From assembly GCF_000384475.1 (NCBI RefSeq), contig NZ_ARWB01000001.1:2646176-2710175 (forward strand): DNA of 64,000 nucleotides. Direction: 5' to 3'. Within the stretch, counting starts at the first letter, position 1. Every line of letters starts with the position of its first letter. The notes under the pieces were generated by a model, which made no database searches, was not told where the DNA came from, and saw only the letters and a program-made list of their open reading frames with translations. The position numbers and the translations under genes are program-made. Positions 1 through 64,000 of this stretch are shown piece after piece. Origin of the DNA: Methylopila sp. M107 (GTDB lineage: Bacteria; Pseudomonadota; Alphaproteobacteria; Rhizobiales; Methylopilaceae).

Positions 1-954
1 TAAGCCGCTTCGGCCAGCCCGCGACACCGCTGACCACGAGCGAACCGGCAGCCGTTCCTTTCGCTCGACGCTCGCCCCGGTAGAGGCCCGCGCGTCGGCG
101 ATCGCATCGGACTTGATCTCAGCCAGCGCCTCGAAATCCCAGATCGCAAACCGCTTGTCGAACGTCGCTTGCCTGAACACGACGCCGCGGGCGCGGCGCA
201 TATCGGCAATCAGAGAATGTGCGTGATCAGCCGCACGCTTGCTGCCGCAAGCCAGCGCGACGCGCTCGTTCGTCAGCAGAAGCCCGAGCGCCTTAAGAGT
301 TGCGTCCCGGCAGCTGACGAGCTCGCGCGCCGGATCGTCATAAGGGCCGGTTACGACGATCGCCGCGTGCTCCAGGCCGTCCGGCCTGCGCAAGGTGATG
401 ATGCCTTCTTCAAGCCCGCCGCTGTCACTTGTGAGCTGAAAGCCTGCCAGGCGATCTTGCGCGATCTTGCGCACATGCGCCCTGAACGCGCCTGCGGCCC
501 GATAGGCCGGCTCCTCGTCCGTGCTCGTCCGCCGCGCCTGCAGCGCAAGCTCCGCGAACTCCTCCAGGTCGATCTCACCGCGCGCAAGCGCGATGGCGGC
601 GTTCGTCGCCGCCGTCACATCGGTCTCGCTCCACCGCCGCAAATCCTCGACCGGACCGATAGGAAACGTCAATAATGCGACGCCTTCGATCGTCCCCGAA
701 ATCGCAAATTTATAGGCGCCCAAAGCCTGCCGAAGGTAGGTCTGTTTGACGCCGAGCTCCTCGGCGAGGTCGTTGATCACCGATCCACGCTTGCCATAAC
801 CGGCAGCCTCGACACGCTCGGCCGCCTGACTGGCGACCGTCGCCCAACGCTGCTCCAGCAAGCCGTCACGCGGATCCACACCCTTGCGCAGCGCCTTTTT
901 CAAGGCTCTGGATAAGAACGGCAAATCCTCATTCCGGGCCGGTGTGTCGAGCAT
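1..954 (-). CDS. Hypothetical protein, 3' end beyond window
   Basis: An open frame of 318 codons runs from an ATG at 954 off the left edge without a stop, so the C-terminus is missing. The product is soluble, rich in Ala, Arg and Glu, and begins MLDTPARNEDLPFL. Around residues 50-75 the stretch NDLAEELGVKQTYLRQALGAY has the spacing of a helix-turn-helix, so DNA binding is possible. No signal peptide or membrane segment is visible. I do not recognise the family. Its place in plasmid backbone upstream of the metal genes suggests a backbone or accessory role, which is inference only. Confidence 0.6.
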   Translation of the reverse strand, partial: MLDTPARNEDLPFLSRALKKALRKGVDPRDGLLEQRWATVASQAAERVEAAGYGKRGSVINDLAEELGVKQTYLRQALGAYKFAISGTIEGVALLTFPIGPVEDLRRWSETDVTAATNAAIALARGEIDLEEFAELALQARRTSTDEEPAYRAAGAFRAHVRKIAQDRLAGFQLTSDSGGLEEGIITLRRPDGLEHAAIVVTGPYDDPARELVSCRDATLKALGLLLTNERVALACGSKRAADHAHSLIADMRRARGVVFRQATFDKRFAIWDFEALAEIKSDAIADARASTGASVERKERLPVRSWSAVSRAGRSGL

Positions 955-1999
955 GAATGTCCTAATTGACCGACAGGGAACGCACGCGATTAGCGGCGTC
1001 TCAGGTCGAATTGACGGGCAAGATACCTCGCCCAAGCGCTCCGAACAAGCCAAAATGTCAAGAAGCTCTCGGTTCGGCCAAGCTGATGTCAAGATAGGAA
1101 GCGTCCATCCACGTCTCCCTTCCGGACATCACCCTTCCAGAATTTCCGCACCCTATGCTCTTCGGTGAAACCGACTTTCAATCCGTTTGTTTGTGGCCGT
1201 TACCGACAGCCCCAACGTGCAATAGAGGAACAGTGGTTCGCGGTTAGAACCAAACCATATCGATTTGGAGAATAGACCGCTCGGTGTCATTTCCAATCCG
1301 CGTTTCTGGATATCGAGAGCGAGGCGTTTTCCCCGGAGTCCAAGCATGGCTCGTGGCGAGATGGGTTGCCGAGACGACAGGTCGGTAAAACTCTCCCATC
1401 CGATCTGTGCGACAGCTTCCGACGCATAAGGCCATGTTCCGCGTCGTGGTCCGCCTGAACACACGAGGCGGTGGCCCGGCTGCACCGGGTCGGCCTGGCG
1501 CTAAAAATTAGGAAAACGCAGAGAGCGAGAGTTCAGACGGATCGATAGGCATAGCCAATCGGAAACTCCGTGTTCCGCGGCCTCTGGATTGCGACCGAAC
1601 CGGGACGCCGCGCGATGATATCTCGTGTCGGCCTGTCACGGTCCAGGTGGGCAGGTGGCGGAAAGTCCGCGACACCGCCGCGGAGAGGGGGGGCGAATGC
1701 CACGCACCGGGCGCCGAGGACAGCCAGACGGATGTCCGGTCTTGTGCAGCAGACGCATGTCACGATCCGTTCTCTGACGGCCTCCGCTGGCTCGTTCGGC
1801 GACAGGGATGCCTTGGACGCCGCCATGCCGCGTCAGATCATGTTCGGGAGCGGTGAGCTAACTCGATCCCTGATGCGAGAGATCGCTGAAAGCTGCAAGA
1901 TCGGTCATGTCGGGGACGTCATAGCCATGCTTTGCAGCGTGCCTGAGAAGAACGCCCGCCAGCGTGCGTCGACGTTCCTCGGCGAGGCGCTCACGACCC
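955..1999. other. About 1 kb with no gene I can support
   Basis: Short open frames exist on both strands (for example 1153-1485 minus and 1570-2058 plus), but none has recognisable motifs, a clear ribosome site or convincing codon usage. The stretch looks like decayed plasmid backbone. The end of the plus-strand frame near 2058 overlaps the C-terminus of the toxin-like gene on the other strand. Confidence 0.4.
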
Positions 2000-2386
2000 T
2001 CAACCTCGACTATGCGTCTGACAAGAGCAGAGTCGCTCGCTTGCACAGCTTCGTCTGAATTCGACGAGTTCTTTGTCCGCCTTATCGAGCGCCTCACGAG
2101 GTGCGTATGCGTCCCCCTGTTGGGCATGACGGATGGCGGCGATTTCAACGACGCCGTTTTTGTACCTAAGCGTTACGATGTAGGGATCGACCACCCATCG
2201 ACGGGTGCCGGGAATAACGCCCGGCTGACCTGAATGGGGAAAATCACCAAGCTGCCGGTGGGCGGCGCTTATTCTGGCGGCGATGTTCCGAGCTGCCGAC
2301 GGCTGTTTGTCGGCGATGTGCGCGATCTCTTCCTTGAGCCAGAAGGCGGCCTCGGGCGTTATTCGAGCAAGTCGTCGCGCCATCAA
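2000..2386 (-). CDS. parE: RelE/ParE-family toxin
   Basis: This is a small basic protein of the RelE/ParE toxin fold, which in ParE members poisons DNA gyrase and in RelE members cleaves mRNA. The N-terminal helix LKEEIAHIADKQPSAARNIAARI, the turn LGDFPHSGQPGVIPGTRRWVV, and the final strands YIVTLRYKNGVVEIAAIRHAQQ follow the family in order. The protein is 128 residues against about 95-105 for typical members. The extra 25 residues after HAQQGDAYAPREA look non-native, so the stop may have been moved by rearrangement. It overlaps the putative antitoxin gene by 4 nt (ATGA), as expected for a co-translated pair. Confidence 0.7.
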   Translation of the reverse strand: MMARRLARITPEAAFWLKEEIAHIADKQPSAARNIAARISAAHRQLGDFPHSGQPGVIPGTRRWVVDPYIVTLRYKNGVVEIAAIRHAQQGDAYAPREALDKADKELVEFRRSCASERLCSCQTHSRG

Positions 2387-2559
2387 CCAGCACGCATGCC
2401 CGCGTGCTTAGTCTCGGTTCGCTTGATGATTTCCTCGACCTCTTCGAGGACTTCGTCCAGATTAATACCTTCGCCTCCGTCTAGGGATGCAAGACCGTCT
2501 GCTTCCTGACGGATGTTGCGGCCTTCGCCTTCAAGATATTGGCTGAACGCTCTAAGCAT
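2383..2559 (-). CDS. Putative ParD-like antitoxin, start uncertain
   Basis: This frame ends 4 nt inside the ParE-like gene. Its C-terminal part, GLASLDGGEGINLDEVLEEVEEII, matches the way ParD/RHH antitoxins end before a ParE partner (ASLDxGEGID). The frame stays open upstream to a TTG at 2811. Residues encoded upstream of about 2650 are Cys/Ser/Arg-rich and look non-coding, and a run of seven identical bases lies at 2653-2659, so the N-terminus may have been lost by frameshift or deletion. I chose the ATG at 2559, but helix-like sequence continues about 30 codons further upstream. Antitoxin function rests on position and the C-terminal motif only. Confidence 0.45.
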   Translation of the reverse strand: MLRAFSQYLEGEGRNIRQEADGLASLDGGEGINLDEVLEEVEEIIKRTETKHAGMRAG

Positions 2560-2734
2560 CACCCAGGTGCGGTCGCGAATGCTGTCGGTCGACGAGTTCA
2601 GGCGCTTGAAGCGTGCCTCCGGTGAGGCTGTCCCTAAAGAGTCCAGGTCGAAGGGGGGGCAGTCACTGTACGCTTGGAGGATGACCCGCTCGGTTACGAT
2701 ACAAGTGATCTGACGGCGGCAGTGAGATCGATAG

Positions 2735-2905
2735 CGGCTGACGCCAGAACGGGACGAGGTGAAGCAGCAGTTCAGTCCGAGCTTGCAGCGGCTCGTTTCA
2801 AAGGTCTGCAAGGGTGACCGATTCTCCCGCGCGCGGAGACGAGCGCAAGCCGAAGCAGAAGAGCGCTACTACGCAATGCTGAGCGAGCCGGCTATTGCGG
2901 CGTGA
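2735..2905 (+). pseudogene. Possible 3' gene remnant
   Basis: A 56-codon frame with no ATG encodes a charged helical tail ending KGDRFSRARRRAQAEAEERY and then YAMLSEPAIAA. Its composition looks coding, whereas the opposite strand here does not. An in-frame stop lies immediately upstream at 2732-2734. It is probably the last part of a lost gene; the family is unknown. Confidence 0.2.
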
Positions 2906-2951
2906 CTCAAACGAAACGGCCTCCGGCGAAGCCGGTACGGTTCAGACCGAT

Positions 2952-3302
2952 ATGGTTCGCGAAGGGGTGACGCTAGACTCAGGTTTTGATCGCGATCAGC
3001 GAAATGCCACGCGTCTGGCGATCGCCGACTGGATTGAAAGAAACCGAGCTCGGATCAGGATCATCGAGACAAGGGGAGTACAAATTGCTCTTGCAGATGA
3101 CCGAGAGGCCCGTGACAATCTTAGGGCTCTGAGGGCTGATATCGACTTGATGGGCACCAGAACGTTTCTGACCTGGATGGCCGAAGATTATGGAGTGAAG
3201 CAGGCTGCGACCGCGTGGGGAGCGATCATGATCGCGACGGATTGCGATGCGGATCCTGGAGAGGATGAGGACCCAGTTTATATCCGCAGAGCCGGAAAGT
3301 GA
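2952..3302 (+). CDS. Hypothetical protein
   Basis: A 116-residue acidic soluble protein without signal peptide or membrane segment. It contains a helical region NATRLAIADWIERNRARIRI and a later stretch DLMGTRTFLTWMAEDYG. I chose the ATG at 2952; a TTG at 2895 would add 19 residues that overlap the preceding remnant. I do not recognise the family. It stands alone between the toxin-antitoxin remnant and the HEPN gene. Confidence 0.4.
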   Translation: MVREGVTLDSGFDRDQRNATRLAIADWIERNRARIRIIETRGVQIALADDREARDNLRALRADIDLMGTRTFLTWMAEDYGVKQAATAWGAIMIATDCDADPGEDEDPVYIRRAGK

Positions 3303-3490
3303 TCTCGATCAGAGTTCGGCTCGATGACCGGGCTAAAACGACAGAGGCGCAGCCTTTAGGGCCACGCCTCTCGCAGTGTTTAGACTCTCCGAGTGCCATG
3401 GCAATTCCCATGGGCTCGTGACGCCAGCGCGCCGCCACTCAGCGAGTAAGGTGAACTTATAACCCACCGCAGCCTAATGCAAGGTTGATA

Positions 3491-4327
3491 ATGTCGAGCG
3501 TATCGAAGCGTCACATCCCAACCCGAGAGCTTCTTGGAGAATATCTCACTTTCCACCCTAGGCCTAAGGAGGTGGACCAATTTGAGAGGGATATGCGAAC
3601 TCTCAACCCTACTCTCCTGAGAGATTCGATACGAGAAGCGGTCGCGGCTCGCAACATAAAGCAATGCCCGCCTACCCAGCAGAGGCGAATCATCCACTCA
3701 GTCTATAATCGAAAAATCAAAGAGTTCTCTTCGATCTACCCTTTTATTTTCGCTGTTGAAAATGGCATTCGTTCTGTCCTTGCAGATTATACGGGGGAGC
3801 GGCTGGGCAGAATGGACTGGTGGACGCTCGTGAGAGACGCGAAGGGTAGAGGAAAGTCACCCGGAGATCTTACCCACATCAATGGCACCCAAGTCCCGGC
3901 TGGCTTTATCAAAGCGGTGTGGGGTGCCATTGACCGCATTACGAACCCGATTGCCGTGCGGAAAATCAACGGCGCAGACCGCGTTGATGAGTTCTATTAC
4001 TGCCTCACTCTAGGAGACATGTGGTCTATCGTAGATTCTCATTGGCCATTCATGCGAGATATGTTCTGCCCTGACAATGAATTAGGTTATTCACTCAATA
4101 AAACCGCATTCAATAATACAATGAGGGTTATTAAAGAAGCTCGAAATGAGCTTTTCCATAGTAATCCAATTAAAGATCGCAGAGTCGTTGTTGATGCGTG
4201 CGAAAGGTTGCTTGACGCAATGCAGTTCCATTTGGGTGATTACGACTTAGATCTTTCAGAAATACGATATGCACGAATTCCGCCGACGATCACGAGGCAG
4301 GGGCGGCATGCTATTCCAGCGAGATAG
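3491..4327 (+). CDS. HEPN-type protein, possible abortive-infection RNase
   Basis: A 278-residue soluble protein. Near the C-terminus, in EARNELFHSNPIKDRRVV, it has the R-x4-H signature (R-N-E-L-F-H) that forms the metal-independent RNase site of HEPN domains. The earlier segment IFAVENGIRSVLADYTGERLG resembles the first helices of Swt1/Abi-type HEPN proteins. HEPN nucleases are common in toxin-antitoxin and phage-defence systems. The gene is clearly more AT-rich than its neighbours (see 4081-4160), which suggests recent transfer. No partner antitoxin is adjacent, so it would act alone or be an orphan. The ATG at 3491 follows AAGG. The function is inference from the motif. Confidence 0.55.
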   Translation: MSSVSKRHIPTRELLGEYLTFHPRPKEVDQFERDMRTLNPTLLRDSIREAVAARNIKQCPPTQQRRIIHSVYNRKIKEFSSIYPFIFAVENGIRSVLADYTGERLGRMDWWTLVRDAKGRGKSPGDLTHINGTQVPAGFIKAVWGAIDRITNPIAVRKINGADRVDEFYYCLTLGDMWSIVDSHWPFMRDMFCPDNELGYSLNKTAFNNTMRVIKEARNELFHSNPIKDRRVVVDACERLLDAMQFHLGDYDLDLSEIRYARIPPTITRQGRHAIPAR

Positions 4328-4715
4328 GAAAGTTGATCTCGATCATGATCGCGAAGCGCAGCATTCACCCGTTGCCGAGCAATCCTCGCGCCCTCCCGAT
4401 GGGTCGGTGATCGCGATCGCGATCGAAATGTTGCCGCTACCTGCAAGCTAAAGAAGGCAGCTTGTTCCGCGACCCCATCCGGTTTCCATTCTCATCGGGA
4501 GCCGACTGAACTCGCCCATCGTCGCGCTGCTTCCGGACCGCTTTCGAGGCGCGCTGGTAACCTTTGACAGCAGCCTTCGATCGCGAACGTCGTCTCCTCG
4601 TAGCGAGATCACGGTCAGCCGGACGAATGTCTCAACGCGTAAATCATTGCCAGTTGGCGGATGTCCTAGCGAGTTGTAAGGATTTTGAGACCTGCGCGAC
4701 GCTATCGTAAACGAA

Positions 4716-4731
4716 GTTGCTAGTTCGCAAC
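4716..4731. promoter_or_regulatory. parS-like palindrome upstream of repB
   Basis: The sequence GTTGCTAGTTCGCAAC is a 16-bp inverted repeat (GTTGC-N6-GCAAC). RepABC centromeres are 16-bp palindromes beginning GTT and ending AAC, bound by RepB. This site keeps the ends and length but differs from the usual core, and lies 30 bp before the repB start. The rest of 4328-4715 holds no gene I can support. Confidence 0.4.
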
Positions 4732-4761
4732 TCCGCAGTGCGTCCCCCTCAGGGCCTCCAA

Positions 4762-5673
4762 GTGGCAAAAGAACCGTCGTTTCCAATCACCTCCAAAGCG
4801 CTTTCGCTATCAAAGAAACCGTCGTCGAACGAGTTTCGCGTTGATCCGCGTGTTGTCGAACTTGATCCCAACACGATTGACCCGTCCTTCATCATTGACC
4901 GGCTCCCGACCGTCGATGACAGCCATTTGCTCGAAATGATCCGGGATCATGGGCAACAAGCGCCCGTATTGGTTCGGCCTCATCCAGATCTGGAGGGACG
5001 CTACCAAAGCGCCTTCGGTCACAGACGTATACGCATAGCGATAAAGCTCGGGGTTTCGGTCGCGGCCATTGTGCGCGTTCTGACCGACGAACAGCTCGTC
5101 GTCGCTCAAGGGCAAGAGAACGCTGCCCGCATGGACCTATCGTTCATCGAGCGCGCCTCGTTTGCGCAAAGAATGGAAATGCGAGGTTTCAGCCGGATCA
5201 CGATCATGAATGCGCTAGGCGTCGACAAATTTGCGCTGTCACGACTGATATCGGCCGTTTCGAAGATTCCTCGCGACCTTATCGAAGCGATCGGAGCCGC
5301 GCCTCGCGCGGGTCTGCCGAGATGGAAAGAGCTTTCTGAGCGCATTGTCTCGCCCCAGGCGCTCAGAGAGGCGCGAGACTTTATCGCTACCGATGGCTTT
5401 CAAGCGGCGACAACGGACGAGCGGTTTGTCCAGCTGCTCGGTCATATGAGCGACACGAGCGAAACTGCTGAAGCGAGGTCGCAGATCGTTATCGACGACA
5501 TAGCGATAGGCGTCATCCAGCCTGGCAGGAAAACGACGACGTTTAGGTTCGACAATGCGGCGGCCCCAGCCTTTGCGGAGCATCTCGCAAGCCAGATCGG
5601 CGACATCTTCAGGGCGTGGAACTCTGATCCCCAGACCAACGACGACAGGCGGCGGCCCCATCGAAAGTCATGA
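4762..5673 (+). CDS. repB: Plasmid partitioning protein RepB (ParB family), orphan
   Basis: RepB is the centromere-binding protein of repABC replicons; with the ATPase RepA it segregates plasmid copies. The ParB N-terminal domain spans about residues 30-110, with the conserved QQAPVLVRPHPDLEGRYQ and FGHRRIRIAIKLGV. It is followed by the helix-turn-helix region QGQENAARMDLSFIERASFA and GFSRITIMNALGVDKFALSR (about 120-170) and the RepB-specific IPRDLIEAIGAAPRAGLPRW. The GTG at 4762 follows AGGG; a TTG at 4717 would run through the parS-like site. Neither RepA upstream nor RepC downstream is present, so this is a remnant or a solitary partition gene rather than a full replicon module. Confidence 0.85.
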   Translation: MAKEPSFPITSKALSLSKKPSSNEFRVDPRVVELDPNTIDPSFIIDRLPTVDDSHLLEMIRDHGQQAPVLVRPHPDLEGRYQSAFGHRRIRIAIKLGVSVAAIVRVLTDEQLVVAQGQENAARMDLSFIERASFAQRMEMRGFSRITIMNALGVDKFALSRLISAVSKIPRDLIEAIGAAPRAGLPRWKELSERIVSPQALREARDFIATDGFQAATTDERFVQLLGHMSDTSETAEARSQIVIDDIAIGVIQPGRKTTTFRFDNAAAPAFAEHLASQIGDIFRAWNSDPQTNDDRRRPHRKS

Positions 5674-5699
5674 TCTCAAGTCCGGCCCTGCATGGCGAC

Positions 5700-5853
5700 G
5701 CCATCATCGACGCCGCAAGCTAACCCGTCGCGGAAACTGAACAATGCCGACCACGCGGTCATCGTCGACGTGGAGGCCACTCGCGCTATCCGGCAGGCCG
5801 AAGTCGGCGCGGGCTCGCAATCAGTCAAACGCTATGAAACTCTGCGCTCCTAA
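5700..5853 (+). pseudogene. IS1182-like transposase fragment
   Basis: One frame here encodes NNADHAVIVDVEATRAIRQA followed by EVGA, close to the core of IS1182-family DDE transposases (AVIVDVEATxAIRQAEV) just before their catalytic region. Only about 50 codons remain. The frame stops at 5851-5853 and there is no start. The fragment lies exactly where a metal-transporter gene on the other strand is cut off, so an insertion event followed by deletion probably made this junction. Confidence 0.6.
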
Positions 5854-5989
5854 GGGCGTTTCCGATCGCGAACGCCTTGCGGAAGCTCGCAGGCGCATGC
5901 GCGTGCCCGCCCGGACCATGCGAATGGCCGGAGTGGTCCCCGCCCGCGTGGTCATTGTCATGCCCGGCGTGATCGTCATGTGCTGCCAT
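5825..5989 (-). pseudogene. czcD: Truncated CzcD-like cation diffusion facilitator (N-terminus only)
   Basis: From an ATG at 5989 the frame encodes MAAHDDHAGHDNDHAGGDHS, then GHSHGPGGHAHAPASFRKAFAIGNAL. This is the His-rich cytoplasmic head and the start of the first membrane helix of CDF zinc/cobalt exporters. About eight codons before the stop at 5825 the sequence loses similarity and runs into the transposase scrap. Only 54 residues remain of a protein normally about 300 long, so it is inactive. It lies just downstream of the czc operon on the same strand, consistent with an original czcCBA-czcD order. Confidence 0.7.
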
Positions 5990-6003
5990 CGTCGTCGCTC
6001 TCC

Positions 6004-11264
<5,261 letters not shown>

Positions 11265-11265
<1 letters not shown>

Positions 11266-11639
11266 CACAGGTCTCCGAACAGGGCGCTGCGGGTCGCGGC
11301 GGTTGCGAGGTCGGACGGGGTTACGAATTGCGCGGAGGCGCGGCGGACGTAGCAGGGAGGCTTCGTCGGGTAGCCTTTGAAGTTCCGCTTCGACCACTTG
11401 TGCCCATGGCCGACATGGGCGTGTTCGGCGGCGTCGCTCGGGTGGCCGTCGCCCTCGAAATGCCGGACGCGGATGTCGTTCCTGTTGCAGCTCAATGGGA
11501 CCTTGCCATCGTAGATCCAGCGTCCATTCGTGCCCGGCACGGGGTCGTAGTGCTTGGCGCCGTATGGGGCGCCGCAGGCGGCTGTGAACGACGCGACGAG
11601 CACGATCGCGGTCGTGCGGATGAGGATGCTGGTGGTCAT
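11265..11639 (-). CDS. Small secreted protein of the czc operon
   Basis: A 124-residue protein with a signal or lipoprotein-like N-terminus (IRTTAIVLVASFTAAC, lipobox-like TAAC at residue 22). The mature part has GTNGRWIYDGKVPLSCNRND, a His cluster (HPSDAAEHAHVGHGHKW) and a C-terminal Cys. It sits between czcC and czcB with a 4-nt and a 1-nt overlap, so it is translated with the pump. I do not recognise a named family. The His cluster suggests a periplasmic metal-binding accessory (inference). Confidence 0.65.
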
Positions 11640-12922
11640 TTGTCTCTCCGGGACAGAAAGAGGGCGGATCCCGTCAGGCCTTCGAGACTGGCGAGCGATG
11701 CGTGGAAGGAGACGAGCGCGTCGATCTCCTTGAGCGAGGCTTCCGAAAGGGCGGCGCGCGCGTCGAGAAGCTCGAGCAGCGAGTAGCGGCCCTCGCCGTA
11801 GCCGGAGCGGATGCTGTCGTAGGCCTCGCGGGCGACGGGGAGCACGTTGGCGCGGGTGAGCCGCGCCTCGTCGTAGGACCCCCGCAGCGCCTCGTAGGCG
11901 TTGCCGACCAGCACGGTGAGCGTACGCTGGGCCGCGGCCTTTTCGGCTTCGGTCTTGGCGAGCGTCTCGTTCGCCTCGATCACGCCGCCCTGGTTTCGGT
12001 CGAACACTGGGAGTGGGACGCTGAGCGAAGCCATGACAGCGTTCGAGCGATCCTCGCGGTAGTGCCGCCAGCCGACGCCCGCGGTGATGTCCGGCACGGC
12101 CTTGGCCTGCGCGGCGCCGAGCAGCGCCCGGCGTTGGGCCCTCACGGCCGTGAAGCGCGTGAGCTGCGGGGTGTGCAGTGCGCGCGACATCAGGCTGTCG
12201 AACGATGGTGGCGCGCCGATCCGCGAGAGGTCGCCGCCGACGGATGCGAAGGACGGCGCCTTCTCCCCGATCAAGACTGACAGCTCGCGCCGGGCCGACT
12301 GGAAGGCGGCGCGCGCCTTGGCGAGCTCGACACGGGTCGTCTCGGTGGCGAGACGGCCGCGGGAGATCTCGGCGCTCGAGGACGCGCCAGCTTCCACCCG
12401 CCTCTGCAGCAGCGGTGTCAGGCGATCGAGATCGTCGACCTGGTCCCCGAGTTCCGCGACACGGGCTTGCGCGCCGAGGGTCCTCGCGAACGCCTCCGCG
12501 GTCTCGGCGAGCACCTGAAGGCGCATGGCGGCCCGGTCCCAGCGGGCCGCGTCGACGTCGGCAGCCGCGACCGCAAGACGGGCGTCACGCTTGCCGCCGA
12601 GCTCGAACAGCTGGCTGATCTGGAGCGTGGTCTCGGCGGCGTCGAGGTTGCGCTTGGATCTCGAGCCGAAGGCGTTGTCGAGCTCGGCGGAGAGCTCGGG
12701 ATTGGGGAAGACGCCAGCCTGGAGGCTGCGTCCGCCCGCCGCCCCGATCTCCCGGTCCGCAGCAGTGAGACCAGGGGACGAGGCGACGGCGCGCGACAGC
12801 GCCTGAGACAGCGTGAGCGACCGCAACGATGAAGCCGGCGATTTGGGCGCGGCATGCGTCGCGGGCGCCGGAAGCAGCGCGATCGCCACCCCCAGCGCAA
12901 GCGCGCGGGATCTGAAAAACAT
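11636..12922 (-). CDS. czcC: CzcC-type outer-membrane efflux channel (TolC family)
   Basis: This is the outer-membrane factor of the Czc pump, forming the trimeric channel that receives metal from CzcB. It has 428 residues with a signal peptide (ALALGVAIALLPAPATHA). The two repeated alpha-helical OEP halves follow: LTLSQALSRAVASSPGLTAA and NPELSAELDN in the first, and VGWRHYREDRSNAVMASLSV with PVFDRNQGGVIEANETL in the second. PVFDRNQG is typical of CzcC/CusC members. It is first of the core czcC-x-B-A genes and overlaps the next gene by 4 nt. Confidence 0.9.
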   Translation of the reverse strand: MFFRSRALALGVAIALLPAPATHAAPKSPASSLRSLTLSQALSRAVASSPGLTAADREIGAAGGRSLQAGVFPNPELSAELDNAFGSRSKRNLDAAETTLQISQLFELGGKRDARLAVAAADVDAARWDRAAMRLQVLAETAEAFARTLGAQARVAELGDQVDDLDRLTPLLQRRVEAGASSSAEISRGRLATETTRVELAKARAAFQSARRELSVLIGEKAPSFASVGGDLSRIGAPPSFDSLMSRALHTPQLTRFTAVRAQRRALLGAAQAKAVPDITAGVGWRHYREDRSNAVMASLSVPLPVFDRNQGGVIEANETLAKTEAEKAAAQRTLTVLVGNAYEALRGSYDEARLTRANVLPVAREAYDSIRSGYGEGRYSLLELLDARAALSEASLKEIDALVSFHASLASLEGLTGSALFLSRRDK

Positions 12923-12990
12923 GACCTGACCTGATGAACTGGCGAGCGGAGGCGAGCGACTACGCGCGCGCCGACACGGATTCCGTCAGG

Positions 12991-13407
12991 TCAGGCTCGA
13001 GGCGGAGGAAGGTCGATGAGTGGCTCGCGCCCGGCCGTCGAGGGCACGGATGCCCAGGCGAGGGCGGAACCGAGAACGCTTGGGGCGCCAGCAACCCGCA
13101 CCATCGGCTCGGGGATGGCGGCGCAGCCATGGCAGCCGTGCCCCATCGCCTCGCCGCCCATGTCCGAATCGCCGCCGGACTTGCCGTCGACGTGGATGCC
13201 GGAATGGTCGGTCGAGATGGTGGCGGACGCGTCGGCCGAGACCGCGTAGCTCAGCGCCGCCTCAAGCGTCGCATGGCCTGCAAGGCTGCGCTCGACGGCG
13301 TCTCCGACGCCGAAGGCGACCAGGCAAAGGGCGACCACAGCCCGGACGCAGAAGCGCCAGGCACGCGTTGATCTCACCTCTGACAGGACGTCCATGCAGC
13401 AACGCAT
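12991..13407 (-). CDS. Putative periplasmic metal-binding protein upstream of czcC
   Basis: A 138-residue protein with an N-terminal membrane or signal helix (WRFCVRAVVALCLVAFGVGDA) and a Gly/Asp/His/Cys patch (SGGDSDMGGEAMGHGCHGCA). Small proteins of this build commonly precede czc genes. The start may be the ATG at 13407 or at 13395. A 68-nt gap separates it from czcC, and it probably opens the operon. Metal binding is inferred from HGCHGC. Confidence 0.6.
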   Translation of the reverse strand: MRCCMDVLSEVRSTRAWRFCVRAVVALCLVAFGVGDAVERSLAGHATLEAALSYAVSADASATISTDHSGIHVDGKSGGDSDMGGEAMGHGCHGCAAIPEPMVRVAGAPSVLGSALAWASVPSTAGREPLIDLPPPRA

Positions 13408-13490
13408 CCGGGGAAACGGGTGGCGGTGTCAAGTGCCGTGGAGGCCACGACTCCGCGAGCCAATGGTGGCGGCAAGCCGTCAACGAGTCC

Positions 13491-13916
13491 TTAACCGGGC
13501 GCCGCGGCCAGTCCGTCCTGAGGCGAAAGCACCTCGATGATGCGGCAGTCCCTGACCGCCCCGTGTCCGCATTGACGCACCATGGCGCGGAGCTCGTCGC
13601 GCAGCGCCGCGAGGTCGGCGATCTTGCGCTCGACCTCGGCGAGGTGACCCTTGGCGATCTCGTCGACCGCCTCGCAGGGACGGTCGCGCTGGTCCGCCAG
13701 GTCGAGCAGCGCCCTGACCTGGTCGAGCGAGAACCCGAGGTCCCGCGACCGCCGGATGAAGCTCAGTCGGTTGAGGTGGCCGCGGTCGTAGGCTCGGTAG
13801 TTGCCGGATGTGCGCCGCGGGGCCGCCAGCAGGCCGATGCGCTCGTAGTAGCGGACGGTCTCGACCTTGGTGCCCGTCGCCCGTCCGAGTTCGCCGATCG
13901 CGAAGGTGTCCGACAT
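13491..13916 (-). CDS. MerR-family metal-responsive regulator (ZntR/CadR/PbrR type)
   Basis: A 141-residue transcription activator that distorts a long-spacer promoter when metal binds. The N-terminal winged HTH is clear: FAIGELGRATGTKVETVRYY then ERIGLLAAPRRTSGNYR. A dimer coiled coil follows. Metal-site cysteines lie in RDRPCEAVDEI (the Cys79-like position of ZntR) and in the C-terminal loop QCGHGAVRDCRIIE, which points to Zn, Cd or Pb rather than Cu or Hg. The ATG at 13916 follows GGGGGAG. It is divergent from the P-type ATPase it presumably controls. Confidence 0.9.
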   Translation of the reverse strand: MSDTFAIGELGRATGTKVETVRYYERIGLLAAPRRTSGNYRAYDRGHLNRLSFIRRSRDLGFSLDQVRALLDLADQRDRPCEAVDEIAKGHLAEVERKIADLAALRDELRAMVRQCGHGAVRDCRIIEVLSPQDGLAAAPG

Positions 13917-13933
13917 GCCGATCTCCCCCGGGC

Positions 13934-13966
13934 TTGACCCTCTAGTGGCTACAGGGTCCATATCGT
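13934..13966 (+). promoter_or_regulatory. MerR-type promoter/operator for zntA
   Basis: A -35 TTGACC at 13934-13939 overlaps a 21-bp imperfect dyad, ACCCTCTA ... ACAGGGT (13937-13957), lying before a -10-like ATATCG/TATCGT. The spacer is about 20 bp. Dyads of this form with an over-long spacer are the standard operator of ZntR/CadR/PbrR regulators. Confidence 0.85.
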
Positions 13967-13996
13967 ATGTCACGTCGGAATTGTCGAGGTGACGAG

Positions 13997-16129
13997 ATGG
14001 CCGCTGCGAGCGCCCTGAAGCTCCGCATCGAGGGCATGGACTGCGGGTCATGCGCCGCGAAGATCGAGACCGCGATGCGTCGCCTCCCAGGCGTCGCAGA
14101 GGTCGAGGTCAGCGTCGCCGCGTCCTCGATGTCGATCACGGTCGACGAGGACCGCACCACCCGCGAGGCGATTCGGGCCAAGGTCGATAGCCTTGGGTTC
14201 AAAGCAATCGATCCCGCGGCCGGCCCCGCGGCCGTTCACGATCATACGGCAGCCGAAGCCTCCTGGTGGTCGACCGCGAAGGGCAGGCTCGTTCTCACTT
14301 CGGGCGCGCTGCTCGCCGGGGCCTGGGGCGTCTCTTGGCTCGAACCGCAGTGGGCGGCGTGGCCCTACGTGGTCGCGGCTATCGTCGCGCTCGTTCCCGT
14401 GGCCCGGCGCGCCGTTGCGGGCGCTCTCAACGGCACGCCCTTCAGCATCGAGACCTTGATGGCCGTCGCCGCCATCGGCGCGATCGCGATCGGGGAGGCG
14501 CCGGAGGCGGCGACCGTGGTCTTCCTGTTTGCGGTCGGGGAGTTGCTAGAGGGCGTCGCGGCGAGCCGGGCGCGGGCTGGCGTGAAGGCGCTCGTCGACC
14601 TCATCCCCCGGACCGCCCGGCGCATCCGCGGCGACGAGGTCGAGACGGTCGCGGCCCAGGACCTCGCGGTGGGCGACCTCGTCCTCGTCCGGCCGGGCGA
14701 CCGCATCCCGTCCGACGGGACGGTGGCAGACGGGACCTCCGAGGTGAACGAGGCCCCGATCACAGGCGAGTCCCGGCCCGTTCTGAAGGACCCCGGGTCG
14801 AGCGTCTATGCGGGCAGCGTGAACGCCAACGGCGAACTCCGCGTCACAATCACGAAGGCGGCGGCCGACAACACGATCGCCCGTATCGTCCACATGGTCG
14901 AGGAGGCGCAGGCCTCGAAGGCGCCCACCGCCCGCTTCATCGAGCGCTTCAGCCGCTGGTACACGCCCGCCGCGATGGCGTTCGCGTTGCTCGTGATCCT
15001 TGTTCTGCCCTTGCTCGCGGGTGGCGACTGGCAGACCTGGATCTACCGCGGCCTCGCGGTGCTCCTCATCGCGTGCCCCTGCGCGCTAGTGATTTCGACC
15101 CCGGCGGCGATCGCCTCGGCGCTGGCGGGCGGCGCACGACGGGGCTTGCTCATCAAGGGCGGCGCGGCGCTCGAGACGCTCGGGCGGGTGAAGGCCGTCG
15201 CGTTCGACAAGACCGGAACCCTGACGGAAGGCCGCCCCAGGGTGATCGACATCGTGGCCGTCGACGGGACCGCCGACGAGACCCTCTCGAAGGCTGCCGC
15301 CGTCGAGCGCGGTTCCAGCCATCCGCTCGGGCTCGCCATCCTCGAGGAGGCGCAGTCGAGGGAGCTGGCGATCCCGAACGCGTTCGGTGGGGTCGCGGCG
15401 CCCGGCAAGGGCGTGACTGCGCGCCTGATGTCCGGCTTCGTCACCGTGGGCTCGCCGCGCCAGGCGGTCGAGAAGGGCCTGCTGGCTCCCGAAACCGCAG
15501 CGCGCGTGGCTGAGCTGGAGGACGCCGGCAACACCGTGGTGGCCGTCAGCGAGGGCGCCCGGTTGATCGGGCTGGTGGCGCTGCGGGACACCCTTCGTCC
15601 AGACGCGGCCGCGGGGCTTGAGCGCCTGCGGACACTGGGCCTGCGCACCGTCATGCTGACGGGCGACAACGCGCGCGCCGCCGCCGCGATCGCGGGCGAG
15701 CTGGGCGTCGAGCACCGCGCCGAGCTGATGCCCGCGGCCAAGCTCGAGACCATCGCGCGCCACCTCAAGGACGGGCCGATCGCGATGGTCGGGGACGGCG
15801 TGAACGACGCCCCGGCGCTCGCGGCGGCTTCGGTCGGAGTGGCAATGGGAGGCGGAACCGACGTAGCGCTCGAGACCGCCGACGCGGCCCTCCTCAGGGA
15901 CAGGGTCGGCGGCGTCGCGGAGCTGGTCGTCTTGTCCCGCGCGACGCTGTCGAACATCTGGACCAACGTCGCTCTCGCGCTCGGGCTGAAGGGCGCTTTC
16001 CTTGTCGCGACGCTGGCGGGCGCGACGCCGCTGTGGATGGCGATCCTCGCCGACACCGGGGCGACGGTGCTGGTAACCGCCAACGCGCTGCGACTGCTGC
16101 GATTTGATCCGTCGGGGACGGCAAGATGA
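13997..16129 (+). CDS. zntA: Zn/Cd/Pb-exporting P1B-type ATPase
   Basis: This pump drives divalent soft-metal export from the cytoplasm with ATP. It has 710 residues. An HMA metal-binding domain carries GMDCGSC (Cys16, Cys19). The membrane part has the ion-site motif ACPCALVIS. The actuator has EAPITGES, the phosphorylation site is [10 protein letters not shown], followed by the SSHPLG HP motif and the hinge [15 protein letters not shown]. The CPC plus the late membrane segment with ILADTGATVLVTANALRLL fits the Zn/Cd/Pb (P1B-2) subgroup. The ATG at 13997 follows GAGGTGACGAG; an upstream ATG at 13967 would sit at the transcription start. It is controlled by the divergent MerR-type protein. Confidence 0.93.
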   Translation: MAAASALKLRIEGMDCGSCAAKIETAMRRLPGVAEVEVSVAASSMSITVDEDRTTREAIRAKVDSLGFKAIDPAAGPAAVHDHTAAEASWWSTAKGRLVLTSGALLAGAWGVSWLEPQWAAWPYVVAAIVALVPVARRAVAGALNGTPFSIETLMAVAAIGAIAIGEAPEAATVVFLFAVGELLEGVAASRARAGVKALVDLIPRTARRIRGDEVETVAAQDLAVGDLVLVRPGDRIPSDGTVADGTSEVNEAPITGESRPVLKDPGSSVYAGSVNANGELRVTITKAAADNTIARIVHMVEEAQASKAPTARFIERFSRWYTPAAMAFALLVILVLPLLAGGDWQTWIYRGLAVLLIACPCALVISTPAAIASALAGGARRGLLIKGGAALETLGRVKAVAFDKTGTLTEGRPRVIDIVAVDGTADETLSKAAAVERGSSHPLGLAILEEAQSRELAIPNAFGGVAAPGKGVTARLMSGFVTVGSPRQAVEKGLLAPETAARVAELEDAGNTVVAVSEGARLIGLVALRDTLRPDAAAGLERLRTLGLRTVMLTGDNARAAAAIAGELGVEHRAELMPAAKLETIARHLKDGPIAMVGDGVNDAPALAAASVGVAMGGGTDVALETADAALLRDRVGGVAELVVLSRATLSNIWTNVALALGLKGAFLVATLAGATPLWMAILADTGATVLVTANALRLLRFDPSGTAR

Positions 16130-16372
16130 GCCCTCTGCACTCCGTGCGAACGGAATTTTCTTGGCTAGTTCCGCGGCGTTCGTGGGCTTCAGTAGATCAC
16201 TTACGGCACGGGCGGACTCCGCTTGGCGCCAGAAGCCGACATTGACCGCTTGCCCGAAAGCGGACGCTGGCGGCATGCGACAGAGCCCTCGCGACGCGAT
16301 AACTCTTCCGGTGAGCGCCAAGCTGATACCTACCCCTTGCATGCCGGCGGCGGCGCTGTAGCTGTTGATTGA

Positions 16373-16753
16373 ATGGACACCTCGTCGCCCGCAACGCCGT
16401 CGTCCGTCGCTGAGAACCCTCAGGTCCGGCTCGCCGAGGACCGTACCGTGTTGGCGGCCGAGCGCACGTATGCCTCTTGGCTCCGGACCGGGCTATCGTT
16501 CCTTGCGGTCGGACTTGCGGCTCAGCGGTTCCTGCGGGAGGTGCTGCCTGGCTCTCCGCTGTTCTTTGTGTCGTTCACGCTGATCTTCTGCGCGGTCGTG
16601 TGCTTCGGAGCCGCGGCGTGGCGCGACGCGGAGGTGCGGCGCAGGCTTGGGCGCGCTGAGGTCAGGCTGCTGCCGAGGTTCGTGACGCTGGGATTGCCAG
16701 TGATGCTGCTCGCGATGTCGAGCGTCGCAGCCGCGTTTCTCTGGACGCACTGA
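16373..16753 (+). CDS. DUF202 (YidH-like) membrane protein
   Basis: A 126-residue inner-membrane protein with three predicted helices (about residues 40-60, 65-85 and 103-123). It has the family signature LAEDRTVLAAERTYASWLRTG close to the first helix. Function is unknown for the family. It is preceded by about 240 bp with no gene I can support and is convergent with the sulfite oxidase-like gene. Confidence 0.8.
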   Translation: MDTSSPATPSSVAENPQVRLAEDRTVLAAERTYASWLRTGLSFLAVGLAAQRFLREVLPGSPLFFVSFTLIFCAVVCFGAAAWRDAEVRRRLGRAEVRLLPRFVTLGLPVMLLAMSSVAAAFLWTH

Positions 16754-16758
16754 CCGTC

Positions 16759-17850
16759 TCAGACGACCGTCACGTTCACCCGGTGCCACGACGAGCCGAG
16801 GTAGCCCTTGAAATTCCAGACATCTTCGGGGTCGGAGGGCTGCGTCTGACTCGCGGCGTCCCATGCCCGGACGACGAGTTCGTGGCGCCCCGCCGACAGC
16901 GTCGTCTCGATCTCCCAGAATGTCCACGCGAACGGCGCCGCCTCGTCGTTGGAAAGCTCGGCTTGCCGCCACGTCGAGCCGCCATCCGTGGAGACGTCGA
17001 CACGTCGGATCGCGCGGTCGCATGCGACGGCGTAGCCGCGGATAACGCAGGGGCCCGCATTCAGCGTCGCGCCTTCCGCCGGCTCGCAGATCGCAGAGTT
17101 GAGCGGCATCGCCTCGATCGTGGCGCCGTCGGCGGGGGCCGCGGTCTCCTGGTCGAGGTGCGGTGGGAACAGCTTGTAGTCGTCCGCCTGCATCGGATTG
17201 TCGGACGGCGCGTCCTGCACCGTGATCGAGGCCAGCCACTTGGGACTGCGCACGCCGGCGAAACCCGGCACGACGACGCGGAGCGGCTTGCCGTGCTCCG
17301 CCGCCAGCCGCTCGCCGTTCATATGGGTCGCGAGCAGCGTCTCGGCCGCAAGCGCCTTTTTAAGTTCGATCGAGGCGCCGAAGCGGAAGCGCTCCCCGTC
17401 CTGGTCGATCTCGTCGTGGCATTCGAACGCCACATGAAGGGCGGCGCTTTCGTCCACGCCCGCGGCGCGCAGCACGTCGCCGAGTCCGACCCCGTCCCAG
17501 CGCGCGTTGCCGATCGCGCCCGGCGCCCAGGGGTCGCCGGAGACCGGCCGGTGGCGGTGAAGATCTGCGCGACGGTTGCCGGCGCACTGCATGGTGGCAG
17601 TGACGGAGCGGGGCGGAAACTGCGCGATGAGGTCCGACAACGACAGATCGCGCGGCGTCGCGACGGCGCCGCCGACGGTGAGGCGGTAGCTGTCGGCTTC
17701 GAGATCCGGGATGTCGCCGTGGCTACGGACATAGAAGTCGGCGCGTCCGGTCAGATAGGCCGCACGCAGCCGGTCGAGCCGCGGCTCCGCATTGAACGGG
17801 GCGTCGCTGTGGACGATCTGGCCGGGTTTGCGCTGGGGTGAGGCTGTCAT
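16759..17850 (-). CDS. Sulfite oxidase-family molybdoenzyme, no signal peptide
   Basis: A 363-residue molybdopterin enzyme of the sulfite oxidase family. The Mo-binding domain has TATMQCAGNRRADL (Cys89 as Mo ligand), GAIGNARWDGVGLGDVLRAAGV, and VVVPGFAGVRSPKWLASITV. A C-terminal Ig-like dimerisation domain follows from about residue 250, with GAVATPRD-type strands before it and WNFKGYLGSSWHRV at the end. Unlike the second copy at 19423 it has neither a twin-arginine signal nor a cytochrome partner. Its location in the cell and its electron acceptor are therefore unclear. It may act on sulfite or a related S-oxide. It is transcribed leftward, divergent from the ECF sigma gene. Confidence 0.85.
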   Translation of the reverse strand: MTASPQRKPGQIVHSDAPFNAEPRLDRLRAAYLTGRADFYVRSHGDIPDLEADSYRLTVGGAVATPRDLSLSDLIAQFPPRSVTATMQCAGNRRADLHRHRPVSGDPWAPGAIGNARWDGVGLGDVLRAAGVDESAALHVAFECHDEIDQDGERFRFGASIELKKALAAETLLATHMNGERLAAEHGKPLRVVVPGFAGVRSPKWLASITVQDAPSDNPMQADDYKLFPPHLDQETAAPADGATIEAMPLNSAICEPAEGATLNAGPCVIRGYAVACDRAIRRVDVSTDGGSTWRQAELSNDEAAPFAWTFWEIETTLSAGRHELVVRAWDAASQTQPSDPEDVWNFKGYLGSSWHRVNVTVV

Positions 17851-17988
17851 GTCGCTCCTTGTCGTTGCGATCCAAACGGCCGGACGCCGTCGAATGATCC
17901 GGAGCGATGGCGGATCGTCTCGACTTCCCGCATTGTTGCGACAGGCAGCTCGACCATTTGGGTTCGGCGAGACACCGGAGCCGTCGAT

Positions 17989-18504
17989 CTGCGCGATGTC
18001 GTCGAACAGTGCCTGAAAGAGAGCTGGGGCCGTCTCTACGGCTATGCGCTCAGCCTGTGCGGCGACAGGGACGCCGCGCGCGACCTTTTGCAGAGCTGCG
18101 CCATGAAGGCGCTCGACAACGCCGCGCAGCCCCGCGAAGCCCACGCCGCCCGCGCCTGGCTGTTCGGCATCATGCGCAACGCGTGGATCGACGGGCTGCG
18201 GCGCGACGCGGTGCGGCGGCAGGATCCGCCGGCCGAGCCGATCGGGCCCACGCCCTGGTCCTACGAGGACGCCCGCATCGCCGAGATCACCGTGCGGCAG
18301 GGGCTCGAACGGATCGATCCGGCCCATCGCGAGGTGGTGGAGCTCGTCGACCTTGCGGGTTTCCGCTATGCCGAGGCCGCCGACATCCTTAGCGTTCCGG
18401 TCGGCACGGTGATGAGCCGCCTCTCCCGAGGGCGGCTCGCGCTGCTCGAGGCGATCGAGAGCGGTAACGTCACATCGCTGGAACGGAGCCGAACGAGCCG
18501 ATGA
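17989..18504 (+). CDS. ECF-type RNA polymerase sigma factor, start unresolved
   Basis: A small extracytoplasmic-function sigma factor. Region 2 is visible as LKESWGRLYGYALSLCGDRD, then AARDLLQSCAMKAL and ARAWLFGIMRNAWIDGLRRD. Region 4 is LERIDPAHREVVELVDLAGF then RYAEAADILSVPVGTVMSRL. The frame is open back past 17848, but between there and a TTG at 18088 it has no ATG, GTG or TTG, and 18088 would cut into region 2. I give a CTG at 17989. An ATT at 17956 or a small sequence error is also possible. It overlaps the anti-sigma gene by 4 nt. Confidence 0.75.
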   Translation: MRDVVEQCLKESWGRLYGYALSLCGDRDAARDLLQSCAMKALDNAAQPREAHAARAWLFGIMRNAWIDGLRRDAVRRQDPPAEPIGPTPWSYEDARIAEITVRQGLERIDPAHREVVELVDLAGFRYAEAADILSVPVGTVMSRLSRGRLALLEAIESGNVTSLERSRTSR

Positions 18505-19280
18505 CGACGATCGATTGGGAAACGCTAAACGCCTACGTGGACCGCGAACTTGCGCCGGCGGATGCTGCCCGCGTCGCCGCCGCCGCGGCGCGTGACCCGT
18601 CGATCGCGGCGCGGGTCGCCTCGCTCGCGGCGCTCAAGGCCGGCGCAGCCGCTGTAGCGGCGCCCGACGACGCCCCCGAGATTCCGATCCCTCCGCGCAA
18701 GCCTTATGCGGTCGGATGGCGGCCGATCGCGATTGCGGCGTCCGTCGCGCTACTGGCCGCCGCCGGCGCCGCGACATGGCCGCAACGGCCGCATTTTGAC
18801 GCCGATCCGATCGTTGGGGCCGTCGCGGCGGAGCGGACCTGGCTGACGGGAGCGCAGACCGATGCGCCGGCTGCAGGCGTCAGGGTCGCGGTCGCGGCCG
18901 GGGCGAGCGACAGTCTGCCGGACCTTTCGGCCGCGGACCTTCGGCTCGCTTATCTTGCGGCCGATCCTGCCGCCGACAGACCGAGAGGGCTGTTCGCCGG
19001 CTATGTCGGCCCGAAGGGCTGCCGCCTCGGGCTCTGGATCGGGCCGGGCGAGGAAGCCGAGACCCTGCCGGCCGCGCGCGACGTCGGCGACGTCATGGTG
19101 CGCTCCTGGTCGGCCGACGGCCGGGCCTACGCGCTCATGAGCCGGGGCATGGACGCGCGGCGTCTCGACCGTTTCGCGGCGGTGGTTTCAGAGATTGCGC
19201 GCCGAGGCCGCCGCGTCGACGACGGGCTGCGGCTTGCTCTGCTTGACGCATCCCGGACCGGCGCGGCCTGCGTGGGCTGA
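18501..19280 (+). CDS. Anti-sigma factor
   Basis: A 259-residue protein that probably holds the preceding ECF sigma at the membrane. The N-terminal 55 residues (WETLNAYVDRELAPADAARV) are the anti-sigma helical domain. One membrane helix lies at about residues 75-90 (PIAIAASVALLAAAGAATW), then a periplasmic domain of about 165 residues with GYVGPKGCRLGLWIG and MVRSWSADGRAYALMSRGMD. There is no CHCC zinc motif. The 4-nt overlap with the sigma gene shows co-translation. The signal it senses is unknown; the neighbours suggest sulfite or redox stress (inference). Confidence 0.8.
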   Translation: MTTIDWETLNAYVDRELAPADAARVAAAAARDPSIAARVASLAALKAGAAAVAAPDDAPEIPIPPRKPYAVGWRPIAIAASVALLAAAGAATWPQRPHFDADPIVGAVAAERTWLTGAQTDAPAAGVRVAVAAGASDSLPDLSAADLRLAYLAADPAADRPRGLFAGYVGPKGCRLGLWIGPGEEAETLPAARDVGDVMVRSWSADGRAYALMSRGMDARRLDRFAAVVSEIARRGRRVDDGLRLALLDASRTGAACVG

Positions 19281-19284
19281 CCCC

Positions 19285-19312
19285 GGAATAAAACGACCAG
19301 GCTGTGCGTCTC
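19285..19312 (+). promoter_or_regulatory. Putative ECF sigma promoter of sorAB
   Basis: GGAATA at 19285-19290 and CGTCTC at 19307-19312 are separated by 16 bp, followed by TCC. The same pair occurs at 24915-24942 (minus) and 24988-25014 (plus). It lies 110 bp before the sorA start. A GGAA-type -35 and CGT-type -10 are usual for ECF sigma factors. Confidence 0.6.
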
Positions 19313-19422
19313 TCCTTATCGCGAGGGTTGTGCCTCGCGGCGGCGGCGCGACCGTCGCCGTTTGTCGAAGACGCTGCCGGCCGATGGGCCGACCAGCGCG
19401 ACGCATCCTGGAGAGGACGCCA

Positions 19423-20721
19423 ATGACTTCGAACACCCGAGATGAGGCCGAAACCGCAGCGACGCCCGCCGGTTTCGATCGCCGCGGCTTCCTCACCCGC
19501 GCCGGACTGGCGGGAGCAGGCGCGGTGGTCGTGATGCGACCGGACATCGTGCTGGCGCAGGACGCCAAGCCCGCCGCCGCGGATGCAAAGCCTTCCGAAG
19601 CTCCGAAGCCGGTTGAGCCCGCGCCCTTCGCCTATGAGGGCAAGGACGCCGGCCTGACCGGCCTCGGCGACCGGCCGCTGGTGGCCGAGACGCCGGCCCA
19701 TCTGCTCGATGACGACACCACGCCAGTCTCGAAGTTCTTCATCCGCATGAACGGCCAAATCCCAGATCCGACCACGGACGCGGACGGCTGGAAACTCATG
19801 ATCGACGGCGAGGTCGAGACGCCGCTTGAGCTCTCGCTCAAGGATCTAAAGGAGCGCTTCAGCCCCAAGACCTATCGCATGGTGCTCGAATGCGGCGGCA
19901 ACGGCCGCTCCTTCTTTCAGCCGCCGGCCCGCGGCAACCAGTGGACCAACGGCGGCGCAGGCTGCGCCGAGTGGACCGGCGTGCCGCTCGCCGAGGTTCT
20001 GAAGGTCGCGAAGGTCAAGCCGTCGGCGAAATACACCGCCCACAGCGGCGTCGATCCGCACCTGTCGGGCGACCCGAAGAAGCAGAGCCTTTCGCGGGGC
20101 ATGCCAGTGGCCAAGGCGATGGACGAGCACAATCTCCTCGTCTTCGCCATGAACGGCGAGCCGCTGCCCAACGTCCATGGCGGGCCCCTCCGGCTCGTCG
20201 TGCCAGGCTGGCCGGGCTCGCTGTCGCACAAATGGCTGACCAAGATCACCCTGCGCGACAGGGAGCACGACGGTCAGGGCATGACAGGCCATTCCTACCG
20301 TCTGCCCGAAAAGCCGATGGTGCCGGGCTCCAAGGGCGACGGCGTCGCCTTCCGCATCCTAGAGTCGATGCCGATCCGCGCGGTCACGACGTCGCCCGCG
20401 AACGGCGCGAGGATGCCGGCGGGCGCACATGATCTGAAACTGCGCGGCGCCGCCTGGGGCGGCGACGTCCCCGTCAAGCGCGTCGACGTCACGATCGACG
20501 GCGGCCAAACATGGATCGAGGCCAAGCTTGCGCCAGTGAAGAACCGCTACGACTGGAACCGCTGGACCGCGGAGATCAAGCTGCCATCGGACGGCTATTT
20601 TGAGATTTTCGCGCGGGCGACCGACGCCGAGGGCAAGACCCAGCCGACGCTCGCGACCAACTGGAATCCGCAAGGCTACGGCGGCAACGCCCAGCACCGC
20701 ATCGCGATTTTGGTGGGCTGA
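19423..20721 (+). CDS. sorA: Periplasmic sulfite dehydrogenase, molybdenum subunit (SorA-like)
   Basis: Oxidises sulfite to sulfate in the periplasm and passes electrons to cytochrome c. It has 432 residues. A Tat signal (DRRGFLTRAGLAGAGAVVV) ends at about residue 45. The Mo domain carries MVLECGGNGRSFFQPPARGN (Cys157 as Mo ligand) and WTGVPLAEVLKVAKV. VVPGWPGSLSHKWLTKITLR follows, and the C-terminal dimerisation domain ends in WNPQGYGGNAQHRI. The ATG at 19423 follows GAGAGG. The cytochrome gene begins 4 bp after its stop, as in sorAB operons. A SoxC-like function is less likely because no other sox genes are present. Confidence 0.88.
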   Translation: MTSNTRDEAETAATPAGFDRRGFLTRAGLAGAGAVVVMRPDIVLAQDAKPAAADAKPSEAPKPVEPAPFAYEGKDAGLTGLGDRPLVAETPAHLLDDDTTPVSKFFIRMNGQIPDPTTDADGWKLMIDGEVETPLELSLKDLKERFSPKTYRMVLECGGNGRSFFQPPARGNQWTNGGAGCAEWTGVPLAEVLKVAKVKPSAKYTAHSGVDPHLSGDPKKQSLSRGMPVAKAMDEHNLLVFAMNGEPLPNVHGGPLRLVVPGWPGSLSHKWLTKITLRDREHDGQGMTGHSYRLPEKPMVPGSKGDGVAFRILESMPIRAVTTSPANGARMPAGAHDLKLRGAAWGGDVPVKRVDVTIDGGQTWIEAKLAPVKNRYDWNRWTAEIKLPSDGYFEIFARATDAEGKTQPTLATNWNPQGYGGNAQHRIAILVG

Positions 20722-20725
20722 GCCG

Positions 20726-21088
20726 ATGGCGTATCGAGACTGGATTTTCTCCGCCGTGCTCCTGATCGGCGCGGCGACCCTTCCGGCGACGGCGCAGCAG
20801 CCGGGCGCCGCGCCCGCGGAGGAGAGCGCCGAACAACTCCCCGCGGGGCCTGGCCGCGACGAGGCTTTCGGGATGTGTTCGGCCTGCCATGCCTACCGAT
20901 TGGTCGCCGCGCAAAGCATGAGCCGTGAGCGCTGGGACGACACCATGACGCTGATGACCGAGAAGCACGGCATGCCGAAGCTCGAGAGCGAGGATCGCAA
21001 GCTCATCCTCGACTATCTCGCCAAGACCCATCCGCCCAAGAAGGCGACGGGGACGGGAGGCTTCCAGATCCCGTTCGCGCCGCAATAA
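20726..21088 (+). CDS. sorB: SorB-like cytochrome c subunit
   Basis: A 120-residue secreted c-type cytochrome with a signal peptide (WIFSAVLLIGAATLPATA) and one haem-binding motif CSACH (Cys51, Cys54, His55). Downstream residues MSRERWDDTMTLMTEKHGMP may supply the axial Met. It starts 4 bp after sorA, so it is the electron acceptor of the sulfite dehydrogenase by context and length. Confidence 0.85.
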   Translation: MAYRDWIFSAVLLIGAATLPATAQQPGAAPAEESAEQLPAGPGRDEAFGMCSACHAYRLVAAQSMSRERWDDTMTLMTEKHGMPKLESEDRKLILDYLAKTHPPKKATGTGGFQIPFAPQ

Positions 21089-21096
21089 CGGCTCTC

Positions 21097-21138
21097 GGCA
21101 TCCTGGACGCAGGCGCTTAGCCGCGCGTCCAGGATGCC
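21097..21138 (+). terminator. Hairpin after sorAB
   Basis: Two perfect 14-bp arms (GGCATCCTGGACGC at 21097 and its complement ending at 21138) flank a 14-nt loop. There is no T-run, so it may protect the sorAB message or partly terminate rather than act as a classical terminator. Confidence 0.6.
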
Positions 21139-21181
21139 GTCCCGCGCCGCCTGTCCTTCCAAGCGCTATCGGGAGCAAGCC

Positions 21182-21319
21182 ATGACCGATCCCCAGATTA
21201 CCGAAACCACCGATGACGCGCGGCAGGGCGAAACCAGCAATCACGTGCGATGGGTGCTGTTATTCACCGTGCTCCTGACGATTGTCGGCGTCAGCGTCGT
21301 ATGGTTCACCACGCCCTGA
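21182..21319 (+). CDS. Small single-helix membrane protein
   Basis: A 45-residue protein with an acidic N-terminus (MTDPQITETTDDARQGETSN) and one C-terminal membrane helix (WVLLFTVLLTIVGVSVVWFT). The ATG at 21182 follows GGGAGCAAGCC. It sits between the sor hairpin and the DUF302 gene. The function is unknown; it may be a small subunit tied to the sulfite system. Confidence 0.6.
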   Translation: MTDPQITETTDDARQGETSNHVRWVLLFTVLLTIVGVSVVWFTTP

Positions 21320-21365
21320 AGGCTCGATCGCGGGATCGACGGAAGTCATGCCGAAGAGGATAGTC

Positions 21366-21827
21366 ATGCCGAGGATGATCTTTCTTGCGTCTTTGGTCGC
21401 CGCCGTGGTCGGCGGGACCGCAACCCATGCGGCCGACGCTGGCTCTGCGATGACGAGCGCGTCCAATTTCGCAGCGACGCTCGCCAAGGCGCGAGCCGCC
21501 ATCGAGTCGAAGAAACTGACGGTCTTCGCCGAGATCGATCATTCCCGCGCGGCGGAGAAAGCGGGCCTTTCGTTGCCGCCTACGACGCTTCTCATCTTCG
21601 GCAATCCGAAAGGCGGCACGCCTCTCATGGCCTGCGACCAGGCGATCGGAATCGATCTGCCGCTCAAGGCTCTGATCTGGCAGGACGCCGCTGGCGTCGT
21701 TCGGATCAAGTTTTCGGACCCGGCCTCGATTGCGGCCAGCCATGGGCTTGGCGATTGCGCCAAGGCTGCCGTCGACGCCATGTCCAAGGCCGTAAAGTCG
21801 ATCGCCGCCGAGGCCGTCGCCGGTTGA
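21366..21827 (+). CDS. Secreted DUF302 protein
   Basis: A 153-residue protein with a signal peptide (MPRMIFLASLVAAVVGGTATHA) and a DUF302 domain, shown by TVFAEIDHSRAAEKAGLSLP, LLIFGNPKGGTPLM and DLPLKALIWQD. DUF302 proteins often accompany sulfur, redox or metal genes; their biochemical role is not established. The ATG at 21366 has AAGAGGA at a good distance; one at 21348 is also in frame. It is the last gene of the rightward sor cluster and is convergent with the exporter gene. Confidence 0.8.
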   Translation: MPRMIFLASLVAAVVGGTATHAADAGSAMTSASNFAATLAKARAAIESKKLTVFAEIDHSRAAEKAGLSLPPTTLLIFGNPKGGTPLMACDQAIGIDLPLKALIWQDAAGVVRIKFSDPASIAASHGLGDCAKAAVDAMSKAVKSIAAEAVAG

Positions 21828-21867
21828 CCGCTCCCTGTTGACGGCGCGTCGGCGGCGGGCGCGGGAG

Positions 21868-23019
21868 TTATTCGCTCTTCAGACAGGGCGCCACGAACAG
21901 GTCGCCGCGCCAGGCGCCGCCGACCGTGCGGGCGCCGACGATCAGCCAGAGCAAGCCAAGCGCCGCCACCAGCAGCGTGCCGAAGCCATAAATCGCGCCG
22001 ATCGGCAGCATCGTCCCGAGCTTGAGCGTCGCCACGGCATAGACGCCGATCGGGAAGGTGTAGCCCCACCAGCCGATGTTGAACGGCAGCCCGTCGCGAA
22101 GGTAGCGCAGCGTGACGATCAGCGCGAGCGCGAACCACCACAGGCCGTAGCCCCAGAGCAGCAGCCCGCCGAACAGGCCAAGCCCGTCCGCGAAGGCGCC
22201 GAAGCGCTCGAGCCCGTTCGCGGCCAGGATCGCCGGCGCCGCGCCGCCGAGCGTCATCAGGCCGAGCGCGCCGGTGCCGATCGGTCCGAGCGCGAGCCAG
22301 CTTGAGGCCGCCATGTTGGCGTGCGGCAGGTTATGCAGCGCCATCCGGAGCAGCAGCACCACCAGGATGCTCATGGCGACCGGGACCGAAAGCGCCCAGA
22401 GCACGTAGGACAGCGTCAGCATCACGAGCTGAGCGTGGCCGTCCGCCAGATGCGGCGCCAGCAGCCCGCCGGAGACGGCCACGACCTCGGCCGCGACGAC
22501 GGGAAGCAGCCAGACCGCCGTCATCTGGTCAATGGCGTGCGTCTGGCGGGTGAACATCAGGAATGGGATCGCGACGCCGCAGACAGCGGCGAGCGCCACG
22601 TCGATCCACCAGAGCGTCCAGGCGATGTCGACCGCGACAGGCCCGAAACGGGACAGCCCAAAGATCAGGAAGCCGTTGACGATGGTGGCGAGGCCCATCG
22701 GGATGCAGCCGAAGAACATCGAGACCACCGAGTGGCCGAAGATGCGGCGTGCGCCGTCGAAGAAGAAGATCCAGCGCGCGGCGTAGAGACAGGAGAACAG
22801 CGCGAACAGGCCAATGTTGAACATCCAGAGCCCTTCAGCGACGCCATGAAGCGCCGGGACCGACGTCTCGAACTGGGCGAGCGCGATGGCGAGAATGCCG
22901 GTGCCCATGGTGGCGGCGAACCAGTTCGGCGTGAACTGGCGGACCACTTCGCGCGGGCTCGCAAGCCGCGACAGCGGCCGCAGCCCGAGCGTCACCTCAC
23001 GCATGTGTTCATATGTCAT
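21868..23019 (-). CDS. TehA/SSU1-family (TDT) exporter, probably sulfite
   Basis: A 383-residue inner-membrane protein with about ten helices and the family start FTPNWFAATMGTGILAIALAQF. The later segments GLWWFALALIVTLRYLR, LPFNIGWWGYTFPIGVYAVA and KLGTMLPIGAIYGFGT are typical of the tellurite-resistance/dicarboxylate/SSU1 group. Yeast SSU1 and bacterial relatives export sulfite. With two sulfite oxidase genes next to it, sulfite export is the likely job (inference from context). It lies downstream of the YVTN and DUF305 genes on the same strand, separated by a hairpin. Confidence 0.82.
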   Translation of the reverse strand: MTYEHMREVTLGLRPLSRLASPREVVRQFTPNWFAATMGTGILAIALAQFETSVPALHGVAEGLWMFNIGLFALFSCLYAARWIFFFDGARRIFGHSVVSMFFGCIPMGLATIVNGFLIFGLSRFGPVAVDIAWTLWWIDVALAAVCGVAIPFLMFTRQTHAIDQMTAVWLLPVVAAEVVAVSGGLLAPHLADGHAQLVMLTLSYVLWALSVPVAMSILVVLLLRMALHNLPHANMAASSWLALGPIGTGALGLMTLGGAAPAILAANGLERFGAFADGLGLFGGLLLWGYGLWWFALALIVTLRYLRDGLPFNIGWWGYTFPIGVYAVATLKLGTMLPIGAIYGFGTLLVAALGLLWLIVGARTVGGAWRGDLFVAPCLKSE

Positions 23020-23032
23020 CGTGTTGTTCCTT

Positions 23033-23056
23033 CCTCGACGGCGAACGCCGTCGAGG
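23033..23056 (-). terminator. Hairpin between propeller gene and exporter
   Basis: Perfect 11-bp arms (CCTCGACGGCG and its complement) with a 2-nt loop lie between the propeller gene and the downstream exporter gene. Without a T-run it is probably an attenuating or stabilising hairpin. Confidence 0.5.
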
Positions 23057-23094
23057 CGTTTGAACCTGGCGCTTGTCCGCGCCGATTTCAGTCT

Positions 23095-24477
23095 TTAGCC
23101 GCCCGACAGCGCCGCCGCATCGGTCGCCTTCGCGGCCTCGCCCTCGACGACCCTGAGCTTGCCGCTCCTGGCCGCCGCGTCCGGCTTTACGATAGACCGC
23201 ACCGGGCCGGTGGCGGAGGCCATGGCGGCGCCCTTCTCGTTTGTCTTGAACGCTGCGACCGGTTCCGCCGCGCCGTCCATGAATACGCTGTAGGCGGTGT
23301 CGGGCTTCAGCTTGGAAACGCTGACTTCGATGATGTCGATCAGCCCGAGATTGCGCGCCACCACTTGCCCTGCGCCCATGCCGCCCTCGGGCGCCTTGAG
23401 ATTCAGCGTCAGGTTCTGCAAGCTCTTCCTCAGCGGCGTCAGGTTCTCCGTGTCTGCGCCGGCCGGCGCAGCGCCTGGAACGTAGACCAGCGCCTGCGGC
23501 GCTTGCCCGATCGCCATATGGGCGACCGCCTTGTTGCTCTCGGCGTCGATCACGTCGACGCCGTCGCCGTTCTCCAGGCCGACGTAGACCCGGCTGCCAT
23601 CGCCGCTCGCCCAGATCCCGTGCGGCAGCGCCCCAACCGGGATCGTGGCGGCAAGCTTGGCCTCGTCGTCGAGCGTGTAGACCTTGACCACGTTCTGGCC
23701 CCCGATGGTGACGTAAGCGAGCGTCTTGCCGCCGCTCATGCCGAAGGCGAGATGGTTCGAGATCGGGCCGCTGTCGATCACGCCCTTGACCTCGAGCGTC
23801 TTGGTGTCAATCCGCGTGACCTTGCCAACGTCCTTGTGCGTCATCCAGGCTTCTGACCCGTCCGGCGTCACCTGGATGAAAGGCGAGAACGGCGACACGA
23901 CCTTGATCTGCTTGATGATCTTCTTCGTCGCCACGTCGATGACGTCGACTTGGGGGTTGAAGCTGTTCGCGACGAAAGCAAGCTTCCCGTCCTTCGAGAA
24001 GATCGTCATGCCCGGACCGCTGGTGGTCTTGATCTGGCCTATCTCCTTGAAGGTCGTCGGGTCGATGACGGCCAGATGGTCCTCGCCGCGCACCGTCGAC
24101 CACACCTCCCTGCCGTCCGGCGTGAAGAAGGCCTCGTGCGGGTTGCGGCCGATATAGGCCGTGCCTTTCACGGTGTTCGTCGCGGTGTCGATGAAGGTGA
24201 CGGAGTTGGTCACGGTCGAGACCGCCACGACCGTCTTGTGGTCCGGCGAGAAACCGAGGCCGTGGACGTTGACCTGACCTTTGTAGAGCGGGCTCAGCAC
24301 GTTGGGACGCGGGTCGCCGAGCTTGATCTGGCCGAGCGTCTCGTTCTTCACGGGGTCGATAACCGAGACCGTGTTCGAGTTCTGGTCGGCGGTGTAGACG
24401 CGATCGCCGTCCTGCGGGAGCGCGTAGGCCGAGGTCGCGGTCAGCAGACCGGCGGCGATGAGGGCGAGGCGCTTCAT
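23095..24477 (-). CDS. Secreted YVTN-type beta-propeller protein
   Basis: A 460-residue protein with a signal peptide (MKRLALIAAGLLTATSAYA) followed by about seven propeller blades. Examples are RVYTADQNSNTVSVIDPVKN, KTVVAVSTVTNSVTFIDTAT and AYVTIGGQNVVKVYTLDDEA. The last ~110 residues (NLTPLRKSLQNLTLNLKA onward) are a separate domain. YVTN proteins are periplasmic propellers, often near copper or redox enzymes; the ligand is unknown. The ATG at 24477 overlaps the DUF305 gene by 4 nt, so the two are co-translated. Confidence 0.85.
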   Translation of the reverse strand: MKRLALIAAGLLTATSAYALPQDGDRVYTADQNSNTVSVIDPVKNETLGQIKLGDPRPNVLSPLYKGQVNVHGLGFSPDHKTVVAVSTVTNSVTFIDTATNTVKGTAYIGRNPHEAFFTPDGREVWSTVRGEDHLAVIDPTTFKEIGQIKTTSGPGMTIFSKDGKLAFVANSFNPQVDVIDVATKKIIKQIKVVSPFSPFIQVTPDGSEAWMTHKDVGKVTRIDTKTLEVKGVIDSGPISNHLAFGMSGGKTLAYVTIGGQNVVKVYTLDDEAKLAATIPVGALPHGIWASGDGSRVYVGLENGDGVDVIDAESNKAVAHMAIGQAPQALVYVPGAAPAGADTENLTPLRKSLQNLTLNLKAPEGGMGAGQVVARNLGLIDIIEVSVSKLKPDTAYSVFMDGAAEPVAAFKTNEKGAAMASATGPVRSIVKPDAAARSGKLRVVEGEAAKATDAAALSGG

Positions 24478-24884
24478 TTGGGGGCGTCCTTGTTGGCCGA
24501 GGCTTTCTCGGCGAGCAGGCGGGTCATCAGGTCGATCTCGTATGTCTGCTCGACAATGATCGACTGGGCGAGGTTGCGGATGGTCGGGTCGTCGGACGCG
24601 AGCAGCGCGGCCTTGGCCATGTCGATCGCGCCCTGATGATGCGGGATCATCTGCGAGAGGAAGTCGTGGGCGGGGTCGCCGGTGAGGGCCACGCCCATCA
24701 TGCCGGCGTGCATCCGCTCCATGGTTTTGGCGTTGCTCGCGGCGTAGTTGGCGGCCTTGGGGTTGGCGTTCGCCGGCACGGCCGGCGCAGGCGTGGTCAT
24801 CGAGGAATGGACGTGCGCTTCTTGCGCATGGGCGGGAATGGCGAACGCGACGAGCGCTGCGCCGAGAAGGACGGCGGTCCGCAT
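24474..24884 (-). CDS. Secreted DUF305 protein
   Basis: A 136-residue protein with a signal peptide (MRTAVLLGAALVAFAIPAHA), a short His/Pro linker and a DUF305 four-helix domain. The domain has MHAGMMGVALTGDPAHDFLS, QMIPHHQGAIDMAKAALL and EQTYEIDLMTRLLAE. The MIPHHQGAIDMA motif supplies likely metal-binding Met and His residues. DUF305 proteins are frequent in copper-resistance loci. Its promoter appears to be the ECF-type site at 24915-24942, so it would belong to the ECF regulon here. Confidence 0.85.
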   Translation of the reverse strand: MRTAVLLGAALVAFAIPAHAQEAHVHSSMTTPAPAVPANANPKAANYAASNAKTMERMHAGMMGVALTGDPAHDFLSQMIPHHQGAIDMAKAALLASDDPTIRNLAQSIIVEQTYEIDLMTRLLAEKASANKDAPK

Positions 24885-24914
24885 CGGGCCTCCAGGTTCG
24901 TGGGATGTGAAGGA

Positions 24915-24942
24915 GAGACGCCCATTGCGCCTCCGGTATTCC
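24915..24942 (-). promoter_or_regulatory. Putative ECF sigma promoter of DUF305-YVTN operon
   Basis: Read on the minus strand, GGAATA (24942-24937), a 16-bp spacer and CGTCTC (24920-24915) match the sorAB promoter, including the following TCC. The DUF305 start codon lies about 30 bp further on. Confidence 0.6.
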
Positions 24943-24987
24943 CGCGGCGCGCAAACATTCCTCGGACCGATTAATTTTGGAGGCGGT

Positions 24988-25014
24988 GGAATAGCCGCGT
25001 CGGCGGGGCGTCTC
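24988..25014 (+). promoter_or_regulatory. Putative ECF sigma promoter of the NTF2-sigma-antisigma operon
   Basis: GGAATA at 24988-24993 and CGTCTC at 25009-25014 are 15 bp apart, one less than in the two sister sites. It would place the transcript start near 25020 and make the ECF operon self-activating. The two promoters at 24915 and 24988 are divergent. Confidence 0.55.
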
Positions 25015-25052
25015 TCTCGATGTCGTCCCTCATGAGCCGGAGCTCCAAGCCC

Positions 25053-25469
25053 ATGCGCATTCTTCTCTCCGCCGTCACACTCGTCGCCCTCGCGAGCCCC
25101 GCACTCGCCGGTCCCGCCGGCGACATGGCAAAGGCCCGCATCGACGCCGTCGCCAAGGGCGACGTGGCGACTGTCACCGGCGAATACGCCGACGGCGCGT
25201 CGCTGCACTGGATCGGCGGTCCGCTCGACGGCATGTACGCCGGCCCAGAGAAACTGAAGACGGTCTGGACCAAGTTCACGACCGCGCAGGGTCCGCAGAC
25301 CGCGACCGTCGCCGCCGTCTCCGAGGCCGTGAACCCGAAGGGCGCGACAGTCACCGCCGACGTGACCTTCGCGGGCAAGAACACGGTGAAGGTGCGCTAT
25401 GTCATGGTCTATCGCGACGGCAAGCTCGCCGACGAGATCTGGCAGGTGAACCCCGGCGCGACCTACTGA
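25053..25469 (+). CDS. Secreted NTF2-like (SnoaL-type) protein
   Basis: A 138-residue protein with a signal peptide (MRILLSAVTLVALASPALAG). An NTF2-like cone domain follows: DMAKARIDAVAKGDVATVTG, GASLHWIGGPLDGMYAGPEK, and a final strand VMVYRDGKLADEIWQVNPG. Function cannot be read from the sequence. The ATG at 25053 gives a leader of about 30 nt from the predicted start; an ATG at 25020 lies at the predicted transcript start. It heads an operon with an ECF sigma and its anti-sigma and may be part of the response or the sensing. Confidence 0.75.
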   Translation: MRILLSAVTLVALASPALAGPAGDMAKARIDAVAKGDVATVTGEYADGASLHWIGGPLDGMYAGPEKLKTVWTKFTTAQGPQTATVAAVSEAVNPKGATVTADVTFAGKNTVKVRYVMVYRDGKLADEIWQVNPGATY

Positions 25470-25488
25470 GCGAGAGGCTGAACGATCC

Positions 25489-25995
25489 TTGGACGAGACC
25501 GCCGCCCTTCTGGAACCGCTAATCCCGTCGCTCAGGCGCTACGCGTACGCGTTGACGCGGGACCACGGGGCGGCGGACGACCTCGTGCAGGACACGCTGG
25601 AGCGCGCGCTGTCGCGGTGGTATCTGCGCCGACGCGACGGCGACCTTCGGGCGTGGCTGTTCACGATCGAGCGCAACCTCTACGTCAGCGGCTTGCGCCG
25701 TCGCCGTTCGCGCGGCGTAGAAGTCGCGCTCGACGATGCGGCCGAGCCTGCCGTGGACGGCGGCCAGGAATCCTCGGTCGGTATGCGCGACCTGCTGGCG
25801 GCGCTTGACCAGCTCCCCGAGGATCACAAGTCGATCCTGCTGCTGGTGGGCGTCGAAGATCTCACATACGAGGAGGCCGCCGGCGTCCTTGACGTGCCCA
25901 TTGGCACCGTAATGTCCCGGCTGTCGCGCGGCCGCCAGCGGTTGCGCACGCTTCTGGAGACGGGCCGCACGACGTTGCTGCGGAGAGTGAAATGA
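25489..25995 (+). CDS. ECF-type RNA polymerase sigma factor
   Basis: A 168-residue ECF sigma factor. Region 2 is RRYAYALTRDHGAADDLVQD then TLERALSRWYLRRRDGDLRA. Region 4 is ALDQLPEDHKSILLLVGVED then LTYEEAAGVLDVPIGTVMSR. A TTG start at 25489 follows GAGAGG; no ATG fits. It overlaps the anti-sigma gene by 4 nt. It is the best candidate to recognise the three GGAATA/CGTCTC promoters, since one of them precedes its own operon. Confidence 0.87.
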   Translation: MDETAALLEPLIPSLRRYAYALTRDHGAADDLVQDTLERALSRWYLRRRDGDLRAWLFTIERNLYVSGLRRRRSRGVEVALDDAAEPAVDGGQESSVGMRDLLAALDQLPEDHKSILLLVGVEDLTYEEAAGVLDVPIGTVMSRLSRGRQRLRTLLETGRTTLLRRVK

Positions 25996-26786
25996 GCAGC
26001 CTGCCGATCGGTGACGACGACCTCGTGGCCTATGTGGACGCCCGGCTTGCGCCCGCGCGAAGGGCTGAGGTCGAGACCTATCTCGCGACCCATCCCGAGA
26101 TCGCCGCGCGCGTCGAGGCCGACCTCGCACAGCGCGCGGCGCTGCGCGACCGGCTGGCGCCGAAGGCGGCGGAGCCGATCCCGGCGCGGCTCAGGGTCGC
26201 GAATATCGCGGCTGCCCGCCGTGCGCGGCAGGGCGCGCAGCTCCGCGCGATGGCGGCCGGCGTCGCGCTGATGGTCGCGGGCGGCGGCGCGGGCTGGATC
26301 GCGAACGACCTCGCGACCGCGGGCAGGCCGGCCGGCGCGCCCGCGGCTGTAACAGCGTCGAACGCCAGCTTCGTGGACGACGCCGTCGGCGCCTACCGCA
26401 CCTTCGTGGTCGAGGTCGCGCATCCCGTGGAGGTGCGCGCCGGCGACGAAGCGCATCTGGTGCAGTGGCTGTCGAAGCGCGTCGGCAAGCCTTTGAAGAC
26501 GCCGGACCTCACCGCCTTCGGCTTCCGCCTGATGGGCGGCCGCGTGCTGCCGGCGGGATCCGCCGCCGCCGCCATGCTGATGTATGACGACGACGCCGGC
26601 ACACGGATGACCGTCTACATCCGCGCTGACCAGGGCGCCGAGACCGCGTTCCAGTTCCTGCGCGAAGGCGAGATCTCGACTTTCACCTGGCTCGACCGCG
26701 GCTTTGGCTTCGCAGTCTCCGCAGCGACCGACCGAGACCGACTGCTGCCGATCGCGGAGGCCGTCTACAAAAGCCTCGGCGCATGA
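25992..26786 (+). CDS. Anti-sigma factor
   Basis: A 264-residue membrane anti-sigma. The cytoplasmic domain is IGDDDLVAYVDARLAPARRA to about residue 60. A membrane helix lies at about residues 85-105 (AMAAGVALMVAGGGAGWIAN), and a periplasmic domain of about 155 residues contains FRTFVVEVAHPVEV-like and LTAFGFRLMGGRVLPAG segments. The periplasmic part belongs to the same general type as other alphaproteobacterial anti-sigmas paired with such ECFs. It is coupled to the sigma gene by a 4-nt overlap. Confidence 0.82.
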   Translation: MSSLPIGDDDLVAYVDARLAPARRAEVETYLATHPEIAARVEADLAQRAALRDRLAPKAAEPIPARLRVANIAAARRARQGAQLRAMAAGVALMVAGGGAGWIANDLATAGRPAGAPAAVTASNASFVDDAVGAYRTFVVEVAHPVEVRAGDEAHLVQWLSKRVGKPLKTPDLTAFGFRLMGGRVLPAGSAAAAMLMYDDDAGTRMTVYIRADQGAETAFQFLREGEISTFTWLDRGFGFAVSAATDRDRLLPIAEAVYKSLGA

Positions 26787-26833
26787 CCCTCGCGCCGCGT
26801 TGCGCCGCTGAAGCCACGGCTGGACGTTAGCGA

Positions 26834-27469
26834 ATGAGCGCGCCGTCGCGCACGCTCCTGCTGTCGAATCCCGACGCGCTCACCGAGCGGCTCGCCGCGC
26901 TTGAGCGGCCGCACATGGTGCCGCTCAACGGATACGCGGCGCGGCTGCGGAAAACCCATGGCGGCGTGCCGCATTTCGACCCGTTCGACGGCGGCGCCGA
27001 GTCGCGTTTGCTGGTGCTGCTCGAAACACCTGGACCAAGCGCCGCGCTAGTCCGTTTCACGTCCCGCGACAACCCGACCGGCACCGCAGGAAACCTGCGC
27101 ATGCTGTTCGAAAGCGCCCGGATCTCGCGGACCGCGACCGCGCTCTGGAACGCGGTGCCTTGGACGCTTCCGAGACGGGACGGACGACTCGGGAAGCCGA
27201 GCGCCGCCGATCTCGCGGCGGCTCTCGCGGAGCTACCCGAACTTCTTGCCATGTTTCCAGAGCTTAAGATTGTACTGCTGATGGGCCGCACCGCCGCCGC
27301 GTTTGCTGGAGATGTTGCCGCGATTGCGCCGAACGTGGCGGTCTTCAAGACAGCTCATCCAAGCCCAACCTTCGTCAACACCTCTCCTTTGATCCGGACC
27401 GCCCTCGAGGCGACCTTCGTCGAAGCGGCGCACCTGCTCCGGCATGTTGATCGACCCGGCATTAGGTAG
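26834..27469 (+). CDS. Uracil-DNA glycosylase superfamily protein
   Basis: A 211-residue soluble protein with the UDG fold. It has SRLLVLLETPGPSA (motif-1 region), SRDNPTGTAGNLRMLFESAR, ALWNAVPWTLP, KIVLLMGRTAAAF and the C-terminal motif TAHPSPTFVNTSP. Members remove uracil from DNA, though in this branch the activity is often unproven. It begins 47 bp after the anti-sigma gene and may be cargo unrelated to metals. Confidence 0.78.
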   Translation: MSAPSRTLLLSNPDALTERLAALERPHMVPLNGYAARLRKTHGGVPHFDPFDGGAESRLLVLLETPGPSAALVRFTSRDNPTGTAGNLRMLFESARISRTATALWNAVPWTLPRRDGRLGKPSAADLAAALAELPELLAMFPELKIVLLMGRTAAAFAGDVAAIAPNVAVFKTAHPSPTFVNTSPLIRTALEATFVEAAHLLRHVDRPGIR

Positions 27470-27588
27470 CAAAGACCACAAGATGCTGATCAAACATCTG
27501 ACCGGCTTGAGGTTTCGGTGCTCGCTCGAACTGTCCATTAGCCAGCGGTATGCTCGCGGCAGCTTGTGAGGTCGATTGGTTGGAGAAG

Positions 27589-28083
27589 ATGGTCACCATC
27601 AGGGATGAACGGGCGGAAGACGCCGATCGGATCTCGGCGCTGACCTCCGCGGCCTTCGCGGGAGCCGCGCACAGCAGCGGGACGGAGGCCAAGATCGTGG
27701 AAGGCCTCCGCCGGGCGGGCGTCCTGACCATCTCGATGGTCGCCGCCGATCCCGGGATCGTCGGGCACGTGGCGTTCTCCCCGGTCACGATCGACGGCGC
27801 GACCGGGCGCTGGTACGGGCTCGGCCCGGTCTCCGTCCTGCCGGGCCGACAGGGCCAAGGCGTCGGCAGCCGCCTCATCCGCGAGGGCCTCGACCGCCTG
27901 GCGCGGGCGGGCGCCGAAGGATGCGTGGTGCTGGGCGATCCGCTGTACTACGCCCGCTTCGGCTTCGAGAGCGACCCCGGGCTCAAGTACGGGGACGTGC
28001 CGCCGGAATACTTCCAACGGCTGCTGTTGGGCGGGCCGCCCCGCAGCGGCGAGGTCACGTTCCACGCCGCATTCGATGAGTGA
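27589..28083 (+). CDS. GNAT-family N-acetyltransferase (YhbS-like)
   Basis: A 164-residue acetyltransferase. The acetyl-CoA loop is GPVSVLPGRQGQGVGSRLIR, preceded by the beta strand IVGHVAFSPVTIDG and followed by GCVVLGDPLYYARFGF, a hallmark of the YhbS-like group. The substrate is unknown. The ATG at 27589 starts the GNAT fold directly (MVTIRDERAEDADRI); an upstream ATG at 27550 adds 13 odd residues. No gene is seen in the 230 bp after it. Confidence 0.83.
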   Translation: MVTIRDERAEDADRISALTSAAFAGAAHSSGTEAKIVEGLRRAGVLTISMVAADPGIVGHVAFSPVTIDGATGRWYGLGPVSVLPGRQGQGVGSRLIREGLDRLARAGAEGCVVLGDPLYYARFGFESDPGLKYGDVPPEYFQRLLLGGPPRSGEVTFHAAFDE

Positions 28084-28313
28084 AACGAGGCTGAACCGCA
28101 GCCAGCCTGAACTGGTGGCGTCTGCTATCTAATCCCGGATCGACCCGCGCAGTGAGCGTCCCACGAAATTATCCGTGAGCGGACGTTCTGAACGTCGGCT
28201 AAGGGTCAGCTGCGGCAAATGCCTCCCAGCCGATAAGCGCCACGAGCAGAAGTTGACCTGAAGCCCGCAAGTCGACGTTCGACCTCGTCGGGAGTTAGCA
28301 ACAATCAACGCAA

Positions 28314-31300
28314 TCAAGCCCGGGAGCTGATCGGCAAGCTGCAAATTTCTGACCGTTCGAGGCCGAAGCCCTTCACGAGGGCGTAGACCGCGGGGATGAC
28401 GAGCAACGTCAGGACGGTGGAAGAGACCATGCCGCCGATCATCGGGACCGCGATGCGCTGCATGACCTCGGAGCCAGCTCCCGTACTCCATAGGATAGGC
28501 AGCAGCCCCGCCATGATGGCGAGCACGGTCATCATCTTAGGCCTCACGCGTTCCACCGCGCCCACCATGATCGCCTGGGTCAGGTCGGCGCGTGTGAACG
28601 GCTTGCCTTCGGCCGCCCGTCTCGCCTTCAATTCTTCGAGCGCGTGGTCGAGATAGATCAGCATGATCACGCCGGTCTCCGCCGCGACGCCGGCGAGCGC
28701 AATGAACCCGACCGCGACGGCGACCGACAGGTTGAAGCCGAGCCACCACATCAGCCAGAGCCCGCCGACCAGCGCGAAAGGCAGCGACAGCATGACGATC
28801 AGCGTCTCGGTCAGGCGGCGGAAGTTGAGGTAGAGCAGCAGGAAGATCAGCCCCAACGTCAGCGGTACGACGATCTTCAGCCGCGCCTCGGCGCGCTCGA
28901 GGTACTCGAACTGGCCCGACCACTCGACCGACGATCCGGTCGGCAGCGCGACCTTCTCCGCGACCGCCTTGCGGGCGTCGGCGACGTAGCCGCCGAGGTC
29001 GCGGCCGACGATGTCGACGAAGATGTAGATTGCGAGCTTGCCGTTCTCGGTGCGGATCGAGGTCGGCCCGCGGGTGCGCTTGATGCTGGCGACCTCGGCC
29101 AACGGCACCGTCCCGCCGCCCGCCATCGGGACCAAGACCTCGCGACCGATCGACTGGGGATCGCTTCTGAGGTCGCGCGGGTAGCGGACGTTGACGGCGT
29201 AGCGCTCCCGGCCCTCGACTGTCGTGGTGACGGTCTCGCCGCCGAGCGCGGTCGCGATCACGTCCTGCACGTCGCTCACCATCAGGCCGTAGCGGGCGAG
29301 CGCGGAACGGTCCGGCGTGATGTCGAGGTAGTAGCCGCCGATGACACGCTCGGCGTAGGCGCTCGATGTGCCCGGGACGGTCTTGACCGCCTGCTCGACC
29401 TCGCGGGCGAGCTTCTCCATCTCCACGAGGTCGGATCCGTAGACCTTGAGCCCGACGGGCGTCCGGATGCCCGTCGCCAGCATGTCGATGCGGGCGCGGA
29501 TCGGCATGGTCCAGGCGTTCGACACGCCGGGAAACTGCAGCGCCTTGTCCATCTCGGCCTTGAGGCTCTCGGTCGTCACGCCCGGCCGCCACTCGGACCT
29601 GGGCTTCAGGTTGATGATCGTCTCGGTCATCTCGCTCGGCGCGGGGTCGGTTGCGGTCGCCGCGCGGCCGGCCTTGCCGTAGACGGAGGCCACTTCCGGA
29701 AACGACTTGATGATCCGACCTTGCGTCTGCAGCAGTTCCGTTGAGCGCGAGACCGAGATGCCGGGCAGCGTTGTCGGCATGTACATCAGCGTGCCCTCGT
29801 CGAGCGGGGGCATGAACTCCGAGCCGAGCTGCATCGCGGGCCACCACGACGCGCCAAGCGCCGCCACCGCGAGCAGGATGGTCAGCGTCTTGGCCCTGAG
29901 CACGCCGCGGATGATCGGCCGGTAGAGCCAGATCAGAACGCGGTTCACCGGGTTCCTGTGCTCGGGGACGATGCGGCCGCGGACGAAGATCACCATCAGC
30001 GCCGGCACCAGCGTCACCGACAGCAGCGCGGCCGCCGCCATTGCGAAGGTCTTGGTGAAGGCGAGCGGCCCGAACAGGCGGCCTTCCTGGCTCTCCAGCG
30101 TGAAGATCGGCAGGAACGAGACGGTGATGATGAGCAGGCTGAAGAACAGCGCCGGCCCGACCTCCTGCGCCGCCTCGATCAGGACCTCGACCCGCGGCTT
30201 GCCCGGGGCTGCCCGCTCCAGGTGCTTGTGCGCGTTCTCGATCATGACGATGGCGGCGTCGATCATGGCCCCGACCGCGATCGCGATGCCGCCGAGGCTC
30301 ATGATGTTGGCCCCGATCCCGAGCGCCTTCATGGCCCCGAACGCCATCAGGATGCCGACCGGCAGCATCAGGATCGCGACCAGCGCGCTGCGGACGTGGA
30401 GCAGAAACACGATCGTCACCAGCGCGACGACGATGCTTTCCTCGATCAGCGTCGACTTCAGGGTTTCGATCGCGGCCTCGATCAGGTGCGAGCGGTCGTA
30501 GACCGGCACGATCTCGGTGCCGGCCGGCAGGCTCGGCATCAGCGCCGCGATCTTGGCCTTGACGTTGCCGATGACGTCGAGCGCGTTCGCGCCGTAGCGC
30601 TGCAGCACGATGCCGCTCGCGACCTCGCCTTCGCCGTTGAGCTCCGTGATCCCCCGCCGCTCGTCGGGGCCGAGCTCGACCCGCGCCACGTCCTTCAGCA
30701 GCACCGGCGTACCGCCGTCGACCTTGAGCACCGTCTGCTCGATGTCCTTGATGCTCTTCAGGTAGCCGCGGCCCCGGACCATGAACTCGAACTCGCTGAG
30801 CTCGAGCGTCCTGCCGCCGGTGTCCATGTTGCTGCCGCGCACGACGTCGCGGACCTTCGACAGCGGAATGCCGAGCGCGCGAAGGCGCTGGGGATCGACC
30901 ACGACGTTGTACTGCTTGGCGAAGCCGCCGACGCTCGCCACCTCGGCGACGCCCTCGGCCGCCGACGCCCCGAAGCGCACCTGCCAGTCCTGGGTCGAGC
31001 GGGTCTCGGCCAGCGTTTGGTTCTTGGCCATGACGGCGTATTGGTAGACCCAGCCGACGCCGGTGGCGTCCGGCCCGAGCGTCGGCGTGACGTTCGACGG
31101 CAGCCGCGGCGCGGCGGCGCTGAGAAACTCTAGCACCCGCGAGCGCGCCCAATAGGGGTCGGTGCCGTCCTGGAAGATGACGTAGACGAACGAGACGCCG
31201 AAGAACGAAAAACCGCGCACTACCCTGGATTTCGGCACGGTCAGCATGGCGGTGGTGAGCGGATAGGTGACCTGGTCCTCGACCACCTGCGGCCCTTGGC

Positions 31301-31463
31301 CCGGAACCTCGGTGTAGACGATGACCTGAACGTCCGAGAGGTCCGGGATGGCGTCGAGCGGCAGGGTCTTCACCGCATAGAGCCCGCCCGCGACCGCGAA
31401 GGCGGTCGCGACCAGAACCAGCACCAGGTTGCGCGCCGACCACGCGATCAGCCGGGCGATCAT
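28314..31463 (-). CDS. cusA: CusA-type Cu(I)/Ag(I) efflux RND pump
   Basis: Inner-membrane pump of a CusCBA system. It has 1049 residues with the RND duplication. The early part is LPLDAIPDLSDVQVIVYTEV, and the helix-4 motif AVGAMIDAAIVMIENAHKHL is the HME4 (Cu/Ag) form, unlike the Zn/Co form at 6492. Met residues for the relay occur in the porter domain (for example the RIDMLATGIRTPVGLKV region). The last ~20 residues (ERSEICSLPISSRA) do not look like a CusA tail, so the extreme 3' end may have been replaced. It overlaps cusB by 4 nt and is the last gene of the copper operon. Confidence 0.92.
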   Translation of the reverse strand: MIARLIAWSARNLVLVLVATAFAVAGGLYAVKTLPLDAIPDLSDVQVIVYTEVPGQGPQVVEDQVTYPLTTAMLTVPKSRVVRGFSFFGVSFVYVIFQDGTDPYWARSRVLEFLSAAAPRLPSNVTPTLGPDATGVGWVYQYAVMAKNQTLAETRSTQDWQVRFGASAAEGVAEVASVGGFAKQYNVVVDPQRLRALGIPLSKVRDVVRGSNMDTGGRTLELSEFEFMVRGRGYLKSIKDIEQTVLKVDGGTPVLLKDVARVELGPDERRGITELNGEGEVASGIVLQRYGANALDVIGNVKAKIAALMPSLPAGTEIVPVYDRSHLIEAAIETLKSTLIEESIVVALVTIVFLLHVRSALVAILMLPVGILMAFGAMKALGIGANIMSLGGIAIAVGAMIDAAIVMIENAHKHLERAAPGKPRVEVLIEAAQEVGPALFFSLLIITVSFLPIFTLESQEGRLFGPLAFTKTFAMAAAALLSVTLVPALMVIFVRGRIVPEHRNPVNRVLIWLYRPIIRGVLRAKTLTILLAVAALGASWWPAMQLGSEFMPPLDEGTLMYMPTTLPGISVSRSTELLQTQGRIIKSFPEVASVYGKAGRAATATDPAPSEMTETIINLKPRSEWRPGVTTESLKAEMDKALQFPGVSNAWTMPIRARIDMLATGIRTPVGLKVYGSDLVEMEKLAREVEQAVKTVPGTSSAYAERVIGGYYLDITPDRSALARYGLMVSDVQDVIATALGGETVTTTVEGRERYAVNVRYPRDLRSDPQSIGREVLVPMAGGGTVPLAEVASIKRTRGPTSIRTENGKLAIYIFVDIVGRDLGGYVADARKAVAEKVALPTGSSVEWSGQFEYLERAEARLKIVVPLTLGLIFLLLYLNFRRLTETLIVMLSLPFALVGGLWLMWWLGFNLSVAVAVGFIALAGVAAETGVIMLIYLDHALEELKARRAAEGKPFTRADLTQAIMVGAVERVRPKMMTVLAIMAGLLPILWSTGAGSEVMQRIAVPMIGGMVSSTVLTLLVIPAVYALVKGFGLERSEICSLPISSRA

Positions 31464-32887
31464 CGGGCCTGATCCGGCGCCGTCAGCCCGGACAGCGCGG
31501 CCTTCAGGTTGCTCTCGGCATCGATCAGGAAAGTCGCGCCGACCACGACGGTCTCGCCTTCCGCCGCGCCCTCGCGCAGTTCGACGAAGCCCTCGCTCCG
31601 AAGGCCGAGCTTCACCGGCCGGGGTTCGAACTTGCCCTCGCCGGTCTCGACGAGCACGATCTGGCGATCGCCGCTGTCGATCACGGCGCTTGCCGGCGCC
31701 GCGAGCACGGGGCCGCCGGCTCCGGTCGCGATGTCAGCCTCGACATACATGTCCGGCAATAGCGCGCCGTCCCGGTTCTGCAACTCCACTCGGATGCGGG
31801 CGGTGCGGGTCTCCCGGTTGATGCCCGGATAGATTAGCGCGATCTTGCCCGTGATCGCCTTATCCGACCCGCGCGGCCGCACCGAAACGGTCTGGCCGAC
31901 CGCCACCACGGACAGGTCGCGTTCGGCGATGTCGAGCAGCGCCCAGACGATCGAGACATCGGCGAGCCGGAACATCTCGTCGCCGGGCATCGCCTGCATG
32001 CCGTCGACGGCCTTGCGCGACAGGATCAGCCCGTCGCGCGGGGCCGGCCAGGCGATGGTCGCGGGCACCTTGCCGGAGGCAGCGATCGCGTCGATCACGG
32101 CCGCCGGAACGTCGAGGTTCTCGAGCCTGCGCCGTGCTCCGTCGACGACCGCGCGTCCGGCCCCGGAGGGCTGGCCGACCACGGACAGGTACTGCGCGGC
32201 GGCCGCCGCGACCTCCGGCGAATAGACCTGCATCAGGACTTGGCCCTTGCGGACGGGCTCGCCCGTCGTGACCTGCTCGACCTTCTGGACGAAGGACTGG
32301 GAGCGGACCGACACGACCGACACCCGGCGCTCGTCAAGCTGGATGGACCCGCTCGCTCGGAGCGGAGCGCTCAGCGTCCGGCGACTGAGCCTCTCCGTGC
32401 GCACTCCCGAGCGCTGTCGCTTGCCCTGGCTGACGGTGACCGCGCCGCCCTCGTCCTCGTCCTCCCGGACGGGGATGTAATCCATCCCCATCGAGTCCTT
32501 CTTCGGCGTCGGCGAGGTGTCCGGCAGGCCCATGGGATTGCGGTAGTAGAGGATGCGGTCGCCGGACGGACTCGAAGGGACGGCAGGCGCCACGACCGGC
32601 TTCGCCGCGACGGTCTCGCCCGTGGAGGGATCGAAGCCGACGTCATCGCCCTCTCGGACGGCCTCGAACGGCTTGCCGTCCTCGGTCGCCCGGGGCGCGG
32701 CCGAGTAGACCGGGTGACGGTTCGGGTCGCGGTAGTACACGATCGCTCCGGCCGCGACGGTCGGAGCGGGTTGACCTTCCGCCTGAACGGCCGGTTCGCT
32801 CGGCGCTATGCCGCGCTTTCCAGCCCAGTAGCCGCCGCCCGCAAGGGCGGCCGCCAACAGGATCCCGCCGACGGCCGCCGCCTTCAT
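31460..32887 (-). CDS. cusB: CusB-type membrane fusion protein with two metal-binding HMBD segments
   Basis: Periplasmic adaptor of the Cus pump, 475 residues. The N-terminal anchor (MKAAAVGGILLAAALAGGGYWAG) is followed by two heavy-metal-binding-type segments: GAIVYYRDPNRHPVYSA (about residue 48) and RILYYRNPMGLPDTSPTPKK then DSMGMDYIPV (about 110-140). The adaptor core follows with a lipoyl half (QVTTGEPVRKGQVLMQVYSP), barrel strands and a C-terminal domain with VLVETGEGKFEPRPVKLG. The Met-rich segment would accept Cu(I) from CusF. It overlaps both neighbours by 4 nt. Confidence 0.92.
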   Translation of the reverse strand: MKAAAVGGILLAAALAGGGYWAGKRGIAPSEPAVQAEGQPAPTVAAGAIVYYRDPNRHPVYSAAPRATEDGKPFEAVREGDDVGFDPSTGETVAAKPVVAPAVPSSPSGDRILYYRNPMGLPDTSPTPKKDSMGMDYIPVREDEDEGGAVTVSQGKRQRSGVRTERLSRRTLSAPLRASGSIQLDERRVSVVSVRSQSFVQKVEQVTTGEPVRKGQVLMQVYSPEVAAAAAQYLSVVGQPSGAGRAVVDGARRRLENLDVPAAVIDAIAASGKVPATIAWPAPRDGLILSRKAVDGMQAMPGDEMFRLADVSIVWALLDIAERDLSVVAVGQTVSVRPRGSDKAITGKIALIYPGINRETRTARIRVELQNRDGALLPDMYVEADIATGAGGPVLAAPASAVIDSGDRQIVLVETGEGKFEPRPVKLGLRSEGFVELREGAAEGETVVVGATFLIDAESNLKAALSGLTAPDQAR

Positions 32888-33288
32888 GGCTTGGCCTGCA
32901 GCACGAGCTTGCCCTCGACCGTGCCGGTTTCGCCCTGCACCTTGGCCGCGAGCGACAGTCTCCAGCCGCCCTCCATCGTCAGCTTGGTCTTGAAACGATA
33001 GACGCCAGGCTGGTCGGAGGGCGCGGAGCCGATGGCGGACGACATGGTGGGCATGCCGTCGGGCGCCATGTCGATCCGGGTCGAGTAGATCACCGCGTCG
33101 GGAACGGGCTTCGAGGTCCGTTTGTCGACCAGGCGTACCGCCACGACGGCGTCGCCTACTTTGGCGACGCTCTCTACAAGCTGAAACTCATAGTCGGAGA
33201 CGTCGGCGAGCGCAGGGGTCAGAAGGGCGGCCGAGATGACGGCAGCAAGCGTTGCGGCGCGCGGGCGTCGACCTTGGAACATGGACAT
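32884..33288 (-). CDS. FixH-like secreted protein of the cus operon
   Basis: A 134-residue protein with a signal peptide (RRPRAATLAAVISAALLTPALA) and an Ig-like domain of the FixH/YtkA type: YEFQLVESVAKVGDAVVAVR, SKPVPDAVIYSTRIDMAPDG, PGVYRFKTKLTMEGGWRLSL. The Met residues in IDMAPDGMPTMSS could bind copper. Proteins of this type often sit just before cusB. The ATG at 33288 (or 33282) follows the upstream gap. It overlaps cusB by 4 nt. Confidence 0.75.
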   Translation of the reverse strand: MSMFQGRRPRAATLAAVISAALLTPALADVSDYEFQLVESVAKVGDAVVAVRLVDKRTSKPVPDAVIYSTRIDMAPDGMPTMSSAIGSAPSDQPGVYRFKTKLTMEGGWRLSLAAKVQGETGTVEGKLVLQAKP

Positions 33289-33426
33289 TGTTGAAATCCG
33301 AAGTGCGTCTTTGTCCGGCGTTCGGCCAGACTCATGTCCCGCAGCCTTGGGGCCACGGGTTCGAGACCGCGCGGGCTCTTGAACCCGTACGGCGCGATCC
33401 GGCGCCATGGGCGCCGTAGACGGACT

Positions 33427-33798
33427 TCAGCTTCGGGGAGGTCGGGCCGGGGGTTCCGAGACCGGGCCTGCGCGGGCGGCGTCGTCACCGGGAAGGACGG
33501 CGGATAGCGCCAATATACGATGCGCTCTGGTCATGACCGCCACCGGCGCGGCGGGTGCGCATTTCGTCATGCAGGTCGCGAGCAACGGACAGCTCTTCTG
33601 GCAGTCCGGCATCACCGGGGCATCATCCGGGCAGCAGGGCATGCCGTCCGCCATGGGCTCCATCGAATCCATGGCGACAGGCGTCGCGAGGCCGACCGCC
33701 GCGGCGTTCGCCGCAACCGGAATCGCGCCGACGCCGAGCATCAGCACGAAGACCAGGATATACCGCACGCGAGCGCCGAGGTTCATGAAAGCGACCAT
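33427..33798 (-). CDS. Cysteine-rich membrane-anchored protein
   Basis: A 123-residue protein with an N-terminal helix (RYILVFVLMLGVGAIPVAANA) and a dense Met/Cys segment, MDSMEPMADGMPCCPDDAPV followed by MPDCQKSCPLLATCMTKC, with seven Cys in about 30 residues. This pattern suits Cu(I) or Ag(I) binding in the periplasm. It lies between two operon members with 55-nt and 138-nt gaps. No named family was recognised; similar Cys-rich proteins are frequent in cus/sil-type loci. Confidence 0.65.
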   Translation of the reverse strand: MVAFMNLGARVRYILVFVLMLGVGAIPVAANAAAVGLATPVAMDSMEPMADGMPCCPDDAPVMPDCQKSCPLLATCMTKCAPAAPVAVMTRAHRILALSAVLPGDDAARAGPVSEPPARPPRS

Positions 33799-33853
33799 GC
33801 GCCTAAACGCTGCGCTCGTGAAGACGCCGTCGATCAGTCCTCGCAAGCATGGG

Positions 33854-34324
33854 TCACTGCTTCGCCTGAGCCAGCATGCGGTCGTAGAGGTCGTGGCGGA
33901 TCTCATGCTGGGCGATGATCCCTTGCACGAGGGGCTTCGCCGTCGCCTTGCACCAAGCGTCCAGGCGCTCCGATTGCTCGTCCGCCGGCCCGTCTCCCAT
34001 GACGTGGATGAAACCGATCGAGACCGCTCGCGACGCGTTCGCGGCGCGGATCACCACGATCCCAGACTCCGTCTGCGAAAGTCGATCGAGCACCTCACGC
34101 TGGACGTGGTCGGCGAATCCGACGCCGTCAAGGTCTCCGGTCCTGGTGTCCTCGGCGAACCACCTGTCCTGTTGCGAACAGACCAGGGTTAGGTTCTTCG
34201 CGAGGAAGGCCGTCGACAGCACGTTCGCCAGCATGTCCGTGTCCGGAGCCGAGGGAACCAGGTCCCCGGGAGCGGCGACCGCCGTCGACGCGCCGAGCGC
34301 GAGGCAGATCAGGATCACACGCAT
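33854..34324 (-). CDS. Secreted protein, paralogue of the czc-linked protein at 6004
   Basis: A 156-residue protein with a signal peptide (MRVILICLALGASTAVAAPG). Its mature part aligns end to end with the protein at 6004-6495: DMLANVLSTAFLAKNLTLVC against DVMRNILSPVFLAQNLVAVC, and AWCKATAKPLVQGIIAQHEI against ALCEGTAKPFVRGVVENHDE. The two Cys and the HExRHxxYxxML-like end are conserved. It is therefore an efflux-associated periplasmic family rather than a chance neighbour. The family name and function are unknown to me. Confidence 0.7.
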   Translation of the reverse strand: MRVILICLALGASTAVAAPGDLVPSAPDTDMLANVLSTAFLAKNLTLVCSQQDRWFAEDTRTGDLDGVGFADHVQREVLDRLSQTESGIVVIRAANASRAVSIGFIHVMGDGPADEQSERLDAWCKATAKPLVQGIIAQHEIRHDLYDRMLAQAKQ

Positions 34325-34383
34325 CGTCGCCCTCCCGGAAACGGCGACGGCGGCAGCCGGATCATCCGCACGCCGCCGGACCT

Positions 34384-34836
34384 TCACTTCGCCTTGTCGG
34401 CCTTGGCCGCCCACGCCTCGAACTCGGCGATCTCGCGCTCCTGGTCGGCGATGATCTTCATCGCCCAGGACTTCGCCTGCTCGTCCTTGCCGGACTGCAG
34501 CTCGATCCTGCTCATGGCGACGGCGCCGCGGTGATGGGCGATCATCCCGCAGACGAAGGCGAGGTCAGGATCTTTGATCCCGTGTGTCGCGCGCATGGTC
34601 TTGCCCATGTCCTGCATGGCCTTCATCGAGCCCATCTGGGCCTCGCCCATGTCCGACATCGAGTGGGCCGCCATGTCGCCCATCTCCATAGCCTTGCCCG
34701 TCGCGCCTTGTCCGGGAGAGGCGTCCTGGCAAGCCTTGGGGAGGCTTTCCGTCCCCGATGGCGGCGACTTGGATTCCTGAGCGATGGCCGTCGAGACGGT
34801 CAGCGCGAGCGCGGCCGCGAGTGCGATCCTGTTCAT
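34384..34836 (-). CDS. Secreted DUF305 protein
   Basis: A 150-residue protein with a signal peptide (MNRIALAAALALTVSTAIAQ), a Met-rich middle (KAMEMGDMAAHSMSDMGEAQ) and a DUF305 helical core ending in FVCGMIAHHRGAVAMSRIEL and WAMKIIADQEREIAEFEAWA. GMIAHHRGAVAMS is the family metal-site motif. This is the second DUF305 of the window; here it sits in the copper operon next to cusF and likely buffers periplasmic copper. Confidence 0.85.
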   Translation of the reverse strand: MNRIALAAALALTVSTAIAQESKSPPSGTESLPKACQDASPGQGATGKAMEMGDMAAHSMSDMGEAQMGSMKAMQDMGKTMRATHGIKDPDLAFVCGMIAHHRGAVAMSRIELQSGKDEQAKSWAMKIIADQEREIAEFEAWAAKADKAK

Positions 34837-34898
34837 GTTCGGTCTCCTTGTTTGATAGGGGAGCGAGGCGGCCACGTCCCGCGGCCGCCTCGCCGGCG

Positions 34899-35180
34899 TC
34901 ACTTCTTCTGGATCTTGGTGACGGTGATCTGGCCGTTCACGCGGTCGGCCTCGAACGTCACCTTGTCGCCGGCCTTCACGCCCTTGAGCATGGCGGGGTC
35001 GGCGGCCTTGAAGACCATCGACATCGGCTCGTCCATGCCGAGGTTCTTGATCGGGCCGTGGTCGAGCGTGATCTTGCCCGCGCTCTCGTCGACCTTCTTG
35101 ACCGTACCGTCCGCGGCGGAGGCCGCGGTGGCGATGAGGGCGACCGCGAGGGCGCCAAGGACTACTGCTGACTTCTTCAT
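34899..35180 (-). CDS. cusF: CusF-type periplasmic copper chaperone
   Basis: A 93-residue protein with a signal peptide (MKKSAVVLGALAVALIATAASA) and a small OB barrel. The Cu(I)-site pattern is visible: KITLDHGPIKNLGMDEPMSM followed by VF, giving His, Met and Met ligands, with an aromatic position in the following strand. CusF hands Cu(I)/Ag(I) to CusB. Its position in the operon and its length are typical. Confidence 0.9.
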   Translation of the reverse strand: MKKSAVVLGALAVALIATAASAADGTVKKVDESAGKITLDHGPIKNLGMDEPMSMVFKAADPAMLKGVKAGDKVTFEADRVNGQITVTKIQKK

Positions 35181-35199
35181 GGGGTCTCCTGCTTGGGGG

Positions 35200-35673
35200 T
35201 CACTTGACGGCGACCGTGCCGTCCATCCCGGCCTCGCGATGGCCGGGGATCAGGCAGGCGAAGTTGAACTCGCCTGATTTCGAGAACTTCCAGGTGATCT
35301 CGTCGGACTTGCCCGGCCCCACGCGGCGGCCGTTCGGCTCGTCGTGCTCCATGTCCGGGTTCTTGCGCATCGCGATCGCGTGCTTGTCGTTGTCGGCGCG
35401 GGTCGCGAGCATGAACTCGTGGTCGATCTGGCCTTGGTTCTTGAGGACGAAGTGGACCTGCTCGCCTCTATTTGCGGTGATCGAGATCGGCTCGAAGAGC
35501 ATCTTGCCGTCGTCGGTCTCCTTCATGACTACCTCCACCGTTCGGGACGGCTTCTTTGGATCGCCCGGTTCGCCGAACGCCTTCGTATCGCCATGCGAGT
35601 GGCCGGCGTCGGCCCAAGCGACGGAGGACGCGAGCGCCGCGGCGAGGACGGCAAGCATCAGGGACGTCTTCAT
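35200..35673 (-). CDS. Cupredoxin (plastocyanin/azurin-like copper protein)
   Basis: A 157-residue secreted blue-copper-type protein. After the signal peptide (MKTSLMLAVLAAALASSVAWA) comes a His-rich linker (DAGHSHGDTKAFG). The cupredoxin domain follows with QIDHEFMLATR (first His ligand) and FACLIPGHREAGM (the Cys-x4-His-x4-Met ligand loop). It probably carries electrons or binds copper released in the periplasm. It lies between cusF and the multicopper oxidase with short gaps and matches the CopI-like proteins of copper islands. Confidence 0.87.
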   Translation of the reverse strand: MKTSLMLAVLAAALASSVAWADAGHSHGDTKAFGEPGDPKKPSRTVEVVMKETDDGKMLFEPISITANRGEQVHFVLKNQGQIDHEFMLATRADNDKHAIAMRKNPDMEHDEPNGRRVGPGKSDEITWKFSKSGEFNFACLIPGHREAGMDGTVAVK

Positions 35674-35698
35674 CGGTTCTTCCTGCTGAGTTGAGAGG

Positions 35699-37102
35699 TC
35701 AGTGGTTCGCCTGCCCGCTGGAGCCCGCCTTGGGCTTCACGACGTTCATCTCGACGTCTCCGGGCTTGGGCTTGGCGGGAGGGGCGGCGGCCGCGTCGCG
35801 CTCCGGCCCCTTCCACTCGAAAGCGACCTGGCCTTCGGGGTGCTTGAACCAGCCAGGGTCCTTGTAGTCGCCTGGGCTGAGGCTCTCGCGGACCTTCACG
35901 ACCGAGAACATGCCCCCCATCTCGATCGGGCCGAATTGGCCGAACCCGGTCATCATCGGCAGCGTGTTGTCGGGGAGCGGCATCTCCATCTCGCCCATGT
36001 CGGCCATGCCCGCCTGTCCCATCGGCATGTAGCCGGGGACCAGCGCCTTGATCTTCTTGGCGACGTCCTTCTTGTTCACGCCGATGAAGTTCGAGACGTC
36101 GTGGCCCATGGCGTTCATGGTGTGGTGCGACTTGTGGCAGTGGATCGCCCAGTCGCCGGGGGCGTCGGCGACGAAGTCGAAGGCGCGCATCTGCCCAACC
36201 GCGCAGTCGATCGTGACCTCGGGCCAGGCCGCGGCCTCCGGCACCCAGCCACCGTCCGTGCACGAGACCTTGAAGTCGTAGCCGTGCATGTGGATCGGGT
36301 GGTTGGTCATGGTGAGGTTGCCGAACCGCACCCGCACCTTGTCGCCCTTGGCCGCGACCAGATGGTCGATCCCGGGGAACACCCGCGTGTTCCAGGTCCA
36401 GAGATTGAAGTCGGTCATCTCGGCGACGCGGGGCACGTAGGTCCCCGGGTCGATGTCGTAGGCCGACATCAGGAAGACGAAGTCGCGGTCGACGCGCCGG
36501 AACGCCGGGTCCTTCGGGTGCACGACGAAGAAGCCCATCATGCCCATGGCCATCTGGACCATCTCGTCGGCGTGCGGGTGGTACATGAAGGTCCCGCTCT
36601 TCCGGAGCTGGAACTCGTAGACGAACGTCTTGCCCGGCTTGATGTGCGGCTGCGTCAGCCCCCCGACGCCGTCCATGCCGCTTGGGAGCAACTGTCCGTG
36701 CCAGTGCACCGTGGTGTGCTCGGGAAGGCGGTTGGTGACGAAGATGCGGACCTTGTCGCCCTCGACCGCCTCGATGGTCGGGCCGGGCGACTGGCCGTTG
36801 TAGCCCCAGAGATGCGCGACCATCCCGGGGGCGAGCTCGCGGATCACAGGCTCGGCGACGAGGTGGAACTCCTTCCAGTCGCCGTTCATGCGCCAGGGCG
36901 CGGTCCAGCCGTTGAGCGTGACAACAGGGTTGTAGTCGGGCCCCGTGGTCGGAACGAAAGGCGGCTGCATGGTCGCGTCCTTCATTGTCGCGGCCTCAGG
37001 AATCGCCGCGGCGTGGACGCGGCCTGACACCGCGGTCGCGGCGACGAGCGACGTCGCTCCGGCGGCGGAAGCCGACAGGAAGGATCTGCGCGAGACGGTC
37101 AT
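35699..37102 (-). CDS. Multicopper oxidase (CopA/CueO class)
   Basis: A 467-residue periplasmic oxidase that converts Cu(I) to less toxic Cu(II). The Tat signal is TVSRRSFLSASAAG. Copper ligands are seen as HWHGQLLPSGMDG and YHPHADEM in the first half, and HPIHMHGYDFKV and HCHKSHHTMNAMGH in the second, giving the type 1 and trinuclear sites. Met-rich loops (GYMPMGQAGMADMGEMEM) near the C-terminus are typical substrate-copper sites. The ATG at 37102 follows GGAGG; one at 37120 is also in frame. Confidence 0.9.
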   Translation of the reverse strand: MTVSRRSFLSASAAGATSLVAATAVSGRVHAAAIPEAATMKDATMQPPFVPTTGPDYNPVVTLNGWTAPWRMNGDWKEFHLVAEPVIRELAPGMVAHLWGYNGQSPGPTIEAVEGDKVRIFVTNRLPEHTTVHWHGQLLPSGMDGVGGLTQPHIKPGKTFVYEFQLRKSGTFMYHPHADEMVQMAMGMMGFFVVHPKDPAFRRVDRDFVFLMSAYDIDPGTYVPRVAEMTDFNLWTWNTRVFPGIDHLVAAKGDKVRVRFGNLTMTNHPIHMHGYDFKVSCTDGGWVPEAAAWPEVTIDCAVGQMRAFDFVADAPGDWAIHCHKSHHTMNAMGHDVSNFIGVNKKDVAKKIKALVPGYMPMGQAGMADMGEMEMPLPDNTLPMMTGFGQFGPIEMGGMFSVVKVRESLSPGDYKDPGWFKHPEGQVAFEWKGPERDAAAAPPAKPKPGDVEMNVVKPKAGSSGQANH

Positions 37103-37116
37103 GGGTGCCTCCGGTT

Positions 37117-38553
37117 TCATTGGGGGGACGCCGCCGACGCTGACGTCGCGGAAGCGAGCTTCGGCTCGGGCGGGGGTTCGGACGCCGTGCCGCCGCCGAT
37201 CAGGGCTGCCTGGAAGTCGACGTCGGCGAGGAAGAAGTCGCGCTTGGCCCGGATCGCCGCGACGTTCGAGGCAACGTTCTCACGGGCGTTGGTGAGCAGC
37301 TCGAAGGCGTCGACCAACATGCCGTTGTACTGGAGCTGCGCTTCTTCGGTGATGACCTTGCGGAGCGGCAGCACGCGCCTCTGGTAGGAACGCGCAATGT
37401 CGTGGCGGCCGCGGTAGGTGGCGTAGGCCTCGCGCGCCTCGGAGCGGGCGTTGACGGCCTTCTCGAGCAGGCGGTTGACCGCGCCCATGTAGGTCTCGCG
37501 CGCCTTGGCCGAACGCGCTTTCCCGAAGTCGAAGATCGGGATCTGAACCGCGACCTCGAAGCCCTTGGGGTTCGCCTTCTCGCCCTCGGCCGACTTCGCG
37601 TGGTTCGCGAGCCCCGTGACCTCCAGCATCGAGATCGCGCGGGTCTGATCGGTGAGGCCGTAGGATTGCGCGAGGGCGTCGAGCTCGAGCCGGTCGCCGA
37701 TGATGTCCACCCGGCGCCGGATGGCGGTCGCCTCGACGTCGCCTTGGGTCTTGAGCCGCGGGAACGACGGCAGCCGCGCGGGCAGCCTGTAGTCGAGGTC
37801 GCGTCCCCAGAGACCCAGCTGGCGGGTGAGCGCCTCGCGCTCCTTGGCGGCCTCGAGGCGCGCCTCCGCGAGCTCGGTCGCGACCTCGGCGTAGAGCGCG
37901 CCGGATCGGGCCTGGTTGAGCTTAGTGGCCGCCCCCGTCTCACCGAGTTTTTTGGTGAGCTCGGCCGCGGCGCCCGCCGAACCCCGCGCCGCCTCGAGGA
38001 AGGCGGTGGTCTCTCGCGCCGCGACCGCCTTGTAGAACGCACGGCGCGCCTCGGCTGCGGTCCGGAAGGTCGCAGCGATCGCCTTGAACTGGGCGGCGCG
38101 GAACTCGGTCTCCGCAATCTTCGCGCGCCGTGGCAGCGTCAGGAGCTGGAGCAGGTCCGCGATCAGGCGGCGCTCGATGTCGAGGTCGCCGGAGCCGGCC
38201 ACGCGTTCGATCGAGACCGTGGGCGACGGCGGCAGGCTGGCTTCGACGAACTCCGCCTCGGACACGCCGAGCGCATTGTACTCGGCCTGGAGGCCGCGGT
38301 TATTCAGCAGCGCGATCTGGACCGCGGCGTCCGCCGTCAGAGGCCTCGCCAGCAGGCGGTCGACGCGCCCCTTCACCGCTCCGGCGTCCATTGCCGTTAC
38401 GATCTTCGCCGTATCCTTGCCGAGGTCGAGCGATACCCGCGACACGACCGGGGTCATGCCGCCGTCCGCCGAGACCGACGCGCATGCCCCGAGCGAGGCC
38501 GACAGCGCGCCGACCGCAACCGCCCTCATGAGGCGTGAATGGAGCGCCGCCAT
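37117..38553 (-). CDS. cusC: CusC-type outer-membrane efflux lipoprotein (TolC family)
   Basis: Outer-membrane channel of the Cus pump, 478 residues. The lipoprotein signal ends at the lipobox LGAC (VAVGALSASLGACASVSADG). Two OEP repeats follow, with VQIALLNNRGLQAEYNALGV, ASLPPSPTVSIERVAG, and later KGFEVAVQIPIFDFGKARSA. It starts with GTG-ATG, overlapping the stop of the small lipoprotein gene. The multicopper oxidase starts 15 nt after its stop. Confidence 0.9.
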   Translation of the reverse strand: MAALHSRLMRAVAVGALSASLGACASVSADGGMTPVVSRVSLDLGKDTAKIVTAMDAGAVKGRVDRLLARPLTADAAVQIALLNNRGLQAEYNALGVSEAEFVEASLPPSPTVSIERVAGSGDLDIERRLIADLLQLLTLPRRAKIAETEFRAAQFKAIAATFRTAAEARRAFYKAVAARETTAFLEAARGSAGAAAELTKKLGETGAATKLNQARSGALYAEVATELAEARLEAAKEREALTRQLGLWGRDLDYRLPARLPSFPRLKTQGDVEATAIRRRVDIIGDRLELDALAQSYGLTDQTRAISMLEVTGLANHAKSAEGEKANPKGFEVAVQIPIFDFGKARSAKARETYMGAVNRLLEKAVNARSEAREAYATYRGRHDIARSYQRRVLPLRKVITEEAQLQYNGMLVDAFELLTNARENVASNVAAIRAKRDFFLADVDFQAALIGGGTASEPPPEPKLASATSASAASPQ

Positions 38554-38780
38554 CACATGCCCTCCGCAGGTTTCGGCGCGACGCCCTTGTTCTGTTCAAG
38601 CCAAGGCTTCGGCTGGACCGGGCGGTAGTCCGCCGTGCCCGCCGTGACAGAGCTGTATCGGAGGGTCGGAACCGACGCGGACGGATTGCTTGGGTCGTCG
38701 CGCCCCGCGATGGGCGATGGCAATTGCGTTGAGCAACCGCCGAGGAATAGAGCGGCGGCAGCCGAGACGAGCGGCTTCAT
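38553..38780 (-). CDS. Small lipoprotein upstream of cusC
   Basis: A 75-residue protein with a lipoprotein signal (MKPLVSAAAALFLGGCSTQL; lipobox LGGC) and a short Pro-rich mature part (RPVQPKPWLEQNKGVAPKPA). The TGATG overlap with cusC shows translational coupling. The function is unknown. Small lipoproteins of this kind recur before copper-oxidase/efflux genes. Confidence 0.7.
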   Translation of the reverse strand: MKPLVSAAAALFLGGCSTQLPSPIAGRDDPSNPSASVPTLRYSSVTAGTADYRPVQPKPWLEQNKGVAPKPAEGM

Positions 38781-38910
38781 GGAAAACCCCGGAATCTGAA
38801 CGAGCAAGCGCGAGGGCGCCGTGGCGCCGGCGAGGCGCGTGGTCGGTCAGATGTCTCGAAGTGCGACGACGGAGCCCAGAACTAGGGCGTGCGTCAGGCT
38901 CGCGAGGACG

Positions 38911-39321
38911 TCAGCCGACCAGCGCGGCGGACGGTCTCGGGGGGCGCTTGATGTGGACGGTCGGCCCGGACAGGGCGGCCTTCGCCGGAACCACGGGCAG
39001 GACAGTCACCTTGATGGTCACGGCCTGGAGCGGCTCCATTTCGGTCGAGATGACGGCATGGCAGGTGTTGCTGCAGCAGGTGGGCTTGCCCGAGCCGGAC
39101 TGGCCCATGTGGCCAGTGCAGTCGGCGGATGTAGCTTCCATGCCTTGGTCGGGCGTCGAAGCGACAACGCCCGCCGTCGCGGCGTGGACTTCGCCCTGTT
39201 GGGTGGCCGCGGCGGGCGCGCCGTGGGCTTCGTGGGCCTGGCTCGGCGTGGTCCAAATCGCGGCCACGAACAGCACGAGCGCGAGGCCGGCAACGATCCT
39301 GAGCAGCGAGCGGACGGTCAT
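38911..39321 (-). CDS. Secreted His/Cys-containing protein next to csoR
   Basis: A 136-residue protein with an N-terminal helix (LLRIVAGLALVLFVAAIWTT), a His segment (HEAHGAPAAATQQGEVHAAT) and a Cys cluster, DCTGHMGQSGSGKPTCCSNT followed by CHAV. Copper binding is plausible from CCSNTCH. It overlaps csoR by 4 nt, so it is the second gene of the operon. The Cys arrangement recalls DUF2946-like proteins, but I cannot assign a family. Confidence 0.65.
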   Translation of the reverse strand: MTVRSLLRIVAGLALVLFVAAIWTTPSQAHEAHGAPAAATQQGEVHAATAGVVASTPDQGMEATSADCTGHMGQSGSGKPTCCSNTCHAVISTEMEPLQAVTIKVTVLPVVPAKAALSGPTVHIKRPPRPSAALVG

Positions 39322-39593
39322 CCGCGCACCCTCCCGAGGACGTCAACGAGTTCCGCCACCTTCTGGCGCTGCTCGTCCTTATTCCCCGACTGGATCGCAT
39401 TCTCGACGCAGTGCCCGACATGGTCCTTGAGGATCTCCTCCTCGACCCGCTTCAAGGCGGCCCGGACGGCGGAGATCTGGGTGACCACGTCGATGCAGTA
39501 GCGGTCCTCCTCAAGCATGCGCGCGATGCCCCGGACCTGACCTTCGATCCGGTTGAGACGCTTCCCGCAAGAGGTCTTGGTGCAGCACTGCAT
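39318..39593 (-). CDS. csoR: CsoR-family copper-sensing repressor
   Basis: A 91-residue all-helical repressor that leaves DNA when Cu(I) binds. The copper ligands are present with the classic spacing: Cys33 (RYCIDVVTQI), His58 and Cys62 (KDHVGHC), equivalent to Cys36, His61 and Cys65 of the founding CsoR. RLNRIEGQVRGIARMLEEDR is the family N-terminus. Extra cysteines near the start (MQCCTKTSC) are unusual. It heads the leftward copper operon and shares an intergenic region carrying two operator-like palindromes with copA. Confidence 0.9.
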   Translation of the reverse strand: MQCCTKTSCGKRLNRIEGQVRGIARMLEEDRYCIDVVTQISAVRAALKRVEEEILKDHVGHCVENAIQSGNKDEQRQKVAELVDVLGRVRG

Positions 39594-39604
39594 GATTGAC
39601 CCAG

Positions 39605-39656
39605 TACCCTATTGGGGTATATCACGCAAGCGCTGATCGATACCCGTACAGGGTAT
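39605..39656. promoter_or_regulatory. Paired CsoR-like operators between csoR and copA
   Basis: TACCCTATTGGGGTA (39605-39619) and ATACCCGTACAGGGTAT (39640-39656) are two palindromes with the TACCC/GGGTA halves typical of CsoR boxes. Their centres are about 36 bp apart. One lies near csoR and the other near copA, so both directions can be repressed. Confidence 0.8.
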
Positions 39657-39680
39657 ATTGCCGATCGGTGGGAGACGACC

Positions 39681-42272
39681 ATGGACACGCACGAACACGC
39701 GCACGGCGCACAGCCCAAGGCTTCCTGCTGCGGCGGGCACGGCCACGCGCACGATGTCAGCGTGGCGATGGCGACCGACCCGGTCTGCGGCATGACGGTC
39801 GATCCCGCGACGGCCAAGCATCGCTTCGAGCATGCGGCCAAGACTGAGTTCTTCTGCTCGGCCGACTGCAAGGCGAAGTTCGAGGCAAATCCCGAAGAGT
39901 ACCTGTCACCGTCCTCGGCCAAGCCAGGCGGAAGGGCTTCGTGCTGCGGCGGGCCTAGCCACGAGCACGCCGGCGAGACCTCGATCGAAATCGATCCCGT
40001 ATGCGGCATGTCCGTCGATCCCGCGACGGCGAGGCATGAACTCGAGCATGCGGGCAAGACCACGTTCTTCTGCTCGGCCGGCTGCAAGACGAAGTTCGCG
40101 GCGGATCCAGAAAAGTACCTGTCACCGTGCTCCGCCGAGCCGGAGCCGATGCCCGAGGGCACGGTCTACACCTGCCCGATGCACCCGGAGATTCGGCAGG
40201 AGGGTCCGGGCTCGTGCCCGATCTGCGGCATGGCGCTGGAGCCCGACCTTGTCACGGCCGAGGCGCAGCCGAACCACGAACTCGCCGACATGACCCGTCG
40301 GTTCTGGATCGGTCTGACGCTGGCCCTCCCGGTTTTCCTGCTTGAGATGGGCTCGCACCTCCTCCCCGCGATCCATCACCTCGTGGCGCCGTCGGTGTCG
40401 GTGTGGATCCAGTTCGCGCTGGCGACGCCCGTGGTGCTCTGGGCGGGCTGGCCGTTCTTCCAGCGCGGCTGGGCCTCCATCCTCTCGCGCAACCTCAACA
40501 TGTTCACGCTGATCGCGATGGGGACCGGGGTCGCCTACGCCTACAGCGTGGTCGCGACGCTCGCTCCCGGCGTGTTCCCTCCGGCGTTCCGCGGCCCGGA
40601 CGGGACCGTCGCGGTCTACTTCGAGGCGGCCGCCGTCATCACGGTGCTCGTGCTGCTCGGCCAGGTGCTGGAGCTGCGCGCCCGCGACCAGACCTCGGGC
40701 GCGATCCGCGCGCTGATCAACCTGACCCCCAAGACCGCCCGGCGGCTCAAGGACGACGGATCGGACGAGGAGGTCGCGGTCGAGAACATCGCGGTCGGCG
40801 ACCGCATCCGCGTTCGGCCCGGCGAGAAGGTGCCCGTCGACGGCGAGGTCGTGGACGGGCGCTCCGTCGTCGACGAGGCGCTGGTCACGGGCGAGTCGAT
40901 GCCGATCGCCAAGGCCGTCGGCGACGCCGTGACGGGCGGGACGCTGAACCAGTCGGGCGCGCTCACCGTCCGGGCGACCCGGATCGGCCGCGACACCATG
41001 CTGGCGCGCATCGTCCAGATGGTGGCGCAGGCCCAGCGCTCGCGCGCGCCGATCCAGCGCCTCGCCGACACGGTCTCGGGCTGGTTCGTGCCTGCCGTCA
41101 TCCTGATCGCCGCCGTCGCCTTCGTCGCCTGGGCGGCGTTCGGGCCGGAACCGTCTTATGCCTACGGGTTAGTGGCCGCCGTCGCTGTCCTGATCATTGC
41201 GTGCCCCTGCGCGCTCGGCCTCGCGACCCCGATGTCGATTATGGTCGGCGTCGGCAAGGGCGCGGGCCTCGGTATCTTGGTGCGCAACGCCGAGTCGCTG
41301 GAGCGTCTCGAGAAGGTCGACACTCTCGTGGTCGACAAGACGGGCACACTCACTGAAGGCAAGCCGTCGGTGACCGAGGTCGTCGCTTCCGAAGGATTCG
41401 CTGAAGACGACCTGCTGTGCCTCGCCGCGGCCGTCGAGCGCGCGTCCGAGCATCCGCTCGGAGCCGCGGTGGTTGCGGCCGCCGAGGCCCGGAGCCTCGA
41501 CATCCCGGCGGTCGACGACTTCGACGCCCCGAGCGGCAAGGGCGTGTCAGGAAAGGTCGGCGGACGTCTGGTCGTCCTCGGCAACGCCGACTTCATGAAG
41601 GCAAGCGGCGTCGAGGTCTCCGCCCTGACCACCCAGGCCGACGACCTTCGGCGCGACGGCGCGACGGCGATCTATGTCGGCGTGGACGGCCGGCCCGCCG
41701 GCGTGCTGGCCATCGCTGACCCGATCAAGCCAACGACCGCGGAGGCAATCCGGACGCTCAAGGCCGAGGGGCTGCGCGTCGTCATGCTGACGGGAGACAA
41801 TCGCACGACCGCCGAGGCGGTGGCGCGCAGGCTCGGCATCGACGAGGTCGAGGCCGACGTGCTGCCGGAGGCCAAGCACGAGGTCGTCGAGCGGCTGAAG
41901 CGCGAGGGCCGGGTCGTCGCCATGGCCGGCGACGGCGTGAACGACGCGCCTGCGCTCGCCGCCGCCGACGTCGGAATCGCAATGGGCGCGGGAACGGACG
42001 TCGCGATCGAGAGCGCGGGGGTCACCCTGGTCCACGGCGACCTCAACGGCATCTTGCGGGCGCGGCGTCTGTCAGAGGCGACGATGTCGAACATCCGGCA
42101 GAACCTGGTGCTCGCCTTCGTCTACAACGCCGCCGGCGTCCCGATCGCAGCGGGCGTGCTCTACCCCGCTTTTGGGCTACTGCTCTCGCCGATCGTGGCT
42201 GCCGCGGCCATGGCCCTTTCGTCAGTCAGCGTTATCGGCAACGCGCTAAGGCTTCGTGCGGCGAGGATCTAA
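39681..42272 (+). CDS. copA: Cu(I)-exporting P1B-type ATPase with tandem YHS domains
   Basis: An ATP-driven copper exporter of 863 residues. In place of HMA domains, the N-terminus has a His/Cys head ([12 protein letters not shown]) and two YHS domains ([18 protein letters not shown] ... FFCSADCK and [18 protein letters not shown] ... FFCSAGCK). A heavy-metal-binding segment follows ([20 protein letters not shown] then GMAL). The core has [33 protein letters not shown] and [17 protein letters not shown]. The ATG at 39681 follows GGTGGGAG, just after the operators. It is divergent from the csoR-cus operon. About 255 bp with no gene I can support follow it. Confidence 0.93.
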
Positions 42273-42527
42273 TCGAAAGGCTGCTCGAGCTCACGCTGGA
42301 CGTCGGAGCAGTTGAAGCTTGCGCCTTACAGGTGATCTCCTGAAGGTCGTACACGCAGAACGCTTCCCGCCGTACGTGCCGCTGATCATATGACGCAGCA
42401 GCTTCCTGTTCGCGCCTAACGGAATGAACTCATCGCCGGTGAGCTCGAGGTCAAAAGACGGGAAAGATGCCAGGCGCTGGCCGTGTTACGTTTGGTTGGA
42501 GGGTATAAAACCCCGCGAGGGCGCGAG

Positions 42528-43394
42528 ATGGTTCCTGCGCTGGTCAACCGACGCGCCGTTCTGGCTGGAGCAACGGCGCTGCTGCCGTGGCCAGCTCAAG
42601 CGGCCGCCACCAACGCTGAGCCTGTCCGTCTTGGACTGACCCCCGTCTTCTTGTCCTCCGACCTCGAGCTCACCGGGCGTCTCGCTGCCTACCTCGAAAA
42701 GGCCACAGGCCGTCCGGTCGATCTTGTCACGCGCCGGACTTACCAGGAGGTCACGGCGATGCTGGTGGCGGGCCAGCTCGACGGCGCCTGGATCTGCGGG
42801 TTCCCCTTCGTTGTTCATCGCGCGGAACTCCAGCTCGTCGTGGCGCCGGTCTGGAGGGGCCGGCCGCTCTACCGCGCTTACGTCATCGCGGACCGCGACC
42901 GAAAGGCCTCCGCGCTCGATGACCTCCGCGGGGACGTCCACGCCTTCTCTGATCCGGACTCGAACTCCGGATTCCTCTGCACCCGGGCGGCGCTGGCGGA
43001 GCGCGGGGAGCGGCCGGAGCGCTTCTTCTCGCGGTCGTTCTTCACCTACGGCCACCGCAACGTCATCGAGGCGGTGGCATCCGGCCTCGCCGCGTCGGGA
43101 TCGGTGGACGGCTATGTCTATGACGTCGTCTCCGAACTGGAGCCGGGGTTCGTCGAACGCACCAGGATCGTGCGCACGTCCGAGTGGCTCGGCTTCCCTC
43201 CGATCGCAGCGTCCTCGACGCCGCCGGACCGGGACCGGCTCAACGCCCTGAGGACCGCGTTACTGGCGATGGATCGCGATCCGGACGGTCGCGCGGTGCT
43301 CTCCCTGCTGAAGCTCGATGGCTTCACTTCCGGGTCACCCGATCTCTACGACGCGATCGCGGCGAAGGCGGCTCTCGTTGCGGCGGCGGGGTGA
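42528..43394 (+). CDS. aioX: AioX arsenite-binding periplasmic protein
   Basis: A PhnD/SsuA-like solute-binding protein that binds As(III) and triggers AioS. It has 288 residues with a signal (VNRRAVLAGATALLPWPAQA). Type 2 binding-protein features are VRLGLTPVFLSSDLELTGRL, YQEVTAMLVAGQLDGAWICG and SDPDSNSGFLCTRAALAERG. Cys90 (AWICGFPF) is at the place of the Cys known to be needed in AioX. It is directly upstream of aioS (4-bp gap), the canonical order aioXSR. The ATG at 42528 follows a GAGGG. Confidence 0.88.
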   Translation: MVPALVNRRAVLAGATALLPWPAQAAATNAEPVRLGLTPVFLSSDLELTGRLAAYLEKATGRPVDLVTRRTYQEVTAMLVAGQLDGAWICGFPFVVHRAELQLVVAPVWRGRPLYRAYVIADRDRKASALDDLRGDVHAFSDPDSNSGFLCTRAALAERGERPERFFSRSFFTYGHRNVIEAVASGLAASGSVDGYVYDVVSELEPGFVERTRIVRTSEWLGFPPIAASSTPPDRDRLNALRTALLAMDRDPDGRAVLSLLKLDGFTSGSPDLYDAIAAKAALVAAAG

Positions 43395-43398
43395 GGCC

Positions 43399-44823
43399 AT
43401 GACGGTGGATCCGCGGCGCTGGCCTATCACGCTCAAGGTCCCGGTCGCCGTCGCCGTTCTTATGCTGGTCGCGGGAGCCGTGCTTTCCGAACGGGTGCTC
43501 GACCGACTTGGCGACCTGCAGCAGCGCCATCTCCGCGACCTGGCGCAGGGCTATCTCGACGGTCTCTCTTCGGCCGTCGCGCCGTCGGTGCTGAGGGAGG
43601 ACGTATGGGAGGTCTATGACGCGATCGCGCGCGCCCAGAAGCTCAACAAAGGCCTCAGGCCGTCGGAGGCGATCGTCACCGATCCCCGCGGGGCGGTCCT
43701 TGCTGCTTCCGATCCCCGCATCCATCCGGTGGGGTCGCACTTTGCGCCTGCCAGTTCGGCAGCCTTCGCCTACGAGAGCGGATCCACCGAAGCGAACGCG
43801 CACAGGGAGCTGTCCTATCCCGGCCGGACGATCGGGCACCTCTACGCAACCTTCGACACCAGCCACCTGGCCGCTGAGCGACGCGACGTTATCGCGACCC
43901 TCCTCGTCACGAACGGGATCCTCGTCACGCTTCTCGCGGCCGCCGGATGGCTCTTGGTGGCGCGCATGATGCGTCCGGTGCGCACCCTCACCGAGCACCT
44001 TGGAGCGTCGCCGGACGGCGTCGCCCCGCCGATCGCGGACTGGGAGATCGACCGGAGCCGGGGGGAGTTCAGGCGGCTGTTCAAGGCGTACAACGGCTTG
44101 TCCCGATCCATCGCGGAGCGCGACGAGCTGCGCAAGCGCCTTGCGGACGAGGAACGGTCGGGGAGCCTCGGTCGCCTTGCGTCGTCGCTGGCGCACGAGA
44201 TCAACAATCCGCTCGGCGGCCTATTCAACGCCCTCTCGACGCTCCGGACGCATGGCCACCTCGCAGCCGCCCGCGACGGCGCGATCGGGCTGCTCGACCG
44301 CGGCCTTGCCGGGATCCGAGACGTCGTCCGCACCACGCTGGCCATCCACCGCACGGACGGCGAGGAGCGCGGCCTCCGGCCGGACGACATCGAAGACCTT
44401 CTCCTTCTGGTCTCTGCCGAGGCCCGTAGGAAGTCGGTGCGAGTGACGGTCACCGAACCGTTGAGCGAGGAAGTGGCGGTTCCGAGCGGCCCGATCCGCC
44501 AGGCGCTGCTCAACCTGCTGCTGAACGCGATCGCGGCGGCTCCCACCGGGTCGGAGGTCGAGTTGGCGGCAATCGCAGATATGCAACGTGCGGCGTTCGA
44601 GGTCCGGGACCGCGGCGCCGGACTGCCACGCGACGCCGCCACGCTGCTGTCGGACCCAGAACGTCTGCCGCCGCCGGGCGTCGGTCTCGGCCTCTGGGCG
44701 ACGCGCCGTCTGGTGGCCGACATCGGCGGAACGTGCGAGACCGAGGAAAGGCCCGGCGGCGGCGCGATCGTGCGGATCGTCGTCTCCCTCCGACAGGACG
44801 AGACCCTCGCCGATGTCGCTTGA
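43399..44823 (+). CDS. aioS: AioS sensor histidine kinase
   Basis: The membrane sensor of the arsenite two-component system, 474 residues. A first helix (TLKVPVAVAVLMLVAGAVLS), a periplasmic domain of about 140 residues and a second helix (LLVTNGILVTLLAAAGWLLV) lead to a HAMP-like linker. The phospho-acceptor motif is LASSLAHEINNPLGGLFNAL (His in AHEINNPL). The ATPase has NLLLNAIAAAPT (N box) and GVGLGLWATRRLV (G2). HEINNPL is the form used by kinases paired with sigma-54 activators. It overlaps aioR by 11 nt. Confidence 0.9.
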   Translation: MTVDPRRWPITLKVPVAVAVLMLVAGAVLSERVLDRLGDLQQRHLRDLAQGYLDGLSSAVAPSVLREDVWEVYDAIARAQKLNKGLRPSEAIVTDPRGAVLAASDPRIHPVGSHFAPASSAAFAYESGSTEANAHRELSYPGRTIGHLYATFDTSHLAAERRDVIATLLVTNGILVTLLAAAGWLLVARMMRPVRTLTEHLGASPDGVAPPIADWEIDRSRGEFRRLFKAYNGLSRSIAERDELRKRLADEERSGSLGRLASSLAHEINNPLGGLFNALSTLRTHGHLAAARDGAIGLLDRGLAGIRDVVRTTLAIHRTDGEERGLRPDDIEDLLLLVSAEARRKSVRVTVTEPLSEEVAVPSGPIRQALLNLLLNAIAAAPTGSEVELAAIADMQRAAFEVRDRGAGLPRDAATLLSDPERLPPPGVGLGLWATRRLVADIGGTCETEERPGGGAIVRIVVSLRQDETLADVA

Positions 44824-46144
44824 GCGCCGTTCCATCGGCATCGTCGAAGACGATCCGATCATGGGCGAGAGCCTGGTGCAGCGGCTCACGCTCGAGGGCG
44901 CGAAGGTGACCTGGTGGCGTGACGGCGCCTCGGCGCTGGCGGGCATCGGGGCCGAACGGCGGCATGCCGTCATCTGCGACATCCGGCTCCCAGACCTCAG
45001 CGGCGAGGAGGTCTTCAAGACAGCTTCGGCCGCCTCCGCGCCTCCGTTCCTGTTCATCACGGGCCATGCGGACATCGACCAGGCCGTGCGCCTGATGCGC
45101 TCGGGCGCGGGTGACTACGTCACCAAGCCGTTCGAGATGGAAGACTTCCTCGAGCGCCTGTGCGGCCTCGTCGGCGAGCCGGCGGGGACGGATGACGCCT
45201 CGCTCGGGATCTCGCCCGCGATGCGCGACCTGGAGTTGCTCCTGCGACGGCTGGCGAAGGTCGGGAGCACGGTGCTGATCGGCGGCGAGACCGGATCGGG
45301 CAAGGAGGTTGCGGCGAGCTTTCTCCATGCGACCGCGGCCCGGCCGCCCTCGTCGTTCATGGCGGTGAACTGCGCGGCGATCCCGGCGGACCTGCTCGAG
45401 AGTGAGCTGTTTGGGCACGAGCGGGGCGCCTTCAGCGGCGCCACCCGCAGGCATGTCGGCTACGCCGAACGCGCGGCTGGCGGCACGCTGTTCCTCGACG
45501 AGATCGCCGACATGCGGATCGATCTCCAGGCCAAGCTGCTGCGGCTGATCGAGGACCGGACGTTCACGCGCGTCGGCGGCGAGCAATCCATCAAGTTCGA
45601 GGGGCGTGTGGTCGCGGCCACCAACGCCGACCTGGGCTCCCGGGTGAAGGACGGCCGCTTCAGGGAAGACCTGTTCTATCGGATCAACGTCGTGTCGGTA
45701 CGCATGCCCCCGCTTCGGGATCGACGGGAGGACATTCCATGGCTGCTCGAGCGCGCGTTCGAGGAATTCTCCGCTCGCTCTCCCGAGCCGCCCCGTGGCT
45801 TGAGTGCGCTGGCCGAGGAAGCGGCGCTCGCCCATGACTGGCCCGGCAACGTCCGCGAGCTCAGGAACCGCGTCGAGCGCGCGACGGCGCTGGCGCTCGG
45901 GCCGTGGATCATGCCTGCAGACCTCTTTCCTGAACATGGCGACGAGGGACGGAAGGCCACGACAATGCCGTCGCTGGAGGAGGCTCGACTCGATCTCGAG
46001 CGCCGCCACATCGCCCGCGCCCTCCAAGCCTCCGGCGGCGAGATCGCGGCGGCGGCGAAGATGCTCGGCGTGGGTCGCACCACGCTGTGGGAAAAGATGC
46101 GACGCCTCGGAATGAGCGGCGGCCGGGAGCCCTCATCGGCATGA
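44813..46144 (+). CDS. aioR: AioR sigma-54-dependent response regulator
   Basis: An NtrC-type activator of 443 residues. The receiver has IVEDDPIMGE, the phospho-Asp in VICDIRLPD, and FITGHADID. The AAA+ domain has GETGSGKEVAASFLHATAAR (Walker A), the sigma-54 contact loop ELFGHERGAFSGA (GAFSGA in place of GAFTGA), GGTLFLDEIADM (Walker B) and RFREDLFYRINVVSVRMPPL. A Fis-type HTH ends it (IAAAAKMLGVGRTTLWEKMR). It should act at the sigma-54 promoter before aioB. The next gene starts inside its stop (ATGA). Confidence 0.92.
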   Translation: MSLERRSIGIVEDDPIMGESLVQRLTLEGAKVTWWRDGASALAGIGAERRHAVICDIRLPDLSGEEVFKTASAASAPPFLFITGHADIDQAVRLMRSGAGDYVTKPFEMEDFLERLCGLVGEPAGTDDASLGISPAMRDLELLLRRLAKVGSTVLIGGETGSGKEVAASFLHATAARPPSSFMAVNCAAIPADLLESELFGHERGAFSGATRRHVGYAERAAGGTLFLDEIADMRIDLQAKLLRLIEDRTFTRVGGEQSIKFEGRVVAATNADLGSRVKDGRFREDLFYRINVVSVRMPPLRDRREDIPWLLERAFEEFSARSPEPPRGLSALAEEAALAHDWPGNVRELRNRVERATALALGPWIMPADLFPEHGDEGRKATTMPSLEEARLDLERRHIARALQASGGEIAAAAKMLGVGRTTLWEKMRRLGMSGGREPSSA

Positions 46145-46974
46145 CGAGTGAACCGGGAGTTGCGCTAGACGAAGACGCGACGCATGACGCCGAAGCTCGA
46201 CGTCGCGTTCCAGCCTTCGTAGGCGGCGCCGTCATCGGCGCGCTTGGCGGACTGATCGGGCTCGGGGGAGCGGAGTTCCGTCTTCCCCTACTGATCTCGG
46301 TGTTCCGGTTCGCAGCGCTCGAGGCGGTCATCCTGAACAAGGCCATGAGCCTCGTCGTGGTCGCGACCGCGCTGCCGTTCCGGGCAATGAGCGTGCCGTT
46401 CGGCGACGTTCTGACGAACTGGCCGATCGTCGCGAACCTGCTGGCGGGGAGCCTGCTTGGCGCCTGGCTTGGCGCCGGCTGGGCGACGCGACTGCGCTCG
46501 GAGACGCTCTACAAGGTCATCGCGGTGATGCTGGTCGTAATCGCCGCCGTCCTGCTGGTCGGACACGATGCGACCGCCGGGTCGGCGATACTGTCCGGGG
46601 CCGCCCAGGTCGTGGCGGGCGTCGCAGCCGGGTTCCTGATCGGGATCGTGGCCTCGTTGCTGGGCGTCGCCGGCGGCGAGCTTCTGATCCCAACGCTCGT
46701 CCTGCTATTCGGCGCCGACATCAAACTGGCGGGCAGCCTGTCGCTCGCCGTCAGCCTGCCGACGATGATCGTCGGGTTCACCCGATACAGCAGGGACCAG
46801 TCCTTCTCCGTGCTTGGCCGCAATCGCGGCTTCCTGCTCGTCATGGCCGCGGGATCGATCGTCGGGACCTTCCTTGGCGGCCTGCTGCTCGGCGTCGTGC
46901 CCTCGGGCGTGCTCCTGCCGCTCCTTGCCGCCATCCTGTTGATCTCCGCCGTGAAGGTGTGGCGGCACGCCTGA
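46141..46974 (+). CDS. TauE/SafE-family permease coupled to aioXSR
   Basis: A 277-residue inner-membrane protein with about eight helices and the family repeats VGGAVIGALGGLIGLGGAEF and LIGIVASLLGVAGGELLIPT, the two inverted GxxxGxxGGG-type halves. The TauE/SafE family moves sulfite, sulfoacetate and other organic anions. Its start codon overlaps the aioR stop, so it is made with the arsenite regulator. A role in moving arsenate, sulfite or another oxyanion out of the cell is possible (inference). Confidence 0.85.
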   Translation: MTSEPGVALDEDATHDAEARRRVPAFVGGAVIGALGGLIGLGGAEFRLPLLISVFRFAALEAVILNKAMSLVVVATALPFRAMSVPFGDVLTNWPIVANLLAGSLLGAWLGAGWATRLRSETLYKVIAVMLVVIAAVLLVGHDATAGSAILSGAAQVVAGVAAGFLIGIVASLLGVAGGELLIPTLVLLFGADIKLAGSLSLAVSLPTMIVGFTRYSRDQSFSVLGRNRGFLLVMAAGSIVGTFLGGLLLGVVPSGVLLPLLAAILLISAVKVWRHA

Positions 46975-46991
46975 CCTGTCCCACTGTCGGC

Positions 46992-47038
46992 GTTCGGAAG
47001 TCCGGACTCTGAGGGTGTGGCCGTTCGGGTTTCCGGAC
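46992..47038 (+). promoter_or_regulatory. Two phased 16-bp upstream sites, likely AioR enhancer
   Basis: GTTCGGAAGTCCGGAC (46992-47007) and GTTCGGGTTTCCGGAC (47023-47038) agree at 13 of 16 positions and share GTTCGG-N4-CCGGAC. Their centres are 31 bp apart, about three helical turns. They lie 66-112 bp before the sigma-54 promoter, as expected for binding sites of an NtrC-type activator. Confidence 0.6.
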
Positions 47039-47073
47039 GCGATTGACCGGACTGGAGACGTGAACCGGGACCC

Positions 47074-47095
47074 AACCGTTCTGTTTTGAACGGTT
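47074..47095 (+). promoter_or_regulatory. Inverted repeat close to the aioBA promoter
   Basis: AACCGTTC and GAACGGTT form perfect 8-bp arms around a 6-nt centre, 8 bp before the sigma-54 -24 element. It may be a third activator or an IHF/repressor site. Its half site GTTC matches the upstream repeats only partly. Confidence 0.4.
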
Positions 47096-47103
47096 CTGAT
47101 CCG

Positions 47104-47119
47104 TGGCCCGCCTCCTGCA
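47104..47119 (+). promoter_or_regulatory. Sigma-54 promoter of aioBA
   Basis: TGGCCCGCCTCCTGCA has the invariant GG and GC dinucleotides exactly 10 bp apart, as in the -24/-12 consensus TGGCAC-N5-TTGC. The aioB start is about 50 bp downstream. It fits with AioR being a sigma-54 activator. Confidence 0.82.
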
Positions 47120-47169
47120 ACGCCCCTCCCGCCCGTTCGATGTCACGGGCCAACACTCGGGAGGGGCTC

Positions 47170-47691
47170 ATGAAGAGCTGCGAGAAGCTCGTCGACGCCG
47201 GTCGACGCCGATTCCTTGCGGGCGCGGGACTGGCCGCGGCCGGCGGGGCCGCCGCCACGGTGATGCCGACGCAGGCGCGCGCCGCGCCCGCCGCCGCGCT
47301 GGTGAAGTACCCGTCCAACAGGCTCGCGAACGTCGGCGAGCTGAAGGTCAACGAGGCGCTCGACGTCGCCTATCCCGACCAGGACGCTCCGGGCGTGCTG
47401 CTCAAGCTCGGCAAGCGGGTCGAGGGCGGCGTCGGCCCCGACGGCGACATCGTCGGGTTCGCGGCGCTCTGCCCGCACAAGGGCTTCTACATGAATTACC
47501 GAGCCGAAGACCGGACGCTGAACTGCCCCGGGCATTTCTCGCGCTTCGACTGCGAGAAGGGCGGGCAGCAGGTCTGGGGGCACGCCACACAGAACCTCCC
47601 GCAATACGCGCTCAGGGTCGACGAGAAGGGCGACGTCTACGCCGAGGGCGTGGACGAGCTTCTCTACGGCCGCCTGTCCAACACGCTCTGA
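47170..47691 (+). CDS. aioB: Arsenite oxidase small subunit (Rieske)
   Basis: The Rieske [2Fe-2S] subunit of periplasmic arsenite oxidase, 173 residues. The Tat signal is AGRRRFLAGAGLAAAGGAAA. Cluster ligands are CPHKG and CPGHFSRFD (Cys-x-His and Cys-x2-His). The residues after the ligands are Phe (CPHKGF) and Gly (CPGH), where many Rieske proteins have a disulfide pair, so the bridge is absent, as known for alphaproteobacterial AioB. The C-terminus (EGVDELLYGRLSNTL) is typical. The ATG at 47170 follows GAGGGG. aioA begins 10 bp later. Confidence 0.93.
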   Translation: MKSCEKLVDAGRRRFLAGAGLAAAGGAAATVMPTQARAAPAAALVKYPSNRLANVGELKVNEALDVAYPDQDAPGVLLKLGKRVEGGVGPDGDIVGFAALCPHKGFYMNYRAEDRTLNCPGHFSRFDCEKGGQQVWGHATQNLPQYALRVDEKGDVYAEGVDELLYGRLSNTL

Positions 47692-47701
47692 GGAGGACCT
47701 G

Positions 47702-50161
47702 ATGGTCTACAAGCGCCAGATCGGCAGGCTGCCCATCGTCCCCGCGGACGCCAGGCAGCACAACGTCACCTGCCACTACTGCATCGTCGGATGTGGCTAC
47801 AAGGCCTTCACCTGGGACGCCCGCTACGAGGGCGGGACCGACCCGCAGTCGAACGCCTTTGGCGTGGACCTCGCCAAGCAGCAGGTCCAGGACACGGAAG
47901 CCTGGTACGCTCCGTCGATGTACAACGTCGTGCGCCAGGACGGCCGCGACGTCCACATCGTCATCAAGCCCGACAAGGCCTGCGTCGTGAACTCGGGCCT
48001 CGGCTCGGTGCGCGGCGCCCGGATGGCGGAGATGAGCCACTCGAAGGCCCGCGGCACGCAGCTCCAGCGCCTGACCGATCCGCTCGTGTGGCGCTACGGC
48101 CAGATCCAGCCGACGAGCTGGGACGACGCGCTCGACCTCGTCGCCCGCGTCACCGCGGCGGTGATCGCCGAACAGGGAGAGGACGGCCTCTTCGTCTCCG
48201 CCTTCGACCACGGCGGGGCCGGCGGCGGCTATGAGAACACCTGGGGCACCGGCAAGCTCTACTTCGAGGCCATGAAGGTGCGGAACATCCGCATCCACAA
48301 CCGGCCCGCCTACAACTCCGAGGTCCACGGCTCCCGCGACATGGGCGTCGGCGAGCTCAACAACTGCTACGAGGACGCCGAGCTCGCCGATACGATCGTC
48401 TGCGTCGGGAACAACCCGCTCGAGGCGCAGACCAACTATTTCCTGAACCACTGGATGCCGAACCTGAATGGCATGTCGGCGGCCAAGAAAAAGGCCGCGT
48501 TCGGCGACGAGCCGACTGGGCGCGGCCGGATCGTGTTCGTCGACCCGCGACGCACGGTGTCCGTCAACGCCTGCGAGACCGCGGGGAAGGACAACGTGCT
48601 CCACCTTGCGATCGAGTCCGGCACCGACCTCATCCTGTTCAACGCCTGGCTGACCTATGCGGCCGAGAAGGGCTGGATCGACAGGCCGTTCATCGACGCG
48701 TCCACCAAGGACTTCGACAAGGCGCTCGCCGCCAACAAGGTTTCGATCGCCGAGGCCGCGAAGGTGACGGGCCTGTCCGAGGCCGACATCGTCAAGGCGA
48801 TCACCTGGATCGCCGAGCCCAAGGACGGCGGCGCGCGGCGGCGCACGATGTTCGCCTACGAGAAGGGCCTGATCTGGGGCAACGACAACTACCGGACCAA
48901 CCAGTCGCTGGTGAACCTCGCGCTCGCGACGGGCAACATCGGGCGTCCGGGCGGCGGTTGCGTCCGCATGGGCGGCCACCAAGAGGGCTACTCGCGCCCC
49001 TCCGACACCCATGTCGGGCGACCGGCTCCCTACGTCGACAAGCTGCTGATCGAGGGCAAGGGCGGCGTCCACCACGTATGGGGCTGCGACCACTACAAGA
49101 CCACGCTGAACGCCATGGAGTTCAAGCGCGTCTACAAGCAGCGGACCGACCTCGTGAAGGACGCCATGAACGCCGTCCCGTACGGCGACCGCGACGCCAT
49201 GGTCGAGGCGATCATGGGCGCGATCCGCAAGGGCGGTCTGTTCTCGGTCGACGTCGACATCGTCACCACAAAAATCGGCGCCGCTGCCCACGTCATCCTG
49301 CCCGCGGCGACGTCCGGCGAGATGAACCTGACCTCCATGAACGGCGAGCGGCGCATGCGGCTCACCGAGCGCTACATGGACCCTCCCGGACAGGCGATGC
49401 CGGACTGCCTGATCGCCGCGCGGCTCGCCAACAACCTCGAGCGCGTGTTCCGGGCCGCGGGCAAGGCCGACGTCGCCGACAGGTTCAAGGGCTTTGACTG
49501 GAAGACCGAGGAGGACGCCTTCATGGACGGCTACCACGCCCACGAGGGCGGCGGCGAGCACGTCACCTACGAGCGTCTGCGCGCGATGGGCAACAACGGG
49601 TTCCAGGAGCCCGCGACGGGATTCGTGGACGGAAAGATCGTCGGCACCCAGCGCCTCTTGGCCGACGGCAAGTTCAAGTCGAAGGACGGCAAGGCCACGT
49701 TCGCCGAGACCGCATGGCGCGGCCTCCAAGCGGCGGGCAAGCAGGCCGAAAAGGACAAGTTCCCGTTCCTGATCAACAACGGCCGCGCGAACCTCGTCTG
49801 GCAGAGCGCATACCTCGACCAGGCGGACGAGTTCGTGCAGGACCGCTGGCCCTACCCGTTCGTCGAGATGAACCCCGACGACATGGCGGAGCTGAAGCTC
49901 GGCGAGGGCGACCTCGTCGAGATCCACAACGACAACGGCGCGACGCAGGCCATGGCCTACCCGACGCCGACGGCCAAGCGCGGCCAAGTCTTCATGCTGT
50001 TCGGATACCCGTCCGGCGTACAGGGCAACGTCGTGTCGGCGGGCGTGAACGAGTTCGTCATCCCGAACTACAAGCAGACCTGGGGCGCGATCCGGAAGAT
50101 CGCCGACGCGCCGGAAGGCGTCCGGAACGCGAGCTACAAGTCCAAGGAATACAGGACGTAA
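47702..50161 (+). CDS. aioA: Arsenite oxidase large molybdopterin subunit
   Basis: The catalytic subunit oxidising arsenite to arsenate with a Mo-bis-MGD centre, 819 residues. Near the N-terminus TCHYCIVGCGYK supplies three Cys (24, 27, 31) for a [3Fe-4S] cluster, a hallmark of AioA (other family members have four Cys). RPAYNSEVHGSRDMGVGELN and VCVGNNPLEAQTNYFLNHWM are highly conserved in AioA. Export is by piggyback on the Tat signal of AioB. The gene follows AGGAGG and ends before a strong hairpin. Confidence 0.96.
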   Translation: MVYKRQIGRLPIVPADARQHNVTCHYCIVGCGYKAFTWDARYEGGTDPQSNAFGVDLAKQQVQDTEAWYAPSMYNVVRQDGRDVHIVIKPDKACVVNSGLGSVRGARMAEMSHSKARGTQLQRLTDPLVWRYGQIQPTSWDDALDLVARVTAAVIAEQGEDGLFVSAFDHGGAGGGYENTWGTGKLYFEAMKVRNIRIHNRPAYNSEVHGSRDMGVGELNNCYEDAELADTIVCVGNNPLEAQTNYFLNHWMPNLNGMSAAKKKAAFGDEPTGRGRIVFVDPRRTVSVNACETAGKDNVLHLAIESGTDLILFNAWLTYAAEKGWIDRPFIDASTKDFDKALAANKVSIAEAAKVTGLSEADIVKAITWIAEPKDGGARRRTMFAYEKGLIWGNDNYRTNQSLVNLALATGNIGRPGGGCVRMGGHQEGYSRPSDTHVGRPAPYVDKLLIEGKGGVHHVWGCDHYKTTLNAMEFKRVYKQRTDLVKDAMNAVPYGDRDAMVEAIMGAIRKGGLFSVDVDIVTTKIGAAAHVILPAATSGEMNLTSMNGERRMRLTERYMDPPGQAMPDCLIAARLANNLERVFRAAGKADVADRFKGFDWKTEEDAFMDGYHAHEGGGEHVTYERLRAMGNNGFQEPATGFVDGKIVGTQRLLADGKFKSKDGKATFAETAWRGLQAAGKQAEKDKFPFLINNGRANLVWQSAYLDQADEFVQDRWPYPFVEMNPDDMAELKLGEGDLVEIHNDNGATQAMAYPTPTAKRGQVFMLFGYPSGVQGNVVSAGVNEFVIPNYKQTWGAIRKIADAPEGVRNASYKSKEYRT

Positions 50162-50172
50162 GCGTACCCAAA

Positions 50173-50213
50173 ATCGGTGGACGCGCGGGCCGCTTCTCCG
50201 CGCGTCCACCGAT
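50173..50213. terminator. Bidirectional hairpin between aioA and hipA
   Basis: Perfect 16-bp arms (50173-50188 and 50198-50213) enclose a 9-nt loop, between the stops of two convergent genes. It can stop transcription from both sides, though there is no long T-run. Confidence 0.8.
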
Positions 50214-50221
50214 CTCTGAGA

Positions 50222-51619
50222 TTAAGACGGCATGAAGGGGCTTATCGTCACCGTCTCTATCTCACCCTCTGAATCTAAGTCTGCATCGTCAGCCTTAGCA
50301 TCGTGATCGGATGTGTGTTCATCACTTAGGTTGCTGATCATATTGCGACAGTTGCCAGCGATGTGTCCGGCAATCTCGCCATATACATTTGAAGGCATCA
50401 TCGAACGGTCCATTTCGTCAATTGTCGAGGGAAGTCGTTCGAGGACAGCAGTCGATAGTTCAGCGACGCGGCGCTTTACGAAGGTTGCGTTTAGATTGTT
50501 CTTCTCCGCAAACCTGATCCAATGCCGGCCAAAAATATAACGGCCGCGTTGCCTGCCGGCGACTTTCATCGCAAGGTTATTGGTGACGCCCTCATAGATC
50601 TGGCCGTTCATTACGTCATAAAGCGGAGCGAGTTGTGTGGCGCCTCCTCGTCCGATGAGCAGCGAATAGTTCTTCGCGTGCGCGTCTACGTTGCCCGCCA
50701 GGATGTTGAACAGGACGGCGTCGAGGAAACGTCGGACGTTGGCGGCGGCTTCTCTGGTCTTCCTCAGCACGGAGAAGCAAGCGTCAAGGGTCGGCCCGGG
50801 CTGACTAAGTTCGCTGTTCCACTCGTATTTCAGTTGAGGCGGGACGCCGAGCGCCTGACAGAAGTCCTCTTGGTGAAGACGCCTGTATTCGCCTTCGCGT
50901 CGGAGGCGGTCGTAGCGCTTCACCAGCAGGTACGGAATGTCCTCGACCGCATGGACAGAGACCTCCGCGGCCGGTAGCCCGGCGGCCTTGGCGAGACGCA
51001 GGCAAAAGGCTTCATTCTCGACCGACGCGTGGAAATGCTTGTTCGCCGGTTTCAGGATGTGGGTGCTTGGAGCTCCATCGAGCGCAAGGCCGATTGATCC
51101 GTCTTCGAGCTGCGCGACCGCCAGCTTCTCCTGTGCGCCAGCCAGCGACATGTGGACGCCGTCTTCGCCCACGAGCAGTGGCCGAGCAGGCAGACGCCGT
51201 ATCGCATCGGCTAGCTCGGCGTCGGTCAGGGATCTGTAGCGGGGTTTGCGAGCTGCGGCCGCTTCCGGCGGCCGCAGCTCGAGCGCGCCAGGCAAATCTT
51301 CGCCCATCGCGGCGAGCATGGCGAACACGTCCAGCTGGTTGACCTTTAGCGCTGCGCCTACCGCCCGAAGCGCGACCCGTCCCTCAGGAAGGAGGTTCAT
51401 GAACCAGGGATGGACGATGTCACCCTGATAGGGATCATCAGAAAGCGGCATCGAAATCGAGATTGGGAAAGCGCGATCAGACCTAATCCAGGCCGGGTCA
51501 TACCGGAAGCTGAGATCCGTTACGGCCTGCGAATCACGCTGGAGGCGTCCGATTTCCCTGCCAGCGAACGTGACCTGCAGCCACTCGCCGGCCGTGACCG
51601 GCTTCTCATCGAACCTCAT
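50222..51619 (-). CDS. hipA: HipA-family serine/threonine kinase toxin
   Basis: A 465-residue HipA kinase; family members phosphorylate glutamyl-tRNA synthetase or other targets and cause dormancy. The N-terminal lobe has VTFAGREIGRLQRD and FPISISMPLSDDPYQGDIVH. SLAGAQEKLAVAQ is the activation/ATP segment. The catalytic core has FNILAGNVDAHAKNYSLL (Asp312 and Asn317) and LAPLYDVM (Asp334). The last ~35 residues form an unusual acidic tail (AKADDADLDSEGEIE). It overlaps hipB by 4 nt and is converged upon by aioA. It is probably a plasmid stability or persistence module. Confidence 0.92.
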   Translation of the reverse strand: MRFDEKPVTAGEWLQVTFAGREIGRLQRDSQAVTDLSFRYDPAWIRSDRAFPISISMPLSDDPYQGDIVHPWFMNLLPEGRVALRAVGAALKVNQLDVFAMLAAMGEDLPGALELRPPEAAAARKPRYRSLTDAELADAIRRLPARPLLVGEDGVHMSLAGAQEKLAVAQLEDGSIGLALDGAPSTHILKPANKHFHASVENEAFCLRLAKAAGLPAAEVSVHAVEDIPYLLVKRYDRLRREGEYRRLHQEDFCQALGVPPQLKYEWNSELSQPGPTLDACFSVLRKTREAAANVRRFLDAVLFNILAGNVDAHAKNYSLLIGRGGATQLAPLYDVMNGQIYEGVTNNLAMKVAGRQRGRYIFGRHWIRFAEKNNLNATFVKRRVAELSTAVLERLPSTIDEMDRSMMPSNVYGEIAGHIAGNCRNMISNLSDEHTSDHDAKADDADLDSEGEIETVTISPFMPS

Positions 51620-51891
51620 GGGCGGTGCGCCCCGTCGTTACCATAGTCATCGTCTTCTTCGAATGACGGCGAAGGTGGTGCTTCGACCTTGAGCTCAATC
51701 CCAAGCTCGCTGAGGACCTTCAACACGAGGCCGATTTGGCAGGTCTCCTTGCCATTTTCGAAATCGACAATGAAGCGGATGCCGACGTTTGCGGATAAAG
51801 CCAGGTCGGGCTGCCTCAGCCCGAGCGCCTTCCTTCTCTGCCTGGCGAAAGAGCCGAGCTCTTGGGCCGATGAGATTCCGATCGCGATCAT
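51616..51891 (-). CDS. hipB: HipB-type XRE-family antitoxin
   Basis: A 91-residue DNA-binding antitoxin. The HTH is ELGSFARQRRKALGLRQPDL followed by ALSANVGIRFIVDFENGKET. The acidic C-terminus (FEEDDDYGNDGAHRP) may contact HipA. It should repress hipBA through the palindromes just upstream, one of which reaches its start codon. It overlaps hipA by 4 nt. Confidence 0.9.
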   Translation of the reverse strand: MIAIGISSAQELGSFARQRRKALGLRQPDLALSANVGIRFIVDFENGKETCQIGLVLKVLSELGIELKVEAPPSPSFEEDDDYGNDGAHRP

Positions 51892-52022
51892 GTCACGCCC
51901 ATTATTTCCCGAAAGGGAAATAATGGGCGTGACACTGCCATTGTGTCAAGTAATTTCCCGATCGGTAAATTGGCTCAAACTAAACACCTTTCGCTTATAT
52001 AATTTCCCGCTCGGTAATTTAT
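51891..52022. promoter_or_regulatory. Three HipB operators, one with 20-bp perfect arms
   Basis: Site 1 (51891-51934) is a perfect 20-bp inverted repeat around GAAA and begins at the hipB start codon; its core is TTTCCC-N4-GGGAAA. Site 2 (51952-51971) is AATTTCCCGATCGGTAAATT. Site 3 (51999-52022) has TTTCCC-N4-GGTAA with flanking complementary bases. The shared TTTCCC/GGNAAA core repeated three times points to cooperative autorepression. The sequence here is markedly AT-rich. Confidence 0.75.
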
Positions 52023-52115
52023 ATGTTGATCCGGTGATAGGCACAGTCGCTTTGGCGCGGCGCCGGGTCTTCAACTCCATAAGGATCTCGCCTCGGCGAA
52101 ATGGGAGCCGGCTTA

Positions 52116-52388
52116 TCAGGATACAGAGGTGAGCAGCCCGTATCCCGCGAGCGCCAGCGTCGAGCCGACCGCGAGTAGCTGGGCCGGGTTGCGCGTATCG
52201 TCGCGACGGGCCCCGATCAGCAGAGCCGTTGCGGCCGCCGCGGCCAGCGACAAGGCCGGAAGGGCGGCGAGGTGGGCCTCGCCGTCCGACAGCCGCGCGC
52301 TTCCCCACCGCCCGAGGTCGAGCGCCACGGCGGCGACCGCGAACAGGGCGAGGACGCTCCACAGGAGCTGGCCGAGACGTTCCGGCAT
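52116..52388 (-). CDS. Small membrane protein next to pstS
   Basis: A 90-residue protein with three likely helices (LGQLLWSVLALFAVAAVALD, AHLAALPALSLAAAAATALL, AVGSTLALAGYGLLTSVS). The ATG at 52388 follows GGAGG-like sequence. It sits 52 bp after pstS on the same strand, so it is probably co-transcribed. No family was recognised. Confidence 0.55.
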   Translation of the reverse strand: MPERLGQLLWSVLALFAVAAVALDLGRWGSARLSDGEAHLAALPALSLAAAAATALLIGARRDDTRNPAQLLAVGSTLALAGYGLLTSVS

Positions 52389-52440
52389 AGGAGGGATCCG
52401 TGCGGGGCCGGCGGCGCGAGCCGCCACCGGCCCCCCGGGG

Positions 52441-53496
52441 TCAGGACTTGGGCGACGAGATGGTGACCAGGCGCTTCGCGGAGTCCTCGGCCTTCTTGGC
52501 TTCGGCCTCCGGGAGGGCCACCAGCCCCTTCTCCGTGAGGAATCCCTCCTCGCCCATCGCCTTGTCGGAGGCGTAGTCGGCGATGAACTCCTTGAAGCCT
52601 GGGATCACGCCGACGTGCTGCTTCTTGAAGTAGACGTACATCGGGCGGGCGACCGCGTACTTCCCGCTCGAGATGTTCTCGTAGGTGGGCTCGGTGCCGT
52701 CGACCGTCGCGCCCTTGATCGACGACGCGTTCTCCTCGAGGAACGAGTAGCCGAACACGCCGACCGCCTTCGGGTTGGATTCGAGCTTCTGGACGATGAG
52801 GTTGTCGTTCTCGCCGGCGTCGATGTATGCGCCGTCCTCGCGGATCGTCTTCCAGACCTTCTCGAAGCCCTTGGGGTCCGCCTTCTTCATCGCGGCGACC
52901 GATTCGACCTTTTCCGCGCCCTTCTCCATCACGAGCTCAAGGAAGCTGTCGCGCGTGCCGGACGTCGGAGGCGGGCCAAGGACCTCGATCCGCTCGGCTG
53001 GCAATGACGGATCGATCTCGTTCCACATCTTGTGCGGGTTCGCGACCAGCTTCCCGTCGGGACCGGGAACCTCCTTGGCGAGTGCGAGAAACACCTGCGC
53101 CTTGGTGAGCTTGAGGTCCGGCCCCTTCTTGGAGTTCGCGATGGTCAGGCCGTCGTAGCCGATGTTGAGCTCGACGATGTCCTTCACGCCGTTCTTCTGG
53201 CAGTCGTCGAACTCGCTCTTCTTGATCGCGCGCGAGGCGTTCGAGGCGTCGGGATGGCCCGCGCCGACGCCGGCGCAGAACAGCTTGAAGCCGCCGCCCG
53301 TGCCCGTGGACTCGACCACCGGGGTCTTGAACTGGCCGCCCTTGCCGAACTGCTCGGCCGCCGCGGTCGTGAAGGGATAGACCGTCGACGATCCGACGAT
53401 GCGGATCGTGTCGCGCGACTGCGCATGGGCCGGCGCCGACAGTCCGGCGGAGGCCACGATCAGCGCCGCGGCGCTGGCCTGGATGATGGTTTTCAT
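52441..53496 (-). CDS. pstS: PstS phosphate-binding protein of the arsenic region
   Basis: A periplasmic phosphate-binding protein, 351 residues, with a signal (MKTIIQASAAALIVASAGLSAPAHA). Ligand loops are RIVGSSTVYPFT, VESTGTGGGFKLFC, DASNASRAIKKSEF and GPPPTSGTRDSFLEL. No pstCAB genes follow, so it must work with transporters encoded elsewhere. Many arsenite-oxidiser clusters carry pst genes, which favour phosphate over arsenate. A PHO-box-like site lies about 90 bp upstream. Confidence 0.88.
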   Translation of the reverse strand: MKTIIQASAAALIVASAGLSAPAHAQSRDTIRIVGSSTVYPFTTAAAEQFGKGGQFKTPVVESTGTGGGFKLFCAGVGAGHPDASNASRAIKKSEFDDCQKNGVKDIVELNIGYDGLTIANSKKGPDLKLTKAQVFLALAKEVPGPDGKLVANPHKMWNEIDPSLPAERIEVLGPPPTSGTRDSFLELVMEKGAEKVESVAAMKKADPKGFEKVWKTIREDGAYIDAGENDNLIVQKLESNPKAVGVFGYSFLEENASSIKGATVDGTEPTYENISSGKYAVARPMYVYFKKQHVGVIPGFKEFIADYASDKAMGEEGFLTEKGLVALPEAEAKKAEDSAKRLVTISSPKS

Positions 53497-53584
53497 GGGC
53501 GGAACCCCGTGTTTCGGTCGTGGGTTGATCGGCGCCAAGAGTGGCTTTCCAGCTCTACGGCTCGCTGTTGATTAGGTGTCGATT

Positions 53585-53602
53585 GCAACAGTTCGATGAC
53601 AA
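53585..53602 (-). promoter_or_regulatory. PHO-box-like site before pstS
   Basis: On the minus strand TTGTCAT-CGAA-CTGTTGC resembles the PhoB box CTGTCAT-N4-CTGTCAT (6 and 4-5 of 7 matches). Beyond it, the 340 bp to arsR hold no gene I can support and are AT-richer, with likely but unassigned arsR promoter elements. Confidence 0.4.
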
Positions 53603-53940
53603 GCAAAGTCAATTGCGAGTCCTTTTCGTGCTTTGTCTTCATTTGCCGATCCCGTGAACAGTACATTTTGTGTATGCGACGGCATATACCCTTCGCGACG
53701 GGTCGTATTTGATATGTAATTCGATGCTTCAACGCTCGTCATGTGTCGCGGTTGCACGCGACGGTAAATCGAGGGCGTGTCTAGGCGATCAATCCGACCG
53801 TTTGCGAGGCGCTCGGAGGCGTCGCCGTCTTCCTCGCCGTCAATGGGTTGCCAAGCCGTCACGCAAATGACATGGACAGAGACTATTCGTCGTTTCGACA
53901 ATTCTCGATTTACAAAATCCGCTTTAGTCATGGAGCGAAC

Positions 53941-54399
53941 GTGACGATCACCCAACGGGTCAGCAGGACCACCGACCAGACGGCCGCCCCGCAGCCATCC
54001 ACTCCGGACGTGCTGGATCAGGGCGAGGCGCGGGCGATCGACGCCCTGTCCGCGCTCGGTCAGTGGACGCGGCTTCGCATCTTCCGGCTGTTGGTCTCCC
54101 GCGCTCCCGACGGACTGGCTGCCGGCGCGATCGCAGACGAGGTCGGTTCGCTCCAGAACACGCTGTCGACGCACCTCGCGATCCTGTCCCGCGCGGGCCT
54201 GATCGTCGGCGTCCGGGACGGCCGCTCGATCCTCTACCGTGCCGACCTCGACGGGATGGGATCGCTCGTCAGCTACATGCTGACCGACTGCTGCAACGGG
54301 CATCCCGAGGTTTGCGCGCCGATCTTCGAGACCCTCCAGGGGAGCTGCGGCTGCGGCCCCCGCCCATCAGACCGGGAGAAGCACGATGGAGCCGAATGA
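53941..54399 (+). CDS. arsR: ArsR-family repressor
   Basis: A metalloregulator of 152 residues. The winged HTH is ALSALGQWTRLRIFRLLVSR ... LQNTLSTHLAILSRAGLIVG. Arsenite-sensing Cys candidates are near the C-terminus: TDCCNGHPEVC (Cys117, 118, 125) and SCGCG (Cys136, 138), so the sensor is of the C-terminal-Cys type rather than the helix-3 CVC type. The GTG at 53941 follows GGAGC. It overlaps arsC by 14 nt and heads the ars operon. Confidence 0.88.
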   Translation: MTITQRVSRTTDQTAAPQPSTPDVLDQGEARAIDALSALGQWTRLRIFRLLVSRAPDGLAAGAIADEVGSLQNTLSTHLAILSRAGLIVGVRDGRSILYRADLDGMGSLVSYMLTDCCNGHPEVCAPIFETLQGSCGCGPRPSDREKHDGAE

Positions 54400-54907
54400 C
54401 GCCCAGGGGACCTACAATGTCCTGTTCCTCTGCACGGGAAACTCAGCCCGATCGATCATCGCCGAATGCGTGATGAACCGGGTGGGCCAAGGTCGCTTCA
54501 AGGCTTTCTCGGCCGGGAGCCATCCCCGCGGCGAGGTCAACCCGTTCGCGCTCGACCTGCTGAAGCGCACCAACTTCGACGTCTCCGGGCTGCGGTCGAA
54601 GTCCTGGAACGAGTTCGCCCAGGACGGCGCGCCGAAACTCGATTTCGTGTTCACGGTCTGCGACGACGCGGCGGGCGAGGAGTGTCCCTATTGGCCGGGG
54701 CAGCCGATGTCGGCGCATTGGGGCATGCCGGACCCGGCCGCCTTCGAGGGATCCGACACCGAAAAGGCGCTCGCCTTCGCTGACACCATGCGCGGCCTTA
54801 CGAACCGAATCTCGGTCTTCACGAGCCTGCCGCTCAAGACCATCGACAAGCTGTCGCTGCAGCGTCGCCTCGACGAGATCGGCAAGAGCCATCCGTCGGC
54901 CGCCTGA
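54386..54907 (+). CDS. arsC: Arsenate reductase, low-molecular-weight phosphatase type
   Basis: Reduces arsenate to arsenite with a phosphotyrosine-phosphatase-like fold, 173 residues. The P-loop FLCTGNSARSIIAE has the Cys-x5-Arg nucleophile (Cys16). The GSHPRGEVNPFALDLLKR and DFVFTVCDDAAGEECPYWPG loops carry the further redox Cys. It is the thioredoxin-type reductase, distinct from the glutaredoxin-type enzyme at 55996. It lies between arsR and acr3. Confidence 0.9.
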   Translation: MEPNDAQGTYNVLFLCTGNSARSIIAECVMNRVGQGRFKAFSAGSHPRGEVNPFALDLLKRTNFDVSGLRSKSWNEFAQDGAPKLDFVFTVCDDAAGEECPYWPGQPMSAHWGMPDPAAFEGSDTEKALAFADTMRGLTNRISVFTSLPLKTIDKLSLQRRLDEIGKSHPSAA

Positions 54908-54926
54908 CACCCATCGAAAGAACGTC

Positions 54927-56003
54927 ATGTCCCTGTTCGAGCGCTACCTGACCGTCTGGGTCTTCCTCTGCATCATCGTCGGCGTGGCGCTCGGCTACGT
55001 CGCGCCCGGAGTGTTCCAGGCGATCGGCGGCCTGGAGGTCGCCAGCGTCAACCTGCCCGTCGCGGTGCTCATCTGGCTGATGATCATCCCCATGCTGGTC
55101 AAGGTCGACTTCGCGGCGCTGCGCGAGGTCGGCTCTCACTGGCGGGGCATCTCGGTGACACTGTTCATCAACTGGGCGGTAAAGCCGTTCTCGATGGCGC
55201 TGCTGGGCTGGTTCTTCATCGGCTGGCTGTTCCGTCCCTACCTGCCCGCCGATCAGATCGACAGCTACATCGCCGGCCTGATCCTTCTTGCCGCAGCGCC
55301 TTGCACCGCGATGGTCTTCGTGTGGTCGAACCTGACCAAGGGCGATCCGCTGTTCACGCTCTCCCAGGTCGCGGTCAACGACGCCATCATGATCGTGGCC
55401 TTCGCGCCGATCGTCGCTCTGCTGCTCGGGCTGTCATCGATCACCGTGCCATGGGAAACCCTGATCCTTTCCGTCGCCCTCTACATCGTGGTGCCGGTGA
55501 TCGTCGCTCAAGTATTGCGGCGGCAGGTTCTGGCTTCCGGCGGCCCTGCCGCGCTCGACCGTCTGCTCGCGCGCATCCAGCCGCTGTCGCTCGTCGCACT
55601 GCTCGCGACGCTGGTTCTGCTTTTCGCCTTCCAGGGCGAACAGATCATCGCCCAGCCGCTTGTGATCGCGCTGCTCGCGGTCCCAATCCTGATCCAGGTC
55701 TACTTCAACTCCGGGCTTGCCTACCTGCTGAACCGCGCGACTGGGGAAGCGCATTGCGTGGCCGGCCCGTCGGCTTTGATCGGCGCCTCGAACTTCTTCG
55801 AGCTGGCCGTCGCAGCGGCCATCAGCCTGTTCGGCTTCAAGTCCGGCGCGGCGCTCGCGACCGTGGTCGGGGTGCTGATCGAGGTGCCCGTCATGCTGTC
55901 AGTCGTCTGGATCGTGAACCGCTCGAAGCCCTGGTACGAGGCCCGCGGCGTGCGACGCGCAAGTCCCCCACGAAGCCCGCTCTTGAGGAAGCTGCATGAC
56001 TGA
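54927..56003 (+). CDS. acr3: Acr3-family arsenite efflux permease
   Basis: Exports arsenite from the cytoplasm. It has 358 residues and ten helices, with the conserved FINWAVKPFSMALLGWFFIG, LLAAAPCTAMVFVWSNLTKG (essential Cys in AAPCTAMVF) and PSALIGASNFFELAVAAAIS. The downstream arsC starts inside its 3' end (8-nt overlap). Acr3 and the two reductases together clear arsenate that enters through phosphate uptake. Confidence 0.94.
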   Translation: MSLFERYLTVWVFLCIIVGVALGYVAPGVFQAIGGLEVASVNLPVAVLIWLMIIPMLVKVDFAALREVGSHWRGISVTLFINWAVKPFSMALLGWFFIGWLFRPYLPADQIDSYIAGLILLAAAPCTAMVFVWSNLTKGDPLFTLSQVAVNDAIMIVAFAPIVALLLGLSSITVPWETLILSVALYIVVPVIVAQVLRRQVLASGGPAALDRLLARIQPLSLVALLATLVLLFAFQGEQIIAQPLVIALLAVPILIQVYFNSGLAYLLNRATGEAHCVAGPSALIGASNFFELAVAAAISLFGFKSGAALATVVGVLIEVPVMLSVVWIVNRSKPWYEARGVRRASPPRSPLLRKLHD

Positions 56004-56406
56004 GACCGTCACCATCTGGCACAACCCCGACTGCGGCACGTCCCGCAACACCTTGGCGATGATCCGCGCCGCAGGAATTGAACCGACCGTCGTCGAATAC
56101 CTGAAGGCGCCGCCGACCCGCGACGAGCTGGCGAAGGCGATCGCCGACGCCGGACTGACGCCACGGGAAGCCGCCCGGGAGAAGGACACGCCGTTCTCGG
56201 AGCTCGGCCTCGGCGACCCCGAAGTGGACGGCGACCGGATCATCGACGCCATGCTCGAGCACCCGATCCTGATCAACCGCCCGTTCGTGTTCACCTCGCG
56301 CGGCGTGCGGCTCTGCCGACCGTCCGAGGTCGTGCAGGAGATCCTGCCTGAGCCGCTGCAGGGCGAGTTCACCAAGGAAGACGGCGAGGTCGTCAAGGTC
56401 GGCTAG
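55996..56406 (+). CDS. arsC: Arsenate reductase, glutaredoxin type
   Basis: A 136-residue ArsC of the R773 type using glutathione/glutaredoxin. The active site IWHNPDCGTSRNTL places Cys13 before the basic residues, and HPILINRPFVFTSRGVRLCR supplies the conserved Arg. Two unrelated ArsC types in one operon give redundancy with different electron donors. It overlaps acr3 by 8 nt. Confidence 0.9.
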   Translation: MTETVTIWHNPDCGTSRNTLAMIRAAGIEPTVVEYLKAPPTRDELAKAIADAGLTPREAAREKDTPFSELGLGDPEVDGDRIIDAMLEHPILINRPFVFTSRGVRLCRPSEVVQEILPEPLQGEFTKEDGEVVKVG

Positions 56407-56420
56407 CGCCGTAAGGTCGC

Positions 56421-56462
56421 TTGACTAATGTCCATGCGTCGGGATACGTCGACGCATGGACA
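56421..56462 (+). promoter_or_regulatory. Promoter and self-operator of the second arsR
   Basis: TTGACT (56421-56426) and ATACGT (56444-56449) are 17 bp apart. A perfect 13-bp inverted repeat (56429-56441 and 56450-56462, 8-nt centre) covers the spacer, the -10 and the ATG at 56456. A repressor bound there would block both polymerase and translation start. Confidence 0.6.
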
Positions 56463-56815
56463 AGAATGAAGTCATTGACGCCTTCGGGGCGCTCGCTCAG
56501 CCAACGCGCCTCGACGCGTTCCGGCTGCTCGTCATGCATGAACCCGACGGCCTGCCCGTAGGCGAGATCGCGCGCGGGCTCAACGTGCCACACAACACCC
56601 TCTCGAACCATCTCGCCATCCTCGCCCGCGCCGGCCTCGTGAACTCGGAGCGAAGGAGCCGCCTTGTCGTCTATCGCGCCAACCTCGACGCGGTTCAGGG
56701 GCTCGCCTCCTTCCTGCTCAAGGACTGCTGCGCCGGGCATCCGGAGGTCGCCGCGGCCTTCGCCGCCACGGCGTCGTCCTGTGGGTCCAAGCCAGCGAAA
56801 GGCGACGCCTCGTGA
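56456..56815 (+). CDS. arsR: ArsR-family repressor (second copy)
   Basis: A 119-residue repressor. The HTH is [20 protein letters not shown] ... [20 protein letters not shown]. Cys candidates are [12 protein letters not shown] (Cys91, Cys92) and SSCGSK. It resembles the first ArsR in layout but is clearly divergent. The short leader with an operator over the start codon suggests tight autoregulation. arsH begins inside its stop region (4-nt overlap). Confidence 0.88.
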
Positions 56816-57522
56816 CCGAGCTTCCCAACCTCGACGAGGGGTCGTTCCGGCCGACCGACGTCTCCCGGCTCCATGGCCCTCGCTCCACCCATCCGCCGCG
56901 GGTGCTGCTGCTCTATGGCTCGCTCCGGCCCGTCTCCTTCAGCCGCCTGCTGACGCTCGAGGCTGAGCGCTTGCTGAAGCGCCTGGGCTGCGAGACGCGC
57001 GTCTACGATCCCGCTGGCCTGCCGCTCCCTGACGACGCGCCCGCCGACCATCCGAAGGTCGCGGAGCTCCGCGAGCTGTCGATGTGGTCGGAGGCGCAGG
57101 TCTGGACCAGCCCGGAGCGGCACGGCGCCATGACGGGCGTGATGAAGTCCCAAATCGACTGGATTCCGCTCGCGGTCGGGTCTGTCCGCCCAACGCAGGG
57201 GCGCACGCTCGCGGTGATGCAAGTCTCCGGTGGCTCGCAGTCGTTCAACGCCGTGAACCAGATGCGCGTGCTCGGGCGCTGGATGCGGATGATCACGATC
57301 CCGAACCAGTCCTCGGTCGCAAAGGCATTCCAGGAGTTCGGCGAAGACGGGCGGATGAAGCCGTCGGCCTACTTCGATCGCGTCGTCGACGTGATGGAGG
57401 AGCTGGTGAAGTTCACGATGCTCACCCGCGACGTCTCCGACCACCTGACCGACCGCTACAGCGAGCGGAAAGAAAGCGCCGCGGCGCTCGAGGCTCGGGT
57501 AGACCTCAAACGGGCGGTCTGA
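56812..57522 (+). CDS. arsH: ArsH organoarsenical oxidase (flavoprotein)
   Basis: An NADPH-dependent FMN protein of 236 residues that oxidises trivalent methyl- and aromatic arsenicals. FMN-binding [20 protein letters not shown] and the conserved [20 protein letters not shown] and QIDWIPL are typical. [20 protein letters not shown] and [15 protein letters not shown] complete the signature. A GTG start at 56812 overlaps arsR. It is followed after 2 bp by the MFS gene. Confidence 0.93.
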
Positions 57523-57524
57523 CC

Positions 57525-58724
57525 GTGACGGAAGCCGCGACTGCGCCCGCGCCGTCGGGAGCACGGCTTACCGTAACTCTTCTCGGCGTCGCACAAATTG
57601 TCTCGTGGGGATCGAGCTACTACCTGCTCGCGGTCCTCGCAGGACCGATCGCGGCCGACACCGGATGGCCGCTCGCTTGGGTGGTCGCCGGCGGCTCGAT
57701 CGGGCTGCTCGTCTCCGGCGTCGTCGCTCCGTTCGTCGGCCGCATGATCGATGGCTTTGGGGGCCGTCCGACGATGGCGGCGGGCTCGCTACTGATTGGC
57801 GCCGGCCTGACGGGAGTAGGCGCCGCGCCCAACCTTGCGTTCTACTTGCTTAGCTGGGCGGTGCTTGGGGCCGGAATGGGAGCGGGTCTCTACGATGCGG
57901 CCTTCTCGACGCTTGGCCGCATTTTCGGATCCTCGGCCCGGCGCGCCATCACCAACGTGACGCTCTTTGGCGGCTTCGCCAGCACGGTGTGCTGGCCCCT
58001 ATCGGCGTTCGCGGTCGAGCATCTAGGGTGGCGCGGGGCCTGCTTCGCCTACGCTGCCGTCCACGTGCTGGTCATGGCACCGACGTTATTCGTGCTGTTG
58101 CCGCGCGAGGACCGGAAGCCGCCGCCTTATCCGTCCGCCGCCGCTAATTGCGATGCGGCGTCGTTGTCGAAGGACCGTACGGCCTTCCTCACCCTCGCAG
58201 CCATTCTGATAGTGAACGGCGCCATCCAGACCACCATCTCGGTTCACCTGCTGACCGTCCTGCAGGGGCAAGGCATGTCGCTCGCCGCGGCTGTCGCCAT
58301 AGGCGCGCTGATCGGACCATCACAGGTTGGAGCCCGGGTTGTCGAGATGCTGGTCGGCGACCGTCTCCATCCTACCGCGACGCTGCTTTGCGCTGGCGTG
58401 CTGGTCGCCATGGGTATGGCGCTGCTCGCGCTCGGCGCCGCACCCTCGGCGGTCGCAATCGTGCTCTACGCGGCGGGCAACGGCGTGTGGTCGATCGCTC
58501 GCGGAACCGCCCCGCTCGCGCTATTCGGCCCGGAGCGATACCCGGTCGTGATGGGGCGTCTCGCGGCGCCGAACCTCGTGGCGCAAGCAGGTGCGCCGTT
58601 CATTGCCGGGATCAGCCTCGCATCGTTTGGCGCATCGACAGTGTTGTTTGTGTTGGCGACTGCCGCAGCTGCAAACGTCATCCTGGCCGCCTTCTTGGCG
58701 CGCGCCTCAACACGCTGGCGATGA
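57525..58724 (+). CDS. MFS transporter of the ars operon
   Basis: A 399-residue major-facilitator protein with 12 helices. It has the helix 2-3 loop VAPFVGRMIDGFGGRPTMAA and the start TVTLLGVAQIVSWGSSYYLL. MFS proteins next to arsH include ArsK- and ArsJ-type exporters of trivalent or conjugated arsenicals. No gapdh gene accompanies it, so an ArsK-like role (arsenite, antimonite or methylarsenite efflux) is the better guess, but it remains inference. A GTG start lies at 57525. Confidence 0.8.
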   Translation: MTEAATAPAPSGARLTVTLLGVAQIVSWGSSYYLLAVLAGPIAADTGWPLAWVVAGGSIGLLVSGVVAPFVGRMIDGFGGRPTMAAGSLLIGAGLTGVGAAPNLAFYLLSWAVLGAGMGAGLYDAAFSTLGRIFGSSARRAITNVTLFGGFASTVCWPLSAFAVEHLGWRGACFAYAAVHVLVMAPTLFVLLPREDRKPPPYPSAAANCDAASLSKDRTAFLTLAAILIVNGAIQTTISVHLLTVLQGQGMSLAAAVAIGALIGPSQVGARVVEMLVGDRLHPTATLLCAGVLVAMGMALLALGAAPSAVAIVLYAAGNGVWSIARGTAPLALFGPERYPVVMGRLAAPNLVAQAGAPFIAGISLASFGASTVLFVLATAAAANVILAAFLARASTRWR

Positions 58725-58770
58725 GAGTTGCGGACCTAGCGCACGTCCGGGTCAACCCGCTCTCCGACGA

Positions 58771-59163
58771 GCGGACCTTCGCTACTTCCGCAAAGGGGAG
58801 ATCGCGGCCCTTCGCTCGCGCGCGCAGCTCGCCGTTGGCTACAGCGGCGACTGGGGCATGGCGGCCGCCATGCTTGCCGGCGCCGACGCGTTCTACAGCG
58901 TGCTCGCGGGCATACTGCCGCGGCCGGCCTTAGCGTTGATGCGGGCGGCGCAAGCCGGCGACGCGGAGGAAGCGCGCCGCATCGACGCGACGCTGGACCC
59001 GCTCTGGGACGCGTTCAAGGCCTATGGCAGCCTGCGCGTCATGTATGCGCTCCTGGACATCCTCGGTTTTGGAACGGCCGCTCCCCCGCTGCCAATTCTG
59101 CCAGTGGGGTCGGACGCGCGGCGGCGGATCGCGGCAGTGGTCGCGCCGCTTTTTGATCGCTGA
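58771..59163 (+). pseudogene. 3' fragment of a dihydrodipicolinate synthase-family gene
   Basis: The frame encodes ADLRYFRKGEIAALRSRAQL, AVGYSGDWGMAAAMLAGADA, FYSVLAGILPRPALALMRAA and AFKAYGSLRVMYALLDILGF, matching the C-terminal half of DapA-like aldolases. The first ~170 residues with the Schiff-base Lys are missing, and the frame has no proper start. It directly follows the MFS gene and marks the right end of the ars operon. Confidence 0.65.
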
Positions 59164-59299
59164 TAGTCGATTTTCAGAACCTTGGTTGATCGCTGCGAGT
59201 TTCCGCTGGCGCGCCAGGAGCGGTCATTCACTTGCGTTCTAAAACCGGACGTTCCAGGGCTCGTCTTAAGACCGCCGTAGTACGGGCCGCGTGTCAAAT

Positions 59300-59773
59300 T
59301 CAGTCGCGGTACTGCGCGTCCGTCACTTTCTCCATCCAGTCCACGACCTTGCCGTCGAGCGCCTCGGCTATGGCCACATGACTCATCGCGCTGTCGGGGG
59401 CGGCGCCGTGCCAGTGCTTCACGCCCGCGGGGATCCACACGACGTCCCCTGGCTTGATCTCCTGGATGGGCTGGCCGTCCTGCTGAACGCGGCCTGCACC
59501 CGATACGATCAGGAGCGTCTGACCGAGCGGATGCGTGTGCCAAGCGGTGCGCGCCCCTGGCTGGAACGTCACCGTGGCTCCGGAGACCCTTGCGTCGCCC
59601 GCGCCCTTGAAGGGCTGGTCGATGCGGACCGAGCCCGTGAAGTACGCGTCTGGCCCCGCCTGCGCCGGCAGGGAGCCCGCGCGCTGCACGGTGACCCGAT
59701 TGGTCTCGTCGGCGACTACGGGACCGCCTGCGGCCAGGGTTGAGGCAGCCAAGGCCATAATCGTCTTCTTCAT
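59300..59773 (-). CDS. Secreted cupin-domain protein
   Basis: A 157-residue protein with a signal ([21 protein letters not shown]) and one cupin barrel. Metal ligands are visible in [20 protein letters not shown] (His-x-His ... Gln) and the second motif [13 protein letters not shown]. It resembles the small cupins of the (R)-mandelonitrile lyase/carboxymuconolactone-associated group. The substrate is unknown. It is 39 nt downstream of the cyclophilin-like gene on the same strand, so the two are probably co-transcribed. Confidence 0.8.
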
Positions 59774-59812
59774 GATGGATTCTCCATTGGAGCGAGGTCG
59801 TGCGGGCTCGCG

Positions 59813-60268
59813 CTACCGAGCGATATCGATGGTGACGGCGATCGGAGCGGCGCTCCGGAACGCCTCCGGAATGCGGCTGAGCTTCCCCAGCCTGATCAAC
59901 CCGGGAGAGTAGGCGAAGCCTTTGTAGTAGATCGCGATGTTGCCCCAGGGCGCGTAGTAGGCGATGTCGCCGGCCCGAGGCTCGAAGCCCTCGGGCTCGC
60001 CATGGGTCGGCAGACGCTTGGGAAGATCGGCGATCTTTTCTGTCGAGTTGTAGTCCTTCATCGTCAAAGTCATCGGAAGGAGCGCTGCGAACGCGCGAGC
60101 GCCTTCCCCGTCTGCCAGAGTGACGGTCACGCTCTCGCCATTGGCGATGCTCAGCCGGATCTGAACCTTGCCTATCTCAGGCCTAACCGACGGGCCTGCC
60201 AGCGCCGGGCTGCCGACCACTGCCGCAGCAGCCATGACGGCTGCAGTCGTGCGATTGAATCGCTGCAT
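59813..60268 (-). CDS. Secreted cyclophilin-like protein
   Basis: A 151-residue protein with a signal peptide (RTTAAVMAAAAVVGSPALAG) and a domain of the cyclophilin-like fold group, seen in ALLPMTLTMKDYNSTEKIAD, LPKRLPTHGEPEGFEPRAGD and IAYYAPWGNIAIYYKGFAYS. These small proteins are often found with cupins and aldo-keto reductases. The biochemical role is not established. The GTG-ATG start makes 60268 or 60271 possible. Confidence 0.75.
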   Translation of the reverse strand: MQRFNRTTAAVMAAAAVVGSPALAGPSVRPEIGKVQIRLSIANGESVTVTLADGEGARAFAALLPMTLTMKDYNSTEKIADLPKRLPTHGEPEGFEPRAGDIAYYAPWGNIAIYYKGFAYSPGLIRLGKLSRIPEAFRSAAPIAVTIDIAR

Positions 60269-60445
60269 CACAAACCGAACTCCCCGCGTCGATGCATCCC
60301 GCCCCGGCAGATGAACGGTCGGGTTTGTAGGAAACGTTCTCGAGGGATAGTTAAGGCCGCGCAGAGGGCTTGATGAGGCTGCGTTCAGTGCATGACGCGA
60401 TGAGCTCTGCTCATCGTTCGGTCCGGTCGGCGCGGACGACGCTCT

Positions 60446-60934
60446 TCAAAGCCCGAGCGGGCGCATCTCGAGGATGAGGTCGATGAGCAGGCGCAGGCCC
60501 GCCGGGACCTGCCGGCGGCTGGAATAGTAAATGTGGAAGCCTGGGCCCATCGGGGCCCAGTCCTCCAAAATCAGCCGGACCGAGCCAGAGGCCACCAGCG
60601 GCGCCAGCAACGGTTCGGGAGCGTACATCAGACCTCCGCCACCGAGCAGGAGGGTCATGATGATGCGACTGTCGTTGAGCGTGATCGGGCCGGGAACGGC
60701 GACGTCGATCTCCTCCCCGGCGCGCTCGAACTCCCAGCGATACAGACGGTCGTTGCCGAGGCGAAAGCGCAGCCCGCGGTGGTTCTTGAGATCGTCCGGA
60801 TGACGCGGTTCCCCGAACCGCTCGAGGTACTCGACGGACCCTGCCACTACCCAGCGGATGTCCGCCGACAGGCGCTGAGCGATCATGTCTTCGGGAACTG
60901 TGCCCCCGTAGCGGATGCCCGCGTACGACCCTGC
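60446..60934 (-). pseudogene. LysR-family regulator, C-terminal fragment
   Basis: The frame encodes the end of a LysR effector-binding domain: GIRYGGTVPEDMIAQRLSAD, RFGEPRHPDDLKNHRGLRFR and YYSSRRQVPAGLRLLIDLIL. An in-frame stop at 60935-60937 cuts it, and the DNA-binding half is absent upstream. Genes of this LysR type often sit beside cupin/cyclophilin pairs, so it may once have controlled them. The next ~200 bp upstream (60938-61140) hold nothing I can assign. Confidence 0.65.
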
Positions 60935-61140
60935 TCAAAAGCGGTTCTGCCGCGGCGACATTGCTCACGGGTAAACCGAGGCCCCGAGCCAACGGTGATC
61001 CGTCTAGGGTTGGCCTTCGGCAACTGCGTTCCGGCAAGCCCATGCGGACGGTGTTGTCAGGAACTCGGCACCACAAATTTTGTCCGAGCAGACCGTGGCC
61101 ACCACATAGCGCCGTCGGCGACAGCGCAGCCTCCGTGACG

Positions 61141-61173
61141 ACCTGTCCGGTGATTCAACCTCACCGGACAGGT
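61141..61173 (-). terminator. Hairpin ending the cyclase operon
   Basis: Perfect 13-bp arms (ACCTGTCCGGTGA and its complement) flank a 7-nt loop, 11 nt after the stop of the leftward effector gene. There is no T-run, but its place fits transcript termination. Confidence 0.65.
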
Positions 61174-61184
61174 TGTCCAGCGCG

Positions 61185-62108
61185 TCAGCCGTTATAAGGA
61201 CCCATATCGAGAACGTGCTCCCTCAGTCGGTTGCATGCCGGTTGCATCAGGGGAATCGCGTTGGGGCCCTTCTCGTAGCGGTACGGGATCGTCGTGATGC
61301 CGCTCAGATCACTCGGAAGCCGGACCTTCTCGTCCCGAGGCTCCATCAGGATTGCGCGCGCACGTCCCAGCCGACCCATGAAGAGTCCGAGCTCGAACAC
61401 GACATTGTCGCGCGGGACGGGCCATGTCACGCCGCGGAACGCTGTCATGTCGTCAGCGTGAGCTACCGCTATGGCGAAATCGGAATCGTCGACGGCCGCC
61501 TCCAGCGCCTCAACCGCATAGCTCGTGGCCTTGAACACGCCGTCGGTCCAAACGGTTGTCAGGACGTCGTCATGCTCGAAGGCGTTCTGAATGATCCGGG
61601 CGACCGGCAGCGCTTCGACCGATGAAATGATGAAGGCCTTGATCTTCTGCCGGTGGACGCCGACGTGCTTGTTTCGCTCCCGCAGCCGGCGAGACAGCGT
61701 CTTGGCGATCTGCAGGTACATCTGCGGATAGCGCGAGGCGAGGTCCGCAAAATCCTTGGCGGAGACCTTAGCCACGATCGAGGGCTCCTCTGCCGTCACC
61801 GTGGCCGCCCGGGGCTGTCCTGGTTCGACCAGAACCATTTCGCCGACATGAACGTCGCGGCCGCGGCTGGTGATCCTGCGGCCATTGACGCTGATTCCGA
61901 ACGAGCCTGCGATGATCAGGTAGAGATCGTCATCTTCGCCCTCCTGCGTGATGATCGTTTCGCCCTCTTGCACTGCTCGGATCTCCACTCGATCCGCCAG
62001 CTCCAGCGCCAGCTCGGCATCGCCGTTCACAACCGCCTGAGCTCGCATCGCGTGGAGGAGGTTGGCTCTACCGTCGTCGCCGCGAAATCTGTCGATCATT
62101 GCCGCCAT
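61185..62108 (-). CDS. Cyclic-nucleotide-binding, TIR-like effector (PycTIR type)
   Basis: A 307-residue soluble protein. Residues about 35-145 form a cyclic-nucleotide-binding domain (VQEGETIITQEGEDDDLYLI and GRRITSRGRDVHVGEMVLVE). Residues about 156-300 form a CAP12/STING-type TIR-like nucleotide-binding domain with KAFIISSVEALPVARIIQNA, DNVVFELGLFMGRLGR (234-249) and LPSDLSGI (264-271). This is the layout of Pycsar TIR effectors, which bind a cyclic pyrimidine nucleotide and degrade NAD+ to stop infected cells. Glu239 is the likely catalytic acid. The ATG at 62108 follows GGAGGA. It is the last gene of the three-gene operon. Confidence 0.85.
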   Translation of the reverse strand: MAAMIDRFRGDDGRANLLHAMRAQAVVNGDAELALELADRVEIRAVQEGETIITQEGEDDDLYLIIAGSFGISVNGRRITSRGRDVHVGEMVLVEPGQPRAATVTAEEPSIVAKVSAKDFADLASRYPQMYLQIAKTLSRRLRERNKHVGVHRQKIKAFIISSVEALPVARIIQNAFEHDDVLTTVWTDGVFKATSYAVEALEAAVDDSDFAIAVAHADDMTAFRGVTWPVPRDNVVFELGLFMGRLGRARAILMEPRDEKVRLPSDLSGITTIPYRYEKGPNAIPLMQPACNRLREHVLDMGPYNG

Positions 62109-62109
62109 C

Positions 62110-62904
62110 TCAATTCCTCCGTGAAATCTTGGGTCCGGCCTCCCGCGACGTCGATCCTGCGTGGGTCGTTCCTACCCGCGGACAGTCCGCCATCGCTCCG
62201 CAGCATGCGCGTTCGAGGAGACGGTTGGCCTCAGCAAACGCCCGCTCCCTCTCACGACGCAGCCGCTCTTCCCGAATGAGCTGGACAACCCAGCTCGTCC
62301 GGCCACAGCTTCGTCGCATCACGGCTTGCCCCTTGCGCAGACAACCGACCGGGCAGGGAAGCCGGCCGTTGCGTAGCCCGTCGCCGGCTTCGTTGAGCCT
62401 CGGAAACGGGCACGAGAACCATTTCTCCTCACCGTCCAGCATCTCGTAATATTCGTCTTCGAGACCAAGCTCACACGCGGCCTCGATCGCACGGATCTGG
62501 TGGGGTCCGGCCTTGCCATGAGCGATCGCCTTGCGCGCCGGCCATCGGCGAGTGCGAGCGGCGATCCTCTGAAGACGCAGGTACTCCTCGACTAGCCCCC
62601 ACCAGACGATGGCGTCATCGCGGGTGAGGATCACTTCTCCCGCGCCGTAGCCGACGCAGAAGGAGCCGTCCGAGTTGATATGCCGTTCGGGGCAATCTGC
62701 GGGAAAAACTGTGCCGGGCGTGGTCTCCGCGACGTCGACGATCCCGGCGTCCAGTTTGATGCGCAGGTCCGCGACGGTCCTCCCGACGCCAATCCCGGCG
62801 GGGACCACCGCGTGCCCCTCGATCGCGTCCGGGCCCACGGCCGTCGGCGCAAACCACGACGGGATCGTATCGGCGATGAACCGAAGCGACCTACCGCTTG
62901 CCAT
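62110..62904 (-). CDS. E2-like (ubiquitin-conjugating fold) cysteine-rich protein
   Basis: A 264-residue soluble protein between cyclase and effector. Residues 67-93 read FPADCPERHINSDGSFCVGY then GAGEV. The H-x-N-x-x-x-G-x-x-C order recalls the E2 active site, where the catalytic Cys follows HPN and a G-x-I-C-L-like strand; Cys83 would be catalytic. WWGLVEEYLRLQRIAARTRR (101-120) resembles the helix after it. From residue 160 it becomes Cys-rich (Cys165, 184, 188, 200, 234, 235, 241), probably zinc-binding. Stand-alone E2-like proteins are known in short type II CBASS. It overlaps the cyclase gene by 14 nt; the effector starts 1 nt after its stop. The E2 assignment is by motif only. Confidence 0.6.
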   Translation of the reverse strand: MASGRSLRFIADTIPSWFAPTAVGPDAIEGHAVVPAGIGVGRTVADLRIKLDAGIVDVAETTPGTVFPADCPERHINSDGSFCVGYGAGEVILTRDDAIVWWGLVEEYLRLQRIAARTRRWPARKAIAHGKAGPHQIRAIEAACELGLEDEYYEMLDGEEKWFSCPFPRLNEAGDGLRNGRLPCPVGCLRKGQAVMRRSCGRTSWVVQLIREERLRRERERAFAEANRLLERACCGAMADCPRVGTTHAGSTSREAGPKISRRN

Positions 62905-64000
62905 TGAGATACGGAGCCGCGACCGCCGCCGAGGTCCCGCTCTTGACGATGGCCGGCGATCCGAGATGCGACGCCAGCGCGTCGACATCGAGACCAGGGG
63001 CTTTGCCGTCGTCGCCGAAAAGCCGCCGGATCCCCGCCGGCGCGTGGGCCAGCGCCCGCGGTCCCAGGGCGGTCTCGTCGCCGCGGCAGACCGACTGAAG
63101 CTCCTCGGAAGCAGTGACAGCCTTGCTGACCGAACAGCGGACGCTCCCGTCGCCGCGAATGCCGATCCGGCTGACCGGCGTCGCGCCGTACTCGACGCCG
63201 ATGGCGATGCCGAGACCTCCCACGTTCTCCAGGTTTTCCTGGCAGAGCTCGAAGCTCGACCGCATGCCGGCCGCGGCCTTTACGGCGGAGCGAACGGTCT
63301 CCGTTGCGTTCGTCGCGGTCCGTGATCCTTCCACAAGCAGGCCATGGATGCAGTCGCCGATGAACCGAACCTTCCTCCCGTCGAAGTCGTGCTTCAGCGT
63401 CGCTGCGAGCTCGCTGCGGATGACGTGAAGGTTCGTCACCATCTCGGAGACGCGACCGCCCCGGATGCAGTCTTCCACGTAGGCCGTGAATCTGTCGATG
63501 TCGCCGAAGATAGAGGCGAGTTCCATCCTGATCGATCGGGAAGGGCTCAGATCGGCGAATACGATCGTCCGCAGAGGCGGTTCGTGGCGGTGGAAGGTGA
63601 AGGAGGCCGAACTTGCGGCTTCGTTGTGAAAACGCGCTGTTGCGGCGTCTGCCGCGCGCGTCACCAACTCTTCCGAAACTCGATTGGCGAGCACGACATA
63701 ACCCGGCCGGCCGAGCTCGAGCGACGATGCCGAGACGTGAACCCTGTTAGCGCGTTCAGCGTCGAGCATGCGCGTCGCAACATGGAGCTGGGGGATCCCG
63801 GCCTCCATACGAACCTTGTTGCTGGGGAACAGGCCTTCCTCGGTCCCCTCCGCGAGCTTCGCGGCGTAGTTCGCGGGATTGCCGAGAAAGAGAGGTTCCC
63901 GTTCGTCGCGGGAGCCAGAGTTCACAGCCACCGACAGACCAGAATCGATCCCGACCCTGACCCTGGTCCTGAACTGCCCGTTTCCGACGCGGTCGCCGGT
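62891..64000 (-). CDS. pycC: Class III nucleotide cyclase (Pycsar PycC-like), 5' end beyond window
   Basis: The frame is open to the right edge with no start, so the N-terminus is missing; 369 residues are visible. The first visible part, VRVGIDSGLSVAVNSG then LFLGNPANYAAKLA, is the last third of one cyclase domain. A second domain follows with metal-binding Asp residues in IFGDIDRFTAYVED (near 63502) and VRFIGDCIHGLLVEG (near 63355), then GIAIGVEYGATPVSRIGIRG. The protein thus has two cyclase homology domains in tandem. With a cNMP-binding TIR effector in the operon it fits a Pycsar cyclase making cCMP or cUMP; which base it uses cannot be read here. Confidence 0.82.
   Translation of the reverse strand, partial: TGDRVGNGQFRTRVRVGIDSGLSVAVNSGSRDEREPLFLGNPANYAAKLAEGTEEGLFPSNKVRMEAGIPQLHVATRMLDAERANRVHVSASSLELGRPGYVVLANRVSEELVTRAADAATARFHNEAASSASFTFHRHEPPLRTIVFADLSPSRSIRMELASIFGDIDRFTAYVEDCIRGGRVSEMVTNLHVIRSELAATLKHDFDGRKVRFIGDCIHGLLVEGSRTATNATETVRSAVKAAAGMRSSFELCQENLENVGGLGIAIGVEYGATPVSRIGIRGDGSVRCSVSKAVTASEELQSVCRGDETALGPRALAHAPAGIRRLFGDDGKAPGLDVDALASHLGSPAIVKSGTSAAVAAPYLNGKR

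Follow-up and report, generated by a model that had tools for sequence, protein, structure and literature searches.

A Probable Two-Sigma Sulfite-Response Island with Three ECF-Type Promoter Sites in Methylopila sp. M107

Two-Sigma Sulfite Circuits and the Methylopila Locus

Sulfite circuits that involve two sigma factors have been described in two species. In Starkeya novella, SnSigE activates sorA 129-fold, and the RpoE1-like SnRpoE1 activates both sorA and the promoter of duf305, a gene followed by a YVTN gene; the consensus combines a -35 GGAAT with a -10 CGTC, and the sigE promoter is without it (PMC6527743). The 270-bp region directly upstream of rpoE1 was not activated (PMC6527743), so that autoregulation is not universal. 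This paper is also the only literature found that joins DUF305, a sigma factor and sulfite. In S. meliloti, sulfite elicits a response of both RpoE1 and RpoE4, and the two cross-activate (PMC3511301, PMC6180224). Induction has been described for sulfite, taurine and tetrathionate (PMC6527743, PMC3511301), which lends no support to the idea of a periplasmic metal/redox stress suggested by an earlier note on the Methylopila DNA.

The locus described here lies in a stretch of 64,000 nt of the Methylopila sp. M107 genome, hereafter the window. Its genes form a single island in the order DUF202(+), mopII(-), sig1-anti1(+), site 1, dehydrogenase and cytochrome(+), DUF302(+), TDT/SLAC1(-), YVTN and DUF305(-), sites 2 and 3, NTF2-sig2-anti2(+) (table 1). 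Both sigma/anti-sigma gene pairs overlap by 4 nt, the arrangement of sigma and overlapping anti-sigma genes that is expected of ECF26 sulfite regulons, and DUF305-YVTN lies beside an ECF sigma/anti-sigma pair with a consensus promoter before DUF305, as at a Starkeya-type RpoE1 locus. Gene sets, consensus, sigma types and a sigE-type gene without a consensus promoter are all as in the SigE-sorAB and RpoE1 (Snov_0990-0993) regions of S. novella (PMC6527743). However, those are reported as separate regions whereas here they constitute one island; the dehydrogenase here is not SorA, unlike that of S. novella sorAB; and the NTF2-rpoE1-type operon has a site, in contrast to the inactive rpoE1 upstream region of S. 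novella (PMC6527743). In the RpoE4-sorT/sorU/azu2 and RpoE1 system of S. meliloti (PMC3511301, PMC6180224) a pair of ECF26 sigmas whose promoters overlap likewise centers on a sulfite dehydrogenase, the RpoE1 operon is autoregulated via a leading small secreted-protein gene, and the mapped promoters of rpoE4, sorT and SMc04291 (PMC6180224) align with the window sites. That system differs in its enzyme (SorT), in an autoregulated rpoE4 and in a leading gene, SMc01418, in place of NTF2, and the parts of these reports consulted describe no DUF305-YVTN target. The link between sulfite oxidation and DUF305-YVTN drawn in the earlier note is supported here and had already been published for S. novella (PMC6527743). 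The regulatory principle is therefore known in relatives; the arrangement and the apparent enzyme swap are the points of some interest.

Table 1. Genes and promoter sites of the island, with window coordinates.
Feature	Position	Strand	Basis or remark
DUF202 membrane protein	16373..16753	+	Pfam DUF202; likewise beside mopII on a plasmid of Methylobacterium bullatum (L280)
mopII, second sulfite-oxidase-superfamily molybdopterin enzyme	16759..17850	-	Pfam PF00174/PF03404
sig1, SigE/RpoE4-type ECF sigma	17989..18504	+	Pfam Sigma70_r2/r4_2, tree; probable CTG start
anti1, putative membrane anti-sigma factor of sig1	18501..19280	+	placement and shared bases with sig1; annotation of orthologs as "anti-sigma factor"; no Pfam match at cut-off
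Promoter site 1, GGAATA-N16-CGTCTC	19285..19312	+	precedes sulfite dehydrogenase operon
Sulfite dehydrogenase catalytic subunit, divergent type	19423..20721	+	not SorA, SorT or SoxC by cut-off
c-type cytochrome partner	20726..21088	+	one CxxCH motif; distant from SorB
DUF302 protein	21348..21827	+	domain match
TDT/SLAC1-family transporter	21868..23019	-	domain match; conserved neighbor in genus
YVTN/YncE-like beta-propeller protein	23095..24477	-	domain matches
DUF305 protein	24474..24884	-	domain match; 4-nt overlap with YVTN gene
Promoter site 2, GGAATA-N16-CGTCTC	24915..24942 (24942-24915)	-	precedes DUF305-YVTN operon
Promoter site 3, GGAATA-N15-CGTCTC	24988..25014	+	precedes NTF2-sig2-anti2 operon
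NTF2/SnoaL-like protein, signal-peptide-like N terminus	25053..25469	+	domain match; ORF opens at 25020, relatives' sequences favor the start at 25053
sig2, RpoE1-type ECF sigma	25489..25995	+	domain match, tree
anti2, putative membrane anti-sigma factor of sig2	25992..26786	+	position, overlap with sig2, weak anti-sigma matches, annotated orthologs

Rarity of the Promoter Motif

The three sites are present exactly where the earlier note had placed them, with spacers of N16, N16 and N15. GGAATA-N15/16-CGTCTC has exactly three copies in the genome, all inside 5.7 kb and each directly 5' of its operon, sites 2 and 3 lying back to back between the divergent DUF305-YVTN and NTF2-sig2-anti2 operons. 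When the spacer is widened to N13-19, the 4,453,493-base genome yields five matches, three here and two with N18; at N15-17 the three island sites are the only ones genome-wide. Base composition leads one to expect approximately 0.8 N15-17 sites in the genome, and shuffles of the window (n=100) gave a mean of 0.03 motif matches, with 0/100 reaching three. In GC-rich DNA, short hexamers separated by a variable gap may turn up by chance, and the two N18 matches elsewhere in the genome are in keeping with this. Nevertheless, the three sites observed compare with approximately 0.0002 expected in the 150 nt upstream of cluster genes, the position of the motif is kept across genera although the spacers differ, and the comparison of sig2-linked loci (below) contradicts a set of chance matches as well. 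A chance origin is thus ruled out by genome rarity, upstream expectation and conservation across loci, and we give it a negligible probability; the genome-wide search proposed in the earlier note did not return the motif at chance frequency.

The looser pattern GGAATD-N15/16-CGTCYY has nine genome sites versus one for its reversed control. Of the six additional sites, five fall in or against coding frames or at the end of a gene, and a wider regulon beyond the island was rejected on account of the placement of most of them. The sixth, GGAATT-N16-CGTCCT at L273:1501-1528 (-) (genome 3342636-3342663), is the only other genome site under this pattern that is placed like a promoter, about 68 nt before a DUF5330 gene; no counterpart was found in the two relatives scanned, G008 and G016. 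With two mismatches allowed there are 238 matches versus 139 in the reversed control, and the pattern is uninformative at that looseness.

All three island sites have the -35 GGAAT(A), the -10 CGTC and the 15-16 nt spacer of ECF26 sulfite-regulon promoters (PMC6527743, PMC6180224). On sequence grounds they are very probably ECF26-type promoters that form a compact sulfite-response regulon. The ECF promoter motif and the very small regulon put forward in the earlier note are accordingly borne out by genome rarity together with comparative and published data. Downstream of site 1, where the dehydrogenase mRNA is predicted to begin, there is a perfect 7-bp hairpin, CGCGAGG-GTTGTG-CCTCGCG (19320-19339); in relatives a different one (GGGGAATATGTCCCC) occupies roughly this position.

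Conservation in Relatives

The whole cluster is kept at the same-genus loci L127, L148 and L227, with sites before dehydrogenase, DUF305 and NTF2; by genome, its carriers are G008 and G009 (same genus) and G016. The mopII gene, divergent from sig1, is present in all same-genus clusters. We compared loci, mainly alpha- and betaproteobacterial, that were found with the YVTN protein: a site occurs at DUF305 and/or NTF2 in 33 of the 46 loci with a linked sig2 (four with a reversed-pattern control) and in 5 of the 37 without one, all alphaproteobacterial, counts that are phylogenetically non-independent and show the direction of the effect rather than providing a significance test. A recognizable site is absent in 13 sig2-linked loci. 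Methylobacterium plasmid loci have GGAATA-N15-CATCTCTCC, with a variant -10 (CATC). Where NTF2-sig2-anti2-DUF305-YVTN runs in one direction, mostly in betaproteobacteria, a site is found at the NTF2 end only, as expected for one operon. At sig1 loci without YVTN (L215, L217, L218) the site is kept before their dehydrogenases. In several betaproteobacteria (L151, L152, L158, L163 and similar loci) NTF2-sig2-anti2-DUF305-YVTN is in most cases succeeded by a further sulfite-oxidase-like gene, another link between DUF305/YVTN and that enzyme class.

The Two Sigma Factors and the Proposed Circuit

A tree built from 62 ECF sequences puts sig1 and sig2 in different groups, both of them supported and each tied to a locus type of its own; the labels RpoE4/SigE and RpoE1 that we use for them rest on gene context. 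NCBIfam returned general sigma matches only for both, which are putative members of ECF26. Their regions 4.2 are nearly identical (VPVGTVMSRLSRGR and VPIGTVMSRLSRGR), both reading VPxGTVMSRLSRGR, and differ from that of the next closest paralog in the genome, which suggests a shared -35 preference. The sig1 frame has no in-frame ATG, GTG or TTG upstream. In the pUSP5 ortholog the annotated Met falls opposite a CTG at 17989, and all four genus members have a purine-rich GGAG stretch shortly before this codon. The copy in G016 is 94% identical to sig1, and its immediate upstream flank differs in length by a single base. Judging from the alignment with pUSP5, translation probably begins at the CTG, and a frameshifted pseudogene, considered for want of the usual start codons, was dropped in its favor; the unusual codon leaves some doubt on how well sig1 is translated. 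No autoregulatory site was found upstream of sig1, where the nearest CGTCTC (approximately 17918) is preceded, across a 19-nt gap, by no more than GAAT-like bases.

We consider it likely that ECF26-type sigmas use the three sites as promoters and that the region is a two-sigma sulfite-response island. What we observed directly is the presence of the sites, how rare they are, that they recur at the same genes in relatives, and a region 4.2 that is nearly the same in both sigmas; for promoter activity, sigma-promoter pairing and the inducer we infer the following scheme. Two sigma/anti-sigma pairs would operate, one with sig1 ahead of the dehydrogenase genes and one with sig2 as part of the NTF2 operon. 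In response to sulfite or a different reduced sulfur compound, the membrane anti-sigmas would release their sigmas, which would then read GGAATA-N15/16-CGTCTC. The dehydrogenase operon could be fired by both, and sig2 would mainly fire DUF305-YVTN and its own NTF2-sig2-anti2 operon in a positive feedback. Site 3, which precedes that operon, supports the autoregulation predicted in the earlier note, while sig1 would not be autoregulated, being without such a site, like sigE in S. novella. The two sigma types probably share the promoter, since each keeps it in single-sigma loci and their regions 4.2 are nearly identical; on both counts the assignment of the regulon to one of the two ECF sigmas in the earlier note is probably wrong.

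Two other distributions of the work must be weighed against this shared use. If sig2 only used the three sites, sig1 being poorly translated or having another target, the dehydrogenase would be a sig2 target here, in agreement with the absent ATG/GTG/TTG start of sig1 in this genome and with the strong activation of sorA by SnRpoE1 in S. novella (PMC6527743). Yet the alignment of the CTG and the conserved GGAG stretch point to translation, the identity with the G016 copy makes sig1 look maintained, and the dehydrogenases of sig1-only loci keep the same promoter, so that we find exclusive use by sig2 unlikely. Alternatively the island might hold two insulated circuits, told apart by details of spacer or -10, in which sig1 acts on the dehydrogenase promoter only and sig2 on DUF305 and NTF2 only. 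We judge this somewhat less improbable than exclusive use by sig2, though still doubtful. The sites before sig1-linked dehydrogenases are all N16 in the loci examined, and those of sig2-only loci are nearly all N15, as insulation would have it. However, the DUF305 site of the window is N16, the same as that of the dehydrogenase; sig2 targets are N16 also in Methylopila and on pUSP5; and measurements in both model species showed cross-activation (PMC6527743, PMC3511301), S. meliloti sorT having N15. In two-sigma clusters generally, most sig2-target sites are N16, in cases from few lineages. Given these few two-sigma lineages and the N15 of sorT, the pattern of spacers by sigma content is a lead only.

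Plasmid Islands and Possible Exchange of the Dehydrogenase

The two-sigma island also occurs on three plasmids typed as conjugative. pBbPL7HG1 (Bradyrhizobium betae) carries SorAB and recognizable sites; pUSP5 (Aminobacter sp. MSH1) has SorT, a cytochrome and a pseudoazurin, with recognizable sites, one of them before sig1; on pCMU01 (Methylorubrum extorquens CM4), where the island spans the record's origin, SorAB is accompanied by diverged sites (CGAATA or CATC). As in the window, sig1-anti1-dehydrogenase lies beside sig2-anti2, and NTF2 and DUF305-YVTN are present on some; unlike the window enzyme, those of the plasmids are true SorAB or SorT. The tested two-sigma sulfite circuit would thereby extend to Methylopila and relatives, in the form of a compact island that conjugative plasmids carry too.

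The window dehydrogenase belongs to the sulfite oxidase superfamily, with Oxidored_molyb and Mo-co_dimer domains and a best solved-structure match to 2blf (E 7.5e-59). Its scores of 245 bits for NCBIfam SorA (cut-off 600), 208 for NCBIfam SorT (cut-off 570) and 189 for SoxC TIGR04555 (cut-off 420) all lie below the curated thresholds, as does that of the cytochrome for SorB (36 bits, cut-off 93). The name sorAB used in the earlier note is thus ruled out for both subunits. Relatives have a true SorA (687-703 bits) and SorB (132 bits) in the same slot. In the tree the window enzyme joins a third group, some members of which also stand behind a sig1-type gene, and an enzyme this similar was found in no other genome of the family scanned. 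DNA homology with G016 runs from 16206 to 19310 at 84%, breaks off at the -10 of site 1 and picks up again near 21181. This suggests, from the alignment, that the enzyme genes were exchanged at the promoter, where homology with the relative stops. Inside the block, identity is approximately 82-94% from 16280 through sig1 and falls to 61-75% within anti1, so that the exact breakpoint may lie elsewhere and the exchange may have run in either direction.

Tentatively, the island might represent a mobile two-sigma sulfite-response module, in which the ECF promoter serves as a socket after sig1-anti1 for swapped SorAB, SorT or other dehydrogenases and a shared N16 promoter lets either signal open all outputs; we regard this as possible but would not favor it. 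One promoter before three kinds of sulfite dehydrogenase constitutes a natural series in which cross-talk between the RpoE4 and RpoE1 sigma types could be tested directly, as could the parts played by DUF305, YVTN and NTF2 in sulfur stress.

Flanking Regions

Homology to relatives ends near both island edges, at approximately 16206 and 27164. Metal-resistance genes flank the island (6492-16129 and 28314-42272), among them RND efflux, P-type ATPase, MerR-like regulator and multicopper oxidase genes. A HipA-like kinase gene is located at 50222-51619. Three consecutive minus-strand genes at the right end of the window (61185-63931) encode a PycTIR-like effector, an E2-like protein and a PycC-like cyclase; they form a Pycsar-like operon for defence that includes an E2 component.
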